NCBI GenBank assembly: GCA_003164715.1
Contig: PLTZ01000035.1
Location: 1-64,000 of the forward strand
Source of the DNA: Opitutaceae bacterium
Lineage (GTDB): Bacteria > Verrucomicrobiota > Verrucomicrobiia > Opitutales > Opitutaceae
Length of the DNA stretch: 64,000 nt
Reading direction: 5' to 3'
Below are positions 1 to 64,000 of the stretch, in pieces (the stretch's first letter is position 1; the number at the start of each line of letters is the position of its first letter). The position numbers and the translations under genes are program-made. A model generated the notes under the pieces. That model did no database searches and was not told the origin of the DNA. It saw only the letters and a list, made by a program, of their open reading frames with translations.

Positions 1-713
1 TAGTCATCGGGGAACGGATCGTGCTCGACTCGTGCTTCGGCAACGCGATGGCGCACTTCGTGCACAACATGCTCTTCTGGACGGGGACCCCCGCACTCTA
101 CAGCTGGCCCAACGTCGCCGCGGTGAGGGCCGAGCTGTACCGCGCGCACGCGATCGAGGGTGCGGACACGTTCTTCGTGGAGGCCGACCTCGCGACGGGC
201 TGCACGCTCAGGTTCGCGCTGTCGCACGCCTGCGCGGGCGCGAGCACGAGCTCGGAGACCGTGATCTGTGACAAGGCCGTGCTGCGCTACGCCGTCGGCG
301 GGCAGATCGAGGTCTCCTGGAAGGACGGCCGCTCGGAGCGGATCTCCAGCGGGCCGTTCGACGGGCTGGAGGAAAACCACCTGGAATACTGCAGGTACCT
401 GCAGGGCGAGGTCGCGCGCCCCGCGACCACCCTCGAGGACTCGCGCCCCTTGGTCGTGCTCAACGACCTCGCGCATGTCTCGAGCGGGAAGATCCTCCCC
501 ATTCCCGACACCCTGGTCGCGCGGACCCGCGACGCGAAGGAGCAGAAGGACTACCTGCACGTGGCGGCCATGTCGAAGGTCGTCGACAACTTCCTCTGCC
601 GGGGCATCTGGCCGAGCTACGCGGGCTGGAGGCGGGACAACGGGGACGTCGTCACGCCCGCCGACCTCCCGAGGTTTCACGGCGTCGTCCGTGCAATGGC
701 CGCCGCCAGGTAG
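1..713 (+). CDS. Gfo/Idh/MocA-family oxidoreductase, C-terminal part (5' end outside window)
   Basis: The reading frame is open from the first bases of the window, so the N-terminal NAD(P)-binding Rossmann domain lies upstream and only about the last 237 residues are present. The visible part resembles the substrate-binding alpha/beta domain of Gfo/Idh/MocA dehydrogenases: LDSCFGNAMAHFVHNMLF near the window start, followed by a sheet-rich stretch and a closing segment ending in the stop at 711-713. Members oxidise or reduce sugars and cyclitols with NAD(P); the substrate cannot be read from this fragment. It is followed by a fumarase on the same strand after about 60 bp. The family call is by pattern recognition and fairly firm; the exact function is unknown. 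Confidence 0.7.
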   Translation, partial: VIGERIVLDSCFGNAMAHFVHNMLFWTGTPALYSWPNVAAVRAELYRAHAIEGADTFFVEADLATGCTLRFALSHACAGASTSSETVICDKAVLRYAVGGQIEVSWKDGRSERISSGPFDGLEENHLEYCRYLQGEVARPATTLEDSRPLVVLNDLAHVSSGKILPIPDTLVARTRDAKEQKDYLHVAAMSKVVDNFLCRGIWPSYAGWRRDNGDVVTPADLPRFHGVVRAMAAAR

Positions 714-773
714 CCGGGGCGCTCGGCCAACGGTCCCCTTTACTTGGGGGCGCAGTTGGGCATAATGTGGTGC

Positions 774-2435
774 ATGGCTACGCCACCGTTCATCTACCAG
801 GATCCACTGCCCCTACAGGACGACGCCACCGAATACCGCCTGCTCTCGAAGGAGGGCGTGACGACGGCGCAATTCGAGGGCCGAGAAATCCTAAAGGTCG
901 ATCCCCAGGTGTTGTCCTACCTGGCCCAAAGCGCGTTCCGAGACAGCGCCTTCTTGCTGCGCACCAAGCACTTGGAGCAGTTGGCCGCCATACTGGAGGA
1001 CCCCGAAGCCTCGCTGAACGACCGGTACGTGGCGCTCACCCTCCTGAAGAACTTTGAGATCTCCGCCGAGGGGATCCTGCCGATGTGCCAGGACACGGGC
1101 ACCGCTGCCATTTTCGCGAAGAAGGGCGAGCAGGTCTGGACGGGGGCCGACGACGCGGAATGGCTCAGCCGCGGCATCTACGAGTGCTTCACGAAGGAGA
1201 ACCTGCGCTACTCCCAGGTCGCCCCGCTCGACATGTGGAACGAGGACAACACCGGCACGAACCTGCCGGCCCAGATCGACATCCACTCGACCAAGGGCGC
1301 GGCCTACGAGCTGCTCTTCGTCGCCAAGGGCGGCGGCTCGGCGAACAAGATGCTGTTCTTCCAGGAGACGAAGGCGCTCCTCAACCCGAAGAGCTTCGCC
1401 AAGTTCGTCGCGGACAAGCTGCCGCTCCTCGGGACGTCCGCCTGCCCTCCCTACCACCTGGCGTTCGTCGTCGGCGGAACGAGCGCCGAGGCGTGCATGA
1501 AGACCCTCAAGCTCGCGTCCTCGCACTACCTGGATTCGCTCCCGACATCGGGCAACGAGCTCGGCCGCCCGTTCCGCGACGCGGCCATGGAGGCACAGGT
1601 GATGGAGATCGCCCGGCAGACGGGGATCGGCGCCCAGTTCGGGGGCAAGTACTTCGCGCTCGACGCGCGCGTCATCCGCCTGCCGCGCCACGGCGCCAGC
1701 TGCCCGGTCGGCATGGGCGTCTCGTGCTCGGCCGATCGCAACATCAAGGCGAAGATCACCCGCGACGGGATCTTCCTTGAGAGGCTCGACTCCAACCCGG
1801 GCCGCTTCATCCCGGAATCCGAGCGCAAGCTTAAGGACACCTCGGGGGTGAAGATAGACCTGGGAAGGCCCATGGAGGAGATCCGGGCCGAGCTTTCGAA
1901 GTATCCGGTGACCACGCGGGTGTCGCTCACGGGGACGATGGTGGTCGCCCGCGACGCCGCGCACGCGAAGCTCAAGGAGCGCGTCGACGCCGGCAAGGGC
2001 CTGCCCGACTACATCAAGAGGCATCCCGTCTACTATGCGGGGCCCGCCAAGACCCCCACGGGCTACGCCTCAGGGTCGTTCGGCCCGACGACCGCCGGCC
2101 GCATGGACAGCTATGTCAACCTGTTCCAATCCCTCGGCGGATCGATGGTCATGCTGGCGAAGGGGAACCGGGGGCCGGCCGTGACGGCCTCGTGCAAGAA
2201 ATTCGGCGGATTCTACCTGGGAAGCGTGGGAGGACCCGCGGCGATCCTTGCGAAGGAGAACATCACGAAGGTGGACGTGCTCGAGTATCCCGAGCTAGGC
2301 ATGGAGGCCGTCTGGAAGATCGACGTGAAGGACTTTCCCGCGTTCATCCTGGTCGACGACAAGGGCAACGACTTCTTCGCGAACGGATGCGGCGCCTGCC
2401 TGCCCCCCTCCACCGCCAAGGCGGTCAAAACCTGA
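774..2435 (+). CDS. fumA: Class I (iron-sulfur) fumarate hydratase
   Basis: Catalyses reversible hydration of fumarate to (S)-malate in the TCA cycle, in the cytoplasm. The 553-residue product is close to the size of E. coli FumA. Class I signatures are visible: [10 protein letters not shown] with the first likely 4Fe-4S cysteine, [19 protein letters not shown] in the middle, [14 protein letters not shown] with further cysteines, and the C-terminal beta domain with the GNRGPAV and GGPAA segments. The ATG at 774 ([12 protein letters not shown]) is preferred over the in-frame TTG at 744, because homologues begin just before such a segment. The 3' end overlaps the convergent anti-sigma-like gene by 11 bp. 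An oxygen-sensitive class I enzyme fits an organism with anaerobic or microaerobic capacity, but that is inference. Confidence 0.93.
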
Positions 2436-3237
2436 AGCCGACCAGCATCCGGTCGCTCGGCCCCTGGTCCATCGACTCGTACATGCGCTCGTTGGACGAA
2501 GCCCGTGTCTTCATCCAGTCGCTGGCGACGGCGCGCGAGCTGCCCGACGCGTAAGCCGGGAGCGCGGGGGCGAGAAGCCTCGCGCGGCGTTCGGCAGCCG
2601 GGTCTAGCCCGGCAAGCGGATCGGCCTTCGGTGCGCGCGCCGGCGTCGACGCGGGCTCAAAATCGCGGTCCGAGCCGAAGATGGCGCGCTGAGCGTAATC
2701 CGGAGCCAGTTCGCGGATATCGGAAAACGTGATGACTATACCGTCGGAGAACGGCGACCGGGACGCGGATTCGGTGGGCACGGTCACGGGCGCCTGGGTG
2801 ATGTGGGATTCGGACGCAGCCAAAACGGGCGCCTGCACCGGGGCGGCCTCATGGACCGCAAATACGGCTGCCTCAGGTACGGCGGCCGGGCGAGCGACCG
2901 GACTGGCTGCTGGCGCGGCGGCCACGGCAACGGTGGCCGGTTGGGCGACGCTCGTGTGGGCCGATGCAACGATTCCGGCCGTGCCGCCCACGTAACGGAC
3001 GCCCACGTAGGCAAGCGCAAGAGCCGCGGCAGCCCCCACAAGGGCCGAATGCCGATGCGCGGCCCAAACGACCCTAGAAATCCCGTCCCACCACGGCCGT
3101 TTGTTGACGATCGCCGACAGCTGCTTTGACCGGATTTCGGACTCGAACGTAGCCCAAAACTCAGCCGGAGGCCGCTCAGCCCTCTTGAGCCGCAGCAGGT
3201 CCTCAACTGATATTTTTTGATCCGTATCCCTTTTCAT
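2425..3237 (-). CDS. Anti-sigma-factor-like single-pass membrane protein
   Basis: A 270-residue protein translated immediately after the ECF sigma factor: its ATG (3237) shares one base with the sigma stop codon, so the two are very probably translationally coupled. The N-terminus (about 60 residues, rich in charged residues, containing [13 protein letters not shown]) would be cytoplasmic. One hydrophobic segment follows ([18 protein letters not shown]), then a long Ala/Pro/Val-rich and finally polar C-terminal region that would be periplasmic. That topology and gene position are typical of anti-sigma factors. I see no ZAS zinc-binding HxxxCxxC motif, so it is not a classical zinc anti-sigma factor. 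The role is inferred from context; a structural or unrelated envelope function remains possible. Confidence 0.55.
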
Positions 3238-3869
3238 TAGGTCAAATAGGGTTGGAGCTCTGCCTGAAGCAACTGTTTTGCATAATGCAGCCGAGACCTC
3301 ACGGTTCCCACCGAGCATTCCATGATTTCCGCAATCTCCTGATGGCTGAGCCCTTCAATTTCAAATAAAGTCACCACAGTCCTATGATTGATAGACAGTT
3401 TCTGCATCGCATCGTTCAATTTTTCCTGCAGTTCACGGACGAAGGTTTCCCTCCCCACGCCGGTCTTGTCGGTCAGCGCGTCGATCACCTCGCGGGAGAC
3501 CGGGTCCTCCTCCCGGATAGTCTCCAGGCTGAAGAAGGACCTTAGCCGGTTCTTCCTAAGGTGGCTCAGAGTGGAGTTCACGGCGATGCGGTACAGCCAG
3601 GTAAAGAACGAGGACTGGCCCTGGAACCGGTGAATGGACTGGAACGCCTTGATAAAGGCGTCCTGCGTCAGGTCCGACGCGTCCTCCCGGTTGGACGTCA
3701 TGTTGTAGACGATCCCGAGAACCCTCTCCCGGTACTTCACGATCAGCCGGTCAAAGGCCGCAACGTCACCGGCCTGGACCTGCCGGACAGTGTCCAAGTC
3801 AGCATCCGCCTCGAGCTTTCGCTCGGGCGAGGCCACGAGGGTCTTCTCGATGGTCTTGCTGGCGTTCAT
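3237..3869 (-). CDS. RNA polymerase ECF-subfamily sigma factor (RpoE-like)
   Basis: A 210-residue group 4 sigma factor. Region 2 is seen as FDRLIVKYRERVLGIVYNMT followed by EDASDLTQDAFIKAF and FFTWLYRIAVNSTL (about residues 40-105). A linker then leads to region 4, whose helix-turn-helix reads IEGLSHQEIAEIMECSVG and then TVRSRLHYAKQLL (about residues 165-200). It would direct RNA polymerase to a specific stress or envelope promoter set. The gene lies about 100 bp downstream of a polyprenyl synthase on the same strand and is coupled to the membrane protein after it, the usual sigma/anti-sigma pairing. I looked for a GGAACTT/TCTGA-like self-promoter upstream of 3869 and found only a weak GGGACTT. 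Confidence 0.93.
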   Translation of the reverse strand: MNASKTIEKTLVASPERKLEADADLDTVRQVQAGDVAAFDRLIVKYRERVLGIVYNMTSNREDASDLTQDAFIKAFQSIHRFQGQSSFFTWLYRIAVNSTLSHLRKNRLRSFFSLETIREEDPVSREVIDALTDKTGVGRETFVRELQEKLNDAMQKLSINHRTVVTLFEIEGLSHQEIAEIMECSVGTVRSRLHYAKQLLQAELQPYLT

Positions 3870-3971
3870 TAGGTAGGCAGAAGGAAGTCCCGCACTCGGT
3901 CTAACGCAAATCGAAACGGATCCGGCCCACCCTGCCGGCGCCCGGGAGCGGGTCGAGCGTGCAGGCGGCGC

Positions 3972-5006
3972 TCATCCAACCGGCCTCAGGGAGGCGACTT
4001 GCGCCAGCAGGACGTCGCAGAGCGCGAGCAGGTGCTGGGTGGGCGGCAGCCCGGGCCATTCCGCAAGGGCCGCGCGCGCCGCCGACACCTCGTGGCGGAC
4101 GGCGCACTCGACCTGGTCAAACACGCCGAGTTCAAGCATCTGCTTCAGGCGCAGCGCGGGCTGCGCCGGCCGCTGCCCGCCGATCTCCTCCGCGAGGGCC
4201 GCCCGCTCGAAAGGCGGGAGCCTATCCATGAGCGCAAAGAGCGGCAGCGTCAGCTTGCCGCTCGCCAGGTCCGTCCCGAGCGTCTTGCCGATCTTGTCCT
4301 CGCGGCCGAAGAAGTCGGCAAGGTCGTCATAGATCTGGTAGGCGATTCCGAGGTGCCGGCCGAACCGGTCCGACGCCTCGACATATCCGGCCGCGGAGCC
4401 CGTGAGCCTCGCCCCGAGGAAGCACGACACGCGGAAGAGCTCGGCCGTCTTCAGGTCGATGATGCGGTGGTAGTCCGCCGGCGTCAGGTCGGTCGACCGC
4501 CTCCTTAGCGTCTGCACGGTCTCGCCCGCGCAGACCCGGCGGGTCGACTCGGACACCGCGGCGCAGACCTCGGTCGTCGGGAAATGGCTGGCAAGATGGA
4601 GCGCGTGTGCGAAGAGCGCGTCGCCGAGCAGGACGGCCGCGTTCGGGCCGAATTCGCGCGTCGCGGTCCTGCGGTTGCGCCTGACGTCGGCCGAATCCAT
4701 GATGTCGTCGTGCACAAGCGTCGCCAGGTGCACGAGCTCGACGACGGCCGCGGCGCGCACCAGGTCGGCCGAGACGGACCGCGGATCCTTCCACCCGCTC
4801 AGGAACACCAACGCGGGCCTGATGCGCTTTCCCGAGGTGTCGATGCAGTAGTTGACCATGGCGCGTATCTCCGGCTCGAACGACTCGAGCTGCGCCTGCA
4901 GGAACTCGTCGAGCGCCGCCATCTGCGGAGCCAGCATCGCAAAAACGCCGGCAAACGCGTGCGGTTTGCCGGCGGAAGGGATTTCGGTGCTTGGGGCCCT
5001 GGGCAT
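3972..5006 (-). CDS. Polyprenyl (trans-type) diphosphate synthase
   Basis: Adds isopentenyl diphosphate units to allylic diphosphates to make the long isoprenoid tails of quinones. The first Asp-rich motif appears as LVHDDIMDSADVRRNRRT and the second as YQIYDDLADFFG, with the N-terminal SGKRIRPALVF substrate-binding segment and a GKTLGTDLASGKLTLP segment after the second motif. With the ATG at 5006 the protein has 344 residues, as expected for octaprenyl/heptaprenyl synthases. Starts at 5045 or 4937 are also in frame; 5006 was chosen because related proteins carry a short extension before the first helix. It lies between the giant Ig-repeat gene (stop at 5090) and the sigma factor on the same strand. 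Chain length cannot be deduced. Confidence 0.88.
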   Translation of the reverse strand: MPRAPSTEIPSAGKPHAFAGVFAMLAPQMAALDEFLQAQLESFEPEIRAMVNYCIDTSGKRIRPALVFLSGWKDPRSVSADLVRAAAVVELVHLATLVHDDIMDSADVRRNRRTATREFGPNAAVLLGDALFAHALHLASHFPTTEVCAAVSESTRRVCAGETVQTLRRRSTDLTPADYHRIIDLKTAELFRVSCFLGARLTGSAAGYVEASDRFGRHLGIAYQIYDDLADFFGREDKIGKTLGTDLASGKLTLPLFALMDRLPPFERAALAEEIGGQRPAQPALRLKQMLELGVFDQVECAVRHEVSAARAALAEWPGLPPTQHLLALCDVLLAQVASLRPVG

Positions 5007-5089
5007 AGACCCGTGGACCCTAGCCCGAAATCGGGAAATCTCCACCCAATTGTCGCGCCAGGCGAAGACTCCCGGGTGCTTAGGTTAGA

Positions 5090-5905
5090 TCACGGAATCT
5101 CGTAGACCTCGACGAGCGCGGTGCCCGTGGCCGATCCCACGCCTGAGACAATCGCGGTGTAGGTCCCGGGCGCCAACACGGCAAGGATCGCGGAGTCGGC
5201 GCTATTGGCGGCGTACGTGAACGCTCCGGTGGACTTTTCGGCGGCCGCGACCAGCGCCGGGTCGTTGCCCGACTGCCATGAGAAATTCTCGCGGACGATC
5301 TGTTGTGTGGCGGAGTTGACGAGCTGCAGATGGGGCGAGGCCAACGGGTTGGCGACGCTGAACGCGGCCAATCCAGGTCCCGCCCCCCGAATCAGGAGCT
5401 TCTTTGGCGCCGTGCCGTTGATGCTGAACCCGGCTATCAAAACATTGGAGCCGGTGCCCACGCTTCCCCGTGTGGAAATATTGATGAGCTTCCTTGAGGT
5501 GAACGGCGCGTACGTGTCGAGGTCGTAAATCTCGGCGAGCGCGACGCCGCTTGCCCCGCCGACCCCGGTGATCTGCGCGGTGTAGGCGCCGGGAACAAAG
5601 GACCCGACAAGCGCGGAGTCGGCGCTTCCACTCGGCAGGGCAAACGCACCGACCTGGGCGTCCGCGCTGGAAACCGATGCCTCGTTTGTCGAATTGGAAT
5701 CCCAGCCGGTGTTCTGCGCGACGACGGTCGAGCCCGCGAAGACCTGCAGCTGTGTGGCTGAAATCGCGCCGGAAAGGCCGAATGTAGTGAGCGTCGGGCC
5801 GATCGCGCGGATCAGGAGCTGCTTGGGCGACGTGCCCCCGACAACAAATCCGGCTATGAGCGCGCCGCCGGAGCCAATCTGCGCGCGGGTGGAAATGTTC
5901 TTCAT
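5090..5905 (-). repeat. Two tandem copies of the shared C-terminal domain (Ig-repeat protein)
   Basis: Copy 1 is encoded at about 5496-5905 and copy 2 at about 5090-5495. Each begins with an (I)NISTR segment, continues LIAGF..(N/G)GT.PK.LLIR..GP.L, then contains a GAF element, DSA(L/I), PG.YTA and ends ALAEIYD (copy 1) or ALVEVYE (copy 2, at the stop codon). The same two-copy arrangement closes the NHL-repeat protein at 50326-51162. Confidence 0.85.
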
Positions 5906-8524
5906 CACGCCGTCACTGAACAATCCGCCCGACGCCTTGGCCGCGAGGATCGAGCCGCCGGCCGATCCTGACAGCGCTCCCGTGATGAAACCCGTCGACG
6001 GATCTATTTTGCCGGTGAGCGTATTGTTGCCCACCGTCGTGATCGTGAATGCGCCGGAGGAGTCGAGGCTGCCCTGACCAACGTCGGCAGATGCGCCCGA
6101 TGAGATGTACATCATCAGGCTGCCGTCGGCGCCGACGATTGCGGCGACCTGGCTCTCGGGCTGCCCGGACAGGCTGCCCGTGAAATAGCCCGACGAGACC
6201 GCCGTTGTGCCAGCCAGCGGCGCCGGACCGATGAACGTGGCCTGGCTCGCCGTCAGCGAGCCGCCGACCCCTGTCGAGGAGACGCTGCCCGTCAGGTTGC
6301 TGGTCGCGAAGGTGCCCCCTGAGCCAATCGGGATATCCGAGTAGAATGCCGTTGACCCGTTCGTGTTCGAGTGTCCGATGTAGACGCCAAAGGCGCCGTC
6401 CACCTGGGCAAAGGCGAAGCGCCCACCGTCCGTAAGACTTTGATATTGACCGAAATATACCGTTGTTCCCTGTCCGCCGACCGCCGGAAGCGCCTCAATG
6501 ACAACAGCGGGCGATGTCGTTGTCTCCCCCGCGTTGTCCTTGGCGACCGCGGTAATCGAGTAGATTCCCGCCGAGAGCGGCGTGAACGAGGTCGTGTAGG
6601 GCGGCGCGGTCACGGTCGCTATCAAGATGCCGTTCTCGAAGAACTGCACGCTCGAGATCGTGCCTGATGTGGCGGTTGCGTTCGCGCTTATCGTGACGCT
6701 CGAGGACACCGTGGTCGTGCCCCCAACCACGGGCGCCGTGAGGTTGACAATGGGCGGCGGCTCCGTGCTCACCGTCACGTTGGCGGTGTTGCTCGTTGTC
6801 ACGTTGCCGACATTGTCGGTCACCTGCGCATCTATGGCGTACACTCCAAGGTTCGTGGGCGTCCACGTGATGCTGTAGGGATACGCCGTAACCTTTCCGA
6901 GGGACGTGCCGCCGACGAAGAACTCGACCTGCTTCACGTTTCCAGGCGTATTCATCGCCTGTGCGCTCGCCATGATCGTGACCGGCGTGTTGACCACCAC
7001 GCTCGAGCCGTCCATCGGGGACGCCAACGAAATCGTGGGGGCCTTGCCGATGATGGTCGTCGTCGAGGAGCCGCCCAGGTTCACGCTCACCGTTACGGCT
7101 ACGGAAGTTGAGGTGAAACCGAGGTTGTCGGTCGCCTGCGCGGTCAAGAGGCTCGGAATGGGCTTCCCGGTGACCGGGTCGAGGTTCTGTTTCGGCACAA
7201 AGGAGACGGTATACTCATTCGGGGCGTTTCCGTCGGTGGCTGTGGCCTCGCCGACGAAATTGGTGTCCTGGAAGAACTGCACATTGGCTATGCCCACATT
7301 TGCGCCCGTTGAGTCTGTGTTGGTCGTGGTCGCGGTGGCTTCTATGGTCGCCTGGCCGTTCGACGGACCGCCGCCGGAAATCGTGCCGCCATCCGCGGGA
7401 TTGGTAATGGCCACCGAAGGCAGGGAGCCCACGATGACAGTCGTCGGCTGCGGCGTGAGCGTCGCCGTGGTGCTGGTCGTCGACGCGATCACGTTGTTCT
7501 TGTCGTCGTAGGCAAGCGCCGTGAGGTAGTACGTTCCCGTGACCGCAGGCTGCCACTTGAACGAGTACGGATAGTTCGCGTTCGTCCCGAAGAGCACGCC
7601 GTTGATGTAGAGCTCAACCTGGTCGATGTTGCCCTGGGGGCTTGCCGCGTTCACGATGACCGAGATGAACGCAGCCGAGTCCGCCGCATAGTCGGGGATC
7701 GGGATCGTGTCCGGCTGTGGCGGCCCGCCCGTAGTGAGGGGAGGCTTCATCGTCGGCGTACTGATGACGCAGGTGGGCAACCGGCCCACGTCCTCCGTCA
7801 TGGTGATGTTCTGAGTCCCGGAGGTCAGCGTCCCATCCGTCGTCCCATCCGCCTTGTAGGCGATCGCATTAATCTGGTTGACGTGCGTGCCATCGATCGG
7901 ATTGACCGACGGCGGCGTGTAGATGATGGAATACGGGTAGGTCCGGCTTGATCCCAGCAGCCCCGATTCGTCAAAAAAGTCGACCCTCGAGACGGCACCT
8001 ATCGACGTTGATGCCGCCGCCTGGATGACGACCGAGGAGCCGTACGGCAGGACCTCGTTCGGCGGAGGGCTCACGATCTCGATGCCGGTGCAGTAGAACT
8101 CGATTGCGATGGAGGTCGCGGTGTGGGCGCCGTCCGACGCCGTCACCGAGAAGAAATACACGCCCGGCTGCGGCGGCCTCCAGCTGAGTCCGTAATTGAA
8201 CGCAAACACCGGCGTGGGCGTGGCCTGTCCGATGGAAATACCGTTTATGAAGAAGGTGTACGTAAAGCCGGACGCCGGAGCCGTGCCGGTCGCAAGCGCC
8301 CAGAGCGTCAGCTGTGACCCAAACAGCGCGTTGCCGCCGTTCAGAAGGTTACCGCTGCTCGTGGGCCCGGTGCCCGCCTCATTCTGGTTCGATCCGTACG
8401 CCGGAACCCCGTTCACGTCGATCTGGGTCAGGGATACCGTAAGCACCGGCAGCTGCTGCGCGAACGCCGCAGGGGCAAATAGGCCGATCGCTAAGGCCGA
8501 CAAAAACCGAATTTTATTCTTCAT
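5090..8524 (-). CDS. Giant secreted Ig-repeat protein with tandem C-terminal domain, last gene of the pil-like operon
   Basis: A 1144-residue exported protein. A clear signal peptide (MKNKIRFLSALAIGLF ending AAFAQ) argues for the ATG at 8524. An in-frame ATG at 8566 overlaps the secretin stop as ATGA and could instead be used, adding 14 basic residues. The N-terminal two thirds carry five or six Ig-like repeats, marked by VDFFDESGLLG, VELYINGVLFG, VQFFQDTNFVG, VEFFVGGTSLG and VQFFENGILIA, each followed by a YPYS/PPYT..W.P strand pattern. A beta-rich spacer beginning YFGQYQSLTDGG follows, then two tandem copies of a domain of about 130 residues that also ends the protein at 48022-51162. It ends VEVYEIP. 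Location directly behind the secretin suggests it is exported by, or attached to, that machinery; this is inference. The function could be adhesion or pilus-associated. Confidence 0.8.
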   Translation of the reverse strand: MKNKIRFLSALAIGLFAPAAFAQQLPVLTVSLTQIDVNGVPAYGSNQNEAGTGPTSSGNLLNGGNALFGSQLTLWALATGTAPASGFTYTFFINGISIGQATPTPVFAFNYGLSWRPPQPGVYFFSVTASDGAHTATSIAIEFYCTGIEIVSPPPNEVLPYGSSVVIQAAASTSIGAVSRVDFFDESGLLGSSRTYPYSIIYTPPSVNPIDGTHVNQINAIAYKADGTTDGTLTSGTQNITMTEDVGRLPTCVISTPTMKPPLTTGGPPQPDTIPIPDYAADSAAFISVIVNAASPQGNIDQVELYINGVLFGTNANYPYSFKWQPAVTGTYYLTALAYDDKNNVIASTTSTTATLTPQPTTVIVGSLPSVAITNPADGGTISGGGPSNGQATIEATATTTNTDSTGANVGIANVQFFQDTNFVGEATATDGNAPNEYTVSFVPKQNLDPVTGKPIPSLLTAQATDNLGFTSTSVAVTVSVNLGGSSTTTIIGKAPTISLASPMDGSSVVVNTPVTIMASAQAMNTPGNVKQVEFFVGGTSLGKVTAYPYSITWTPTNLGVYAIDAQVTDNVGNVTTSNTANVTVSTEPPPIVNLTAPVVGGTTTVSSSVTISANATATSGTISSVQFFENGILIATVTAPPYTTSFTPLSAGIYSITAVAKDNAGETTTSPAVVIEALPAVGGQGTTVYFGQYQSLTDGGRFAFAQVDGAFGVYIGHSNTNGSTAFYSDIPIGSGGTFATSNLTGSVSSTGVGGSLTASQATFIGPAPLAGTTAVSSGYFTGSLSGQPESQVAAIVGADGSLMMYISSGASADVGQGSLDSSGAFTITTVGNNTLTGKIDPSTGFITGALSGSAGGSILAAKASGGLFSDGVMKNISTRAQIGSGGALIAGFVVGGTSPKQLLIRAIGPTLTTFGLSGAISATQLQVFAGSTVVAQNTGWDSNSTNEASVSSADAQVGAFALPSGSADSALVGSFVPGAYTAQITGVGGASGVALAEIYDLDTYAPFTSRKLINISTRGSVGTGSNVLIAGFSINGTAPKKLLIRGAGPGLAAFSVANPLASPHLQLVNSATQQIVRENFSWQSGNDPALVAAAEKSTGAFTYAANSADSAILAVLAPGTYTAIVSGVGSATGTALVEVYEIP

Positions 8525-8562
8525 GGTATGACGTCTTGGGAGACGGTTCGGAGGCGGGCGCC

Positions 8563-10380
8563 TCATTGCATGCCTTTCCCTGACGGCTTCGCGGACTCGT
8601 CAATGAACGGATCCGAGCCGTCCCGGTATCCTGGAAGGTCCGTGCGCTTCAAATTGAACTGCCGCATTTCGGTGGAATTGAAGATCTGCTCGGCCGGCGC
8701 GCCTTCCGCGCTGATGGTCTTCGCGGTGATGAAGATCACGAGGTTGTCGGCCGTGTTGGTGTTGTTCTTCTGCTTGAAGAGGTAGCCGATAAGCGGGATG
8801 TCCCCGAGGAGCGGCACCTTGTTGATCGCGGTGTTGAAGTTCGTGCTGATCAGGCCGCCGATGCCCATCGTGTAGCCGTCCTTGAGCGACACCTGGGTGA
8901 CCGCCTTGCGGGTGCCGATGATCGGGATCGAGGCGCCACTCGCGCCGCCGAAGCTCGTCGTGCCCTGGTTCTGGCTCACCTCCGGCTGCAGCGTCAGCTT
9001 GATGAAGCCGCGCGCGTTCACCTGCGGCGTCACCTTCAGGATGATGCCGATGTCCTTGTAGATGAAGCCCGACACCTCAAACGTGCCCGTCTGCTGGTTG
9101 AAGGTGTAGCTCGGGATCGGGTACTGCTGTCCGACGTTGATCGACGCCTCGGTGTTGTTCAGGGTCACGATCGTCGGGTTCGACACGATCTTCGCGTTGT
9201 TGAGCTGCTGGAGGGCCGAGAGGACGAGCCTGAACTGGTCGGACGAGAAGACGGCTGAAATCCCGTTGATCGCCTGCCCCTGGGACTGGGCCGACTGCGT
9301 GAGATTGAGGGCGTTGTTGACCGAGCCGGTGACGGCCGACGTCACCGCCGTCGTGACGGTGTTGCTGATCGTGCTCGAGATGCCGCTGTTCGTCCCGGTG
9401 CTAGAAACGTTCGACGGCGTGCCGTTGGTCGTGGTGCTCGTCGTGCTGTTCGTCGAGCCGTTTGTGAGCGACGTGGCGTTGCTGCCGTTCGTTCCGGAGT
9501 TGTTTCCGGTCGACGTTCCGCTCGAGTTGCCGCTCGTGCCGGTCACGCCGTTGCTGACCGTGTTGCCGTAGTTGTTCGTGTAGGTGTAGAGCCCGGAGGT
9601 CCCGGGGTTGGCGGTGATGCCAAACCCGCTCAGCGAGCTCCAGTTGACCCCGATGTTCTTGATGTCGTTGTTCGATATCTCGACGAACTTGGACTCGATC
9701 ATCACCTGGTCTGTCGGCCGGTCGAGCTGCTCGATCACCGGGCGGATGCGCTTCATCCTCGAGGGCCGCTCGGTGATCACGAGGCTGTTGGTGCGCCCGT
9801 CGATGACAATCTTGCCGCCGGCGGTTGTGTCCACGAGTGAGGAGAGCGTCGGCTGGATGTCCGCGGCCTTCGCGTAGTTGATCACGAAGATCTCCGTCGA
9901 CACCGGCTCCTGCGTGAGGCTCTCGTTGCTCACGACCTTGATGATGTTGCCGTCCTCGATGAACGAGTAGCCGACCGGCGTCAGCACGACCTGGAAGATC
10001 TGGCGCCACGTCACGTCGTGGAGCTTGACCGAGGTCTTTCCCTGGAGGGTCTCGGGGATCACGATGTTCAGGTCGAACAGCTCGGCCACGTTGCGCAGGA
10101 TGTTGCGGATCTCCTCGTCGGGGAAGTCGACCGAGAGGGTGTCGTGGCCCTTGGTGGCCGTGGCGCTGCCGGACGACGGGGCCTCCTTGACCGAGACGTC
10201 GTCGGGGCTGGGGGCCGCCAGCGCGGCGCCGGGCGCAGGCGCCGCGGCGGCCTGAGCGGTCGCTGTTGCCGTGTCCGGCGGCGGCGCCTTCGCCGGTGCG
10301 GCCTTGGCCTGTGCGTTGACCAGCGATGGCGTGGCTAGCAATGCCGCAATGGCTGCTATAAGGAAAATGCGAGTTCTCAT
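8563..10380 (-). CDS. pilQ: Outer-membrane secretin (PilQ/GspD-type) with a Ser/Thr/Asn-rich insert
   Basis: A 605-residue precursor with a signal peptide (MRTRIFLIAAIAALL ending VNAQ) that should form the multimeric outer-membrane channel of a type IV pilus or type II secretion-like machine. After an Ala/Pro-rich linker come a secretin/TonB short N-terminal domain (VDFPDEEIRNILRNVAELF), an N1-type domain (INYAKAADIQPTL to LVITERPSRMKRI) and the C-terminal secretin barrel: VSNPTIVTLNNTEASI, VGQQYPIPSY, the KVTPQV segment and VPLLGDIPLIGYLFK. Between the N1-type domain and the barrel lies about 100 residues of low-complexity Ser/Thr/Asn/Gly (roughly residues 260-358), which is unusual. The start overlaps the stop of the PilP-like gene as ATGA. 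No pilotin or ATPase gene is nearby. Confidence 0.92.
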   Translation of the reverse strand: MRTRIFLIAAIAALLATPSLVNAQAKAAPAKAPPPDTATATAQAAAAPAPGAALAAPSPDDVSVKEAPSSGSATATKGHDTLSVDFPDEEIRNILRNVAELFDLNIVIPETLQGKTSVKLHDVTWRQIFQVVLTPVGYSFIEDGNIIKVVSNESLTQEPVSTEIFVINYAKAADIQPTLSSLVDTTAGGKIVIDGRTNSLVITERPSRMKRIRPVIEQLDRPTDQVMIESKFVEISNNDIKNIGVNWSSLSGFGITANPGTSGLYTYTNNYGNTVSNGVTGTSGNSSGTSTGNNSGTNGSNATSLTNGSTNSTTSTTTNGTPSNVSSTGTNSGISSTISNTVTTAVTSAVTGSVNNALNLTQSAQSQGQAINGISAVFSSDQFRLVLSALQQLNNAKIVSNPTIVTLNNTEASINVGQQYPIPSYTFNQQTGTFEVSGFIYKDIGIILKVTPQVNARGFIKLTLQPEVSQNQGTTSFGGASGASIPIIGTRKAVTQVSLKDGYTMGIGGLISTNFNTAINKVPLLGDIPLIGYLFKQKNNTNTADNLVIFITAKTISAEGAPAEQIFNSTEMRQFNLKRTDLPGYRDGSDPFIDESAKPSGKGMQ

Positions 10381-10922
10381 GGTGACTTTCCTGATTTTAT
10401 TGGCCTGGTGATTTCGTCGCTTCTGTAACGCAGTGTGAAGTTTGTGCCGTCTATTTGCGTTAACTCAAGATCGTAGTCGTTGCCCTTATACGTAACGGTG
10501 AAGTGGGTGCCCGTTTTGACATATCTTTTCCCAAACATGAGCAGGGGCTGGCCCCCCATGTAGACGGTCCCTGAGGGTCTGACCTTGGCAACGATCTCCT
10601 CGAGGAGTTGGTGGTCGGAGGGCGGAGCGGGCGCCGACGGGTTCTGCGCGTTAGCGAGCCTCGCTGCGGCGGCGGCCGCGGCGGCCTCCTCAGCATCCGT
10701 CAGGTCGAAGCCCGGGGGTGCAAAGGGAAGGCTGAGCGCCTCGGGCAGGGGCGGCACGGCCCTCAGTTTCGCTAGCGCCACGGCCCTCTCGACCGACGCC
10801 TTCCTCTTTTCCGGGGGGGAGATGTCCGACTCGATCCGCGCGCTGGCGCGGGGAGCCGTCACGCCCAAAACGGCGATGAGCGCCCCGAGGGCGGCAGGCA
10901 GCATGTGAGGCGCGCGTCTCAT
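10377..10922 (-). CDS. PilP-position periplasmic protein of the pil-like operon
   Basis: A 181-residue protein with an N-terminal signal sequence (MRRAPHMLPAALGALIAVLG to APRASA). An Ala-rich linker leads to a small C-terminal beta domain (VRPSGTVYMGGQPLLMFGKRY, then VKTGTHFTVTYKGNDYDLELT). The start at 10922 overlaps the PilO-like stop as ATGA and its own stop overlaps the secretin start in the same way, so it is embedded in the operon. Its position, size and architecture match PilP, the lipoprotein linking the inner-membrane PilNO complex to the secretin. I see no lipobox cysteine and no convincing sequence-level PilP signature, so the assignment rests mainly on position. Confidence 0.6.
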   Translation of the reverse strand: MRRAPHMLPAALGALIAVLGVTAPRASARIESDISPPEKRKASVERAVALAKLRAVPPLPEALSLPFAPPGFDLTDAEEAAAAAAAARLANAQNPSAPAPPSDHQLLEEIVAKVRPSGTVYMGGQPLLMFGKRYVKTGTHFTVTYKGNDYDLELTQIDGTNFTLRYRSDEITRPIKSGKSP

Positions 10923-11488
10923 TGGGTTCCCAGGAGCTGCAGCGAGATTGTCATCAGCATCGGGCCTCCGCGGATGTCCGTCGCAACCGGGCGAAAGTTG
11001 CATGTGAGCACGCGGCAGTAGTGCTCGCCGTCCTCGAGCCTGCGGAGCACGTCGATCAGCTGGGCGTAGTCGCCCTGCGCCGATAGCGTGAATCCGACGG
11101 GTGTGTAGAACGTCTTCGGCGCCTTCTTGTCGGGCACCGGCACCGGGATCTGCACCGGGGTGAGCTTCGCGCCCGTCGCGCTCTCAAGCTGGTAGAAATA
11201 CTGGAGGTTCTCGGCCAGCTGGCCTACGCGTACCAACCTGTTGTTGATCGCCTCGTTGGAGGCGACGATCGCCGCGTGCTGCTCCTTGAGGGAGGGGGGC
11301 TGATTGGCGTCCTCGATGTTGGCCGCCAGGAGCTCTCCCTGCTGGGTCCTCTGCGCGAGCACCTTCTCGGCGTCCGGGAGCACGTCGCTGCGATAGTACA
11401 GGGTGGCGCCGATCGCGATGCTCACGACCACGCAGACAACCGGGATCACGTTCTTGCGAAGGAAGGCGACCAGTTCCTCGTTGCTCAT
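10919..11488 (-). CDS. pilO: PilO-like inner-membrane assembly protein
   Basis: A 189-residue protein with a short cytoplasmic start, one membrane segment (NVIPVVCVVVSIAIGATLYY), a coiled-coil-prone stretch and a C-terminal ferredoxin-like domain (FYTPVGFTLSAQGDYAQLID, then VLRRLEDGEHYCRVL). This is the PilO layout; PilO dimerises with PilN in the periplasm as part of the alignment complex of type IV pili. It starts at an ATGA overlap with the PilN-like gene and ends with one into the PilP-position gene. Sequence similarity in this family is always weak; the call combines topology, size and order. Confidence 0.78.
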   Translation of the reverse strand: MSNEELVAFLRKNVIPVVCVVVSIAIGATLYYRSDVLPDAEKVLAQRTQQGELLAANIEDANQPPSLKEQHAAIVASNEAINNRLVRVGQLAENLQYFYQLESATGAKLTPVQIPVPVPDKKAPKTFYTPVGFTLSAQGDYAQLIDVLRRLEDGEHYCRVLTCNFRPVATDIRGGPMLMTISLQLLGTQ

Positions 11489-12114
11489 GTCTTCTTCGCC
11501 CCCTTCTCCTTCTTGTAGTCGCAGAAGATCTCGATCACGAGGCGGCCCGTGGTCGCGTTGCGGCGCATGGTGACGAGGTTCACGTCGGCGAACATCGGCC
11601 CGAGCATCTTGTCGGTGCGCAGGAGCTTCTCATAGGCCGACGCGTCGCCGCTCGCCCGGTCCGGGGCGCCCTTAACCGTCGCGCGGATCGCCAATCCGTT
11701 GTCCCTGAAATCGAGAAGGTCGAAGGCGATCTTCTTCGGGGTGATCTGCCCCAGCCTGAGGATGATGGACGAGAGCACGGGCTTCGAGGCGACGAAATCC
11801 GCCGCCTCGCTCACCTTGGCCTCCTCCTGCTTGAAGTCCTGGTAGAGCGCGACGGCATCCGCGCTCTCCTTCTTCTGCTTGTCTATCTGGTGCTGCCAAT
11901 ATGCGACCTGCTTGTTGACCTCGTGGAGCTTCCATTCCTGGATCCCGAGGTAGAGCGCCAGGGCGATCGCCACGGACATGGCCACGCCGTTGATGAAGAA
12001 CGCCGTCCGCACGACCTTCGTGTCGGGCAGGTTCTCGGCGATCCGCAGGTTGGGGTGCCACGGCGGCACCACCACGACGGCGCCGTCACTTTTTTTCGGT
12101 AGGGTGAGCGCCAT
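11485..12114 (-). CDS. pilN: PilN-like inner-membrane assembly protein
   Basis: A 209-residue bitopic protein. A cytoplasmic N-terminus carries PPWHPNLRIAENLPDTKVVR, where PilN proteins carry the short motif that binds PilM. It is followed by a transmembrane helix (AFFINGVAMSVAIALALYLG), a coiled coil (KQVAYWQHQIDKQKKESA) and a periplasmic domain. Its ATG lies 29 bp inside the 3' end of the PilM-like gene, and its stop overlaps the PilO start as ATGA. Together these four overlaps imply one tightly coupled transcript. Confidence 0.78.
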   Translation of the reverse strand: MALTLPKKSDGAVVVVPPWHPNLRIAENLPDTKVVRTAFFINGVAMSVAIALALYLGIQEWKLHEVNKQVAYWQHQIDKQKKESADAVALYQDFKQEEAKVSEAADFVASKPVLSSIILRLGQITPKKIAFDLLDFRDNGLAIRATVKGAPDRASGDASAYEKLLRTDKMLGPMFADVNLVTMRRNATTGRLVIEIFCDYKKEKGAKKT

Positions 12115-13138
12115 CTTGGTTGTTGTACTGCACCATCAGGCTCATGAGCCCGAACCAGCGGGATTCCCCCGCGGTTTTCGTGAGCGCGTCGGGGACGACG
12201 ACGCGCCGGGACCTGAGCCACGGGATCGGGTCGAACTTCAGGGTTGCGATGCCGAGCGAGCTCGCCAGCGATCCCTCGAGCCATGCGAGCTTCGGCGAAA
12301 GTTGGATGCAGATCACCTGGCCCACGGACTGGCCCGTCTGGACCTCGTAGAAGCCGATGGACGACTGGAGCTCCTTCAGCAGCCGCTTGATCAGCAGCGG
12401 ACCCATCCCAGTGAAATCGAACGTATTGGACCGGAATAGCTTCCTCGCCGACTCCTCATCCTTGAGCCCCAGCTCCTTCTGCACGACCGGGACCATGGCC
12501 TCCAGCCCCTGCGGGATGGGCCTCGAGGCCTCCACACCGTTGCTCGAGATGATGAAGCTGTGCGTGGTGTCGTTGCCGACGTCGAGGACCAGTGTCGGGG
12601 TTTTCGACTTCTCGAAGGTGAGGCAGTCGACCAGGGCGCCAAGGGTGGCGACGCTTCCCAATTCGAGGCGCTCGGGGAAAATCCCCGCGTTGAGCAGAGA
12701 CTCCTGCGAGGCGACGATGTCCTCGTTCGGGGCGCCGCAGAAGATGACCTCCTTCTGGACGGCCTTGCTCAGGTCGTAGTCGACGCCGTCCGTTGCGCTG
12801 ATCATCGCCACCGTGTACTTGTCCTGCTCGATCCGGAGCTGCTGGTTGAAGACGTCGGCCATGTAGTTGGCCTCCTTCATCTTCTTGATCTCCAGGGTAT
12901 GCCTGCGGACGATGCGCCTTGGGGGATAAACCCCTACCACGGCGTGCATATAGCCACTCGGGGGCTTCCTCGGCTGGAGGTGCTTTAGCGTGTCCGCGAT
13001 GGCGGCCTCGTCGCCCAGCGCGCACTCCTTGAGCTCCTCAACCTCCATGGGCGCCCCCGAAGAGGTCGTCCGGGCGAACAACACCGAGTTCTCGTTCCAT
13101 TCGACGAAGAATCCCTTCGTCTTTTTAGAAAAGAGCAT
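12086..13138 (-). CDS. pilM: PilM-like actin-fold cytoplasmic protein, first gene of the pil-like operon
   Basis: A 350-residue actin-like ATPase-fold protein. The nucleotide-binding phosphate segment is visible as TLVLDVGNDTTHSFIISSNG, with an N-terminal FFVEWNENSVLFARTT strand pair. PilM binds the cytoplasmic tail of PilN and helps organise the pilus assembly platform at the inner membrane. It opens a minus-strand series pilM-N-O-P-Q plus the Ig-repeat gene. Upstream, a TATACT hexamer on the minus strand at 13225-13230 could be a -10 element, but the -35 partner at the right spacing (TCGCCT) is poor. Classical type IV pilus ATPases (PilB/PilT) and pilins are not in this window. Confidence 0.82.
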   Translation of the reverse strand: MLFSKKTKGFFVEWNENSVLFARTTSSGAPMEVEELKECALGDEAAIADTLKHLQPRKPPSGYMHAVVGVYPPRRIVRRHTLEIKKMKEANYMADVFNQQLRIEQDKYTVAMISATDGVDYDLSKAVQKEVIFCGAPNEDIVASQESLLNAGIFPERLELGSVATLGALVDCLTFEKSKTPTLVLDVGNDTTHSFIISSNGVEASRPIPQGLEAMVPVVQKELGLKDEESARKLFRSNTFDFTGMGPLLIKRLLKELQSSIGFYEVQTGQSVGQVICIQLSPKLAWLEGSLASSLGIATLKFDPIPWLRSRRVVVPDALTKTAGESRWFGLMSLMVQYNNQDGAHPTEKK

Positions 13139-13289
13139 GGGGGCGTTGAGGTTGAATTGGCTCGGATTCTTAGTCGCTCGCCGGGAAACGAAAGTCCGGT
13201 TTCCGGCGAATGGGGGACCACAACAGTATATTCGGGGCCCGTTTACAAGGCGAAAAAGGCATTAATGCCCCGCCTGTAAGTATTTACCC

Positions 13290-13328
13290 TTATTTAAAAT
13301 AAAAACCCGCCGCAGGGCGCGGCGGGTT
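13290..13328 (-). terminator. Rho-independent terminator after the bS22-type gene
   Basis: On the minus strand a perfect 9-bp stem AACCCGCCG/CGGCGGGTT (13304-13328, 7-nt loop) is followed by a T-rich run down to about 13290. It stands 5 bp past the stop of the small ribosomal protein gene and separates it from pilM. Confidence 0.88.
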
Positions 13329-13332
13329 CGGC

Positions 13333-13434
13333 CTATTTCTGCCACGTACGCTTCTTGTGGCGATTGGACTTCAAGCGCTTTCTGCGCTTGTGCTTGTTCA
13401 TCTTGAGGCGGCGTTTCTTCTTGAGGTTTCCCAT
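13333..13434 (-). CDS. bS22/AURKAIP1-COX24-type small ribosomal protein (33 aa)
   Basis: A 33-residue, extremely basic protein (starting [19 protein letters not shown] and ending KKRTWQK). About two thirds of the residues are Lys or Arg, and the [15 protein letters not shown] core is the hallmark of the AURKAIP1/COX24 family, whose members include mitochondrial mS38 and mycobacterial bS22 in the small ribosomal subunit. It is too short for usual gene finders. The start is the only ATG in frame before the basic core. A strong terminator follows directly. It lies about 80 bp downstream of addA on the same strand. Confidence 0.85.
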
Positions 13435-13515
13435 ATGGAGTTTGTGCAATAAACGTGCGATTCCACCCGTAGGCTGTCGAGTGCAATCTTCCCCAGGTTC
13501 GGCCCAGTCAACCGC

Positions 13516-16500
13516 TCAGCCGGGCTCCCCCGCGTTCGTCCACGCTCCGGCCACGGTCGAGTAGATCCAGAGCCTCACCCTAGAGCCGGGGAAAAACGCA
13601 GCCGCTGAGGCCCCGTAGGCCGCAAGCTGCCCCGAATACTCGGCCGCGAGCCTGCGCAGCAGGGATGCGTCGTCCTCCCCCGGCCCGCGGCGGTTCGTCT
13701 TCCAGTCGACGATCCAGAGCTCGCCGGCCCCCGGGTCGTGCAGGACAAGGTCGATGACGCCGTCGATCCAGCTGTCGGGCGAGAGCGGCGCGAAGATCCC
13801 GGCCTCGGCAAGGCGCGTCCACCGCGGCTCGCGCATGATGCGCCAGGGCTCGCTGGCCAGCAGGCGCTCCCACTCCTCCCCCGCCCTGCCCGCGAAGCCC
13901 CGCTCAAGGGCCCGCGCCTTTGCCGCCGCCCCGTGCGCCGCCACGGCCGCGTCGTCCCCGGACCACGGGACGAACTCGAGCGTCTCGTGCCACCAGACGC
14001 CGAATTCGAGAGGGTCGGGCCCGTCCCGGACGGGCGCCGGGGCGTCCAGGGACGACTCGTGGCGCGCGGCCCGCGCCGCGTCGGGAAGCGCCGCGAGCTC
14101 GTGCGGAAGGACCCGCTTCGGGAAGGGTGGCGCCGGGGACGCCGCGGCCGGTTCGGAAGGGGCCCGGGCCGCGCCCGCGCGCTTTCGCCGGGAGGACCCG
14201 CGCGCCTTTCTTGCGCGCGGGATCGGGTCGAGGGCCGCCGGGTCGAGGCCCCAGAATTCCGCGAAGCTGTCGCGCTCCGGCGCTCCGGCCGACCACGGGA
14301 TAACGAGCGCCGATTTCGCGCGGGTCAGCGTGACGTAGAGAAGGCGGACGTGCTCCCGCAGCTTCGCGCGCTCAAGCGAATCGCGCGTTTCCCGCCCGAT
14401 GCTGTCGCTGTCAAAGACGACGCGGGGGTCGCCGTCGCGCCCGGCGACCAGCCTCAGGCCCGAGGGCCCCTTGGACGGGATCATGCGCCACAGTCCGACC
14501 GGAATCACCACGGGCCATTCCAGGCCCTTTGCGGAATGTGACGTGATCAGGTTGATCGAGTCGCTCGCGGGGCGCCCCGATGCCCTGAAGTCGTCCAAGG
14601 CAAAGAGGAGCATCCGGAGCCACGCGCGCGGACCGCCGCCGCCGAGGCTCAGCTCGGCGGCCTGGGCGAGCAGGCGTGCGAGTTCGTCCTCCAGTCCCCC
14701 CTCGGGGTCCACGAGACGCGCCTTCGCGGCGAGGCCGCACGCGGCGGCGAGCTCGGGCGCGAAGCGGTCCAGGGACTCCCCTTCCATATCCGCGCGGCTG
14801 ATGAAGGGACCCAGCAGCTCGAGCGCTTCCCTCACCCCCGCGGCGTAGTCGCCGGGCTCGTCCCAGCGCAGCCCCCCGCGCCCCCCGAGCGCGTCGGCGA
14901 TCTGGGCGTCGCTTACCGAGAAGACCTCCCTCAGCACGCCGGCCCACTCGAACGCATTTTCGGGATCGCACACGACCGCAAGCAGGCCGCAGATCCACGC
15001 ATAGACCGGGTTGTCCCCGTTGCGGTTGCGCCTCGTCTGGAGCGCAGTCTTCAGGCCCTCCGCGTCGAACTGGTCGCGGATGATCTGCAGCCACGCGTTT
15101 CGCGGAGCCACGATGCAGACGTCGCCCCACGCGGCCGCGCCGACCGACCCGGGTCCGCCCGCCTTGAGAAAGCGCACGATCTGGCCGGCCTCGAGCGCCA
15201 GCTTCCGGTCGGCGACGTGCCGCCGGCCCGCGACTGGCTCCTCGGCGATCGGCAGCCGCCATGCGCCCCCCTCTATGTTCTCGGGGCCCGGCACGAGCGG
15301 CTCGTAGGGCACCTGTAGGAAGCGCGCCGGCGCGCCGTCCGACGGCGGGACGCCGAAGTTGAAGTCGCGCCCGGCCCCGAACGCCGCTTCAAGCGTCCCG
15401 TTGAGCAGGCGCACCACGCGGCGCGGCGCCCGGAACGTGACGCCGAAGGTGAGCCGCTCGCCCCCGTTGCCCGCCTCGAACGCGGCCACGTGGTCCTGGA
15501 AGTTGCGGATGTCGACCCGCGTCGAATAGATTCCCTGCTGCGCGTCCCCCACCATGCAAAAGTGCCCGGGCCTTGGGCCGACGCCGCCCTTCCAGGGCCA
15601 CGTCCGCAACGGCGCCCCCTGCGGGCGCGCGATCTCGACCAGCACGGAGAACTGCTTCGGGTCCGTGTCCTGGGCCTCGTCCAGGATCACCCGCCATCCC
15701 TCGGCCCGGATCCGCTCGAGCATCGGGGTGTCCCCAAGGACCGCGAGGGCCGTCTCGATCTGGTCGGCATAGGTCTGGATGCCGCGATCGAAGCGCCACG
15801 AGCGGTACCGCAGCGAAAGCTCCGCGGCCAGCACGCCGCCCGTGTCGGCGAGCCAGTCCTTGAGCGGCGCGAAGAGCCGCCGGTAGAGCTCCCGGATCCC
15901 CGCCGCCGAGCCCTCCGGCAACGCCAGGGGGAGCGGGTCCCTCTCCTCGGCGAACCGCCTCAGCCATTCCCTCGCCGCCGCCTTGTTGCGCGCGAGGGCG
16001 TCCGCCCCGGGCCCCCTGCGCGCCGCCGCCGCCAGGATCTCCTCAAGGACGGCCCGCGAGGGTGCCGGCGCCTGCGGGACGGGCCGGCGCCGCGCAAGCC
16101 GCAGGGCCGTCTCCCCGTCAAGGCCGCGCGCCAGGCTGAAGATCTGGTCCAGCGACGCGTGGCGCAGGAAGGCCGCAACCTGCTCGGCGCCCAGGGAGTC
16201 AAACGTCATCCGGTCCTGCTCGAGGAACTCCTGCCAGTGGGCGTCGTCGTCGTCCTCGACCAGGGCGGGGTTAAGGTGCACGCCGAGCAGGCTGCCGTGC
16301 CGTCGCGCCAGCATTAGGCAGAAGCTGTGGATCGTCCCGAAGAACGCCCTCTCGAGGCGGCCGAGCGGCTCGACATCCGCCCGTCCCTCCTCGGCCATCC
16401 GCCGCAGCAGCACCGCGCGCGCCCGCTGCTCGATCTGCGCCGCAGCCTTCTTCGTGTACGTGACGACGGTCGTCCGCATGAGCATCTCCGCGCCGGTGTC

Positions 16501-16638
16501 GGAGAGCGCCATGGCCGCGAGCCTCTCGGAAATCGCCGTGGTCTTCCCGGAGCCCGCGTTCGCGACCACGGCGAGGTTGACCGACCAGTCCCGGGTGAAC
16601 CGGTCGCGGGCGGGCTGGTCGGACGGGAGCCTAGGCAT
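13516..16638 (-). CDS. addA: AddA-type UvrD-like helicase/nuclease
   Basis: Large subunit of an AddAB/RexAB-type helicase-nuclease that resects double-strand breaks for RecA. The 1040-residue protein has a Walker A motif ([16 protein letters not shown], about residues 25-40), a helicase Walker B motif ([16 protein letters not shown]), motif-VI-like text ([16 protein letters not shown]) and a C-terminal PD-(D/E)XK nuclease centre ([10 protein letters not shown] and [10 protein letters not shown]), the architecture of AddA. The ATG at 16638 ([14 protein letters not shown]) overlaps the addB stop by 8 bp; an upstream start at 16656 would overlap more. It is shorter than Bacillus AddA (about 1230 residues) but all key motifs appear intact. 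Confidence 0.88.
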
Positions 16639-19525
16639 CGTCGTCCTCCGGCTCATCGGCCACGGGCCCGGCGCCGAACGTCAGCGCAAACTTGCCCTCC
16701 AGGATCGCCGACGCGACGGGGGCGCAAGCCAGGGGCCACTCGAACCCGTGCGTGTACTCGCTGCGGTCGGCCGTCCGGGCGCCGTAGATCCCCCGCTCGA
16801 GGTGCTCGCCCAGGATCCACAGCCTCGAGCACGCGCGCTCCAGCTCCTCCGTCCCGATCCTCCTCGGGCGCTCCTCGGGCTTGACCATCCACACATTGCC
16901 CGCGGCCCCGACCGAGCGCGCCGCCTCCAAGTAGACCCCGAGCTGCAGCGAGGCCCCGCTCGAGGCCATCTTCCTGGCCGAGAAGCCCGACTCGCCGCCC
17001 GTCTTGAAGTCGACGATCTCGATCCGGGCGCCCTCCCACCGCGGCCGGTCGGAGAGGACGAGGTCCATCCGGCCGCGCACCGGGAGCCGGCCCGCCCTGC
17101 CCGCGGGGACGCTCGCGCCCTCGGGAACGTCCACCTCGACGGCGCAAAAACCCTCCGCCCGCAGCTCGAACACCCTTCCCAGCAGCTCGCGGGCCGCGCA
17201 CGACACATCCATGTGGAACGAGTCCCAGTACCGGTCCGCCGGCCAGCGGGCGCGAAGCCTTTCGAGCTCCCCGCCGAGCCTCGTTACCGCGGCGCCCGGC
17301 TCCGGCAGGCGGCGGAAGCTCCCCTCGGCGGGAGCGCCCTTTAAGGCCGCCGCAAGCACGCCGTGAACGGCGTTGCCGACAGCCCTCTGCCGGGCGCGCG
17401 AAAACGGCCTCCAGTCGACGCGCCTCACGCCGAGAACCGCTTCGAACCACAGCTCGGCAGGGTCCGCGATCCCGCGCTCGATCAGCTTGGCGGTCAAGCC
17501 CGCGGGCCGGTGGCGGCCCGCGGGCTCCCCGAGGAAGAATTCGTCGAACGGAGCGGCGATGTCCCGGCGGCGGGCCCAGATGCCGTGCCATGCTGCGGGC
17601 GCCCCGGCCCCCTGCGGCCCGGGCCTGCGCGCGGGCGCCAGCCGCTCGAAGGCCTCCGACCCCGCGTCCGCGGCCGACAGCAGGCCCTGCTTCCAGAGCA
17701 CCCGCTCCAGCCACGGGTTAGGGCCCAGGGCCACCTCCGGCTCCTCGTCGCTGAAGAGGGCCGCGCTGAAGAAGACCCGCCCGCGCGTGTTGCGCGCGAG
17801 GGCGCAGTAGAGTCGCCGTTCGAGGACCGCGCGGTCGTCGCTCGTGGGTAGGCCGAGCGAGAACCGGCCCACGGCCTTGTCGAGCTCCCGGCGCGCGTCG
17901 TCGCCGAGCCAGCAGCTTGACTCGCGCTTCTCGGGCCAGATCCCGCGGTTCGCCTCCGCAAGGATGACGTCCGACCAGGCGACCGCCGCGGCCCGCCGGC
18001 AGGTTGTGAGCGTCACCCGCGCGAACACGCTCCTGCCCGGGGCCTCGGCGGCCGGACCCTTCTCGGGAAGGAACGCCCGGAACGCCTCGAGGAGCGCGCG
18101 GACGGGCATCGGCTCCGCGGCCCGCGCCGCGAATTCGCGCAGGGCCGGCCAGCCCGCGGGTTCGGCGAGCCCGAGGCGGTCCCTCGCCGCCTCGAACCGG
18201 CCCAGGGCGTCCGACGGCGCAAGGTGCTCGGGCCAGCCCGGCATGAGGAGCCGGGCGACGCGACCCACCTCGCGCCCGTCCTCGTCCTGCGAGGCCTCGA
18301 GGCGCGCGACGTGCGGCTCGACCGAGTGCGTCTGCACCTCGTCAAAGAGCCGCTGGCAGGCGCGCCGCGCCTGCGCGGGCGCAAGCCTCGCCAGGTTGAG
18401 CGAGCGCAGGAGCGGCCAGAGCGCCAGCAGCTCCTCCAGCCGGCATCCCCTCTCGTAGAAGTCCGCGAGCGCCCGCTGGATCAGCGTGTCGACGGGCGGG
18501 GCGCCCGACGTGCCGATCAGGTCGGCGTAGGCGATCCCCCGCTCGCCCAGGAGCCGCGCGAGGCCCGCGTGCGCGGCGCCGGCCTTCGGAAAGACGACGC
18601 CGATGTTGCCCGAGCCCCGCGCAAGGAGGCGCTCCACGGCGTCGGCAACCCGGGCCATCTCGTCGGACTTCGACCGGGCGACGATCACCTCCGCACGCTC
18701 CGCGGAGCCTGCGGACCCCTCCCAGAGCTCAGCCACGCCGGCGCAGCTTTCGGCGGGATCGGTCCCGACCACCTGGGCCTCGACGCCGAGCACGGCCTGC
18801 CAGACGTCGACCCATTCCTCCCCGGAGCCGCGCCTGCCCCTGAATTCCGGCTCGGCGAGGACGGCGGTGACGGACCGGCAGCGCCTGGCGAAGGCGACCA
18901 GCCCGAAGAACTCGCCCCACCCTTCCGGACCGCCCGCAAGGATGAGGAGCCTGTCGGCTACGGGCGCCTCGCCGGGCTCGGGGCGCCCGAGGCCGGCGGC
19001 CTCGTCCTGCAAGGGACCCAGCGCATAGCCATGCCCCTCGATCCACGCGGCCAGCTCGCCGAAGACCTCCCGCAGCTCGGGCAAGGGGAAATGCTCCGCA
19101 CGGTATCCACCCCGGATCAGGTCCTCAAAGTCCGCGAGCGCCGATTCGGCGTCGCTTTCCAGGCTCTTCCAAAGGCCCCTCGCGGGATCGTCCGGGCCGA
19201 GCGGGCCCATCCGGGCCGCGATCCGGCTCCTGAGGACGAGCAGCTGGAGGGCCTTGCCGAGGCCGCCCGCGCCCGTGCGCTTCCTCCTCGCGAGGGCCGG
19301 CGTGAGGAACTCGACCCCGAGCACGGCCACGCCCTCCGCAAGGCACCGCTGCTTGAGCGCCTGCGTGTGGCCGCGCGTCGGCGCCACGACGAGCGACCGC
19401 CCCAGGGCCCCGCGGCCCGCCTCCAGCCACGGGCGCACGACCTCCTCCCACTCGCCGTCGGCGAAGCGCGATAGGAAAAGCCCGACGCTGGGGGTCGTCT
19501 TCAATTTGGGATGGCACGCAGCCAT
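16631..19525 (-). CDS. addB: AddB-type PD-(D/E)XK nuclease subunit
   Basis: Partner of AddA. The 964-residue protein has a helicase-like but apparently inactive N-terminal half (SLVVAPTRGHTQALKQRC lacks a proper Walker A). The C-terminal RecB-type nuclease domain is marked by VRGRMDLVLSDRP, then RIEIVDFKTGGESG and an LQLGVYLEAAR helix, the expected D...DXK...Q/Y pattern. I do not see the four-cysteine arrangement that holds an Fe-S cluster in Bacillus AddB. The ATG at 19525 lies inside a perfect hairpin downstream of rpsT; a TTG at 19504 (LKTTPSVGLFLSRF) is an alternative start outside the stem. It is 14 bp from rpsT and overlaps addA, so the three are likely co-transcribed. Confidence 0.8.
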   Translation of the reverse strand: MAACHPKLKTTPSVGLFLSRFADGEWEEVVRPWLEAGRGALGRSLVVAPTRGHTQALKQRCLAEGVAVLGVEFLTPALARRKRTGAGGLGKALQLLVLRSRIAARMGPLGPDDPARGLWKSLESDAESALADFEDLIRGGYRAEHFPLPELREVFGELAAWIEGHGYALGPLQDEAAGLGRPEPGEAPVADRLLILAGGPEGWGEFFGLVAFARRCRSVTAVLAEPEFRGRRGSGEEWVDVWQAVLGVEAQVVGTDPAESCAGVAELWEGSAGSAERAEVIVARSKSDEMARVADAVERLLARGSGNIGVVFPKAGAAHAGLARLLGERGIAYADLIGTSGAPPVDTLIQRALADFYERGCRLEELLALWPLLRSLNLARLAPAQARRACQRLFDEVQTHSVEPHVARLEASQDEDGREVGRVARLLMPGWPEHLAPSDALGRFEAARDRLGLAEPAGWPALREFAARAAEPMPVRALLEAFRAFLPEKGPAAEAPGRSVFARVTLTTCRRAAAVAWSDVILAEANRGIWPEKRESSCWLGDDARRELDKAVGRFSLGLPTSDDRAVLERRLYCALARNTRGRVFFSAALFSDEEPEVALGPNPWLERVLWKQGLLSAADAGSEAFERLAPARRPGPQGAGAPAAWHGIWARRRDIAAPFDEFFLGEPAGRHRPAGLTAKLIERGIADPAELWFEAVLGVRRVDWRPFSRARQRAVGNAVHGVLAAALKGAPAEGSFRRLPEPGAAVTRLGGELERLRARWPADRYWDSFHMDVSCAARELLGRVFELRAEGFCAVEVDVPEGASVPAGRAGRLPVRGRMDLVLSDRPRWEGARIEIVDFKTGGESGFSARKMASSGASLQLGVYLEAARSVGAAGNVWMVKPEERPRRIGTEELERACSRLWILGEHLERGIYGARTADRSEYTHGFEWPLACAPVASAILEGKFALTFGAGPVADEPEDDDA

Positions 19526-19531
19526 CCCAAA
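19505..19531 (-). terminator. Perfect hairpin between rpsT and addB (weak terminator or translational attenuator)
   Basis: An 11-bp perfect stem (TTTGGGATGGC / GCCATCCCAAA) with a 5-nt loop lies 8 bp past the rpsT stop. On the minus strand it is followed only by TTGAAG, not a long T tract. The first possible addB ATG (19525-19523) sits in the stem. Confidence 0.6.
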
Positions 19532-19538
19532 ATCACGC

Positions 19539-19799
19539 TCACTTCGCGAGCACGTACTTCGCCGCGTGCGACTTTGCGCGCGAGGCGGCGTTGCGGTGAA
19601 CGACCCCGGACTTCACGGCCTTGCCGATGGCGGATAGGTATTTTTGGCCCGCCGCCTTCGCTGCCGCGGCGTCGCCCGACTTCACCGCGGCGTCAAAGGC
19701 CTTGTGAAGGGTCTTCAAGCGGGTCTTTGCGGCCTGGTTGCGAAGTGCCAGCCGCCCGGCTTTGCGGGCGGCCTTGATAGCGGATTGGGTGTTGGCCAT
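19539..19799 (-). CDS. rpsT: 30S ribosomal protein bS20
   Basis: An 86-residue basic, helical protein starting MANTQSAIKAARKAGR. The N-terminal motif, the length and the central VHRNAASRAKSHAAK segment are characteristic of bS20, which binds 16S rRNA at the bottom of the 30S body. It is divergent from a small membrane protein gene, with 72 bp between the starts. Downstream come a hairpin and then addB on the same strand. Confidence 0.97.
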   Translation of the reverse strand: MANTQSAIKAARKAGRLALRNQAAKTRLKTLHKAFDAAVKSGDAAAAKAAGQKYLSAIGKAVKSGVVHRNAASRAKSHAAKYVLAK

Positions 19800-19871
19800 G
19801 GTCGTTGTGAAGTTCGGAGTCGGTCAAGGACTCAAACCGACCGGGACGAGTCAAGGGTATTGTGGGAGGGA

Positions 19872-20240
19872 ATGGATTGGCCGATTGACCAAGCGAGCAT
19901 CGCGCCTAAGAATGCGGCTGCCATGCGCTGGTACCACTATCTGTCCTATTTTTTCGGGGGCGCCTTCCTTGTGAATGCGCTACCGCACCTCGGCAACGGG
20001 CTCTCGGGCCATGCCTTTCAGAGCCCCTTCGCGAGCCCGCCCGGGGAGGGATTGTCATCCTCGACGGTCAACGTCCTTTGGGGACTCCTCAACCTTGCCG
20101 TTGCCTATCTGCTCGTGTGCCGGGTCGGAAAGTTTGAGCTACGAAGGACCCGGCATGTCCTTGTTCTTGGCGCGGGCATCCTGGTCTTGTCGCTCTTGCT
20201 TGCCCATACCTTTGGCCGGCTCCACGGGGGATTGAGGTGA
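19872..20240 (+). CDS. Small integral membrane protein of unknown function
   Basis: A 122-residue protein. A GGGAGGG ribosome-binding sequence stands directly before the ATG at 19872; an alternative ATG at 19923 starts at MRWYHYLSYFFGG. Hydrophobic segments are YLSYFFGGAFLVNALPHL, VNVLWGLLNLAVAYLLV and VLVLGAGILVLSLLLAHTF, so three or four membrane passes. The central text GLSGHAFQSPFASPPG looks like a conserved loop of an uncharacterised small-membrane-protein family. The function is not known. Confidence 0.75.
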   Translation: MDWPIDQASIAPKNAAAMRWYHYLSYFFGGAFLVNALPHLGNGLSGHAFQSPFASPPGEGLSSSTVNVLWGLLNLAVAYLLVCRVGKFELRRTRHVLVLGAGILVLSLLLAHTFGRLHGGLR

Positions 20241-20341
20241 GCCTCGGGGTCGTTTGCCCTCGAAGCCTTTTCTAAGCGACCCGCTACCGTCGGAGGGGCC
20301 GCACGAGGGCCGTATCGAACAACGTGCAGGACCGGGCGGGC

Positions 20342-21922
20342 TTACGGAGCTCGCGCCGCATAGGCACCGTTGCCCTCGTCCAGGTAGCGGACGCCGTTCA
20401 CCTCGCTCAGCTGGAGGTATTGCCTCCACAAGCCCCCGGCCGTGTCCCGGCTGGCCTCGAGCCGCCGGATCTCATAGCCCCGAAGCGGCGGCGCATCGAT
20501 CGTGAGGGCCTCCCCGAGCACCCGGCCGTCCATCGTGGCCGCCTCGTCCCTAAGCCCGAGGATCCAGAGGACCGTGGGCGCCACGTCCGTGTTCCCGGAG
20601 GGCAGCGTGTCGACCACGCCCCGTCGCAGGTCGGGACCCGATGCGACCAGCGTGTTGTGCATGTCATAGGGGCTCAGGCTCGCGTGGTTGCCCTCCTTCT
20701 TTGCGGTAGGGGAAAGGTCGGACGTCTGGAGTCCCGGGGCTCCGGTGCGGCTCCTGTCGAGCGTCCAGCGAAGCGAAACCACAAGGTCCGGCGCCTCCGG
20801 CGAGTCGATGTGGGCCTCGGCCAGCGGAAAGGTCCCCTGCGCCGGCACGCGCGAGAAGATGACGCCGGCCCAGTCCCGGATCTGCAAGAAGGCGGCGAGG
20901 CGTCGGCACAACTCCGGATCGTGCCCGCCGACGTACAGGATCGTGCTGCCGCCGTTGCCGACCACCATCACCTCGCCGGGCTTGAGGCCGCCGAGCGCCA
21001 CGCGCCCCGTCTTGAACCCGGCGAGCGAGAGCTCGACCGCGACGTCGACCTTCCATGCCACCGTGGAGAACCCGTGGTCGGACACCACGAAGACGTCCGT
21101 CGTGTCCCGCAGGCCCCGCCGGTCGAGCTCCGCGAGAACCCGGCCGAGGTTCTCGTCGCTGCTGCGTATGGCCGCAAGCGACTGCGCCGACCCTGGTCCG
21201 GTGGCGTGCTGCGAGAAGTCGGGCTCGGCGAGCCAGAGGAGCGTGTACGGGGGCACGGCGTCCCTCCAGAGTTCGCGCAGCAAGGCCCCCGTCGTCCACG
21301 CGTCCCGCGCGACCTTGTCCTGGTCGGCCGGCACCGGGGGGAAATCCCCTATCTCCTGGTGGACGGGCCCCTCGAGGGCCGGAGGCAGCGCCGCCCCCTC
21401 ATAGAGCACGGGCGAAACCCCGGGCTCGTTCGCGCGCCTCATCCGGTCGTGAAGGAGCGCGACCTGCTTGGATCCCGCGATGACCGTCTTGAGTCCGTGC
21501 GCGTGAAGGATCTCGGCGACCGTTGGGGTGGCAATGTAGCGGCCCCCGCTTACCTCGTCGCCGCGGCTAACAACGCTGGGGACCTCGATCCCGACCGGCT
21601 TCTGTGGATCGATACGCGGGCGGAAGTCGTAGTTCGCCACCACCGTGCTCCGGGAGGGGTACGCTCCCGTCGCCAGCGCCGTGCCGTTCACCTCGGTCGA
21701 GCATAGGTAGACCGCGTGGTGATGGGCGAAGCGCACCCCCCTCTGGGCCAGCTTCCAGAGGTTGGGCGTCTCCTCTGCCGACACGAAATCGGGCCGCATG
21801 CCATCGAAAACCACGAGGACCACGCGGTGGGACGGCGCCTTGGCGGGCTCCGCCGCCGGGGCGGGCGCCGGGCACACGGCCGCCGCGAATGCGAGCGCGT
21901 AGACACAGGAGCGAATGTTCAT
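20342..21922 (-). CDS. Exported alkaline-phosphatase-superfamily phosphodiesterase
   Basis: A 526-residue protein with a signal sequence (MNIRSCVYALAFAAAVC to PAAEPAK). The core matches type I phosphodiesterase/nucleotide pyrophosphatase members of the alkaline phosphatase superfamily: VVLVVFDGMRPDF (metal-binding Asp), LCSTEVNGTALATGAYPSRS (the Thr/Ser nucleophile region), WLAEPDFSQHATGPGS and DVFVVSDHGFSTV (metal-binding Asp-His). It probably hydrolyses phosphodiesters or phosphate monoesters in the periplasm; the substrate is not evident. The ATG at 21922 is chosen because it starts the signal peptide; the frame extends back to 21991. I found no Pho-box-like repeat upstream. Confidence 0.85.
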   Translation of the reverse strand: MNIRSCVYALAFAAAVCPAPAPAAEPAKAPSHRVVLVVFDGMRPDFVSAEETPNLWKLAQRGVRFAHHHAVYLCSTEVNGTALATGAYPSRSTVVANYDFRPRIDPQKPVGIEVPSVVSRGDEVSGGRYIATPTVAEILHAHGLKTVIAGSKQVALLHDRMRRANEPGVSPVLYEGAALPPALEGPVHQEIGDFPPVPADQDKVARDAWTTGALLRELWRDAVPPYTLLWLAEPDFSQHATGPGSAQSLAAIRSSDENLGRVLAELDRRGLRDTTDVFVVSDHGFSTVAWKVDVAVELSLAGFKTGRVALGGLKPGEVMVVGNGGSTILYVGGHDPELCRRLAAFLQIRDWAGVIFSRVPAQGTFPLAEAHIDSPEAPDLVVSLRWTLDRSRTGAPGLQTSDLSPTAKKEGNHASLSPYDMHNTLVASGPDLRRGVVDTLPSGNTDVAPTVLWILGLRDEAATMDGRVLGEALTIDAPPLRGYEIRRLEASRDTAGGLWRQYLQLSEVNGVRYLDEGNGAYAARAP

Positions 21923-22094
21923 CGGAATTGGGATCCTACCCGAGACCGTGTTAGACGCCCGTCGGGAGTCAACAGGCGGCCGCAAGAACACAGGTTCGGC
22001 CTGCAGGAAATGTGCCGAGAAATGGGCTCACGGGCCCGATTCTGCCGTGCCGAGGATGCGTTCCCTGCGCCGGCGTGTTACATCCATGAAAATC

Positions 22095-22565
22095 TTAGCT
22101 TTGGGGCCGGTAAGCCGGATTCTGTTCCACGCCTTGCGGCGCTTCGGCCGTCATTTCTCTCGCGCCTTTTTGGGGCCCGCCCGTCCGCCCCACCGCGCGG
22201 CGAAACCGCGCGGCGACGGACGGATGCGACATACCCGAGACTCTTGGACGGGCCGTCCAGTCTCCTATTTTGTCTTGCACCGGAAGGGGTTTTTCGTGCC
22301 GCCCGCCTCGCGGCGATGCGCGGTGGGCTCTTACCCCACCTTTTCACCCTTGCCCGGCGGCCCCGAAGGGCCTCCAGGCGGTTTGTTTTCTGTGACACTG
22401 TCCGTCGCCGCGGCTTGAGCCGCGGCGCCTGCACTTGCGTTTCGGCTCGTGCAGCATCCTGCCCTGCGGTGTCCGGACTTTCCTCTCCAAACTTCTATCG
22501 GGCACGGCGTTACCCGCGCCTTGGGATCAAAGAACTTGGAGCGACGACCAGGCCCCAAAGCTAAG
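22095..22565 (-). ncRNA. rnpB: RNase P RNA (bacterial type)
   Basis: On the minus strand the conserved blocks GAGAGGAAAGTCCGGACA (near 22475-22495) and, close to the 3' end, ACAGAATCCGGCTTAC (near 22112-22127) are present. The 5' segment TTAGCTTTGGGGCC and the 3' segment GGCCCCAAAGCTAA are complementary and form helix P1, which fixes the ends at about 22565 and 22095. At about 470 nt it is somewhat longer than typical RNase P RNAs. It processes the 5' ends of tRNA precursors. It begins about 40 bp after the stop of the zinc-ribbon gene on the same strand, so readthrough from that gene is possible. Confidence 0.95.
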
Positions 22566-22606
22566 GGGGGCAACATTGCCCTGCGGCGAAAGCTCCCGCA
22601 AGCTTC

Positions 22607-23317
22607 TTAAGTCTCCCAGTAGACCATCTGGCCGCACTGGTCGCAGAGCGCAAATTCCGTGTCGGTGGTCTTCCCCCGCGCGGCCGATTCGACTTCGCTG
22701 GAGACCTTAAGGTGGCAGCCGCCGCACTTGCCCCCGCGTATCGGCACGACGGCCGGCATCCTGCGGGCGGCCGCCCGGTCATAGGCATGGAGGGCGGCCT
22801 CCGCAATCGGCGTCCTGGCGGCCGCCAGGGCCGCGACCGCCGCCTTGAGCTCCTCGGAAAGGCTGGTCCCCCGCTCCGTCATCGAGCGGATCCTCCCCTC
22901 GTGGCCCACGATGTTCTGCTTGAGGGTCGCCTCGGCCGTGGCGAAGCGCCTCTTCGCCTCGTCGATCGAGTACATGGTCTCGAGCTCCCTGCCCTCCAGC
23001 TCGTCGATTTGCCGCTGTACGTTCTCGATCTCGTGGCCGAGCGCCTGGTACTCGTCGTTCTTTTTGACGGCAAGCTGCTGGGTCTGATACTTGCCCTTCT
23101 GGGCCTCGGCCGAGCCTATCTCCGTCTCGAGGGACTTCTTGCGGGTCTCGAGCTCCCTTAGCTCGCCCTTGGCGGCCTCTATCGCGGCCTTCTCGGCGGC
23201 GATCCGCTGCTCGACCGCCGCGATTTCCACCGGCACCGCCCTCAGTTGGGCCTCTATCCCGAGCCTATTCGTGTCACGATCCTGCAGGACAAGGAGCAGT
23301 TCGATCGTGGGGCTTGG
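22607..23317 (-). CDS. Coiled-coil protein with C-terminal C4 zinc ribbon
   Basis: A 236-residue protein. Residues about 1-170 form a long antiparallel coiled coil rich in Glu, Lys, Ala and Leu (for example EQRIAAEKAAIEAAKGELRE). The C-terminus holds a zinc ribbon with CGGCHLKVS and CDQCGQMVYW. This is the bacterial C4-type zinc-ribbon family typified by chlamydial CT398, often found near core cellular genes and of unclear function. The ATG at 23317 (MPSPTIELLLVLQDRD) fits the family start better than 23338. It is divergent from gyrB. Confidence 0.8.
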   Translation of the reverse strand, partial: PSPTIELLLVLQDRDTNRLGIEAQLRAVPVEIAAVEQRIAAEKAAIEAAKGELRELETRKKSLETEIGSAEAQKGKYQTQQLAVKKNDEYQALGHEIENVQRQIDELEGRELETMYSIDEAKRRFATAEATLKQNIVGHEGRIRSMTERGTSLSEELKAAVAALAAARTPIAEAALHAYDRAAARRMPAVVPIRGGKCGGCHLKVSSEVESAARGKTTDTEFALCDQCGQMVYWET

Positions 23318-26171
<2,854 letters not shown>

Positions 26172-26208
26172 CGAGCGGGCAGCAACCCTTCACCCTACCT
26201 CAATTCCC

Positions 26209-28692
26209 TTGTACACCGGCTCCGAAAAACTCCTGTCGGCCAACATCACCGACATCATGCAGACGGCCTACATCGACTACTCGATGTCGGTCATCATCTC
26301 GCGCGCCCTGCCCGACGCCCGGGATGGGCTCAAACCCGTCCAGAGGCGGATCCTCTACGCGATGCTGCGCGAGGGGCTTGTCCACAACCGTCCCTTTGAC
26401 AAGTGCGCGGGCGTCGTGGGCGAGGTGCTGAAGAACTACCACCCTCACGGCGACGCGTCCGTGTACGACACCCTCGTGCGCCTGGCCCAGACCTGGGTCA
26501 TGCGCTACCCGCTCATCGACCCCCAGGGGAACTTCGGCTCGGTCGACGGCGACCCGCCGGCGGCGTACCGCTACACCGAGTGCCGGCTCAACGAAGCCGC
26601 CGAGGAGCTCCTGAAGGACATCGAGGAGGAGACGGTCGACTTCGCCCCCAACTACAAGGAGTCGACGACCGAGCCCACGGTCCTGCCCGCGGCGCTGCCG
26701 AACCTCCTGATGAACGGCTCGACGGGGATCGCCGTCGGCATGGCGACCAACATCCCCCCTCACAACCTGAACGAGATCATCGACGCCGCGTGCGCCATCT
26801 TGGACAGGCCGTCGGTGTCGGTGGACGAGCTCTGCGAGATTGTCCGGGGCCCGGACTTCCCGACCGGCGGGGTCATCTCGGGGCGCGAGGCGATCCTCTC
26901 CTACATGAAGACGGGCAAGGGCATCGTCCGCTTGCGCGGCAAGGCCCACTCCGAGGAGATGAAGGGCGGCATGGAGCAGATCGTGATCACGGAGATCCCC
27001 TACAACGTGAACCGGGCGAACCTCGTGACGCGCATCGCCGAGCTCGTGTCGGACAAGGAGCTCGACGGCATCCGCGACCTGCGCGACGAGTCGGACGAGA
27101 ACACCCGCATTGTCGTCGAGCTGAAGCGCGGCGAGCAGGCGAAGATCGTCATCAACCAGCTCTTCCAGAAGACGGCCCTCGAGTCCTCGTTCGGGGTCAC
27201 GCTGCTCGCGCTCGACGGCAAGCGCCCGAAGCAGATGAACATCAAGGAGCTGATCGAGTGCTATATCGAGCACCGCCGCGACGTGTTGACCCGCCGCACG
27301 AGGTTCCGGCTGCGCGAGGCCGAGGAGCGCGCCCACATCCTCGAGGGCTACATCATCGCGCTCGATAACCTCGACGACTTCGTGAAGATCATCCGCGCCT
27401 CGTCCAACCGTGACGAGGCCAAGGTGCGCCTGATGGCGAAGTACCCCCTCTCGGAGCGCCAGGCGGACGCGATTCTCGAATTGCGCCTCTACCAGCTGAC
27501 GGGCCTGGAGCGCGGCAAGATCGAGGCCGAGTACCTGGGGCTCATGAAGCTCATCGAGGAGCTGCGGGGCATCCTGGACTCCGAGGCCAAGCTCATTGCG
27601 CTCATCAAGAGCGAACTCCTCGAGATGAAGGCCAAGTACGCCTCCCCGCGAAGGACCGAGATCATCGCCGCGGCGGAGGAGTTCCGGATGGAGGACGTGA
27701 TCCCGAACGAGGGCTGCGTCATGACGGTCTCCCACCTCGGGTTCATCAAGCGCACGCGGGTCTCCGACTACCGCTCCCAGAAGCGGGGCGGCAAGGGCAT
27801 CATCGGGACCGAGACGTACGAGGAGGACTTCGTCGAGCACCTCTTCACTGCGAGCACGCACGACTTCATCCTCTTCTTGACCAATACGGGCCAGTGCCAC
27901 GCGAAGAAGGTCTACGACGTGCCGGAGGGGACCCGCGCGTCGAAGGGCAAGTCGGTCTCAAGCTTCCTGCGCCTGGCCGACGGCGAGAAGATCGCGGCCA
28001 TGATCTGCGTGAAGGACTTCACCGGCTCCTACCACCTCGTCATGGCGACGAAGGCCGGCGTCACGAAGAAGACGAACCTCACGGACTATACGAACGCCAC
28101 GCGCGAGGGGGGCCTGCGCGGCATCAAGCTCGAGCAGGGCGACACGCTCGTCGGGTGCGTGCTCACGAACGGCCAGAACGAGATCGTGCTCGTCAGCTAC
28201 AAGGGACAGGCCGTGCGCTTCAACGAGGAGGACCTGCGCGACCAGGGCCGCGACACGGTCGGGGTCACCGGCATGCGCTTCAAGATCGACGGGGACCACG
28301 TGAAGGCCATCGAGGTCTGCGACCCGCTCGACCGCCTGCTGATCGCCCGCGAGGATGGGATCGGCAAGAGGACCCCGTTCGAGGACTACCGCCTGATCAG
28401 CCGAGGGGGCACCGGCGTCATCGCGATCGACCTGCCCGAGGACGGCTCGGTCAACGTGGCGGGCGCGCTGAGCGTGCGCGACGGCGGCGAGGTCATGCTC
28501 CTGACGGCCAAGGGCCAGAGCATCCGGACCCGCGTGAGCGAAATCCGGGAGACCGGGCGCGGCGCGAAGGGGGTGAAGCTCCTGACGCTCGCCGACGGCG
28601 ACAAGCTGCTCAACATCGCGCGCATCGTCGAGACCGAGGAGGAGAATTCGGCCTCGCCGCTCGAGCCGGAGTCCCCGGCGCCGCAGGGCTAG
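26209..28692 (+). CDS. gyrA: DNA gyrase subunit A (TTG start)
   Basis: Breakage-reunion subunit of gyrase, 827 residues. The frame opens with TTG at 26209 ([17 protein letters not shown]); no ATG lies upstream, and the next in-frame ATG would remove the conserved N-terminal arm. With the TTG start the catalytic tyrosine in YRYTECRL is residue 122, exactly as in E. coli, which supports it. Other landmarks are [20 protein letters not shown], the quinolone-pocket helix [14 protein letters not shown] and the GyrA-box variant QKRGGKG in the C-terminal beta-pinwheel. The residue at position 83 is alanine. The stop overlaps the stop of the convergent gene by three bases. Confidence 0.97.
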
Positions 28693-29276
28693 CTGCCCTG
28701 CGCGGGGGCGGGGCTGGGCGAGCTGCCGACGAACTTGACCCTCGGGCGGCCCGCCCCCTCGATGTCCATGAAGAAGCTGCCCATGGAGCCCGGGACGATC
28801 TTCACGTGGCGCGGCTGGCGCTCCTGCCCGATGACCCAGTAGTGGTCGCTGTCGGTCACGACCCAGCGCTGGCCGTTCGTCAGCGTGATCAGCGTCCCCT
28901 TCCTCCATCCGTCGAACGGCAGGACGAGCATCGAGTCCAGGGTCGTGTACTCGATCTCGGTGCCGGGCTTCAGGAGCACCTTCATCCGGTCGATGACCCC
29001 GGGCCCCTGCTTCGCCGCCGCCTTGCGGTCCTCCGCCTGCACCTGCTCCCGCACGGAGGCCGACACGGCCTTGGCCGTCTCCTCCTTGGCCTTCTTGACG
29101 GCGCCCGTCTGCTGGCCGCGCACGAGCGCGTCCAGGCGGGCGAGCTCGTCCGGCGTCAGCTTGCCTAGGCCCGCGGCCTCAAAGTCCGCGGGCGAGAGGC
29201 CCTTGGTGAAGGAGTCTTCGGCGCGCGCCGAGGACGGAAGGGCGAGCGCAAGGACGAGCGTGAGGCGGCGGAGCAT
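28689..29276 (-). CDS. Exported protein of unknown function
   Basis: A 195-residue protein with a signal peptide (MLRRLTLVLALALPSSARA, then EDSF). A helical segment rich in Ala/Lys/Glu (KKAKEETAKAVSASVREQVQ) leads to a C-terminal beta-rich domain (TLITLTNGQRWVVTDSDHYW, then VKIVPGSMGSFFMDIEG). I do not recognise the family. In-frame ATGs at 29306 and 29342 exist; 29276 gives the cleanest signal peptide. It converges on gyrA and is divergent from the HAD phosphatase. Confidence 0.6.
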   Translation of the reverse strand: MLRRLTLVLALALPSSARAEDSFTKGLSPADFEAAGLGKLTPDELARLDALVRGQQTGAVKKAKEETAKAVSASVREQVQAEDRKAAAKQGPGVIDRMKVLLKPGTEIEYTTLDSMLVLPFDGWRKGTLITLTNGQRWVVTDSDHYWVIGQERQPRHVKIVPGSMGSFFMDIEGAGRPRVKFVGSSPSPAPAQGS

Positions 29277-29347
29277 GTTTTGGCGAAGGACGGTCAACGC
29301 TTGCATCGGCCCCGGTGCAACGAAAAAGTCGCGGGCGCCCACGCATC

Positions 29348-29995
29348 ATGATACGCGCCCTCATCTTCGACTTCGACGGACTCATCCTGGACACGGAGAC
29401 GGCGCTCATCGACGCGTACGGGGACGTCTACCGCGCGCACGGCGTCCCCTTCGACCGGCCGCTCTTCACCCGGAGCGTGGGCCACGCCGACTACGCGTTC
29501 GACCCGTGGAGGGCCTTCGGACCGGGCGCCGACCGCGACGCGCTCGAGGCCGAGCGGAGGGTCTTCAACAGGGCCCGCAACCACGCGCAGCCGATCCTGC
29601 CCGGCGTCGTGGCGCTGATCGGCGAGGCCCGCGCGGCGGCCTTGAGGATCGGGCTCGCCTCCAACTCGGGCCACGCGCATGTCGAGGGGCATCTGGGAAG
29701 GCTGGGGCTCCTTGAGCGCTTCGACTTCGTCGCGTGCCGGGAGGATGTCCTGTCCCCTAAGCCGGAGCCCGACCTCTACCGGCTCGTCCTCAATCACTTC
29801 GGGCTGCGCGGCCGCGAGGCGATCGCGTTCGAGGACTCGCATACCGGAACGCTCGCCGCGAAGCGCGCCGGCCTCTGGGTGGTCGCCGTCCCCAATGTCT
29901 CCACCGGCCACCACGACTTCGGGCATGTGGACGTGCAGGCGCCCTCGCTCGCGGATTGCCGGCTGGGGGAGCTCATGGCACGCTTCGCAGTATGA
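29348..29995 (+). CDS. HAD-superfamily hydrolase (beta-phosphoglucomutase-like)
   Basis: A 215-residue haloacid-dehalogenase phosphatase or phosphomutase. Motif I is FDFDGLILDTET, motif II is the SNSG in IGLASNSGHAHV, the motif III lysine is in LSPKPEPDLY, and motif IV is IAFEDSHTG. The alpha-helical cap between motifs I and II (type C1) places it with beta-phosphoglucomutase/phosphoglycolate-phosphatase-like enzymes acting on small phosphorylated metabolites. The ATG at 29348 begins MIRALIFDFDG. Its stop overlaps the next start as ATGA, coupling it to the WecG-type glycosyltransferase. Confidence 0.88.
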   Translation: MIRALIFDFDGLILDTETALIDAYGDVYRAHGVPFDRPLFTRSVGHADYAFDPWRAFGPGADRDALEAERRVFNRARNHAQPILPGVVALIGEARAAALRIGLASNSGHAHVEGHLGRLGLLERFDFVACREDVLSPKPEPDLYRLVLNHFGLRGREAIAFEDSHTGTLAAKRAGLWVVAVPNVSTGHHDFGHVDVQAPSLADCRLGELMARFAV

Positions 29996-30759
29996 ACCCG
30001 CCCCGCGTGCCGCGCTACAACGTGCTCGGGGTCGGCGTCTCCGCGCTCACCCTCGCGCAGGCGCGAGACCTAATCGTCGGCGCCCGGGGCGCCGGCGGCC
30101 CCGCGGCGTACGTCTGCCTCTGCACCGTGAACGGCCTCGCCGAGGCCCGCCGCGACCCGGACTATAGGAGGATCTTCAACGAGTCGTGGCTCACGACCCC
30201 GGACGGGATGCCCGTGGTGTGGATGGGGCCGCCGGGCGTCGAGCGCGTCTACGGCCCGGACCTGATGCTCGCCGTCTGCGACGCGGGTCGGGCCCGCGGG
30301 CTGCGCCACTTCTTCTACGGCGGGAAGCCCGGCGTCGCCCCGGAGCTCGCCCAGAGGCTCGCAGCCCGGTATCCCGGGCTCGTCGTCGCGGGGACCCACA
30401 CCCCGGCCTTCCGGGAGCTGACGCCCGCCGAGCTGGACGCGCTCCGGGCGGAGGTCGCCCGCGCGGCGCCCGACATCGTGTGGGTGGGCCTCGGCACCCC
30501 GAAGCAGGAGCGCTTCATGGCCGGTCCCGGGCGCTCGCTCGGCGCCCCGCTCCTCGTGGGCGTCGGCGCGGCGTTCGACTTCCACTCGGGGCGGGTCCCC
30601 CAGGCGCCCCGCTGGATGCAGAGGAGCGGCCTGGAGTGGCTCTTCAGGCTCTGCACCGAGCCGCGGCGCCTGGGCCCGAGGTACCTGACCACCAACTCGC
30701 TCTTCGTCCTTCGCCTCGCCGCCCAGAAGCTGGGGATCCGGCGCTATCCCTTGCAGTAA
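29992..30759 (+). CDS. WecG/TagA/CpsF-family glycosyltransferase
   Basis: A 255-residue GT26-type enzyme that transfers N-acetylmannosamine(-uronate)-type sugars onto lipid-linked intermediates in surface polysaccharide or teichoic-acid-like synthesis. Recognisable segments are YVCLCTVNGLAEARRD, WLTTPDGMPVVWM, HFFYGGKPGVA, DIVWVGLGTPKQERFM (the family signature) and GVGAAFDFHSG. It starts inside the HAD gene (ATGA overlap) and ends one base before the convergent exonuclease gene. It is not in the main polysaccharide locus, which begins 5 kb away. Confidence 0.88.
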   Translation: MNPPRVPRYNVLGVGVSALTLAQARDLIVGARGAGGPAAYVCLCTVNGLAEARRDPDYRRIFNESWLTTPDGMPVVWMGPPGVERVYGPDLMLAVCDAGRARGLRHFFYGGKPGVAPELAQRLAARYPGLVVAGTHTPAFRELTPAELDALRAEVARAAPDIVWVGLGTPKQERFMAGPGRSLGAPLLVGVGAAFDFHSGRVPQAPRWMQRSGLEWLFRLCTEPRRLGPRYLTTNSLFVLRLAAQKLGIRRYPLQ

Positions 30760-30760
30760 G

Positions 30761-31417
30761 TCAGAACAGGTCCCGCTGCACGATCGCGTCCCGCTTCCTG
30801 GGGTCGAGGGTGCTGAGAGCGAGCAGCTGCATCGTCGTCAGGGACGCGAGCTCCGGCTGGCGCGCGAGCGAGGACAGCAGGAGCGCCCCGGCGAGCGCGT
30901 CGTAGAGCGCCGCGTGGAAGTGCCTGCGCCCCTCCGGGCAATACGCCGAGGCGAGGGCGTCCAAGTCGCCCTGGAGCCCGCAGGCCGCCACCAGGGACTC
31001 GAGGCGCCCCGACCCCAGGCGCGGGTATAGTTGCGCGTAGATCCTCGCCGAGTCGATCCAGGGGCCCCAGTCGACCATGCGGTTGCCGGGCCTCGCGAAG
31101 TCGGGCGAGCTCCGCGGATAGGGCCACGCCGCCCGCAGGAGCGAGCTCTCGGCGCCCGCGTAGTGCGCGGCCAATGGCCCCCGCTCCCGCAGGTGGGCGA
31201 AGATCTCCCAGTCCGACGAGAAGGGCGCGCACGCGGCGAGCGCCTCCCGGCGCAGCCCGTGGATGCGCGTGTCCGCAGCCCGGATCCGGCCGGTCGGCGC
31301 GCACAGGCGGGTCCGGGCCTCCGTCACGCGGCCGCCGACGAGCGTGGCGACGCCGTACTCAAGGACGCCCGAGGCGAGGCTGCCCTCAAAATCGATGAAG
31401 AAGACCGGCTGCGCCAT
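30761..31417 (-). CDS. DnaQ-like (DEDD) 3'-5' exonuclease domain protein
   Basis: A 218-residue protein. The ExoI motif is FFIDFEGS (acidic Asp-x-Glu), there is a helix with IHGLRREALAACAPFS, and the ExoIII-like end is FHAALYDALAGALLL (His...Asp). This is the pattern of DEDDh exonucleases such as the epsilon-subunit family. It acts on DNA or RNA ends; its specific substrate is unknown. The start at 31417 (MAQPVFFIDFEG) is preferred over 31426. It is divergent from the HisN-like gene (90 bp). Confidence 0.72.
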   Translation of the reverse strand: MAQPVFFIDFEGSLASGVLEYGVATLVGGRVTEARTRLCAPTGRIRAADTRIHGLRREALAACAPFSSDWEIFAHLRERGPLAAHYAGAESSLLRAAWPYPRSSPDFARPGNRMVDWGPWIDSARIYAQLYPRLGSGRLESLVAACGLQGDLDALASAYCPEGRRHFHAALYDALAGALLLSSLARQPELASLTTMQLLALSTLDPRKRDAIVQRDLF

Positions 31418-31507
31418 CCACGACATGGCGCGATCTTCCCCGATTCGCGTTCGGCTCCGAGCTCAATTTTTCGTGTCTTTCGCGCGATTCGCGGATTGAA
31501 CCTTACC

Positions 31508-32275
31508 GTGAACCTCGAGCCCCACCGCGCCCTCATGATCGAGCTCGCCGAGCGAAGCGGCGAGTTCATCCGCCCCTTTTTCGGCCGGGCCGACCTTCAG
31601 GTGGAGCTCAAGGCCGACCTGTCCCCCGTCACGGCCGCCGACCGCGGCGCCGAGGACCTGATGCGGGGGATGATCCGCAAGGCGTTTCCCGGCCATGGTA
31701 TCGTCGGGGAGGAGGCCGGGGCCGAGCGCCCGGATGCGGAGTTCGTCTGGGTGCTGGACCCCATCGACGGCACCCATTCCTTCACGGCCGCAGTCCCCCT
31801 CTTCGGCACCCTGATCGGCCTCCTCCACCAGGGTGAGCCCGTCCTAGGCTGCATCCACCAGCCCATCCTGCGGCAGCTCCTTGTCGGCGACAACCGGAGC
31901 ACATCGCTCAACGGAAGGCCCACCCGGGTCCGCCCGGCGCGGCCGATCGAGGAGGCGACGCTGCTCACGAGCGACCCTGCCGTCGTCGCCACCCGCCCCG
32001 AATGCCGCGGGTTCCGGGCGCTGATGGAGCAGTCCCGTCTCTCGCGGACCTGGGGCGACTGTTACGGCTACCTGTTGGTGGCGACCGGCTGGGCGGATGT
32101 CATGTACGACCCGCTCATGAACCTCTGGGACATCGCGGCCCTGGTCCCCGTCATCCGGGGCGCCGGGGGCGTCATCACGGATTCACGGGGCGGTCCCGCC
32201 TACCCCGCCACCTCGACCGTGGCGTCCTCGAACCCCGGCCTCCACAGGCAGGTCATCGACGCCCTCGGGCGCTAA
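31508..32275 (+). CDS. hisN: Inositol-monophosphatase-family phosphatase, probably histidinol-phosphatase (HisN)
   Basis: A 255-residue Mg-dependent phosphatase. Metal-binding motifs are visible: GIVGEEAG, WVLDPIDGTHSF (the DPxDGT signature) and LWDIAALVPVIRGAGG near the C-terminus. The early KADLSPVTAADRGAED segment and overall spacing resemble HisN-type histidinol-phosphatases more than SuhB or CysQ, but this separation is difficult by eye. A GTG at 31508 gives a full first helix; an ATG at 31535 is the alternative. It ends 11 bp before the convergent puuD. Confidence 0.8.
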   Translation: MNLEPHRALMIELAERSGEFIRPFFGRADLQVELKADLSPVTAADRGAEDLMRGMIRKAFPGHGIVGEEAGAERPDAEFVWVLDPIDGTHSFTAAVPLFGTLIGLLHQGEPVLGCIHQPILRQLLVGDNRSTSLNGRPTRVRPARPIEEATLLTSDPAVVATRPECRGFRALMEQSRLSRTWGDCYGYLLVATGWADVMYDPLMNLWDIAALVPVIRGAGGVITDSRGGPAYPATSTVASSNPGLHRQVIDALGR

Positions 32276-32286
32276 CCGGCCGCCGG

Positions 32287-33486
32287 CTACTTGGACGGCG
32301 CCCCGGCGGAGACCCAGGCGGCGATCACCGCGCGCTCCTCGTCGGTGATCTTGGTGGAGTTGCCGAGCGGCATGATGCGCGTGACGACCACCTGCTGGTA
32401 GATCCTCTGGGCGTTCTGCACGATCGCGCCCGCGCCCTGGAGCACAAGCCCCGCCGGCGGCTGGGTGATGCCCGGGAACGTGGGCGCCTGCGAGTGGCAC
32501 GTGACGCAGCGCTCCCCGACGATCGCCCTCACCCGGTCGAGCGTCACGGGGCCCGTGACAGGGGGAAGCGGCTGGACGCGCGGGGCGGTCCAGACCGCGA
32601 CGGCCCCGAGGAGCGCCGCGGAGGCCGCCAGGCACGGCCACGCGAACGCCCCCTTGTGCCTCAGGTTGAAGAAGTGCCGGATGAGGACCCCCGCCGCGCC
32701 GATGAGCGCCAGGACCGCCCACGCCTGGGGATGGCCGTAGGTCGCCGCGTAGTGGTTACTGATCATGATGAACACGACCGGCAGCGTGAAGTAGTTGTTG
32801 TGGATGCTGCGCTGCTTGGCCCTCGCGCCGTCCGCCAGGTCGGGCGCCAGCCCCGCCTTCACCGCGGCGACCATCCGCTTCTGGCCCGGGATGATGACGA
32901 AGAAGACGTTCGCCGCCATGATGGTGCCGATGGAGGCGCCCACGTGGAGGTAGGCGGCCCGGCCCCCGAGGGTGCGCGACAGCTCCCAGGCAAGCAGCGT
33001 CAGGAGCCCGAAGACGACCGCGCCGAGGATCCCGCCGCGCCCCCCGAGCGGCGAGCGGCAGAGGAGATCGTACGCGAACCAGGAGAACACCATGCTCGCG
33101 ATCCCGACCCCCACGGCCTGCGCCGAGGTGAGCTCCGCGACCGACGGGTCGACCATCATCGCCTGGGCGCGCAGCCAGTACACGATCACGAGGAGCGCCG
33201 TGCCCGACAGCCACGTCGTGTAGGCCTCCCACTTGAACCAGTGCAGGCGCTGCGGCAGCCACGCCGGAGCCACCGCGTACTTCTGGGGGTTGTAGAAGCC
33301 CCCACCGTGGACCGCCCAGAGCTCGCCGCTGACGCCCTTTCTCGCCGCGTCGGAGCCGGGCTCCGGCGGCTCCAGGCTGGCGTCGAGCCAGATGAAGTAG
33401 AACGAGGAGCCGACCCACGCTATACCGGCGACGACATGCAGCCAGCGCAGCAGCATGCCGAGGATCTCGATCAGGTGGGCTTCCAT
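32287..33486 (-). CDS. puuD: Membrane urate hydroxylase PuuD with C-terminal cytochrome c
   Basis: A 399-residue integral membrane protein that converts urate to 5-hydroxyisourate and passes electrons to its own c-type haem. About eight membrane segments are seen (for example LIEILGMLLRWLHVVAGIAW and ILGAVVFGLLTLLAWELS). The conserved loop GGGFYNPQKYAV and HNNYFTLPVVFIMISNHY typify the PuuD N-terminal domain. The C-terminus has one haem-binding CVTCHS with a distal VTRIMPLGNSTKIT methionine ligand. No other purine-catabolism gene is adjacent. The ATG at 33486 is preceded by an in-frame GTG. It is followed on the same strand by no close gene and is preceded by rny 14 bp upstream. Confidence 0.9.
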   Translation of the reverse strand: MEAHLIEILGMLLRWLHVVAGIAWVGSSFYFIWLDASLEPPEPGSDAARKGVSGELWAVHGGGFYNPQKYAVAPAWLPQRLHWFKWEAYTTWLSGTALLVIVYWLRAQAMMVDPSVAELTSAQAVGVGIASMVFSWFAYDLLCRSPLGGRGGILGAVVFGLLTLLAWELSRTLGGRAAYLHVGASIGTIMAANVFFVIIPGQKRMVAAVKAGLAPDLADGARAKQRSIHNNYFTLPVVFIMISNHYAATYGHPQAWAVLALIGAAGVLIRHFFNLRHKGAFAWPCLAASAALLGAVAVWTAPRVQPLPPVTGPVTLDRVRAIVGERCVTCHSQAPTFPGITQPPAGLVLQGAGAIVQNAQRIYQQVVVTRIMPLGNSTKITDEERAVIAAWVSAGAPSK

Positions 33487-33499
33487 CACTGGGGCGCCC

Positions 33500-35077
33500 C
33501 TAGGTCGCGGTTTCCGTGTACCGCGCCTCGCGGATCACCGTGATCTTGATCGTGCTCGGATACTGCAGCTCGCCCTCGATCCTGCGCCTGAGCTCCTTGG
33601 CGATGTCGCGGGCCCGGTCGTCCGTGACTTCCTGGGGCGAGACGACGACCCGGATCTCCCTGCCGGCCTGGATGGCGAACGCCTGCTGGACGCCCTCGAT
33701 CGACATCGCGAGGTCCTCCAGGCGCTTGAGGCGCTGGATGTAGCTCTCCATGGTCTCGGCGCGCGCGCCGGGGCGGGTCGCCGAGATCGTGTCCGCGAGG
33801 ATAACGAGGCCCGCGTAGATGGTCTCGGGCTTCACCTCCTCGTGGTGCGCCGCGACCGCGTTGACGACGATCGGGGTCTCGCCGTGGCGCCTGATGAATT
33901 CGGCGCCGATACTGGCGTGGCTTCCCTCCAATTCGCCCGAGACCGCCTTGCCGAGGTCGTGGAGGAGGCCAGCGCGCTTGGCCAGGTTGGGGTCCAGCCC
34001 GACCTCGCTCGCGATCAGCGACGCCAGGAACGCCGTCTCGACCGAGTGGTCGAGCACGTTCTGGTTGTAGGAGAACCGGTACTTGAGCTTGCCGAGCAGC
34101 TTGATGATCTCCGGGTGGAGGCCGTTGATGTTGAGCTTCGTGACGGCGTCCTCGCCGGCCTGGGTTGTGGACAGGTCGATCTCGTCCTGCGCCCGTTTCA
34201 CGTACTCCTCGATGCTGGCCGGATGGATGCGCCCGTCCTTGACCAGGGCCTCCAGCGCGTTGCGCGCGATCTCGCGGCGCACGGGGTCGAAGGACGACAG
34301 GAGAACCAGCTGGGGCGACTCGTCGATCAGGAGCGTGACGCCGGTCGCCGCCTCGAACGACTTGATGTTGCGGCCCTCGCGGCCGATGAGCCGGCCCTTC
34401 ATGTCCTCGCTCGGCAGGTGGACGAGCGAGGCCGTCAGGTCGGTGTTGGGCTTGCTTGCCAGGCGCTGCATCGAGGCGATCAGGATGCGGCGCGACTGCG
34501 TCTGCAGCTCCTGGTCCGACTTCTCGAGCGTGTCGCGGCGCAGCGCGCGCAGCTCGTCCTGGCACTCGAGGAGCACCTCCTCGCGCAGCTGCTTGCGGAT
34601 CTCCTCGCTGTCGAGCTGCGACACGCCCTCGAGCCGCTTGCGCACGTTCTTGGAGAGGTCGCGGATCGCGTCGCGCGCCTGCTTGACGGCGCCGCTCTCG
34701 CGGTTGAGCCGCTCCTGGCGCTGCTCCAGCTGGAAGTCGAGGAGCGCAAGCGACTCCTCGTGCGCGCGGATCTCCCGCAGCCTGATGTCCGACTCGATCT
34801 CGCGCCGGTCGAATTCGCGGTTGAGCTCGGCCCGTTTCTCCTGGATCTCCGCCTCCGCCTTCTGCCTGAGCTCGCCGGCCGCCACGGCCGCCTCGCGGCG
34901 GGCTACCTCGATCAGCTCCGCGGCCTGCTCATGGGCCACCCGGCGGGAGTATCGCGTCACCAGCCAGACCACAATGAAGCCCACGAGCCCCCCAAAGAAG
35001 AGGGAAAGCGGGAACGCCGCGTCAGTCAGTCCGCCAGGCAGCGTGGGTGCTATTTCGGCTACAGTTGCTAAGGCCAA
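33500..35077 (-). CDS. rny: Ribonuclease Y (TTG start)
   Basis: A 525-residue membrane-anchored endoribonuclease that initiates mRNA decay. One N-terminal membrane segment (FPLSLFFGGLVGFIVVWLV) is followed by a long coiled coil. Next come a KH domain (LIGREGRNIKSFEAATGV) and an HD domain (LDHSVETAFLASLI, then AGLLHDLGKAVSGE) that holds the catalytic metal. The frame begins at TTG 35077 (MALATVAEIAP); no ATG precedes the membrane segment. It is upstream of puuD on the same strand. Confidence 0.95.
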   Translation of the reverse strand: MALATVAEIAPTLPGGLTDAAFPLSLFFGGLVGFIVVWLVTRYSRRVAHEQAAELIEVARREAAVAAGELRQKAEAEIQEKRAELNREFDRREIESDIRLREIRAHEESLALLDFQLEQRQERLNRESGAVKQARDAIRDLSKNVRKRLEGVSQLDSEEIRKQLREEVLLECQDELRALRRDTLEKSDQELQTQSRRILIASMQRLASKPNTDLTASLVHLPSEDMKGRLIGREGRNIKSFEAATGVTLLIDESPQLVLLSSFDPVRREIARNALEALVKDGRIHPASIEEYVKRAQDEIDLSTTQAGEDAVTKLNINGLHPEIIKLLGKLKYRFSYNQNVLDHSVETAFLASLIASEVGLDPNLAKRAGLLHDLGKAVSGELEGSHASIGAEFIRRHGETPIVVNAVAAHHEEVKPETIYAGLVILADTISATRPGARAETMESYIQRLKRLEDLAMSIEGVQQAFAIQAGREIRVVVSPQEVTDDRARDIAKELRRRIEGELQYPSTIKITVIREARYTETAT

Positions 35078-35661
35078 GTATAGGGTTGGGTTAACATAGG
35101 GGGTGGTAGGCGGACCTCAAGTCTCTTTACCCGCCGTTTCGGTCTGTTGACACTCAATATCTTAGGCAGTTTCCAGAACGGCTGCGATGATGTCCGGCGG
35201 GAGCGGCCTTCTCGTTGCGCCCCGCGGAGTCCAGCGAGTGCTCCTCTTGGCCGACGGGAATATTCCCAAGTGGATATGGCCGCCTTACAGCAGTTGCTCG
35301 CAATCGACCCTCCCCATGCCTGGTGCGACAAGGCGGGCAGCCTCGGAGACAACGAATATGGCGGCGCCTATGGCCGACTCACAGCATATCGCGTCCAGGA
35401 TTGAAACGCGGTCCGTCACAATGCCGGCTTTGGGTTTGGGCGTGATTCAAGGGGAGCGGAAAGAGGTCACTGCGAATCCTTGCGCGGGTAATCGAGACAG
35501 GGCTGCATAATGGCTCGCTCGCTAGATCCGGGCCGCCGGCGAATTAGGGAGATCCAACAGACTTCGCGCAATGCGATGCGTCCCACGGGCAATCTCCGCA
35601 CCCGCGCGGATACTGTCCATTTTGGGTAGCAGATCAGGGCGGCGGACCGCATAGTCGCCTT
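35078..35661. other. Gene-free divergent region between rny and the polysaccharide locus
   Basis: 584 bp without a supportable gene in any frame. It has lower GC than the rny side and marks the edge of the lower-GC polysaccharide block. A TTGACA at 35147-35152 has no -10 at the right distance. No repeat or integration site is apparent. Confidence 0.5.
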
Positions 35662-36531
35662 GTGAGACACGCCGCAATCAAGAAGCTAGCTGTCCGCATT
35701 TTCGGGCACATCGCTCCCTCGACATTGCGCTTCATTGCGCACCACAATCCGATCAATCGCGGTCGATGGCCGGTGTTAAGTGCACTGAGGGAAGACCCGG
35801 TTTGCCGCGAGTGGCTCGCGGCGCTCGAAAACCCCACTAGGACGCGGCGTGGCTTCAGAATATACACCGTTCCTGGCGACCTAACGTCCGACTGGATCAA
35901 GCTTCACGGCCAACATGAAACCGGCACAGAGAGATTCATATTGGATCACCTGAAGCCAAACTCGACCTTCCTAGACGTTGGGGCCAATATTGGTTACTTC
36001 TCGCTGCTTGCCGCAATTGCAGGCAAAGCCAAGGTCATCTCATTTGAACCCCAGGGTCCAATTGCAGATCTTCTGCTCAAGTCAGTCGCCCACAACCACG
36101 TTGAGGACTCGGTTCGGGTGGAGCGGATGGCGTTGTCAAACGTCGCCGCGACGATGAAGATGACGTCATGCCCGGGCAACACGGGCCACGCGCGATTGAT
36201 AGAGTTTGACGATCAAGGGGGCCAGCCTTCCCCCGTTGCCGTCGTCGTTCTCGACGACTGGCTGAGAGAGCATCCGGCCGGCCAGGTTTCGGTATGCAAG
36301 ATCGACACGGAGGGAACTGAGCTCAAGGTCCTGGAGGGAATGCATCAATTGCTCGACCGGGATTGCCCGGCGATCGTAGTTGAGGTCGTCGGTGAATTCC
36401 TAGCTGAATTCGCTGCGTCCGGCGCGCGAATCTTCGAGTTACTCGCGCGACACGGCTATTCCGATGTCTCGACCCGTTATACCTTCGACGGCGAATTCAA
36501 CAGGTATTTCGTCAAGGCAGACGACGTCTGA
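35662..36531 (+). CDS. FkbM-family methyltransferase
   Basis: A 289-residue SAM-dependent methyltransferase. The SAM-binding motif is TFLDVGANIGYFSLL, with an acidic post-strand VISFEPQGP. FkbM-family features follow: LDDWLREH, VCKIDTEGTELKVLEGM and IVVEVVGEF. FkbM members O-methylate sugars or antibiotics and are common in surface polysaccharide loci, which fits its neighbours. The start codon is GTG (35662). It converges on the exosortase gene about 107 bp away. Confidence 0.88.
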   Translation: MRHAAIKKLAVRIFGHIAPSTLRFIAHHNPINRGRWPVLSALREDPVCREWLAALENPTRTRRGFRIYTVPGDLTSDWIKLHGQHETGTERFILDHLKPNSTFLDVGANIGYFSLLAAIAGKAKVISFEPQGPIADLLLKSVAHNHVEDSVRVERMALSNVAATMKMTSCPGNTGHARLIEFDDQGGQPSPVAVVVLDDWLREHPAGQVSVCKIDTEGTELKVLEGMHQLLDRDCPAIVVEVVGEFLAEFAASGARIFELLARHGYSDVSTRYTFDGEFNRYFVKADDV

Positions 36532-36637
36532 TTCACCACCCGTCACCGGGGGGCCCCACACCCCACAAATTGGAGCGCGCGACAATCGTCAGTTTGAATC
36601 TTCGCGATTCCCGACCCCGGGGTCCGCAGAACACGGC

Positions 36638-38281
36638 CTAATGGGATGGATGTGCGGTTATCGCGGGCTGGAACGAAGGCAGCGTCGCGCTCAACACGGA
36701 CTGGATCCTCGCCAAACCCGCGTCCTCTCCGTCGTCGGCGCCCGTCTGCAGGAGAATGTATGCCCACCGGGTCGCGCGCCCAAGAAAAATGCGATCCCAA
36801 GCGTCACAAAACATCATCTCAAACTGCGAATGCACAATCCGGCCGTCGCCCACAAACCAATATGCGACCAATTCCGGGACCAACCGCCGGGCACCACCCG
36901 GCCCTGCAAGCTCACGGTGAACCTTGAGGACGGTCCCATCAAAGTCTGAGCGGGCCCGGCCCGGATAACTAAAGCGGTGCGTCGATGAACCGTCGATCGT
37001 CCATCCCTGGCCCACAAGACAAAGTTCAGGGCGGTGGATCGAGGAACGGTCGCGTCCGCTAAGCACAATCGATAGAAGCACCCGGCGCCCCGGTGTATCC
37101 AAGTTCACATAGAGCCTCCTGGAGAATCCCGTATCGGGCGGCAGAATGGTGCGCTCGACCTTAGTGGGCTCAACATGGCGCCCAATCCATTCCGATCCGA
37201 TGAAAGCTGGCAGCTCCGCTGGATTCGCGCCGCCGCCTGCTAATATCACGCCGGGGCTCTCACCGGCCGAGACGGACAAGCGGTGCGAAAGGAGTGCCGC
37301 TTCAACAACTACGGAAAGTATGACGGCCGCAGCGATCGATGCCGAACCAAGTCCCGCGCGTGGTCCGGGACTTTTCACGCGCAAGGAATCTACATTACCG
37401 GTCGCCCAATCGGGCCTGAAGCGGGCGATGGCCTCCGCGATGGCTATCACGCCCACCACAACGATCATGAAGACAACAAATCCCATAGCCTCGTGCACTC
37501 GGTCGCCCCAGGCCTGGCCACCCCACTGGGCAGCGATTACGATAATCAGAATTCTCAGCACATTCCCTAGATATACCAGTGGCATGCTGAGGAGCAGTAC
37601 CGCACAGCGAAGCCAAGCGGGTCTTAACCGCAGGTAGCTGATAAAGAGCGAAAGGGCAGCAAGCGCCATCAACGAACGAATGCCGGAACATGCAGCGGCC
37701 ACGTCGTATTGATAGCGGCCATCCGGGGAGATGAGCTGTGTTCCGTTTCGTAGAACAGCTATTCCAAGGAGGTTTGCAATTTGTCCACCGGCTCGGACGA
37801 CCCACATCCGCAGCCAGAATCCCAACGTGTCGAGGGCATTGACAGGGATGGCGAATGCCAAGAACGCCACCGGGAACGCAGAAGCCCGCCCCCATCTTCG
37901 GCCTCCGCCCAGTACCAGGACCCCCCAGATGCACAAAAGCAGCGCTGCGATGGACAATCGGGGCTGCTGGGCGACAAAACCCAGCGCGTGGAGCAGGAGG
38001 CCCAAAGCAAGGGCGGCTGCGGACTTGATGCCGTCCGACTGCTGATCGCCGTTGTCCCTCCGGAGATTGCGCCATAGCAAAAAGACGCTGAGAGCGAGGA
38101 CGAGCCATGCGTGCTCGTTCTCGGAGTCGGGATTCACCCATTGGAATCCCCACCAATAAAACAAGGAGTCCGAGGCGATGTAGCCATGCGTCGCGTTCCC
38201 CCAGAACTGGAACAGGGCGACGCACGCACCACCGCAAAGAATCGCATACAAGGGCCGCGGCCCGAGATTCTCCACCTTCAC
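36638..38281 (-). CDS. Exosortase fused to an EpsI domain
   Basis: A 547-residue protein. The N-terminal part has about eight membrane helices and the exosortase catalytic set: Cys in DVAAACSGIRSL, Arg in LGNVLRILIIV and His in DRVHEAMGF. The C-terminal third is the periplasmic EpsI domain, with SIVLSGRDRSSIHRPELCL and VGQGWTID. Exosortases cleave and anchor proteins bearing PEP-CTERM-like C-terminal signals and usually sit in exopolysaccharide clusters. Here the gene is coupled (ATGA overlap at 38278-38281) to the glycosyltransferase in front of it. I found no PEP-CTERM tail in any protein of this window, so its substrates must be elsewhere. Confidence 0.9.
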   Translation of the reverse strand: MKVENLGPRPLYAILCGGACVALFQFWGNATHGYIASDSLFYWWGFQWVNPDSENEHAWLVLALSVFLLWRNLRRDNGDQQSDGIKSAAALALGLLLHALGFVAQQPRLSIAALLLCIWGVLVLGGGRRWGRASAFPVAFLAFAIPVNALDTLGFWLRMWVVRAGGQIANLLGIAVLRNGTQLISPDGRYQYDVAAACSGIRSLMALAALSLFISYLRLRPAWLRCAVLLLSMPLVYLGNVLRILIIVIAAQWGGQAWGDRVHEAMGFVVFMIVVVGVIAIAEAIARFRPDWATGNVDSLRVKSPGPRAGLGSASIAAAVILSVVVEAALLSHRLSVSAGESPGVILAGGGANPAELPAFIGSEWIGRHVEPTKVERTILPPDTGFSRRLYVNLDTPGRRVLLSIVLSGRDRSSIHRPELCLVGQGWTIDGSSTHRFSYPGRARSDFDGTVLKVHRELAGPGGARRLVPELVAYWFVGDGRIVHSQFEMMFCDAWDRIFLGRATRWAYILLQTGADDGEDAGLARIQSVLSATLPSFQPAITAHPSH

Positions 38282-39384
38282 GGCTGTGCTGCTCCAATCA
38301 TCGAGAGGACCGCATTCACCCGTTCGATGGTGAGTCGATCAAAGCTGAACAGTTTCGATCGTTCAATTCCAGAAGCTCTCAACCGAGCCCTTTGGTCGCC
38401 ATCGCTACAGATCCTTTCCAGCGCCTGCGAAGCGCGCGTGCAGTCAGCAAAGTCAACATACGAAGCGCAATCGCCCGCAACCTCTCGGAGAACCGGAATG
38501 TCATGAACAAGACACGGACACCCGCAAGCCATTGACTCAAGCACGCTCCGACCGAAAGTCTCTTCTGAAGTCGAAAGCACATAAGCACTTGCGCCGCGGT
38601 AAAGGGCAGGCAGCGCCTCGTCGTCAACCCATCCGAGGAACCGAACGTCCTTAAGTATGGAGAGCCGTGCCGCCTCGGCCTCGGCGCGGTGCCGTCCGCC
38701 CGCCCAGTCGCCCCCTGCCAGCACGAAAGGAAACTCTGAACGCATCGTCGCGGGCAGGCCGGCATATGCGGCAAGCGCAAGCTCAACCCGTTTGTAGGCA
38801 TAGAAGTTAGAGGCCCAAAGTATATAGCGACCCGTAATCCCGGGCACACCGCTTGGACCGTCAGGCATGAACAGATCGTGCCGCAAGCCCTCCGGGCTCA
38901 CAAGGATCGGACCCTTTGCAGGCCCAAGGCGGGACTTGGTCCAAGCGGAATTCACGACAACAAGGGACGCCTTATCGAGGCCTCGAGACACAGCCCAGGC
39001 GCGGTACACATCGCGAACGCCCCGGCCCCTGCGCAGGTGGTTAAGCGCGAAGACATGCATGGCGACCGGCAGCCCCGCGGGCCTCACCGGGAAGAAGCCA
39101 ACGGTCAGGAGCGCGGCAGCCCCACGCGCTCGCGCCTCCCGACCAACTTCGAAATGGTCGGCGAACAGTCTGCGAAGAGGCTGTCCGTTGGACGGATATG
39201 CCCGGCAAACCTCCACACCCGTATCCTCGACCGGCCACGGTGCCCCCTTCCCAACGAATACCAGCCAGGTCACTTCTGGGAAGAGCCTGCGGGCGTGCGC
39301 CACGAACTCCGGGAAAAGTGTGCTTAGCCCTGTTCGCCTGCAGGGGTCTTCACACAGCGTCGAGAGGGCAAGCTTCACGCGCAT
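38278..39384 (-). CDS. GT4-type glycosyltransferase
   Basis: A 368-residue GT-B fold enzyme. The C-terminal donor-binding domain is clear: YILWASNFYAYKRVELAL, VRFLGWVDDEALPALYRGA, then STSEETFGRSVLESMACGCP, which contains the E-x7-E type motif of group 1 glycosyltransferases. It would add a sugar to a growing polysaccharide repeat unit. The ATG at 39384 (MRVKLALSTL) is chosen; 39393 is also possible. It is translationally coupled to the exosortase and divergent from the flippase (100 bp). Confidence 0.87.
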   Translation of the reverse strand: MRVKLALSTLCEDPCRRTGLSTLFPEFVAHARRLFPEVTWLVFVGKGAPWPVEDTGVEVCRAYPSNGQPLRRLFADHFEVGREARARGAAALLTVGFFPVRPAGLPVAMHVFALNHLRRGRGVRDVYRAWAVSRGLDKASLVVVNSAWTKSRLGPAKGPILVSPEGLRHDLFMPDGPSGVPGITGRYILWASNFYAYKRVELALAAYAGLPATMRSEFPFVLAGGDWAGGRHRAEAEAARLSILKDVRFLGWVDDEALPALYRGASAYVLSTSEETFGRSVLESMACGCPCLVHDIPVLREVAGDCASYVDFADCTRASQALERICSDGDQRARLRASGIERSKLFSFDRLTIERVNAVLSMIGAAQP

Positions 39385-39484
39385 GGCCTGCATTCCAGCC
39401 GCTCTGAGCCGTTCGCCAAGCGAAATTACCCAGGTTCGCGCGAAGTATTGTCACCCACGGGTTCCACCCCCACCGTAACTCGGC

Positions 39485-40828
39485 GTGCCAGTTCTGTCTT
39501 CACACCTCGAAATCCGACGAAACAGGGCGATACGGCTTACCGTCGCCGCGTCTATCGGCGCAAAAGCGTTCTCGGTCGCCTGCACATTTGCCCAGGTGCC
39601 ACTGGCGCTTCGCTACCTTGGGACAGAAGCCTACGGATTCTGGGTGACGCTAATCAGCATCATCCTGGTCCTGAACTACATTGATTTCGGGCTTGGCGTT
39701 GGGATGCAGCATGCAATGGCAAAGGCTTACGGTGGTGACGACGTTGAGTCCATAAAGCGGACATTTTGGACCGGTGCGGCCGCACTGGGGATTCTAAGTC
39801 TCGTGCTGCTTGCGGTGGGCTTCGCAGCCGTGCAGCTCGAACCGTGGGCGGACATCCTGCGAATTCGCGACCCGAGCCTGCGAACTGAGACGGCCGCGGC
39901 CCTTTCGCTCACCGTTGTCTCATTCGTGGTGGGCCTTCCATTCAACGCTGTCTCCCGCCTTGCGGCGGCAGTCCAACGCGGCTGGATACATGCGGGATGG
40001 ATTGCCGCGGGTAGCGCCATCTCACTTGGATTTGTCACGATCGCCGCGCTGCTTCATTGGGGTTTCCTCTGGTTCCTGGGCGCGAGCCTCGCCGTGCCGG
40101 CGCTTCAAGGGCTGGGCCTCTTGATCCACCTGTTCAGCTCCCTTGGTTGGAGTCTTAAGCCAACATCGCTTGTCCCCGCTGCCAAATTGAAGGGCATGCT
40201 GCGCTCGAGCATTTACTCGGCATTCCCCCAAATTGGTCTTGCGCTCGTCCAGTCGGCCCCCGCGATTGCGATTTCAGTAGCCGCAGGATCCTCCGGAGTA
40301 ACGGGATACAATCTGCTCATTCGAATCTTCAGTCCTTTTCAACAGGGACAGACGATTCTGCTCAACCCGGTCTGGCCCGCCTACATCGAGGCCCATTCGA
40401 GGTCCGACCATCGCTGGATTGTACGGACCTTCTGGCGGACAATTGCAGCGTATTGCGCCGTCTCGACGGGTGTCGCCATCGTGGCATGGCAGTCGCATCT
40501 ACTGCTCAGAATATGGATTGGGTCAGGCGCGATTCTTGTCGGGCCTGCGCTCACCACGTTCATCGCCCTTTGGAGCCTCTTGCAGATGGCCTCGCAGCCG
40601 TTCATTTACTATCTGATGGGCGTCGGAAGGCTCCGCCTGCTTGCGTGGGCAGTCACACCTGGTCTGCTCCTTTCGGCAGCGGCCTTATTCTTCGGTGCGC
40701 GCAGTGGTTCCGTAATAGGCGTCTTCGAGGCCGGTTCCGCCGTCATGGCTATCACCCTCCTCATGCCGTTGGCGTGGGTCACGTTCGGCGTAATGCGACG
40801 GCGGAAAATCGACGGCTGCGCCCGGTGA
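39485..40828 (+). CDS. Polysaccharide flippase (Wzx/MATE-like)
   Basis: A 447-residue protein with about twelve membrane helices. The first helix pair reads VAASIGAKAFSVACTFAQVP and LALRYLGTEAYGFWVTLISI, the typical opening of oligosaccharide flippases that move lipid-linked repeat units across the inner membrane. The start is GTG at 39485. The stop overlaps the start of the GT9 gene as GTGA, so these are one unit. Confidence 0.87.
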   Translation: MPVLSSHLEIRRNRAIRLTVAASIGAKAFSVACTFAQVPLALRYLGTEAYGFWVTLISIILVLNYIDFGLGVGMQHAMAKAYGGDDVESIKRTFWTGAAALGILSLVLLAVGFAAVQLEPWADILRIRDPSLRTETAAALSLTVVSFVVGLPFNAVSRLAAAVQRGWIHAGWIAAGSAISLGFVTIAALLHWGFLWFLGASLAVPALQGLGLLIHLFSSLGWSLKPTSLVPAAKLKGMLRSSIYSAFPQIGLALVQSAPAIAISVAAGSSGVTGYNLLIRIFSPFQQGQTILLNPVWPAYIEAHSRSDHRWIVRTFWRTIAAYCAVSTGVAIVAWQSHLLLRIWIGSGAILVGPALTTFIALWSLLQMASQPFIYYLMGVGRLRLLAWAVTPGLLLSAAALFFGARSGSVIGVFEAGSAVMAITLLMPLAWVTFGVMRRRKIDGCAR

Positions 40829-41853
40829 ACATCATCGCCTTTCAATTCAATAAGCTGGGCGATAACATCGCCTTTGTTCCGGCAATACAGGCCCTCCGCC
40901 AAAGATGCAGGGACTGTCATATCACGATCCTCACAACTCCTGCCAGCGCCGAGCTCTATATGGGGCCATTGGGGCCGCAGGAAGTGATTGTCGGGACAAA
41001 GCGAGGGTTCGAAAAATCCTACCGCCGTCCTTGGAATCTGGCTTTGTGGATGTGGCGCGTCCGGCGGCAGCACCCCGATGCCTGTCTTGTTTCTTTTGAT
41101 CAGGGCTCCGTGGCGCTATTGGCGGCGAAATTGAGTGGCGCTGGGATTCGGATCGGGGGAAAGTTGGAGTGTGCCCGCATTAAAGGGGCGTTGACTGAAG
41201 AGATTCCGATCCCGGAAGACTCGCGGCCTGTGACCTGGCATTGGAGGATGGCTCGCGCTCTGGCTAAGTCTTGCGGAGGGGACGAAGAATGGCCTGAGGA
41301 TTCGCCTCCTCCCGATCTTCGCCATTTGCTCTCTCGGGGTGCGAGGCCGAAAGGGAGTCGAAGACGAGTTGTGATCCATTCAGGAGCAAGCCGTTATCTC
41401 AATCAATGGCCCTCGGAGAATTTTGCATCGGTCGCGAAATCGCTATCTGGCGATTTCGACGTCGTGTGGATCACGCATGGTGGAACGACCGGCGCTGCGC
41501 CGCCGGGGATTTTCGGTGCCCAAGTAAACTCGCTTAGCGAGTTCGCCGAGTGGCTGGCGAGCGCGGACCTGTTCGTAGGCAACAATTCTGGGCCTATGCA
41601 CCTCGCAGACGCCCTTGGGTGCGCTGGCGTCGCGGTAACGGGACCGTCGGCGAGGGGCTGGGACCCTTATTGGTACCGCGATAGGTGGAGTGTCCTGCGC
41701 CACCCAAATCTCTACTGCGCACCTTGCGAAATGTTGAGCGAGGAACTTGCGGGATGCACCAATTTAGACAGCCCGATGGCGTGCCTGAAATATTGGACGA
41801 TCGAGAGAGTGAATGAGGAATGTAGAAACCGGCTGGAATCTCGGGTCGGATGA
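40825..41853 (+). CDS. GT9-family (heptosyltransferase-like) glycosyltransferase
   Basis: A 342-residue protein starting with GTG inside the flippase stop. It begins MNIIAFQFNKLGDNIAFVPA, the characteristic GT9 start, and has VVIHSGASRYLNQWPSENF and LFVGNNSGPMHLADALG, both family hallmarks of the ADP-heptose:LPS heptosyltransferase group. The C-terminus holds clustered cysteines (NLYCAPCEMLSEELAGC). The donor need not be heptose; in such loci GT9 enzymes often work on other nucleotide sugars. Confidence 0.85.
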   Translation: MNIIAFQFNKLGDNIAFVPAIQALRQRCRDCHITILTTPASAELYMGPLGPQEVIVGTKRGFEKSYRRPWNLALWMWRVRRQHPDACLVSFDQGSVALLAAKLSGAGIRIGGKLECARIKGALTEEIPIPEDSRPVTWHWRMARALAKSCGGDEEWPEDSPPPDLRHLLSRGARPKGSRRRVVIHSGASRYLNQWPSENFASVAKSLSGDFDVVWITHGGTTGAAPPGIFGAQVNSLSEFAEWLASADLFVGNNSGPMHLADALGCAGVAVTGPSARGWDPYWYRDRWSVLRHPNLYCAPCEMLSEELAGCTNLDSPMACLKYWTIERVNEECRNRLESRVG

Positions 41854-42120
41854 ATGACGTAATCCCGATAGACGGTCCCCTTCCTCAGGATGCCGTAGCC
41901 TTTCCATGCAAGATGGATCGTAAACCGGTTTCTCCGATGAAAACGACGTAGGGGGCGTTGTTGGGGTCCGGCGAGGCCCAAGCCTATCACATGGTTCCAA
42001 GGCAATCCGCCATCTCTCCTGAAGTGCCCGTCCCCTTCCCGGCCGTTGCAAGTCACGAATGGCGCCGGTCAGGAAATGCCTCAAAGTCCGTCATGCCTGC
42101 GAGGGGCTCACCATCTCGCG
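41854..42120. other. Convergent gap between GT9 and methyltransferase genes
   Basis: 267 bp with no supportable gene. Short minus-strand frames exist but lack recognisable domains, and no terminator hairpin with a T tract was found. Confidence 0.4.
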
Positions 42121-42780
42121 TCACCCCGCTTGCATCCTCGTTTCCGGATCATCGGCTGTCTTCGTCGCTACGTAGCTCTTGCAAAGACCGAGGAAGCTTT
42201 CTTTCAGAATCACGCAATCCGGGAACAAGAGCTTCATTTCGCCGAAAGAGAGTAGTCTGACCTCATTCAAGAACCCCTCAATCGCATCCGGACTGGACAG
42301 GTCAAGCCAGCCGCGAACTGTAAACCATCGGATGAGGCGACGCTGCCAGCGTCGAGGGAGCCAATGTATAAAGGGAGCGATCAGATGCGGCTCTATGAAG
42401 AATTCCCGAGCGGGCGTCTGGATCCAAAACGACTTCCCCACTCTACGAGATTCCGCCGCAAACAGAACCTGCCGTTCCCAGGTTCCAACGTGCTCAATGA
42501 CACTGTTGGAGAATACGATATCGAATGATTGGTCTGGAAACGGGAGCGCACATCCATCGCCCACTACCCGAGCGCCCACATTCTTTGTTCCCCCAAATCG
42601 GGCCTGCTCGGTGTTCAAGAGTGTCACCCGATCGTTAAACACTGATTCAGCCCAAAAGGATTCCGTTCCGCCGACGTCCAGAATTGATTTCGATGCGTCT
42701 GGTTTCATCAGCCGTTCGAACTCCTTGCGCCGTCGCCGGCGGAATTGCGGCGAGATCAGATTGTAGATTTTATGAATCAT
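42121..42780 (-). CDS. Class I SAM-dependent methyltransferase
   Basis: A 219-residue protein. The SAM motifs are KSILDVGGTESFWAE and, further on, GDGCALPFPDQSFDIVFSNS, then VIEHVGTWERQV, which is the Methyltransf_11 pattern. Its ATG at 42780 lies 11 bp inside the 3' end of the O-antigen ligase-like gene, so it is translated from the same transcript. It likely methylates a sugar or lipid in the polysaccharide pathway; the substrate is unknown. Confidence 0.82.
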   Translation of the reverse strand: MIHKIYNLISPQFRRRRRKEFERLMKPDASKSILDVGGTESFWAESVFNDRVTLLNTEQARFGGTKNVGARVVGDGCALPFPDQSFDIVFSNSVIEHVGTWERQVLFAAESRRVGKSFWIQTPAREFFIEPHLIAPFIHWLPRRWQRRLIRWFTVRGWLDLSSPDAIEGFLNEVRLLSFGEMKLLFPDCVILKESFLGLCKSYVATKTADDPETRMQAG

Positions 42781-44227
42781 CGCGTGCACCGAGCTCCGGC
42801 ATCGCCCCCTTTGCCGCGGATGTCTTTTGATGAGCAAACCCGAGCGCGACCCAGAATACCACCGCTCCCATCGGGGCTTCTAGGACGACTCCGAAGCAAG
42901 CGCTCACACCCAAGATGATCACGACGCTCCACCAGGCCATGGCCTCAAAGTCGGTAATTCGGAACGCCCTGATGCCGGATCGCGCCGCCATCGCCGCGCC
43001 AAGCAGGAATAGGCCCAGTCCCAAACCGCCAAGTCTTCCAAAATTTGTGACGATGACGGAATGAGGACTTCGGGTGGTGAACTCCTCCTCGACAGAAAGC
43101 CAATTGTAGTCCGCTAGAAACCGGGCTGCCAAATCGTAGCCGAAGCCGAGTCCAAAGACAGGATTACCGGCGACCGTTTCCGCAACGACTGCATTCCACC
43201 AGACCCTCCGAAACTGATTGTTGTCAATCGTGTTGGCGCTCTCCGCATTTTGGTAAGCGTGGCTGCCACTCCAATCAACAAGTGAAACCACACGCTCGAA
43301 CATTTCGTAGCTCTTGCTCTCGGCGAGTTGCGTCCCCGAGATGATTTCAAGGGGAAGCGATACCGCAATCCCTACGGCGACGACCGCAATCTGAAATCCA
43401 ATCAGCCTGAAACGCCTGACACTGGCCCAGGCGATCGTTGCTACAGCAGCGGCAACTAAGGCCGCGCGAGGCGATTCCTCGATTCCAACCAACAAAAGAG
43501 AAACCGCGGACGAGAACAGCCAAAACCTTCTCTTGCTCCTCTCAAAACGCGACCAGGACCAAAAGCTACCACAGATAAGCGACGCCGAAATGAGGTCGCT
43601 CTTGTGATAGATGAGTGGCGTGCCATCCCACTTCAGGTTTTGGGCGAAGAATCCCGGTGATATCTTGTCAATGATCACAACTATCGGAAGCACCAGGAAA
43701 GAAACCGTGAAAGCGAGGTCGATCAGGCGCGCCGATGACGGATCGCGGCAGAGATACTGGCCTAGAAAAAAGAATACAGAATAGTAGACTAAAGCGTAGT
43801 CACGAAGAGCCATGATCCCATATGTGTTAAGATCAAGAGGCAGCCTCAACGTGGCATAGACAGCCCATAGGAGGATGGAGAGATTCACGGCATCAAAGAC
43901 AATTATAGAAGTCTTCGAGATGGTGGCTCGTATCCCGAGGCCGACCGTACAGAACAAGAGCGCCGCTTCGGCTGGGAGAAGGGGAACCCGAGGAGAAAAG
44001 AGGAACTGCGCGAAACCACGGTTGCCGACTATGTATCCAAAAATGACCACCGCCATGATCCACGCTTCGGGCGGTGCTCCCGCCCGCCATTGAAAGAACA
44101 CCCAGAAGGCGCAGATAGCAATTAGGGCGACAAAACCTAACCTTTCGTCGGCAATATCAATTGCTCCTACAACCGCTAGGATTGAGCCGATGGTCCCTGC
44201 GATGACCAGCCGAAGCCTAGGGCTCAT
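42770..44227 (-). CDS. O-antigen ligase/polymerase-like membrane protein
   Basis: A 485-residue protein with ten or more membrane helices and a large periplasmic loop near two thirds of its length. In that loop QFRRVWWNAVVAETVAGNPV runs into FGLGFGYDLAARF, the W_C/WaaL-Wzy-type signature (R..W..A......P..G.G). A later SPHSVIVTNFGRLG contains the conserved His. It would polymerise or ligate lipid-linked polysaccharide. The ATG at 44227 is selected because upstream residues are polar and lack a helix. Together with the flippase it makes a Wzx/Wzy-like route plausible. Confidence 0.82.
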   Translation of the reverse strand: MSPRLRLVIAGTIGSILAVVGAIDIADERLGFVALIAICAFWVFFQWRAGAPPEAWIMAVVIFGYIVGNRGFAQFLFSPRVPLLPAEAALLFCTVGLGIRATISKTSIIVFDAVNLSILLWAVYATLRLPLDLNTYGIMALRDYALVYYSVFFFLGQYLCRDPSSARLIDLAFTVSFLVLPIVVIIDKISPGFFAQNLKWDGTPLIYHKSDLISASLICGSFWSWSRFERSKRRFWLFSSAVSLLLVGIEESPRAALVAAAVATIAWASVRRFRLIGFQIAVVAVGIAVSLPLEIISGTQLAESKSYEMFERVVSLVDWSGSHAYQNAESANTIDNNQFRRVWWNAVVAETVAGNPVFGLGFGYDLAARFLADYNWLSVEEEFTTRSPHSVIVTNFGRLGGLGLGLFLLGAAMAARSGIRAFRITDFEAMAWWSVVIILGVSACFGVVLEAPMGAVVFWVALGFAHQKTSAAKGAMPELGARDDS

Positions 44228-44785
44228 TTTGAGATCGTAGCCGCTATTGCGAAACCTCGGCAAGCCCCCTCGATCCGGTGTTCGCCCCAATAATCAACGA
44301 ACATCCACTTATCTGCGGAGCCACGTGATTCATGCAGCTACTGGCTGGATGGCTCGCGGTTCCGCACGGCGACCAGCAATGGGAGAGCGACGTATCACGA
44401 ATCAGTGTTTGGGATACCGCCCCAGATACAATGAGCTGGAAATGACAAGGCCGCGGCGACAATTCGGGTTAAAGCCCAAGGATAACACGCCACTGAATAC
44501 TCGCCCTCCCGAGACATCTCGCGCTCGACCATGAAGCGTAGCTCAGGCCGAGCAGACGCACGAGTCAACGGAGTTTGAGCTGGCTGAGTGTCGGGCAGAT
44601 TGGAATCCATCTCGAATCAATGCGAGTCGCCCCGATCGTCCTTACTGTTGGACGTTCAGCCACTTCGGGCAATTGAGTGGAGTCTCCTGCAAGACCGGCA
44701 CCTCCAATACAAAATAAGACTTGAAGCCAACCGGTGAAAGCCCGGTTGCAAAGTCGGCCCCGTTGCTTCCTCATTCGAGCCCACG
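44228..44785. other. Gene-free divergent region between polysaccharide locus and rodA
   Basis: 558 bp without a supportable gene or RNA. It is of lower GC than rodA and forms the right edge of the lower-GC block. It must contain promoters for both flanks, but no consensus -35/-10 pair was convincing. Confidence 0.45.
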
Positions 44786-46015
44786 GTGAATCTGCGCCTG
44801 CCCGTCGACTCCTTCAGCGTCTTCAAGACGACAACCCGCGAGAGGTGGGACCCATGGACGCCGATCGCCATGGCGGGGCTGGGGGCCTTCGGGATCGCCT
44901 TCATCTACTCGGCCCAGCTTCCCGTGCAGGGCCGCGGCTGGATGGTGCAGCTGCTCTGGCTCCTCATAGGGGCGGGAGTCTATGTGACCGTGTCCCTAAT
45001 CGACTACCAGTTCTGGCTCGGTGTCGCCCACTGGATCTATGCCCTCTGCATCGTCCCGCTGGTCCTCGTCCTCGTGCCCGGGATAGGCACGGAGGTCTAT
45101 GGATCGCAGCGCTGGATACGCATCGGGATGTTTTCCTTCCAGCCCTCGGACACGGCCAACATGGCGGTGCTCCTCATCACAGCCAGCTTATTGGTGCGCA
45201 GTGAGATAGGCACGGTACGGCAGTCCCTTGGCGTGCTCGGGAAATTGGCCCTTGCGGTGGGTGCGCCCGTTCTGTTGATTCTGCGACAGCCGGATTTCAA
45301 ATCCGCGATTGTCCTACCTCCGATGGTGTTCTCCATGCTCTACGTGTCCCGACTCTCCGCGCGTTTCTTTGCCGGGGCGCTGGCCGCGTTTCTCCTTCTG
45401 ATTGGCCTAGTCGCTTGGGACACATGGCGTTACATGGATTTCATGGAGGCGAACGGGTACTCGTTCCAGGCCGACAAGGGGCTTTACGAGAAGCACAGCT
45501 GGATCCCGCTGCACGACTATCAGCGCAACCGCATCCTCTCGTTCATCGATCCGGACAAGATCGATCCGATCGGCATCGGCTGGAACCAGCGCCAGTCGCT
45601 CATCTCGGTCGGCAGCGGCGGCGTCTATGGCAAGGGCTGGACCGAGGGGACTCAGGCCCGCTTGGGCTACCTGCCGAGGTCGGTGGCGCACAACGACTTC
45701 ATCTTCTCGGTGATCGCCGAGGAAAAAGGATTTCTGGGAAGCATTACGGTTCTCAGCCTGTTTGGTCTGATGCTATTCAACGGCATCCGCATCGCCGGTC
45801 TCTCGCGGGACCGCTTCGGCACGCTGCTCGCCCTCGGAGTCACCGTGCTCTTCATGATGCATGTGTTCGTGAATATCGCCATGACCATCGGGCTCGTGCC
45901 CATCACGGGCATACCGCTTCCCTTTATAAGCTACGGTGGCACCTTCGTGCTCAGTTGCTGCTTGTTGCAAGGACTGGTCCAGAGCGTCTATCGCTTCCGG
46001 AAGGACTTCGCATGA
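44786..46015 (+). CDS. rodA: Rod-shape-determining peptidoglycan glycosyltransferase RodA (GTG start)
   Basis: A 409-residue SEDS-family protein with about ten membrane helices. It polymerises glycan strands during lateral wall growth with a partner class B PBP. Family landmarks are GSQRWIRIGMFSFQPSD, LRQPDFKSAIVLPP, the long periplasmic loop ending YLPRSVAHNDFIFSVIAEEK, and MTIGLVPITGIPLPFISYGG at the C-terminus. The GTG at 44786 begins VNLRLPVDSFSV. The RNase E/G gene follows after 99 bp; rodA next to rng is a familiar pairing in bacteria. Confidence 0.95.
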   Translation: MNLRLPVDSFSVFKTTTRERWDPWTPIAMAGLGAFGIAFIYSAQLPVQGRGWMVQLLWLLIGAGVYVTVSLIDYQFWLGVAHWIYALCIVPLVLVLVPGIGTEVYGSQRWIRIGMFSFQPSDTANMAVLLITASLLVRSEIGTVRQSLGVLGKLALAVGAPVLLILRQPDFKSAIVLPPMVFSMLYVSRLSARFFAGALAAFLLLIGLVAWDTWRYMDFMEANGYSFQADKGLYEKHSWIPLHDYQRNRILSFIDPDKIDPIGIGWNQRQSLISVGSGGVYGKGWTEGTQARLGYLPRSVAHNDFIFSVIAEEKGFLGSITVLSLFGLMLFNGIRIAGLSRDRFGTLLALGVTVLFMMHVFVNIAMTIGLVPITGIPLPFISYGGTFVLSCCLLQGLVQSVYRFRKDFA

Positions 46016-46114
46016 CCATGCGTCCGACCCGCGATAACGACCGCCCTGCCGGAATTTCCTGCGCCGCAACCCGCGCCCGGAGGGACCCCGTATACAACCA
46101 AGACAGGGTCCCCA

Positions 46115-47860
46115 ATGAGCGAAACATCCCAGCCCAACCCCGACGTCACGCAGGACGTCGCTCAGAAGTATGATTCCGAGCTCGCGAGTCCCCCGATCCA
46201 GCGCGAGGTCGCGTCGGTAAGCGCAAGCGAACTTAAGGAGGGCGCCGTCGAGCGCGCCCAGCAGCGGCCGCTGCTGCAGAAGATCATCGCCGCCTTCAAG
46301 AAGGAGAAGGGCTCGTACCGCGAGCTCATCATCAATTCGGAGCCCCTGGAGAAGCGCGTCGCGCTCCTGGTCGACGGCAGGCTCGAGAAGTACGAGATCG
46401 AGCGCGAGTCCGACGACCGGATGGTCGGCGGCATCTACAAGGGAAGGATCAAGAACCTGGACCCGGGTCTCAAGGCTGCGTTTGTCGACATCGGCTACGC
46501 GAAGAACGCCTTCCTGCACTACTGGGACATGCTCCCCGCCGCCGCCGACTCCTCCATCGAGGTCGTCCGCGTGAACAAGAAGCGCGACTCGGCGCCCAAG
46601 GGCGACGTGACGGTGAAGGACATCCCGGGGCTTTACCCGCCGGGTTCCGACATCGTGATCCAGGTGACGAAGGGCCCGATCGGAACGAAGGGCCCGCGCA
46701 CCACCACGAACCTCTCCGTCCCGGGCCGCTACCTCATCCTGACCCCGTACAGCGACGGCTGCGGCATCTCCCGCAAGATCGAGGATCCCATGGAGCGCAA
46801 GCGCCTCAAGCAGCTCATCAACGAGCTGACGATCCCCGAGGGGATGGGCGTCATCGTGCGCACCGCCGGCGAGGGCAAGAAGCCCCGCTATTTCGTGCGC
46901 GACCTGCACCTGCTCCTGAAGAAATGGGAGGAGATCGCGCGCAAGATGCAGAACGACCGGGCGCCGGCCTGCCTCTACATGGAGCCCGACCTGGTGGAGC
47001 GCACCGTCCGCGACTTCCTCACCGAGGACGTGGACCGCGTCCTGATCGACAACAAGGCCGACTACGACCGCACGCAGGACCTGGTGGGCCTCATCTCCAA
47101 GCGCTCGCGCTCGAAGATCGCCTTCTACACCGACAGCATCCCGATCTTCGAGCGGTTTAACATCGAGCGCCAGATCGAGCAGACCGGCCAGCGCAAGGTG
47201 CCGCTGCCGAGCGGCGGCGAGATCGTCATCGACGAGACCGAGGCCCTGATCGCGATCGACGTCAACACGGGCTCGCACAAGAACCGCTCGGGCGACGAGA
47301 AGAACACGCTCTACGCCGTCAACCTCGAGGCGGCCCAGGAGGCGGCCCGCCAAATCCGGCTGCGCAACCTCGGCGGCCTCATCATCCTCGACTTCATCGA
47401 CATGAAGGAGCGGCGCCACCGCAACGCCGTCTACGAGAAGATGGTCGAGCTCATGTCGGGCGACAAGGCGAAGAACCACATCCTGCCGATCTCCCAGCTC
47501 GGGATCATGCAGATGACCCGCCAGCGCCAGCAGGAGTCGCTCTCCTCCAACCTCTACACGGACTGCCCGTACTGCCGGGGCCGCGGCATCGTGAAGTCGG
47601 ACACGACCATGTCGGTGGAGCTCCAGCGCCGCCTCTCGTCGGTCGTCCGCCGGCTCCATGCCCGCAAGGACGGGAAGACCTACTCGCTGCGCGTGCTCGT
47701 GCACCCGGCCGTGCTCGAGCGGCTCCGCAGCGAGGACGCCGACCTGCTGGTGCGCATGGAGAAGAGCTTCGGCGTGCAGCTCGCCTTCCGCGCAGACCCG
47801 AACTACCACATCGAGAACTTTAAGATCATCAACGCGCAGACCGGCGAGGACTACCGCTGA
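46115..47860 (+). CDS. rng: RNase E/G-family endoribonuclease
   Basis: A 581-residue enzyme that cleaves single-stranded RNA. After an N-terminal leader of about 65 residues comes the S1 domain ([33 protein letters not shown]), interrupted by an insert of about 50 residues ([15 protein letters not shown] onwards) before the S1 domain finishes. The DNase-I-like catalytic core has the metal-binding aspartates in [15 protein letters not shown] and [14 protein letters not shown], and the Zn-link is DCPYCRGRG. It lacks the long C-terminal degradosome scaffold of RNase E, so it is closer to RNase G in length. The ATG at 46115 gives [12 protein letters not shown]. Confidence 0.93.
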
Positions 47861-48021
47861 CGTGACCGAAGGCAATTGTGCAGATTGCGGACGTTGAGGC
47901 CGTTTTCGGCGACAATGCTTTAGTCTCGAGTGGCCTCCGACCGCCGACATCGGCGTCGCGGACGAGGTAACGGAGGATTCCGATGGCGGAAAGCTCCGAG
48001 ACGATTGTCGTTACTACACAC

Positions 48022-51000
48022 ATGAGCCGTTCCCGTCTCGTCTCACCGAGCAGCCTACCCCTTGCGGCCCTCGCCGCTCTTTTCCTGGGCCCGGGCCGTC
48101 CTTTGACCGCGCAAACGGTCTACACGTCCTATGACTTCGTCACCTTGGCGGGCACGGCGAACGCCACGGGCAGCGCGGACGGCAAGGGCCCGGCCGCGCA
48201 GTTCAATGGGCCCGAGGGCGTTGCCGTCGACGGGAGCGGTAACGTCTACGTCGCCGACCGCTACAACAACATCATTCGAAAGATCGCCCAGGGGGGCGTC
48301 GTGACCACCCTGGCGGGCACGGCGGGCGTCTCCGGCAGCGCGGATGGCACGGGTGCCGCCGCTCAGTTCAAGGGCCCGATCGGCATTGCGGTGGACGCGA
48401 GCGGCACTGTTTACGTCGCCGACACCGGCAATTTCACGGTTCGCAAGATCACGGCGGGCGGGGTGGTAACGACCCTCGCCGGCACGGCGCGCACCGCGGG
48501 CTCGGCCGACGGCACGGGCCCCGCCGCACAATTCGAGGCACCCCTTTGCGTTGCGGTGGACGGGAGCGGCAACGTCTATGTTACCGACAGCTTAAGCAAC
48601 ACTATCCGCAAGATCACGCCCGGGGGCGTGACCTCGACCTTGGCGGGCACGGCGGACGCCAGGGGCAGCGCGGACGGCACGGGTCCGGCCGCGCAGTTTA
48701 GTTCACCCTCCGGAATCGCGGTGGACGGAGACGGGAACGTCTATGTCGCCGACATGTACAATTGCACGATCCGCAAGATCACGCCCGACGGCGTGACAAC
48801 GACCGTGGCGGGAACGCCGGGCAAGGCGGGCTCCTCCGACGGCATAGGGTCCGCCGCGTTGTTCTTCGAGCCCTTTGGCGTGGCGGCGGACGCGAGCGGC
48901 AATCTCTTTGTCACGACCCCTGAGCTCAATATCGTCCAGAAGATCACGCCCGGGAGAGTCGTGACCACCATTGCGGGCATTGTGGCATATCGCGGAAGCG
49001 CGGACGGGACAGGGCCGGCCGCGCAATTTGAGTATCCCGATGGCGTCGCCGTGGACGGAAGTGGAAACGTGTATGTCGCGGATTCCAATGCCGGCACGGT
49101 TCGAACCGGATTCCCCGTAGTCCAGTCCCCCGCCACGGTGAGCCTGGGTAACCTGAACCAAAGGTACGACGGCACCGCGAAGAGCGTATCGGTCGTCACG
49201 TCTCCCGCCGGTCTCGCGACCCTTGTGCTCTACGGCGGCAGTCCCACCGCGCCAACGGGCGTCGGCGAGTACAGCGTCTTTGCGACCATCGTGGATCCAG
49301 CCTACACCGGCTCCGCAACCGCCGCCCTCACGATCGGTCCGGGGTTCACCACGCAGACGCCCACCATAATGAGGCACTCGCAGCCGGGCGGAAGCTTCCT
49401 GTGGGCCATCGCGCCCGGCCCCGCCGGCCTTGTGACGGTGGGCACCGGCGGCACGATTCTTAGCTCACCGGATGGCGTGACCTGGATGCGCCGCGACTCG
49501 GGCACCACCAACTGGCTCGTGGGCGTCACCTACGGGGCCGGCCAATACGCCGCGGTGGGCGACAATGGAACCGTGCTGCTCTCCGCCGACGGGGCCACCT
49601 GGCTCAGCGTGGCGCAGTCGGCCACGGCGGAGCGGCTCAACAACGTGATTTATGCCGCCGGCCAGTACGTCGCCGTCGGCGAAGGGGGCGCCGTCATCAC
49701 CTCGCCGGATGGCCGCACGTGGACGGCGCGCAGCTCGGGCGTGACCGGTTGGCTCCGCGGGCTGACCTACGTAGGCCCGCTGAGCTACCAGTACGGGTAT
49801 TTTACGGATTATTCCACCGGAACGATGCCGGCACGGTTTGTGGCTTCAGGTCAAGGGGGTGCGATCATCAGCTCGCAGGACGGAATCACGTGGAGCAACG
49901 AGGGCTCCCTGCATGGCAACAGCCCGTCGATCATCGGAGAGGACCTGGAGGCGCTCGTGACCACCCAATCCGCGGAATTCGCTGCGGTCGGAGCCGACGG
50001 GACCGTGGTCAACAATCAGTGGATTCAAATGGACGGAACGGCTGCCCTTGCCGGGCTCATGCCCCCCCTGGAATACATCGACGTCTCCTCGATCTACATC
50101 CCGGTCGATTTTCGCGGCCTGGTTCAGGGCGCAAGCGCCCTTTTTGCGACGGGCGAGAACGGCACGATCGCGACCGTTTCCGTCAATAATGGCTATGGCA
50201 TCGGGCCCTGGGAGCAGGTCCCCTCCGGCACGACCGCGGACTTGGTCGGCGGCGTTGCGATCGGCGACTCCGTCTTTGTCGTCGGCGATGGCGAGACCAT
50301 TCTCCAGCTCATGGCGCCCTACGACAGCCGGCTGATCAACCTGTCGTGCCGCGCACAGGTGGGGGCGGGCGCGAATGTCCTGATCGCCGGATTCGTTGTC
50401 GGCGGAAAGGCAACGGCAGGCGCGAACCCCCTGCTGATTCGCGGTTCGGGGCCCGCCCTCTCACCCCTGGGAGTACCGGGTACGCTTCCCGATCCCGAGC
50501 TCCAGCTCTACGCCACTGCCTCGGGGAACAGCCTGTTGGCGTCGAACACCGGCTGGGGAGGCACGATGGAACTCTCGAATGCGGCGGCGGAATTGGGCGC
50601 CTTCGCGTGGGCCGACCCCAAGAGCCATGACACGGCGCTTCTCGAGACCCTTCCGATCGGCTCCTTCACAGCGAATATCTCCGGGGAGTCGGGGGACGCC
50701 GGAGTCGCCCTGGCGGAGATCTACGACGCCACGGCCGGCGCAAGCATCGGCCCGGCGACCCCGAGGCTCGTCAACCTTTCGGCGCGCTCCCTAGTGGCAC
50801 CCGGGGCGAACATCCTGATCGCAGGATTTGTGGTGGGGGGATCGACTCCGAAGACGGTCCTCATTCGCGCCTCGGGCCCGGCGCTCGCTCCCTTTGGCGT
50901 CACCGGAACGCTTCCCGACCCCAAGCTGCAGATCTTTGGCCCGGTATCGGGAAGCCCTCCCCTGGCGACGAACACCGGCTGGGGTGGCGACGCGCAAATA

Positions 51001-51162
51001 ACGACGGCGGCGTCCTGGGTCGGCGCGTTTTCCTGGGGGGGTTCGGCAACTCCGGACTCCGCGGTCCTCATCACGCTTCCGCCGGGGCCGTATACGGCGG
51101 AGGTATCGGGGGCAAGCGGCGATGGCGGCGTGGCCCTCGTCGAGGTTTACGAAGTGCAGTGA
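48022..51162 (+). CDS. Secreted NHL-repeat protein with MBG, BNR-like and tandem C-terminal domains
   Basis: A 1046-residue exported protein. The ATG at 48022 gives a signal peptide (MSRSRLVSPSSLPLAALAAL ending LTAQ). Residues 41 to about 365 are six NHL repeats of exactly 55 residues (core GVAVDGSGNVYVAD..N..IRKI). There follow an MBG-type Ig-like domain (YDGTAKSVSVVTSPAG to ATAALTI) and a BNR/propeller-like section with GTILSSPDGVTW, GTVLLSADGATW and GAVITSPDGRTW. Two tandem C-terminal domains (about 50326-51162) match those of the pil-operon Ig protein and end VEVYEVQ. It probably works outside the cell, perhaps in binding or surface structure; no catalytic motif is evident. Confidence 0.85.
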   Translation: MSRSRLVSPSSLPLAALAALFLGPGRPLTAQTVYTSYDFVTLAGTANATGSADGKGPAAQFNGPEGVAVDGSGNVYVADRYNNIIRKIAQGGVVTTLAGTAGVSGSADGTGAAAQFKGPIGIAVDASGTVYVADTGNFTVRKITAGGVVTTLAGTARTAGSADGTGPAAQFEAPLCVAVDGSGNVYVTDSLSNTIRKITPGGVTSTLAGTADARGSADGTGPAAQFSSPSGIAVDGDGNVYVADMYNCTIRKITPDGVTTTVAGTPGKAGSSDGIGSAALFFEPFGVAADASGNLFVTTPELNIVQKITPGRVVTTIAGIVAYRGSADGTGPAAQFEYPDGVAVDGSGNVYVADSNAGTVRTGFPVVQSPATVSLGNLNQRYDGTAKSVSVVTSPAGLATLVLYGGSPTAPTGVGEYSVFATIVDPAYTGSATAALTIGPGFTTQTPTIMRHSQPGGSFLWAIAPGPAGLVTVGTGGTILSSPDGVTWMRRDSGTTNWLVGVTYGAGQYAAVGDNGTVLLSADGATWLSVAQSATAERLNNVIYAAGQYVAVGEGGAVITSPDGRTWTARSSGVTGWLRGLTYVGPLSYQYGYFTDYSTGTMPARFVASGQGGAIISSQDGITWSNEGSLHGNSPSIIGEDLEALVTTQSAEFAAVGADGTVVNNQWIQMDGTAALAGLMPPLEYIDVSSIYIPVDFRGLVQGASALFATGENGTIATVSVNNGYGIGPWEQVPSGTTADLVGGVAIGDSVFVVGDGETILQLMAPYDSRLINLSCRAQVGAGANVLIAGFVVGGKATAGANPLLIRGSGPALSPLGVPGTLPDPELQLYATASGNSLLASNTGWGGTMELSNAAAELGAFAWADPKSHDTALLETLPIGSFTANISGESGDAGVALAEIYDATAGASIGPATPRLVNLSARSLVAPGANILIAGFVVGGSTPKTVLIRASGPALAPFGVTGTLPDPKLQIFGPVSGSPPLATNTGWGGDAQITTAASWVGAFSWGGSATPDSAVLITLPPGPYTAEVSGASGDGGVALVEVYEVQ
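48142..49110 (+). repeat. Six tandem 165-bp NHL-repeat units inside a gene
   Basis: Each unit encodes 55 residues beginning T(L/V/I)AG and containing GSADG(T)GPAAQF and VAVDGSGNVYVAD. Repeats 1 to 5 are exactly 55 residues each when counted; the sixth runs into the next domain. Confidence 0.85.
50326..51162 (+). repeat. Two tandem copies of the shared C-terminal domain (NHL protein)
   Basis: Copy 1 is at about 50326-50757 and copy 2 at about 50758-51159. Both open RL(I/V)NLS.R, continue NVLIAGFVVGG or NILIAGFVVGG, then LIR.SGPAL, TLPDP.LQ, NTGWGG and GAF.W. They end GVALAEIYD and GVALVEVYE respectively. They correspond unit for unit to the pair at 5090-5905. Confidence 0.85.
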
Positions 51163-51478
51163 TCTAGCGTTCTCGATGCCGGGAATATCTCCATCAGGGG
51201 ATCCTCAGGAATTACGCGGCTCAGGGCATCCGAATTCCCCCAGGGGATTGAGTCTGTCGTTTAGACCCCGCGCACGGCGGAGTCCCCTCATCGTTGACGC
51301 CGGCAGACCGTGGGAGTAAGGCCGAGCTCCTTTCGAGAGAACGGTGCGAATTGGCTCGGGTTGGCGTAACTGACTTCGCATAAGAGGTGGAAAGGCTGAC
51401 GGGGCTCTCAATAGGCTCCCGCATGGGCCCAGTCGCTGCTATCGTTGCCGCACATCATCAATCGGAGGAACCCATCTC
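51163..51478. other. Intergenic region before the cupin gene
   Basis: 316 bp with no supportable gene. A GGAGG ribosome-binding sequence stands 9 bp before the cupin ATG. No terminator with a T tract is visible after the NHL gene. Confidence 0.4.
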
Positions 51479-51874
51479 ATGGACATCAAACGAAGTGGCT
51501 CGCAACCCTCAGCCAAAGGACCCGCGGATTGGTTCACGGGCACCGTGCGCATTGACCCGCTGTTTCCAGCGACGGATCCGGCCCGCGCGGGAGGAGCAAG
51601 CGTCACGTTCGAGCCGGGCGCTCGGACCGCATGGCACACGCATCCGCTGGGCCAGACCCTGATTGTGGCGGCCGGCTGTGGCAGGGCGCAGCGCTGGGGA
51701 GGTCCGATCGAGGAAATCCGGCCGGGCGACGTGGTCTGGTTCCCTCCGGGCGAGAAGCACTGGCACGGCGCCGCGCCCACCACGGCCATGACGCACATCG
51801 CCATCCAGGAATACTTAAACGGGAAACCCGTGGACTGGATGGAGAAGGTGAGCGACGAACAATACCAGGCGTGA
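51479..51874 (+). CDS. Cupin-domain protein
   Basis: A 131-residue single-domain cupin. Motif 1 is [18 protein letters not shown] and motif 2 is [19 protein letters not shown], with the metal-binding His-His-(Gln)-His set. The [20 protein letters not shown] and VSDEQY tail is typical of cupins often encoded near carboxymuconolactone decarboxylases and reductases. The substrate is unknown. It stands alone between two genes for large secreted proteins. Confidence 0.88.
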
Positions 51875-52141
51875 CCGAGGCCCCTCGGTTCGGGGCCTGT
51901 GTGACGCTGCTCACTGCCGCTCACCCGATACCCGCCTCTCGCAATAGGGATACGCGTCTGCTGCGGGGCCCCGTTTGCGTGCGGGCCAGCCACAAACATG
52001 CAGGCGAACACGAGGCATCCCAATGTCGGGTCACCCTGATGAGGCTCGGCAGGGTCTGCCGTTGGCCGTCGACGTTCCGATGCTTGTGGTTTCCCGCCCG
52101 AGCGCCAACCGTCGTGCCCACGGCGCGTTAGCCCCCGCGAT

Positions 52142-54436
52142 ATGAACCACCGGCAGCTCCATCGTTGTGCCCTTTCCCTGCTCGCCATGCCCATCGCATT
52201 CACTCTGCGGGCCGGCGACGTTGCGCCGGACGCCGGGTCCGGTGTGCCGCGGGCCGGGGCAGAGTGGCAACAGTCGCGGGTGGGCGGCGGCGGCTACATC
52301 ACGGGACTGATCGCGGACCCGAACACACCGGGTCGCATCTGGGCGCGCTGCGACGTCGCAGGGGTGTTCCTGAGCGAGGACGGCGGCCGGAGCTTCCGCG
52401 CGATGAACCGGGGAATGACCGCCTCGTCCAGCCACTCGGTCGAGAGCTTCGCACTGAGCCCGCACGACCCGAACGTCCTTTTCCGCTGCTCCGGAGAGGC
52501 GCGCGCCGGGAAGAGCTTCGGCTTCATCCATGGGTCCCGGGACGGAGGGAAGACCTGGAGCCTGCTCACCGAAGAGGCCGACTTTATCGGCAACGGCGAG
52601 ACCCGCTACATGGGCGAAATGATCGCCGTCGATCCGTTCGACCCGAACACCGTCGTCGCGGCCAGCTTCTCGCGGGGAGTGTTCGCGAGCCATGACGGCG
52701 GGAGCCACTGGACGTGCACGGGCCTAAAGGGCGAGCCGCTCAAGTCCCTGGCGTTCCATCCGAGGATCCCCAACCGGCTCTACGTCGGCACGCTCCAGAC
52801 CCTGGCCCATGCGGACTACCTCTTCCCGTCGGGCTACGGGCGCTCCCGGGTCGGCCGCCTCTATGTCTCCAATGACGGGGGCCGGACATGGAGCCTCCTC
52901 ACCGAGGGGCCCGACCTCGCCTTTGCCGAGATCCAGTTCCCGTCCGAGGGCGACGACATCATCTACGCCGCGGCCGGAAAGTCGGGCCTCTTGAAGAGCG
53001 TCGACGGCGGACGCAGCTTTAGGCCGATCAACGCGGGGCTTCCGGCCGCGGAATACCCGTGCGTGGCCATCGACCCGCGCGAGCCCCGCACCCTCTACAC
53101 CGCCGCCTGCGTGGGGGCGGACGCGCCCGTGCCCGTCGTGCCCCTCTACGTGTCGCGCGACGGCGGGACCAGCTGGTCGCTGATCAAGGACTACAAGCCC
53201 TCCGACTTCACCGAGTACCCCTACCCGCCCGGGGACATCCGCCCGATCGGCTGGGCGATCGCCAAGGTGAGGGTGGACCCGTTCGACTCGCGGACGCTCT
53301 ACATGAGCAACTGGTTCGGGGTCTCGGTGAGCCGGGACGGCGGGCAGCACTGGTCGGGCAACCATTACGAGGGGATCGAGAACATCTGCATCGAGAACGT
53401 GGTCGCCGACCCGATGAGGCCGGGCCGCTTCCTCTTCTCCGCGGCGGACATGACCATCGCCCGGAGCGACGACGACGGCCGCACCTTCAGGCCCTTCGCC
53501 GAGGTGCACCGTCCCGCCAATTACTACTGCAGCACCTGCGCGGCCCCTTCGCGCTTCACCCAGGGGCTCGTCGTCTACGGGGTGAACAACAACGGCTCCC
53601 AGCACAGCGCCTTCTACCGCACCGACGATGACGGGGCGACCGTGGCCTGCGTCCTTGAACTGCCCGCGGGCCTGATGATCCAGTCGATACGCGAGGACTG
53701 GGCCAGGCAGGGGTTCTTCCTCGCCAGCGTGGACGGCGAGCTCGGGAAGGGCGCGGGCCTCTACCGGACCGCCGACGCCGGAAGGAGCTGGGCCCGCCTG
53801 CCGGGCGGCGGCCTGCCCGCCCGCATCGGGCGAGTCCCCCAGGACCGCGAGTGGGTCGAGAACGAGCTGCTCTCGGTCGTATGGTACCAGACCAAGAACG
53901 CGTGCGGCACGAACCAGCTGCTGGGGGCGATCCCCGGCGAAGCCGACGGGTTCTACTGGGGGGAATGGACCGAGGGGCTCTTCAGGACCGGCGACGCGGG
54001 CAGGACCTGGACCGACATCTCCGCGGGCCTTCCGTTCAAGCGCAACCGGACCGCCACGCTCGTCTGCGTGGCCGCGGACCCAAACCACCCCCGGCGCGTC
54101 TATGCGGGCTTCATCGGCGAGGGTCTCTGGCGGAGCGAGGACAAGGGGGAGCGCTGGACGAAGGTGTTCCCGCAGGACGGCCGCCCCTTCAACGCGAGCT
54201 CGGTCGCGGTCGGCGGCCCGGGCGCGGACGACCTCTACGTGTCCTGCGAGCCCCTCGGCCTGAGCCCCTGCCTGTCGGCGCTCCTGCACAGCGCGGACGG
54301 CGGCCGCACCTGGAGGGACCTCTACGACCCGGGCCTGGGGGCCCTGCGCATCAAGACGATCGCCGTGAACCCCAAGACCGGCACCCTTGAGCTGGGCACC
54401 TGCGGGAACGGCACGTTCCGCGTCGTCCCAAGGTGA
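52142..54436 (+). CDS. Exported GH74-like / sialidase-type beta-propeller protein
   Basis: A 764-residue protein with a signal sequence (MNHRQLHRCALSLLAMPIAF to RAGD). The N-terminal segment VGGGGYITGLIADPNTPGRI runs into WARCDVAGVFLSEDGGRSF, closely resembling the opening of GH74 xyloglucanases, including the Asp of the (R)TDVGG element. Asp-box-like BNR motifs recur (SRDGGKTWSLL, SHDGGSHWTC, SNDGGRTWSLL, SRDGGTSWSL, SRDGGQHWSG, SADGGRTWRD). Two seven-bladed propellers fit the length. It may act on plant-type glucans such as xyloglucan, but GH74-like proteins without enzymatic activity exist. Confidence 0.78.
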   Translation: MNHRQLHRCALSLLAMPIAFTLRAGDVAPDAGSGVPRAGAEWQQSRVGGGGYITGLIADPNTPGRIWARCDVAGVFLSEDGGRSFRAMNRGMTASSSHSVESFALSPHDPNVLFRCSGEARAGKSFGFIHGSRDGGKTWSLLTEEADFIGNGETRYMGEMIAVDPFDPNTVVAASFSRGVFASHDGGSHWTCTGLKGEPLKSLAFHPRIPNRLYVGTLQTLAHADYLFPSGYGRSRVGRLYVSNDGGRTWSLLTEGPDLAFAEIQFPSEGDDIIYAAAGKSGLLKSVDGGRSFRPINAGLPAAEYPCVAIDPREPRTLYTAACVGADAPVPVVPLYVSRDGGTSWSLIKDYKPSDFTEYPYPPGDIRPIGWAIAKVRVDPFDSRTLYMSNWFGVSVSRDGGQHWSGNHYEGIENICIENVVADPMRPGRFLFSAADMTIARSDDDGRTFRPFAEVHRPANYYCSTCAAPSRFTQGLVVYGVNNNGSQHSAFYRTDDDGATVACVLELPAGLMIQSIREDWARQGFFLASVDGELGKGAGLYRTADAGRSWARLPGGGLPARIGRVPQDREWVENELLSVVWYQTKNACGTNQLLGAIPGEADGFYWGEWTEGLFRTGDAGRTWTDISAGLPFKRNRTATLVCVAADPNHPRRVYAGFIGEGLWRSEDKGERWTKVFPQDGRPFNASSVAVGGPGADDLYVSCEPLGLSPCLSALLHSADGGRTWRDLYDPGLGALRIKTIAVNPKTGTLELGTCGNGTFRVVPR

Positions 54437-54533
54437 ACAGGGGGGCCGGATGGGCCCGGGGGCGTTCCTCCCGAACGGGCCGTGGCCCGGATAGGGCTTG
54501 CCGACCCGGAGGAATCCTTCCCAATCCCCACCC

Positions 54534-55946
54534 ATGAATGCACGACCTGGGTATCCCGTATGGAGCCGTATTCTGGCCGCAGTCTCGCTGTCGCTCGGGT
54601 CGGCGGCGTTCATCCCCGCTCGGGCTCAGGATGCGATCACGCCCGAGCTCCTGAGCGAAATGAAAGAGGCTTGCACGCCGGATGCTGCGTTCAAGTCCGT
54701 CCAGAACTCCCTGGCCCAGGTGGAGTCGTCGAAGGTGGCCGCCGACTTGCAGAAGATGAACTCGGTGGACTCCCATTTCTCCAACAAACTGCCCGACGAG
54801 GCGGTCACCGAGCAGGATGCGACCGGCCGCTGCTGGATGTTTTCCGCGCTCAACATCTTCCGGCGGGCGGCTGCCCAGCGCCTCAAGTCCGAGGAGTTCG
54901 AGTTCTCCCAGAACTATCTCTTCTTCTATGACAAGCTCGAGAAATCCAATGTCTTCCTCGAAGCCATCATCCGGACGCGCAAGCTCCCGTCGACCGACCG
55001 GGGCGTCGAATGGCTGATGCGCAACACCGTGCAGGACGGAGGCAACTGGCTCGGCTTTGTCGAGCTCGTCAGGAAATACGGCGTCGTCCCGAAGGACGTC
55101 ATGCCGGAGACCTTCAGCTCGTCCAATTCCCAAGGCGTCGACTCCGTCCTGGCGCTGCGCCTGAAGGTCGCGGCGGTGAGGATCCGCGCGGCCCAGAACG
55201 ATGCGGAGATCGCGTCGCTCAGGCTGCAGGCCCTCAAGGATGCGTACCGCATCCTGGCGCTCAACTTCGGGATCCCCCCGACGCAGTTCAAATGGCGCTA
55301 TGAGGACAAGGACAAGAAGCTCACGCCGTTTGCGACCTACACGCCGCAGCAGTTCTACCATGAGGTCGTCAACGACGCGCTGGACGACTACCTGGCGCTG
55401 TACTCGATCCCCACCCTCCCGTTCTACAAGAGATACGAGATCGACCTGGACAAGGCGGTGGAGGACCGGCCGAACATGAACTTCGTCAACTGCCCGCTCG
55501 ACACCCTCAAGGGCCTTGCGAAGGCCTGCCTGCTTGACAACCGGCCCGTCTGGTTCGGCTGCGCCGTCGAGCAGGAGAGCGTCAGGGACCGCGGCCTGAT
55601 GATGCCCGGAATCTACGACTACGAGTCCATGTACCACATGGACCTGCAGCTGTCGCGAAAGGAGCTCTTCGAGACGTACTCCAGCACCCCGGACCACAAC
55701 ATGGTCTTCACCGGGATCGACCTAACCGACGGGAGGCCCGTGAAGTGGTTGGTCGAGAATTCCTGGGGGGAGAAGCCCGGGAAGAAGGGGTATTTTGTGA
55801 TGACGGATGACTGGTTCGACCGGTATGTCCAGGTGATCGTGGTGCAGCGGAAATACATTCCGGCGCCGCTTCTCTCCGTCTTCGGCACCAAGCCCGAGAC
55901 CCTGCCGCCGTGGGACCCGATGATGAGGGCCCTGGGCTACGAGTAG
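54534..55946 (+). CDS. Exported C1-family peptidase (bleomycin hydrolase/PepC-like)
   Basis: A 470-residue papain-fold aminopeptidase. The catalytic Cys is in QDATGRCWMFSALNIFR (about residue 100), the His in TPDHNMVFTGIDL (about 388) and the Asn in WLVENSWGEKPGKKGYF (about 408). These and the ending GYE place it with bleomycin hydrolase/aminopeptidase C. Unlike the usual cytoplasmic enzymes it has an N-terminal signal-like segment (SRILAAVSLSLGSAAFIPAR). The ATG at 54534 is used. It follows the GH74-like gene by 97 bp on the same strand. Confidence 0.87.
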   Translation: MNARPGYPVWSRILAAVSLSLGSAAFIPARAQDAITPELLSEMKEACTPDAAFKSVQNSLAQVESSKVAADLQKMNSVDSHFSNKLPDEAVTEQDATGRCWMFSALNIFRRAAAQRLKSEEFEFSQNYLFFYDKLEKSNVFLEAIIRTRKLPSTDRGVEWLMRNTVQDGGNWLGFVELVRKYGVVPKDVMPETFSSSNSQGVDSVLALRLKVAAVRIRAAQNDAEIASLRLQALKDAYRILALNFGIPPTQFKWRYEDKDKKLTPFATYTPQQFYHEVVNDALDDYLALYSIPTLPFYKRYEIDLDKAVEDRPNMNFVNCPLDTLKGLAKACLLDNRPVWFGCAVEQESVRDRGLMMPGIYDYESMYHMDLQLSRKELFETYSSTPDHNMVFTGIDLTDGRPVKWLVENSWGEKPGKKGYFVMTDDWFDRYVQVIVVQRKYIPAPLLSVFGTKPETLPPWDPMMRALGYE

Positions 55947-56068
55947 CCTCAAGTGACGGGGGCGGCTGCGCCGGGCGCGGGAGGCCCCCGCCGCTCTTGA
56001 AATCAGGCGGAACCGGGTCTACCTTGAGTTAAGGCGTCGGCAGGAGACCGGCGTCGACCCCACCCGGC

Positions 56069-57247
56069 ATGAGCCCCACACCTAATCCGCGGCAAGCCCG
56101 CTTGCGGGCCTGCCTGCTGAGCGTGATCGCGACGGCCTCGGTCTCCCTATCGGGAGCCGGACCCTTTAGCTCCATCTCCGACAGCGAGAGCCTCACGGCG
56201 GTCTCGTCGAGCGCGCACAACGGCTATGTCCGCGCCCGGCAGGCAGACGGATCGTATCAGCCCGAGACGTTCGCGTTCGGCAACGGCCGCTTTCTCGAGG
56301 CGTTCCAGACCGACCAATTCTTGGTGAGCGATCCCACCATTGATACCGTGGGTTTCCCCGCCATCGCGCGGATGATCGCGAAGCCACTCGCCAGCCAGAA
56401 CTACCTGCCCGCGCGAGATCCGAAATCGACGAACCTGCTGATCATGGTCACGTGGGGGCGGACCATCGGCGGCGTCAACATCAGTGACGGGAACCAGCGG
56501 GACTTCCTGAACTACAACAACGCGAAGCTGCTCGGCTTCGACTCCGAGGGCTCCATCCGCGCGATGCTGGACCCAAGCGCCGTCTTCTTCGGCAGGTCCT
56601 TCAGGTCGTACCTCCTCGCCAATGTGCATTCCGACGTGCTGAGCGCCGTCGAGGAGAACCGCTACTTCGTGATCCTGAGGGCGTACGACTTCCAGTCGGC
56701 GTGGAAGCAGAGAAAGCTCAAGCTCCTCTGGGTGACGCGGTTCAGCCTCTCCGAACGCCGCCACGACTTTGAGCGGGACCTCCCGGCCATGGCGCAGGAC
56801 GCCGCGCTGTATTTCGGCCAGGACACCTACGGGATTGTGATGAAGCCGATCCCCGAGGGCCAGGTGCACATCGGCGAAGTCAGGCAGATTGACGACCGGT
56901 CGGGCACGGAAGACCAGGGCAACTTCGACCCGCGGTCGGGGGCCGCCGGCGACTGGCAGCGCACTTCGGCGGGCCCTCGCCTGATCCTCCACATTGAGCC
57001 GACCGGAAAGGCCTCCTTCGAGAGCCCGGGGCAGCACGTCACCGTCCCGTCTACCGTTTCAACGGACGGGGCCGAGGTCACGGTGAAGGTCCCGGGCTGG
57101 GGCATGATCATTCGGGGCACGGTAAAGGGGGACCGCATCAGCGGCACCCTCTGGCAATACGACCACAAGAATCCACTGACCCTGACCCGGATGGCCGCAC
57201 CGGGTGGAGGGAACTCCGCTGAGAACGGAGACACTCTGGGCAAGTGA
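56069..57247 (+). CDS. Exported protein of unknown function
   Basis: A 392-residue protein with a signal-like N-terminus (LRACLLSVIATASVSLSGAG). The central part has RYFVILRAYDFQSAWKQRKL and LLWVTRFSLSERRHDF, a region of mixed alpha/beta character. The C-terminal stretch is beta-rich (VTVKVPGWGMIIRGTVKGDR). I do not recognise a characterised family. It is read in the same direction as the C1 peptidase, 122 bp downstream. Confidence 0.65.
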   Translation: MSPTPNPRQARLRACLLSVIATASVSLSGAGPFSSISDSESLTAVSSSAHNGYVRARQADGSYQPETFAFGNGRFLEAFQTDQFLVSDPTIDTVGFPAIARMIAKPLASQNYLPARDPKSTNLLIMVTWGRTIGGVNISDGNQRDFLNYNNAKLLGFDSEGSIRAMLDPSAVFFGRSFRSYLLANVHSDVLSAVEENRYFVILRAYDFQSAWKQRKLKLLWVTRFSLSERRHDFERDLPAMAQDAALYFGQDTYGIVMKPIPEGQVHIGEVRQIDDRSGTEDQGNFDPRSGAAGDWQRTSAGPRLILHIEPTGKASFESPGQHVTVPSTVSTDGAEVTVKVPGWGMIIRGTVKGDRISGTLWQYDHKNPLTLTRMAAPGGGNSAENGDTLGK

Positions 57248-57439
57248 CCGAGCGGCCGCTGGCGACGGTTGCGACAGACCTTGGGCGCACGGGACTTTCC
57301 CGGTAGACCCTTGCCCGGGTGTCAAAACTCGGCTCCACTTTCGATGGAGATGCCGCGCCCGACACATCCAATCCCGCCCGCCTGCGCGCCTCTGCCGGGT
57401 TCCCCGGCCCCTTCCACCGCCGCCACTCCAAGGGCCCCG

Positions 57440-58564
57440 ATGGGCCGGTGGATTCCGGTCGCGGTCGCCACCCTTTTCGTCATCGCCATGGTGGCCCTGC
57501 GTTGGGACGCCCGCACGGGCTTCACCTCACTCCTCGCGTTCGGCGGCCCCAAGTTCGAGCAACGCCTCCCGGTGCTGCGGTCCCTTCCGATCGCGGAGGA
57601 CAAGGCCACGGGCTACGACGGGCAATTCGGGGCGCAGCTGGCCGTCGCCCCCGACCCGAGGACTCCGGAACTGCAGGCGGCGCTCGACAACCCCGCCTAT
57701 CGGGCCCGGCGGATCGCGCTCGCCTGGACCGCCCACCTGATCGGCGGCGGCAATCCGTGGGCGGTCCTGCAGGTCTACGCGCTCCAGAACCTCGCCGTCT
57801 GGCTCGGGCTGGCCTGGCTCATGTGGCGGGAGCTCAGGCCCGTGCCGGACGCGCGCGCCGCGGCGATATGGGCCTCCTGCTTGCTGACCGTCGGCGCGCT
57901 CGACTGCGTGCGGCTCTCCCTGACCGACCTCCTCGCGGTCTTTCTGCTGGCTCTCGCCGTCAGGGCCCTCGCAACAGGGAGACCCTGGGCGGCCGCCGGT
58001 GCCTTCGCGGTCGCCGGCCTGACGCGTGAAACCTCCCTCCTGGGCGCGGCCGCGCTCTGGCCCCCAGGAAAGCCAAGCGGGAGGGCCCGCCTGCGGGCGG
58101 CCGCCCTATTGGCCTGCTCCCTTGCGCCGCTGCTAGCCTGGACCGTGTGGCTCGCCCTCAACGTTTCCCGCGAAGGAGCGCTCGGCCGGAACAACCTCGA
58201 TTGGCCGGGCTTCGGCCTCGTGCGGCATTGCTCCCTTTGCGTGGTCCATTTGGCCCACGGCGACTTTGACTCCCGCCAAACGCTTGGGCTCATCGGGGCG
58301 CTCGGGCTTGGGTACCAATCCCTTCACCTGCTGCTTCGGCCCAGGTGGTCCGAGGCGTGGTGGCGGATTGGAAGCGGCTTCGCGCTGCTCTTCTGGGTGC
58401 TGGGGGATGACGTGTGGAAGGGATATTGGGCCGCGGCCCGGGCCCTGCTTCCGATGACCTTCGCCTTCAACCTTCTGGCACCCAGTGACCGGAGGTTCTG
58501 GACACGCCTCGCGGTCGCCAACGCCGGCCTCGTTCTTCACGGGATATGGCGCATGCTGCCGTGA
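57440..58564 (+). CDS. Polytopic membrane protein, mannosyltransferase-like
   Basis: A 374-residue protein from the ATG at 57440; in-frame ATGs at 57344 and 57350 would add a Pro-rich leader. About nine hydrophobic segments are seen (for example WIPVAVATLFVIAMVALRW and AAALLACSLAPLLAWTVWL). The first loop contains GYDGQFGAQLAVAPDPRT, LDNPAYRARRIALAW, a pattern resembling GT-C-type glycosyltransferases and related uncharacterised membrane proteins. Function is uncertain. Confidence 0.65.
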   Translation: MGRWIPVAVATLFVIAMVALRWDARTGFTSLLAFGGPKFEQRLPVLRSLPIAEDKATGYDGQFGAQLAVAPDPRTPELQAALDNPAYRARRIALAWTAHLIGGGNPWAVLQVYALQNLAVWLGLAWLMWRELRPVPDARAAAIWASCLLTVGALDCVRLSLTDLLAVFLLALAVRALATGRPWAAAGAFAVAGLTRETSLLGAAALWPPGKPSGRARLRAAALLACSLAPLLAWTVWLALNVSREGALGRNNLDWPGFGLVRHCSLCVVHLAHGDFDSRQTLGLIGALGLGYQSLHLLLRPRWSEAWWRIGSGFALLFWVLGDDVWKGYWAAARALLPMTFAFNLLAPSDRRFWTRLAVANAGLVLHGIWRMLP

Positions 58565-58850
58565 GCTTCTGAGAGAGTGGGAGGCGTCGACGGCCGGCAT
58601 CCTGCCGGAGTCCGCCCAACGGCATCCGGCGACCTTGCTCGACGACAACGGCGACGGGTGGACCGATCTCAACGGCGCGCACGATCTCAACGCCCCGGAT
58701 CCGCGTCCTTGTCACCCTCCAGGCGCTACCCGGAAATCATCACCGAGAGCTTCTTGGCTTCACCGGATGACCCGATGAGGGGTTGGCCGCCTGGCAAGAA
58801 CGCGCCGTCGGACCGGGTTACCCACACACCATTTACCTTATCCTTGGGGG
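58565..58850. other. Intergenic region with a possible calcium-loop gene remnant
   Basis: No intact gene. A plus-strand stretch near 58637-58700 would read LLDDNGDGWTDLNGAHDLN, reminiscent of the DxNGDGxxD loops of secreted Verrucomicrobia proteins. It has no start or stop context of its own. Confidence 0.35.
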
Positions 58851-58982
58851 AGTTAACGGCCGCTCAACGGCGGTGTGGCACAGCCGTCACGAGCCCGTAA
58901 CACCCGCTCAGTATCCGGCGGCAGTCGTGACTGCCGCTCTGCATTTAACGCCAGTGTGACATTGCCGTCACGAACCCGTAAC
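58851..58982 (+). promoter_or_regulatory. PhoB-box-like operator array: two clusters of 11-bp-spaced half-sites
   Basis: Seven-base half-sites recur at exact 11-bp steps. Cluster 1: AGTTAAC (58851), GCTCAAC (58862), GTGTGGC (58873), CCGTCAC (58884), CCGTAAC (58895). Cluster 2: ATTTAAC (58943), GTGTGAC (58954), CCGTCAC (58965), CCGTAAC (58976). The spacing (7 bp + 4 bp) and the CCGTCAC-N4-CCGTAAC core match the layout of the E. coli Pho box (CTGTCAT repeats). The clusters are 81 bp apart and 36 of 49 aligned bases are identical. They precede a phosphate-selective porin gene. Regulation by a PhoB-type regulator is inferred. Confidence 0.75.
58918..58937. promoter_or_regulatory. Perfect palindrome between the two Pho-type clusters
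   Basis: A 9-bp inverted repeat, GCGGCAGTC-GT-GACTGCCGC, lies in the 41-bp gap between the clusters. It could bind a second, dimeric regulator or be a structural element. Confidence 0.5.
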
Positions 58983-58992
58983 AAGCGCCCTT

Positions 58993-58998
58993 TAGGAT
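58993..58998 (+). promoter_or_regulatory. Candidate -10 element of the porin promoter
   Basis: TAGGAT (4 of 6 to TATAAT) begins 10 bp after the last half-site (ends 58982), the distance at which the -10 follows a Pho box in E. coli class II Pho promoters. No separate -35 is expected. The leader would be about 55 nt. Confidence 0.5.
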
Positions 58999-59059
58999 GC
59001 GACCTTCGTACTGACCTGAGTCCACCGTTAACAACACCGTTCTGCAGCCACCTGAAAAC

Positions 59060-60385
59060 ATGACACCCAACAAGCCCACATTGCTAGCGCTCCTCGCAAT
59101 CGCGACAGTCTGCTCTGGAACCGCATTTGCCCAGACTGCAACTCCCCCAGCCGCTCCGACGTCGGACAGCCAGGCGTTGATCAATGTCCTGATTAAGAAA
59201 GGCGTCCTCACCGACGAGGAGGCGAAGGACATCACTGCCGAAGCGGCAAGGAACCAGGCCGCCATGGTCGTCGAAACGGGCAATGACTCGTTCTTGCAGA
59301 AACTGACGCTCTCGGGGCGCCTTCAGGAGCAGTACGTGGGCCTTGGCACCACCATAAACGGCACCGCGGTCGGCCCGGTTTCGACGGAGCATTTTATTCT
59401 TCGCCGCATGCTCGTAGGGGTGAGCGCGCAGTTCACCGACGGCTTCAGCGGGACGGTGGTTTACGACCTTGCGAACGACTCCTTCGACAAGGTTGCCCTG
59501 GAGTGGAAGCATAGCGCCCTCTTCACACTGGACGCGGGATTGCTCAAGGCGCCCTTTGGCTATGAGGAGCAACTCTCGAGCGGCGACCTCAAGGCGATCG
59601 AGCGCTCGGCCCTCACCCGCTACATCGACGAGCCCAACAACGGCCGCCGTATCGGGGCCGCCAGCTATCGCACGGGCCTCTTCGCCAAGGGCTCGCTGGA
59701 TGGGTTCTTTTACAATGTCGCTTTCACAAATCCCGAGCGCAACGAGTACAGCGGCGACTCCACGAACACCGCCGTTCTTGTGAACGGACAGGGCGGCGTC
59801 GGCAGCACCGGCAACTCGGCAACCAACAAGTTCGCCTATTATGGCACGGTGGGCTACGGCGGCTCGCTTGGGCAGGGCCTCTACAAGACCACGTACAAGT
59901 TTGGCTATGAAGCCGGATACGACAACAACCAGGGCGGCCCTGGGGCAACCACGGGCACGGGCAGGAACATCGTCCTTAGCGGCGTCTTTGGCGACGTGAC
60001 CATCGGCAACTTTAACCTCATGGCTGAATGGGAGCAGGCCCAGGATGACCGGGGCGCCAGCGCCACGCAGGACGCCAAGCCCAATGGCTATTGGATCCAG
60101 CCGTCCTACAAGCTTACGCCGAAATGGGAGGTAGTCGTGAACTACAGTTACGTCGACTCCGAATGGCGCGGCATCGCCCTTTCCGACATCATCCGTTCAG
60201 CCCCGAGCGGCGGCACGATGAACACGGCCTCCGCGGGCTACTACGGCCTGAACTATTACATCAAGGGCAACGACGTGAAGCTTCAGTTCGGCTACGTCCA
60301 CGGAGAGTCCAACAACACCCTCAAGGGCGCACCGGCCAAGGCCACGACCGACGGCGCCCGGAGCCAGGTGCAGTTCCAGTTCTGA
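59060..60385 (+). CDS. Phosphate-selective porin, OprO/OprP family
   Basis: A 441-residue outer-membrane protein with a signal peptide (MTPNKPTLLALLAIATVCSG to AFAQ). A short coiled-coil-like N-terminal region (ALINVLIKKGVLTDEEAKDI) precedes the barrel. Porin_O_P features are HFILRRMLVGVSAQFTDGFS, DAGLLKAPFGYEEQLSSGD, NNGRRIGAASYRTGLF, WIQPSYKLTPKWEVVVNYSY and a final strand ending VQFQF. The family forms anion/phosphate channels; in pseudomonads OprP is induced by phosphate starvation. A Pho-box-like array lies just upstream and a strong terminator just downstream, so it is a single-gene unit. Confidence 0.9.
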   Translation: MTPNKPTLLALLAIATVCSGTAFAQTATPPAAPTSDSQALINVLIKKGVLTDEEAKDITAEAARNQAAMVVETGNDSFLQKLTLSGRLQEQYVGLGTTINGTAVGPVSTEHFILRRMLVGVSAQFTDGFSGTVVYDLANDSFDKVALEWKHSALFTLDAGLLKAPFGYEEQLSSGDLKAIERSALTRYIDEPNNGRRIGAASYRTGLFAKGSLDGFFYNVAFTNPERNEYSGDSTNTAVLVNGQGGVGSTGNSATNKFAYYGTVGYGGSLGQGLYKTTYKFGYEAGYDNNQGGPGATTGTGRNIVLSGVFGDVTIGNFNLMAEWEQAQDDRGASATQDAKPNGYWIQPSYKLTPKWEVVVNYSYVDSEWRGIALSDIIRSAPSGGTMNTASAGYYGLNYYIKGNDVKLQFGYVHGESNNTLKGAPAKATTDGARSQVQFQF

Positions 60386-60439
60386 CCTCCACAGGCTGCC
60401 GGTTCCCGGAGTCCGACAGGGATTCTGAATCCTAGGTTC

Positions 60440-60484
60440 AAACACCGCCTCCGCCCGCCATGGGCCGCGAGGCGGTGTTTTTTT
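60440..60484 (+). terminator. Rho-independent terminator of the porin gene
   Basis: A perfect 12-bp stem AAACACCGCCTC / GAGGCGGTGTTT (60440-60451 with 60469-60480) with a 17-nt loop is followed by T4, giving seven T in a row, 55 bp after the stop codon. Confidence 0.92.
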
Positions 60485-60533
60485 GCCCGGAAGCCGGGGA
60501 ACCCCGTTCCCTTGCACGGACGGCGAGAACGCG

Positions 60534-60986
60534 CTACTTCTCGCGCGCCTGGCGGACCTCAAGGCGAAGGGCGGAGAGCGAGAGGAAGATGTCGCGCAGG
60601 AAGGCCACGAGCGCGGCCATCAGAAGCCCGATGGCCGCGAGGAACAGCACCAGCATGAGCGCGCTCAGGTCCACTCTCAGGATGGCGCCAAGGAAGATGG
60701 CCACGACGAGGGCCGCAGAAACCAGCATGCTCGAGGTCGCGAAGGTTAGCGACAGCCGGACGATCTTTGCGCGCCGCCAGGTCAGCTCGAGCTGGATCTC
60801 CAGCTGCCGGTGCTCGGCCTCCTCCGCCTGCCGCAGCTGCGATGCGTAGAGGCGGGTGCGGTCGATGATCCGCCCCATGCGGTTGGTCATCGTCAGCAGG
60901 AGCAGCCCCATCCCGGAGATCAGGATCACGGGCGTCGTGGACAACTGGATGATCGGGAGCAGCGAACTGGTGGGCAGGGAATCCAT
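60534..60986 (-). CDS. DUF2721 membrane protein
   Basis: A 150-residue protein with three membrane segments (for example STTPVILISGMGLLLLTMTN and LSALMLVLFLAAIGLLMAAL). The N-terminal IQLSTTPVILISG and MGLLLLTMTNRMGRIIDRTR, then QLEIQLELTWRRAKI match the DUF2721 family, whose function is unknown. The ATG at 60986 is used (MDSLPTSSLLPIIQL). It is convergent with the porin. Confidence 0.82.
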   Translation of the reverse strand: MDSLPTSSLLPIIQLSTTPVILISGMGLLLLTMTNRMGRIIDRTRLYASQLRQAEEAEHRQLEIQLELTWRRAKIVRLSLTFATSSMLVSAALVVAIFLGAILRVDLSALMLVLFLAAIGLLMAALVAFLRDIFLSLSALRLEVRQAREK

Positions 60987-61082
60987 CGGCTGAGTACACC
61001 AAGCCCTTTTGCCCTGGCGAAACAACCCCAAAAAAGGCGCCTTTCCCCGGGGAACCGGCGGGCGGGGGTCCGCCCAGCTAAT

Positions 61083-61526
61083 CTAGAACGAGACGTCCAC
61101 CCGCTCCGTGATCAGCAGGACCGACTTGTCGTGGGTCGCCGTCTTGTAGGCGGCCCGGATGGCGTCGATCGCCGCGCGGTTCGCCGGGGTGTCCTCGCAG
61201 AGGATCAAGACGACCTTCGAGCGCAGCCGGTTGGTCGCGTCGGCCGGGCGGCTCCGCCACTGGCCGTAGGCGTCGAGGACCGTCAGGCCGTCAGGAAACC
61301 GGGGAGTGACCTCCCGGTCAAGGAAGGCGCGCCACCGGATCTCCCGGATGTCGTCGTCGGGGGCGTCCACGGGCCCGATCGAGAAGAAGAGCTCGCTGCG
61401 CAGCCAGTGCGCGGATTCGGGCCGGGCAGGGTCGCCCTGCAGCGCGGGCGGATCCGCGACGGCAAAACGGGCGGCAAGCGCAAACGCAACGATACCGGCG
61501 AGGAGAACGGCTGATTTGTACTTCAT
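61083..61526 (-). CDS. Exported DUF3574 protein
   Basis: A 147-residue protein with a signal peptide (MKYKSAVLLAGIVAFALAAR). The domain runs from LRSELFFSIG to RVDVSF, with WRAFLDREVTPRFPDGLTVL, DAYGQWRS and KVVLILCEDT in the order expected for DUF3574. Function unknown; members are small exported proteins. It is 34 bp downstream of the CoA-binding gene on the same strand. Confidence 0.82.
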   Translation of the reverse strand: MKYKSAVLLAGIVAFALAARFAVADPPALQGDPARPESAHWLRSELFFSIGPVDAPDDDIREIRWRAFLDREVTPRFPDGLTVLDAYGQWRSRPADATNRLRSKVVLILCEDTPANRAAIDAIRAAYKTATHDKSVLLITERVDVSF

Positions 61527-61559
61527 GGTGGACTCGGGAGTTGGGGAAAAGGGGCGCCT

Positions 61560-62096
61560 TCAGGAAAGCCGGGCCTTCCGGGCGGAAATGATCTCGGTGT
61601 TCATCCCGGCCCAGTGCAGCCGCCCGAAATAGCGCCCGTGCTCCATCTTGACGCAGCGGTCGACGACCACCGCCAAGCCGCTCTTGGCCGCCAGCTCCGC
61701 GGCCTCGATATTGACCAGCCTGAGCTGAAGCCAGAGCGCCCCGGCCCCGATCGCCACGGCCTGCCTGGCGACCGCAAGGCATTCCGAGGCCGGCCGGAAC
61801 ACGTCCACCATGTCCACCTTGTCCGGGATGCTCGCAAGGTCGGGGTACGCCCGCTCCCCGAGGATCGCATCGGCCTTGGGGTTCACCGGAATGATCCGGT
61901 AGCCCTCGTTCTTCAGGTAGCTCGCGACAAACCAGCTCGCCCGCTGGGGGTCGCTCGAGAGCCCCACGATGGCGATCGTGCGCGCCTCGCGAAGGAGCCG
62001 TTGGATGACAAGGGGATCCTGATAGAGCCGCTGCTGCTCCGGCGTGAGCGCCGAGTTCAGCGTGATGGCGCAGGCAAGGCCTGGTCCAGGTCCCAT
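61560..62096 (-). CDS. CoA-binding-domain protein (CoA_binding_2)
   Basis: A 178-residue Rossmann-type protein. The nucleotide-binding loop is ARTIAIVGLSSDPQRASW, with VNPKADAILGERAYPDLASI and ALWLQLRLVNIEAAELAAKS, then VVVDRCVKMEHGRYF. Small proteins of this family bind CoA or a related ligand; their role is unknown. A GGAGG sequence precedes the ATG at 62096, and the gene overlaps the 3' end of the sulfhydrylase gene by 40 bp. That neighbour pairing is recurrent in bacteria. Confidence 0.87.
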   Translation of the reverse strand: MGPGPGLACAITLNSALTPEQQRLYQDPLVIQRLLREARTIAIVGLSSDPQRASWFVASYLKNEGYRIIPVNPKADAILGERAYPDLASIPDKVDMVDVFRPASECLAVARQAVAIGAGALWLQLRLVNIEAAELAAKSGLAVVVDRCVKMEHGRYFGRLHWAGMNTEIISARKARLS

Positions 62097-63364
62097 AGGA
62101 GGTCCTCCACGTTCTCAAGGCCGATCGACAGCCGGATCAGCCCGGGCCCGACGCCGCCCTTGGCGAGCTCCTCGTCGGTGAGCTGCTGGTGGGTGGTCGA
62201 GGCGGGGTGAATCACGAGGCTCCTCACGTCGCCAATGTTGGCGAGGTGCGAGAAGAGGCGCAGGCCCTCGATGAACCGCCTGCCGGCGGCCCGGCCCTCC
62301 GCCGCGGAGCCCGCCTTGAGACCGAACGAGAAGACGGCCCCGGCCCCGTTCGGCAGGTATTTTACCGCGAGGGCGTGGTCGGGGTGGCTCGGAAGGCCCG
62401 CGTAAGCGACCCAGGCGACCGCGGGGTGCCCCTCGAGGAACCGGGCGACCCGCAGCGCCGACTCCGACTGGCGGTGCATCCGCAGGGAGAGGGTCTCCAG
62501 GCCCTGGATCAGCAGGAAGGCGTTGAACGGCGAAAGGCAGGCCCCCGTGTCGCGCACCGTCTCGGCCCGGGCCTTCATGAGGAATCCGTAGTGGCCGAAG
62601 GTGTCGTAAAACCTCAGGTCGTGGTACGCCGCGGACGGGGCAGCGATGGTGGGATAGCCGCTGAAGTCGAACTTCCCCGAGTCCAGCAGCACCCCTCCGA
62701 TCGCCGTTCCGTGGCCCCCGATGAACTTGGTGGCCGAGTGGACGACCAAGGTCGCCCCGTGCTCGATCGGCCTGCAGAGGGCCGGGGTGGCCATCGTGCT
62801 GTCGACGATGAGCGGCATCCCGCGGGAGGCGGCGAGCGCGGCGACGCGCTCGATGTCCAGGATGGCCCCCCTCGGGTTGCCGATCGTCTCGCCGTAGAGG
62901 GCCCGGGTCCTGGGCGTGATTGCGGCCTCCCACTCCGAGAGGACCGAGGGGTTCACGAAGCGGACGCCGATCGAGAACTTCCGAAGCGTGTGGACCAGCT
63001 GGGTGATGGAGCCGCCGTAGAGCTGCGACGACGCCACGATCTCGTCGCCGGGAGCCAGGAGCGTGAGGAACGTGACAAGCTGCGCGGCCATGCCGCTCGC
63101 CGTCGCGACCGCCCCCGTGGCGCCCTCGAGGGAGGCGATGCGCTCCTCAAACACGGCCGTGGTCGGGTTGCTGATCCTCGTGTAGATGTTGCCGTACTGC
63201 TTGAGCTCGAAGAGCTGCGCCGCCTGCTCCGCGTCGTCGAAGACAAACGAGGTCGTCTGGTAGATCGGAACGGCGCGGGCGCCCGTGACGGCATCCGGAA
63301 TGTGCCCGGCGTGGACCATCCGGGTCTCAAACCCGAAGCGGCGGGGGTCGGCTTCCTTACTCAC
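62057..63364 (-). CDS. metY: O-acetylhomoserine sulfhydrylase (MetY-type, GTG start)
   Basis: A 435-residue PLP-dependent Cys/Met-metabolism enzyme that joins sulfide or methanethiol to O-acetylhomoserine, yielding homocysteine or methionine. Landmarks are FETRMVHAGHIPDAVTGARA, PIYQTTSFVF, YTRISNPTTAVFEERIASLE and the PLP lysine in VVHSATKFIGGHGTAIGG. There is also a FSHLANIGDVRSLVIHPAST segment, which marks the sulfhydrylase branch rather than cystathionine gamma-synthase. The GTG at 63364 (VSKEADPRRFGFETRM) fits the family start; the frame extends upstream without conserved sequence. It is divergent from a RuBisCO-like gene (104 bp). Confidence 0.92.
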   Translation of the reverse strand: MSKEADPRRFGFETRMVHAGHIPDAVTGARAVPIYQTTSFVFDDAEQAAQLFELKQYGNIYTRISNPTTAVFEERIASLEGATGAVATASGMAAQLVTFLTLLAPGDEIVASSQLYGGSITQLVHTLRKFSIGVRFVNPSVLSEWEAAITPRTRALYGETIGNPRGAILDIERVAALAASRGMPLIVDSTMATPALCRPIEHGATLVVHSATKFIGGHGTAIGGVLLDSGKFDFSGYPTIAAPSAAYHDLRFYDTFGHYGFLMKARAETVRDTGACLSPFNAFLLIQGLETLSLRMHRQSESALRVARFLEGHPAVAWVAYAGLPSHPDHALAVKYLPNGAGAVFSFGLKAGSAAEGRAAGRRFIEGLRLFSHLANIGDVRSLVIHPASTTHQQLTDEELAKGGVGPGLIRLSIGLENVEDLLWDLDQALPAPSR

Positions 63365-63468
63365 ACGCAGGGAGGCAATGAGCTTCCGGGGACAAGTGCA
63401 AAGTAAGAAACGGTCAAAACCGGCATTTCTGCTTCCTGACGGGCCCGCGACGTGTAGCGTAGGTCGAG

Positions 63469-64000
63469 ATGACCCGAGACGCAATCGAAGTGGTCTACCG
63501 CGTGCGCGCGGCCGCGGCGGACATTGACGTCAGGATCGAGGCGCTCCTTCTGGAGCAGACGGTCGAGCTCCCGAGGTCCGCGCTGCGCACGGCGTTCGTG
63601 CGCGAGAACGTGGTCGGGCGCGTTGTGGCGATCGAGCCACTCGAGGCGGACGACTACCGGGTCACCCTGGCGCAGCCGCGGGCCGCCACGGCGGACGACC
63701 CGGCGCAGCTCCTCAACGTGCTCTTCGGCAACTGCTCCCTGCAGCCCGACGTCGAGCTCGAGGACGTCCGCCTTCCGCGCGCGCTCGCGGCCGTCCTTGG
63801 CGGGCCGCGGTTCGGCATCGCGGGGCTCCGGCGCCTGCTCGGCGTGCACGGCCGCGCGGTCACCGCGTCGGTCCTCAAGCCCATAGGGCTTTCGGTCGGG
63901 GAGACGGCGGCGCTCTGCCGCACGCTGGCGCTCTCGGGCCTGGACCTCGTCAAGGACGACCACGGGCTTGCGGACCACTCGTTCAGCCCGTACGCCGAGC
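63469..64000 (+). CDS. RuBisCO-like protein (form IV), N-terminal part, continues past window
   Basis: Translation from the ATG at 63469 gives 177 residues without a stop. The N-terminal half resembles the RuBisCO large-subunit N-terminal domain (IEVVYRVRAAAADIDVRIE, VVGRVVAIEPLEADDYRVTL, LLNVLFGNCSLQPDVEL). The barrel begins TASVLKPIGLSVGETAAL, the counterpart of the TxKPxxGLS active-site segment. LDLVKDDHGLADHSFSPY follows, where true RuBisCO has KDDEN; His replaces the Mg-binding Glu at about residue 165. It is therefore a RuBisCO-like protein. Such proteins act in methionine salvage or, in another branch, in apionate catabolism. The divergent sulfhydrylase favours sulfur metabolism. Confidence 0.85.
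   Translation, partial: MTRDAIEVVYRVRAAAADIDVRIEALLLEQTVELPRSALRTAFVRENVVGRVVAIEPLEADDYRVTLAQPRAATADDPAQLLNVLFGNCSLQPDVELEDVRLPRALAAVLGGPRFGIAGLRRLLGVHGRAVTASVLKPIGLSVGETAALCRTLALSGLDLVKDDHGLADHSFSPYAE

Follow-up and report, generated by a model that had tools for sequence, protein, structure and literature searches.

Module A, a domain of about 132 residues that closes two otherwise unrelated secreted proteins of the window (the whole stretch of 64,000 nucleotides analysed here) in two tandem copies, is probably a previously unnamed way to retain proteins at the cell surface, because unrelated exported proteins share the pair by the dozen and relatives have either a recognised kind of surface sorting tag or another module at the same point. 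Our preferred reading, to which we assign a probability of roughly 55%, is that module A represents an exchangeable folded surface-retention tag doing the job of the rhombosortase-processed GlyGly-CTERM tail for the same cargo. This reading rests on four observations: the pair recurs at the protein end, tails are exchanged at a sharply defined junction, module A and GlyGly-CTERM-like tails are distributed inversely, and no other anchor is recognisable. The two proteins, P0001 and P0002, and the genes around the former are located as follows:

3975..5045, minus strand: polyprenyl synthetase, used as synteny marker; it directly follows PilQ in several genomes without a P0001 gene
5093..8524, minus strand: P0001, a signal peptide followed by five Big_7 Ig domains, a further beta-rich region and the module A pair, directly after the PilQ-like secretin gene (translation, Pfam)
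5093..5500, minus strand: second module A copy (D2) of P0001, ending directly at the stop codon (5090-5092)
5516..5917, minus strand: module A copy 1 (D1) of P0001 (alignment of copies)
8566..10380, minus strand: PilQ-like secretin (PF00263, PF03958), neighbour of P0001 (Pfam, synteny)
10380..13138, minus strand: pilP/O/N/M-like genes of the same operon, assigned by position and family-wide synteny with only a weak T2SSM_b Pfam match
48022..51159, plus strand: P0002, with signal peptide, NHL repeats, an MBG_3 domain, more repeats and the module A pair (translation, Pfam)
about 50326..50733, plus strand: module A copy 1 (D1) of P0002 (alignment of copies)
50758..51159, plus strand: second module A copy (D2) of P0002, ending directly at the stop codon (51160-51162)

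The translated ends, ALVEVYEIP for P0001 (window 5093-8524, minus) and ALVEVYEVQ for P0002 (window 48022-51159, plus), each directly followed by the stop codon, bear out the preliminary description, according to which both proteins stop right after VEVYE plus two residues. Its proposal that a common tandem domain terminates two otherwise unrelated proteins is equally upheld: the four copies align over 142 columns, 35 of which are invariant, with identities of 42-47% to the first copy, and the remaining parts differ, with five Big_7 Ig domains in P0001 versus NHL repeats and one MBG_3 domain in P0002 (Pfam). The likeness reflects homology rather than chance, since a single copy used as query retrieved 57 further genomic matches, of which 56 reach E <=1.1e-9. 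The last 270 residues of both proteins match nothing in Pfam or NCBIfam, and neither phmmer nor a profile search recovered sequence relatives of module A in the PDB. A comparison of 57 copies with Pfam gave no convincing match; PPC is not among the 17 weak or chance families listed.

The host genome of the window (G000, 3.79 Mb), judged from related genomes an Opitutaceae MAG, contains 58 places matched by one copy as query (itself and the 57 others) and 59 matched by the profile. Among its open frames 31 proteins carry module A, 26 of them with two full copies, and in 30 of the 31 the distance from the last copy to the stop codon is 0-16 residues. The same arrangement prevails in other Opitutia, where module A lies <=4 residues from the end in 87 of 89 proteins with a closed end and 79 of the 89 have two copies. 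One of the two exceptions is explained by an ambiguous base and a frameshift; the other (L171) has a Laminin_G_3 domain after the pair. In addition, three proteins, one each in G000 (L046), G015 (L292) and G183 (L068), carry the pair at the N-terminus. In L046 (G000:C2), the sole non-terminal case of the host genome, it directly follows the signal peptide ahead of CHRD and DUF1800 domains. The loci of these N-terminal pairs, all near the signal peptide and belonging to three genera, are L046:6875-10354, L292:3486-6194 and L068:2070-3401. The expectation that the domain is always C-terminal hence nearly holds, and the frequent internal placement that had been named as an argument against a sorting signal was found in part, as four non-terminal architectures exist, yet they are rare. 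That module A is not always terminal (L046, L292, L068, L171) is an observation against the retention reading. The three N-terminal and one internal occurrences make a strictly C-terminal cleavage signal less likely, and the N-terminal copies suggest a binding domain whose function does not depend on which end it occupies.

The partners of module A in the host genome comprise Ig domains (15 proteins), NHL repeats (11), other propellers, GH44 and arylsulfotransferase-like domains. A signal-peptide-like start is present in all 27 of its module A proteins with a complete N-terminus (24 detected by script, three by reading further in), and a simple screen of 99 module A proteins revealed neither a convincing lipobox nor, outside the beta domains, any TM segment. 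Copy numbers reach 89 per genome (G008). The loci recorded in a separate scan of named genomes all belong to Opitutaceae, Opitutae/Opitutia or Verrucomicrobia MAGs, and G039, a member of the same class, is the only module-A-rich genome outside the family in a phylum-wide profile scan; the single profile match in G137 is weak and falls on a PPC-like stretch. Absent from Pfam and NCBIfam, module A marks a large share of the exported proteome in soil Opitutaceae. Its two copies separate by position, with the nearest neighbour stemming from the same position in 200 of 216 copies. D1 and D2 thus represent distinct lineages, and the pair moves as a unit. Recent gene conversion among the copies was considered and dropped, since their average identity is only about 50%.

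The bodies of these proteins recur in relatives with other ends. In the syntenic G015 ortholog of P0001 the body is kept, the module A pair is absent and another module, module B, stands in its place; P0001 stays homologous to it up to residue 865, which corresponds to residue 1027 in the ortholog, while module A starts at 870 in P0001 and module B at about 1024 in the ortholog. Module B is a recurrent C-terminal module of ~260 residues in G015 (L258-L291, L215:7162-11037) that lacks a convincing Pfam match. It has 47 matches in G015 and none in 25 other genomes searched, it occurs in about 38 proteins, and most of its 39 frames stop 0-2 residues after it. Modules A and B are both present in G015; they have no detectable sequence similarity, and none of 39 frames carries them together. 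Nine module B protein bodies, including GH44 and S8 enzymes, align with the bodies of module A proteins to <=30 residues of both junctions, the best pair with up to 52% identity over 1132 residues. Eight proteins with GlyGly-CTERM-like tails behave likewise, their bodies aligning to <=30 aa of both junctions, and the swapped bodies of the two groups, NHL proteins included, show 31-52% identity over 173-1132 aa. The NHL-body homologs in genomes with zero or two module A copies mostly end with GGGGGAPS-W, a hydrophobic (TM) stretch and arginines; one such tail scored 14.2 bits against the NCBIfam GlyGly-CTERM model, just below its cut-off of 15.5 bits. Two further NHL homologs, L335:4007-8239 (G163) and L337:1549-4416 (G013), end in a third C-terminal type. 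This region consists of ADPDGDGVPNLFEY... followed by a beta-rich stretch that closes with ...FLRLVVE.

The tail swap amounts to a natural experiment, in which the same enzyme or propeller is found with a GlyGly-CTERM-like tail, module A or module B, and makes the function directly testable. It suggests that sorting signals are exchangeable wholesale within one bacterial family. The 'choice-of-anchor' concept of NCBIfam describes one body with different anchors in different species; its models name the bodies, whereas module A would count among the anchors and is itself absent from NCBIfam. As a tentative extension, Opitutaceae might possess their own family of folded C-terminal sorting modules, with A and B among them and perhaps more, which are lineage-specific, evolve fast and replace each other as well as protease-processed tails on the same cargo, each with its own undescribed surface receptor or translocon.

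GlyGly-CTERM (TIGR03501, with its rhombosortase TIGR03902) resembles module A as a C-terminal tail on many unrelated exported proteins per genome, and the two occur on shared cargo bodies, joined at the same position. However, GlyGly-CTERM spans about 22 residues, has a single TM helix and a basic end and needs an intramembrane protease, whereas module A is a folded pair of 270 residues that has no TM segment and is abundant where rhombosortase is missing. With a profile built from module-A-poor genomes, which divergent tails may escape, GlyGly-CTERM-like tails were detected in 10 of 34 genomes, namely in one of 19 module-A-rich versus nine of 15 module-A-poor genomes (Fisher p 0.0015, ancestry ignored). 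Rhombosortase exceeds its cut-off in 5/16 module-A-rich versus 12/15 module-A-poor genomes (Fisher p 0.011, ancestry ignored), and the five module-A-rich genomes that retain it show that the replacement is incomplete. Within the genus of the window, module A is missing from G011 alone, which is also the sole carrier of rhombosortase among the ten genomes tested; the protease (TIGR03902) is above cut-off in none of the nine module-A-bearing genomes, and the tail profile found no match in 12 such genomes. A similar contrast separates the relatives G166, which is rich in module A and devoid of GlyGly-CTERM-like tails, and G016, which has ten tails and no module A. A tree of a syntenic gene block shows that module A was gained or lost several times, and the pattern is therefore not the outcome of a single event. 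In G086, G101, G145, G178, G192 and G016 a GlyGly-CTERM-like tail is encoded within about 1 kb of the rhombosortase gene; such an adjacent protease-target arrangement has been described (PMC3237569). The paper that defined rhombosortase in 2011 also noted GlyGly-CTERM tail exchange within one family and listed Opitutus terrae among the hosts (PMC3237569).

The cargo proteins are mosaics with freely shuffled Ig, NHL and propeller domains, as would be expected if module A were no more than a widespread structural terminus of such secreted proteins, spread by domain shuffling and devoid of any sorting role. We regard this explanation as very improbable: it predicts frequent internal placement, which is seen in very few proteins, its junction partners would not be a known sorting-signal type and a second recurrent C-terminal module, and the distributions of module A and GlyGly-CTERM-like tails would not be inverse.

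The AlphaFold2 model of the module A pair consists of two confident beta-sandwiches (pLDDT 92.1, pTM 0.87), for which the tandem collagen-binding domain of ColG (5iku) is the best Foldseek match (E 7.6e-8). The whole-pair model reached Z scores of only up to 7.3 in the structural comparison, and a single-domain model (pLDDT 93.0) was needed. The latter matches the PPC domain of a Bacillus collagenase (5sv5) with a Foldseek probability of 1.00 and a TMt of 0.69 (VIA Z 9.5, rmsd 2.2, 93 residues), and the ColG/ColH collagen-binding and PPC structures as a group at a VIA Z of about 9.5 with an rmsd of 2.2-2.4 over 92-96 residues. Module A is hence predicted to adopt a beta-sandwich fold like that of PPC and the ColG collagen-binding domain. 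It shares with PPC (PF04151) and ColG/ColH the sandwich itself (Z 9.5 to 5sv5 and 1nqj/5iku) and the C-terminal position on secreted proteins, and with ColG the tandem arrangement; it differs from these structures in being about 30 residues longer, in its sequence (11-16% identity) and in having no link to peptidases. The PF04151 profile matches none of the 57 copies.

PPC-like domains are known matrix or substrate binders, and such binding would equally account for finding them on secreted proteins. Module A might accordingly act as the collagen-binding domains of clostridial collagenases do and bind an outside substrate or matrix (a plant polymer, a biofilm glycan or a protein), with the proteins free or polymer-bound rather than kept on their own cell. 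The closest single-domain structural matches (Foldseek probability 1.00) and the hydrolases among the cargo (GH44, S8) agree with this scenario, which we nevertheless consider unlikely: most of the cargo consists of Ig and beta-propeller mosaics without a common substrate, the tight C-terminal placement is unexpected for a simple substrate-binding domain, and the same bodies occur elsewhere with a GlyGly-CTERM-like tail, a type known to retain proteins on the surface of the cell that makes them. A common fold is by itself no proof of function.

The C-terminal domain of the type IX secretion system (T9SS CTD, Por secretion tail) is likewise a folded domain that closes dozens of unrelated secreted proteins within one lineage. 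Module A resembles it in all these respects, but it differs by the absence of a sequence match, the tandem pair and the occasional N-terminal placement. The lineage-specific expansion of a stop-flush domain on many unrelated exported proteins corresponds to the behaviour of the T9SS CTD, and the pair travels as an old unit (same-position nearest neighbour in 200/216), which would fit a signal for a dedicated, undescribed outer-membrane translocation and attachment machine, perhaps cleaved before D1. The N-terminal and internal copies argue against such a signal, no conserved cleavage-like motif was evident in the D1 linkers inspected by eye, and T9SS CTD models match neither P0001 and P0002 (Pfam, NCBIfam) nor the 57 copies (Pfam). 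SprA had no match in 16 genomes, in a search in which no positive control gave a match either. We rate the dedicated machine as improbable. A different precedent is provided by SLH domains, which hold many exported proteins on the envelope through tandem copies at either end. By analogy, module A is tandem, mostly C-terminal, in some cases N-terminal and located on exported proteins; it is unlike SLH in its beta-sandwich fold, and the SLH profile (PF00395) matches neither P0001 and P0002 nor the 57 copies.

Of the sorting or anchoring function originally proposed, the near-constant C-terminal place, the exported mosaics without another recognisable anchor and the sharp tail swaps speak in its favour; the suggested tie to the PilMNOPQ secretin did not stand. 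An Ig-repeat ortholog with a module A pair follows PilQ in seven further genomes (G002, G005, G008, G018, G044, G115, G183), and the contig of G003 ends before the corresponding position. However, pilMNOPQ is present in eight genomes with zero module A copies (G013, G016, G071, G086, G101, G145, G163, G178), and in four genomes of the window's genus with 29-49 copies (G001, G006, G009, G012) no close PilQ was found. A secretin partnership was therefore rejected as a requirement. In several genomes without module A the polyprenyl synthase gene lies immediately after PilQ. The PilQ-like secretin is retained throughout the family irrespective of module A and hence represents context rather than a part of the module. 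Upstream of the pil operon, the window harbors adjacent UvrD-helicase/PD-(D/E)XK and PD-(D/E)XK genes (AddAB-like; 13519-19525, minus).

A link with exosortase was rejected as well, since exosortase is present in 30/31 genomes regardless of module A. The window itself contains an exosortase (PF09721) gene at 36638-38281 on the minus strand, with the match at 37433-38164. PEP-CTERM motifs are lacking in module A proteins, and the three PEP-CTERM matches of the host genome are located elsewhere. An exchange between PEP-CTERM and module A was dismissed: both coexist in G015, G044, G115 and G166, although PEP-CTERM counts are low (0-9) in the genus of the window, and the four genomes preclude a clean inverse pattern.

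Surface retention of secreted proteins in Verrucomicrobiota is to our knowledge largely undescribed, and a literature search retrieved no paper on a module of this kind. A T2SS substrate of Vibrio cholerae that normally stays on the surface is released once its GlyGly-CTERM is lost (PMC6219818), and the tail gives membrane association, with secretion depending on a separate signal (PMC13393428). As the Vibrio tail keeps its substrate on the surface, the same bodies equipped with module A should need retention. The tail swap, this known role and the N-terminal copies favour a non-covalent mode of surface retention. In the proposed sequence of events, the cargo would be exported via its N-terminal signal peptide and pass the outer membrane through a secretin, probably that of the T2SS. 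The terminal tandem of PPC-like beta-sandwiches would then retain it at the cell surface, and the most likely mode is non-covalent attachment to a component of the envelope, for instance a glycan. Some secretin is present in 31/31 genomes tested, and most of them have one that lies in a 700-800-residue frame; judged by size, we guess that these frames are T2SS-like.

A module A remnant with an internal stop codon is located at G000:C71:5683-5799, and a frame of 222 aa (L045:3697-4362) comprises only part of D1 plus D2; gene decay or assembly error is the likely cause in both cases. Some module A proteins, such as L033 (G000:C87) and L035 (G000:C11), exhibit a Gly-rich linker before D1, TPTPTPTPPPGGGGGG-TARLIN, which resembles the linker before GlyGly-CTERM-like tails and is perhaps a relic of the replaced tail.

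Follow-up and report, generated by a model that had tools for sequence, protein, structure and literature searches.

Phosphate-starvation promoters of E. coli carry a Pho box made of two or more 11-bp direct repeats, each with seven conserved and four loose bases, and the effector domains of PhoB bind these 11-nt units head to tail (PMC4415409) at a site that overlaps the -35 region (PMC3348028). More than two direct repeat units per promoter region occur in the complex PhoP operators of Streptomyces and in the multiple Pho boxes of E. coli ugp (PMC4415409), and the cyanobacterial regulator SphR has sites in which three 11-bp repeats stand in tandem ahead of the phosphate transport genes sphX-pst (PMC1906773). 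The preliminary description of the locus studied here, which read it as a nine-half-site PhoB-like operator array, called Pho boxes with so many half-sites uncommon. This was overstated: since multi-unit Pho operators are known from Streptomyces, E. coli ugp and cyanobacteria, half-site number alone is not new. In the literature searched, 'Pho box' appears together with 'Verrucomicrobi' only regarding plcP gene clusters in marine bacteria, and a Verrucomicrobiota Pho box is apparently undescribed there, which does not prove its absence from print.

We analyzed a 64,000-nucleotide stretch (the window) of an Opitutaceae MAG (Verrucomicrobiota; 3.79 Mb, 92 contigs). With the PhoB promoters of E. 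coli, the locus has in common the 11-bp direct repeats, the 7-bp half-sites and the overlap with the -35 zone (PMC4415409), as well as a matching PhoB recognition helix and pst and porin genes as targets. By contrast, the E. coli half-site reads CTGTCAT and that of Opitutaceae YCGTMAC, which is richer in G+C, and the Opitutaceae module has three to four ordered half-sites with position-specific wording and is doubled in this genome. The Streptomyces operators and the SphR sites likewise have multiple units, but the former differ in consensus (GTTCACC in S. coelicolor) and have a regulator from another phylum, whereas the latter have a CTTAACCT-like consensus with 8+3 spacing. The comparison gives good support to the view that this is an element of an ordinary, known kind in a little-studied phylum, and that its unusual point is the doubling.

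Two modules upstream of a porin gene

The features of the locus are as follows.

58851-58901, plus strand: distal PhoB-type module (C1) with 11-bp spacing, 23.0 bits with a matrix from other genomes; half-sites AGTTAAC (58851), GCTCAAC (58862), GTGTGGC (58873), CCGTCAC (58884) and CCGTAAC (58895-58901)
58912-58917, plus strand: weak -10-like TATCCG, 10 bp past C1, the spacing of the C2 -10
58918-58937, no strand: perfect inverted repeat with 9-bp arms, GCGGCAGTC-GT-GACTGCCGC, between the modules and just past TATCCG
58943-58982, plus strand: proximal PhoB-type module (C2), core 27.4 bits, exact match to the family pattern; half-sites ATTTAAC (58943), GTGTGAC (58954), CCGTCAC (58965) and CCGTAAC (58976-58982)
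58993-58998, plus strand: putative porin-promoter -10, TAGGAT, 10 bp past C2
59060-60385, plus strand: Porin_O_P family outer-membrane porin, the presumed target (PF07396, E 1.3e-17)

The half-site positions, the spacing and the TAGGAT hexamer starting at 58993, 10 bp beyond the last half-site, were reproduced letter for letter from the preliminary description. The array has the layout of a Pho box, with at least two direct repeats of a 7-bp half-site and a 4-bp spacer at an 11-bp period, standing at a fixed distance of 10 bp from a -10 and replacing the -35; position 2 (A) and position 6 (T) of this hexamer are conserved in relatives. The count of nine half-sites needs qualification. Five and four half-sites are indeed present, but AGTTAAC and GCTCAAC of C1 are weak, which leaves about seven good ones. 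Moreover, the step is exactly 11 bp within each cluster but the cluster-to-cluster offset is 81 bp; 11 does not divide 81 evenly, so the register is broken and C1 and C2 are two modules rather than one continuous array.

We scored the modules with a matrix built solely from porin promoters of other genomes. Against a peak of 16.4 bits in a random 7.6-Mb sequence, C2 reached 27.4 bits, C1 23.0 bits and a site before pstS (see below) 29.3 bits. Besides the two clusters, nothing in the window attains 15 bits with this matrix, and none of the non-porin, non-pst stretches checked does so.

The downstream gene had been described as an OprO/P phosphate-selective porin. Its product matches the PF07396 profile with 64.5 bits (curated cut-off 20.9) and is the sole PF07396 match in the genome, and its closest named relatives by sequence come from uncultured Opitutaceae MAGs. 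OprP and OprO are the phosphate porins of Pseudomonas. The window porin has the Pfam family and a phosphate-linked promoter in common with them but, in contrast to them, matched no solved structure in a phmmer search. We thus assign it at the level of the Porin_O_P family, which stands; the phosphate selectivity is not borne out by phmmer against solved structures and is presumed, the adjacency of porin and pstS in five relatives (see below) bearing on it indirectly.

The pst-phoBR locus and conservation across the family

Contig C17 of the same genome carries pstS-pstC-pstA-pstB-phoU-phoB-phoR in a single run. The encoded PhoB shows 44% identity to E. coli PhoB and retains the recognition-helix stretch RTVDxHxRRLR; its score with TIGR02154 (251.9 bits) lies below the NCBIfam equivalog cut-off of 296.2. 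About 105 bp upstream of pstS stand CTTTAAC, GTGTCAC, GCGTCAC and TCGTAAC in exact 11-bp steps, followed after 10 bp by TAATCT, the same -10 spacing as at the porin promoter. When the genome was searched with up to three mismatches, only the pstS site and the porin sites of the window appeared at zero or one mismatch, and no third clear phosphate promoter emerged. The strict regulon is small, and the sequence recurs before one further phosphate operon only, that of pstS. Two checks named in the preliminary description, a PhoB homologue and further sites before phosphate genes, thus gave positive answers, with phoB lying beside the pst genes.

We gathered porin homologues from 95 related genomes. 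The module is present upstream of 20 of the 24 family porin homologues, and no detectable module was found at the other four; leave-one-out scores are 21-34 bits, with the mild circularity that the first matrix for picking the relatives' modules was trained on the sites of this genome, which leave-one-out removes only partly. The family porin module approximates [C/G]TTTNRC N4 TYGTMAC N4 CCGYCAY N4 TCGTAAC AATC N6 followed by a hexamer, in which the A at position 2 and the T at position 6 are conserved in 21 related porin promoters. One module of three to four half-sites is the family norm.

The porin-derived matrix also detects the module before pstS in relatives whose pstS lies apart from the porin, at loci outside its training. 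Among genomes with this arrangement and a clear upstream module, the module precedes pstS in 8 of 8 (seven others and this one, in which porin and pstS each have their own); one further genome (G001) has a pstS without it. In five genomes (G009, G011, G012, G028 and G035) the porin gene is followed on its own strand by pstS at a distance of 20-60 bp and has the module ahead of it, so that porin and Pst look like one uptake operon. A scan of 43 genomes with a strict pattern, one mismatch allowed, returned 28 sites and none for the reversed-pattern control. Nineteen of these stand before a Porin_O_P porin homologue or pstS, and others before porins of the Porin_5 type or the like, a PstS-family protein (TIGR02136 above cut-off) and a glycosyltransferase; two stand before dnaA. 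The search for the 11-bp array before phosphate genes, also proposed in the preliminary description, thus revealed modules conserved upstream of orthologous genes, both porin and pst, across the family.

Because phoB lies beside pst, the module precedes pstS and it is conserved before porin and pst genes, the proposal of PhoB control is supported. We predict with high confidence that the array is a PhoB operator (Pho box) in a phosphate-starvation promoter, and we infer PhoB binding, the phosphate response, the selectivity of the porin and any part played by C1. Under phosphate scarcity, PhoR would phosphorylate PhoB; the genes for the two close the pst operon. On C2, which would stand in for the -35, PhoB monomers would then line up head to tail along the 11-bp direct repeats and recruit RNA polymerase to TAGGAT. 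The porin, once switched on, would admit phosphate to the periplasm and so supply PstS. C1 would most likely add PhoB dimers upstream, raising or sharpening induction, or act as a weak second promoter.

As a separate observation, PstS of this genome (MLPIKSKWIALLG..., L029:8298-8370) has nearly the same signal-peptide start as the porin of a relative, G006 (MLPIKSKWLALLS..., L072:7400-7500), a likeness that an exchange of promoter and leader between porin and pstS genes would produce.

Origin of the doubling and alternative readings

Among the porin promoters examined, two same-strand modules occur in this genome only. The reported identity of 36 of 49 bases between C1 and C2 was reproduced, and each module aligns best with the other (34 and 31 for the runners-up). 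The claim of a duplicated operator module stands only in part, as 14 of 276 module pairs are equally alike and the spacer-base identity of C1 and C2 (0.50; module-pair mean 0.41) is equaled by many pairs. That their spacers are no more alike than those of many module pairs weakens the duplication claim, and most of the likeness is of the sort expected between any two binding sites of a single protein. Local duplication is plausible but not proven.

If it did occur, C1 might be a decaying, functionless copy. The mutual likeness of the modules, the degenerate GTGTGGC and weak outer half-sites of C1, and the lack of a second same-strand module at any other examined porin promoter would fit such decay, but C1 has kept its CCGTCAC-N4-CCGTAAC core perfect and precisely spaced, and its score exceeds the random maximum; we consider this reading unlikely, though a serious contender. 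Alternatively, C1 could be a promoter in its own right (P1) and not a PhoB site assisting the C2 promoter (P2), as TATCCG follows it at the same 10-bp distance as the -10 of C2. This hexamer lacks the conserved T at position 6, however, and its weakness, together with that of the fourth half-site of C1, is evident when these columns are included in the score, which becomes 20.6 bits for C1 versus 42.1 bits for C2. An independent promoter at C1 is thus doubtful.

It is far less probable that a response regulator of the OmpR family other than PhoB binds the array. The genome encodes four further full-length PhoB-like regulators, and 7-bp half-sites with 4-bp spacers are general in this family, as for PhoP of M. 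tuberculosis (PMC4832192); these other regulators, along with the PhoB score below the equivalog cut-off, were counted against PhoB. Yet the array marks pst and porin promoters family-wide and phoB sits inside the pst cluster, which favors PhoB. Finally, the half-site consensus is short, but a chance run of similar words is ruled out, at a negligible residual probability, by the conservation, by independent matrix scores far exceeding those of a random genome and by the 28 pattern sites versus none in the control.

The dnaA region, other elements and implications

An array of three 11-bp-spaced half-sites of the type CCGTCAC N4 GCGTAAC N4 CYGTAAC lies approximately 450-500 bp upstream of dnaA in this genome (L161, G000:C53, minus strand) and in relatives (L152, L153, L155, L156, L157, L159, L160, L163, L164 and L169). 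Of 23 relatives, 11 have a core score of 15 or more; several of the scores are near the random maximum, and the genus members are not independent. The array marks the left border of a stretch that contains the DnaA-box-like words TGTGAATAA/TGTGAACAA, and no -10 was found at the position it has in porin and pst promoters. The origin or dnaA may be a target of PhoB or of a different regulator in the OmpR family. It is a speculative and improbable extension that the PhoB regulon reaches this dnaA/oriC-like edge, such that starvation would act directly on replication initiation, with the doubled porin module working as a graded, two-stage switch.

In one relative (L129:322-1461, G026:C131), the gene downstream of a Pho-like module encodes a GT4 glycosyltransferase; its highest-scoring NCBIfam models are those of glycolipid synthases, none of them reaching the cut-off, and phosphate-controlled lipid remodeling is possible.

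Several other elements were inspected. The inverted repeat at 58918-58937 is one of 11 such repeats in the window; it was rejected as a shared operator, with no further genome copies above chance, and as an RNA hairpin (z-score -0.44). In a search for RNA elements across 58500-59200, nothing beyond narK was matched, and that below threshold (E 0.95). An open frame at 58565-58790, lying between the array and the gene upstream of it, encodes LLDDNGDGWTDLNGAHDLNAPDP, which resembles the remnant of a calcium-binding repeat protein. Elsewhere in the genome lies a complete MISL RNA, a large structured RNA (RF03079, 528 bits; L071:3503-4256, G000:C36:17503-18256), which is present in 26 of 57 related genomes. 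Preceding the MISL RNA is a conserved GTTGTGNANAA word similar to a DnaA box, and a Pho-like array also occurs there, confined to several members of the genus. A third Pho site before this RNA in this genome (G000:C36) was rejected: it has three mismatches, such matches are no commoner than in the control, and its words recur in several members of the genus without being conserved across the family.

The analysis provides Verrucomicrobiota with a family-wide Pho box consensus, approximately STTTWRC-N4-KYGTVAC-N4-BCGYCAY-N4-YCGTAAC followed after about 10 bp by a -10, and links the pst system with a porin of the outer membrane. With this consensus, phosphate-responsive genes would become predictable in uncultured soil and freshwater Opitutaceae, and the doubled module offers a natural variant for what extra PhoB sites may do.
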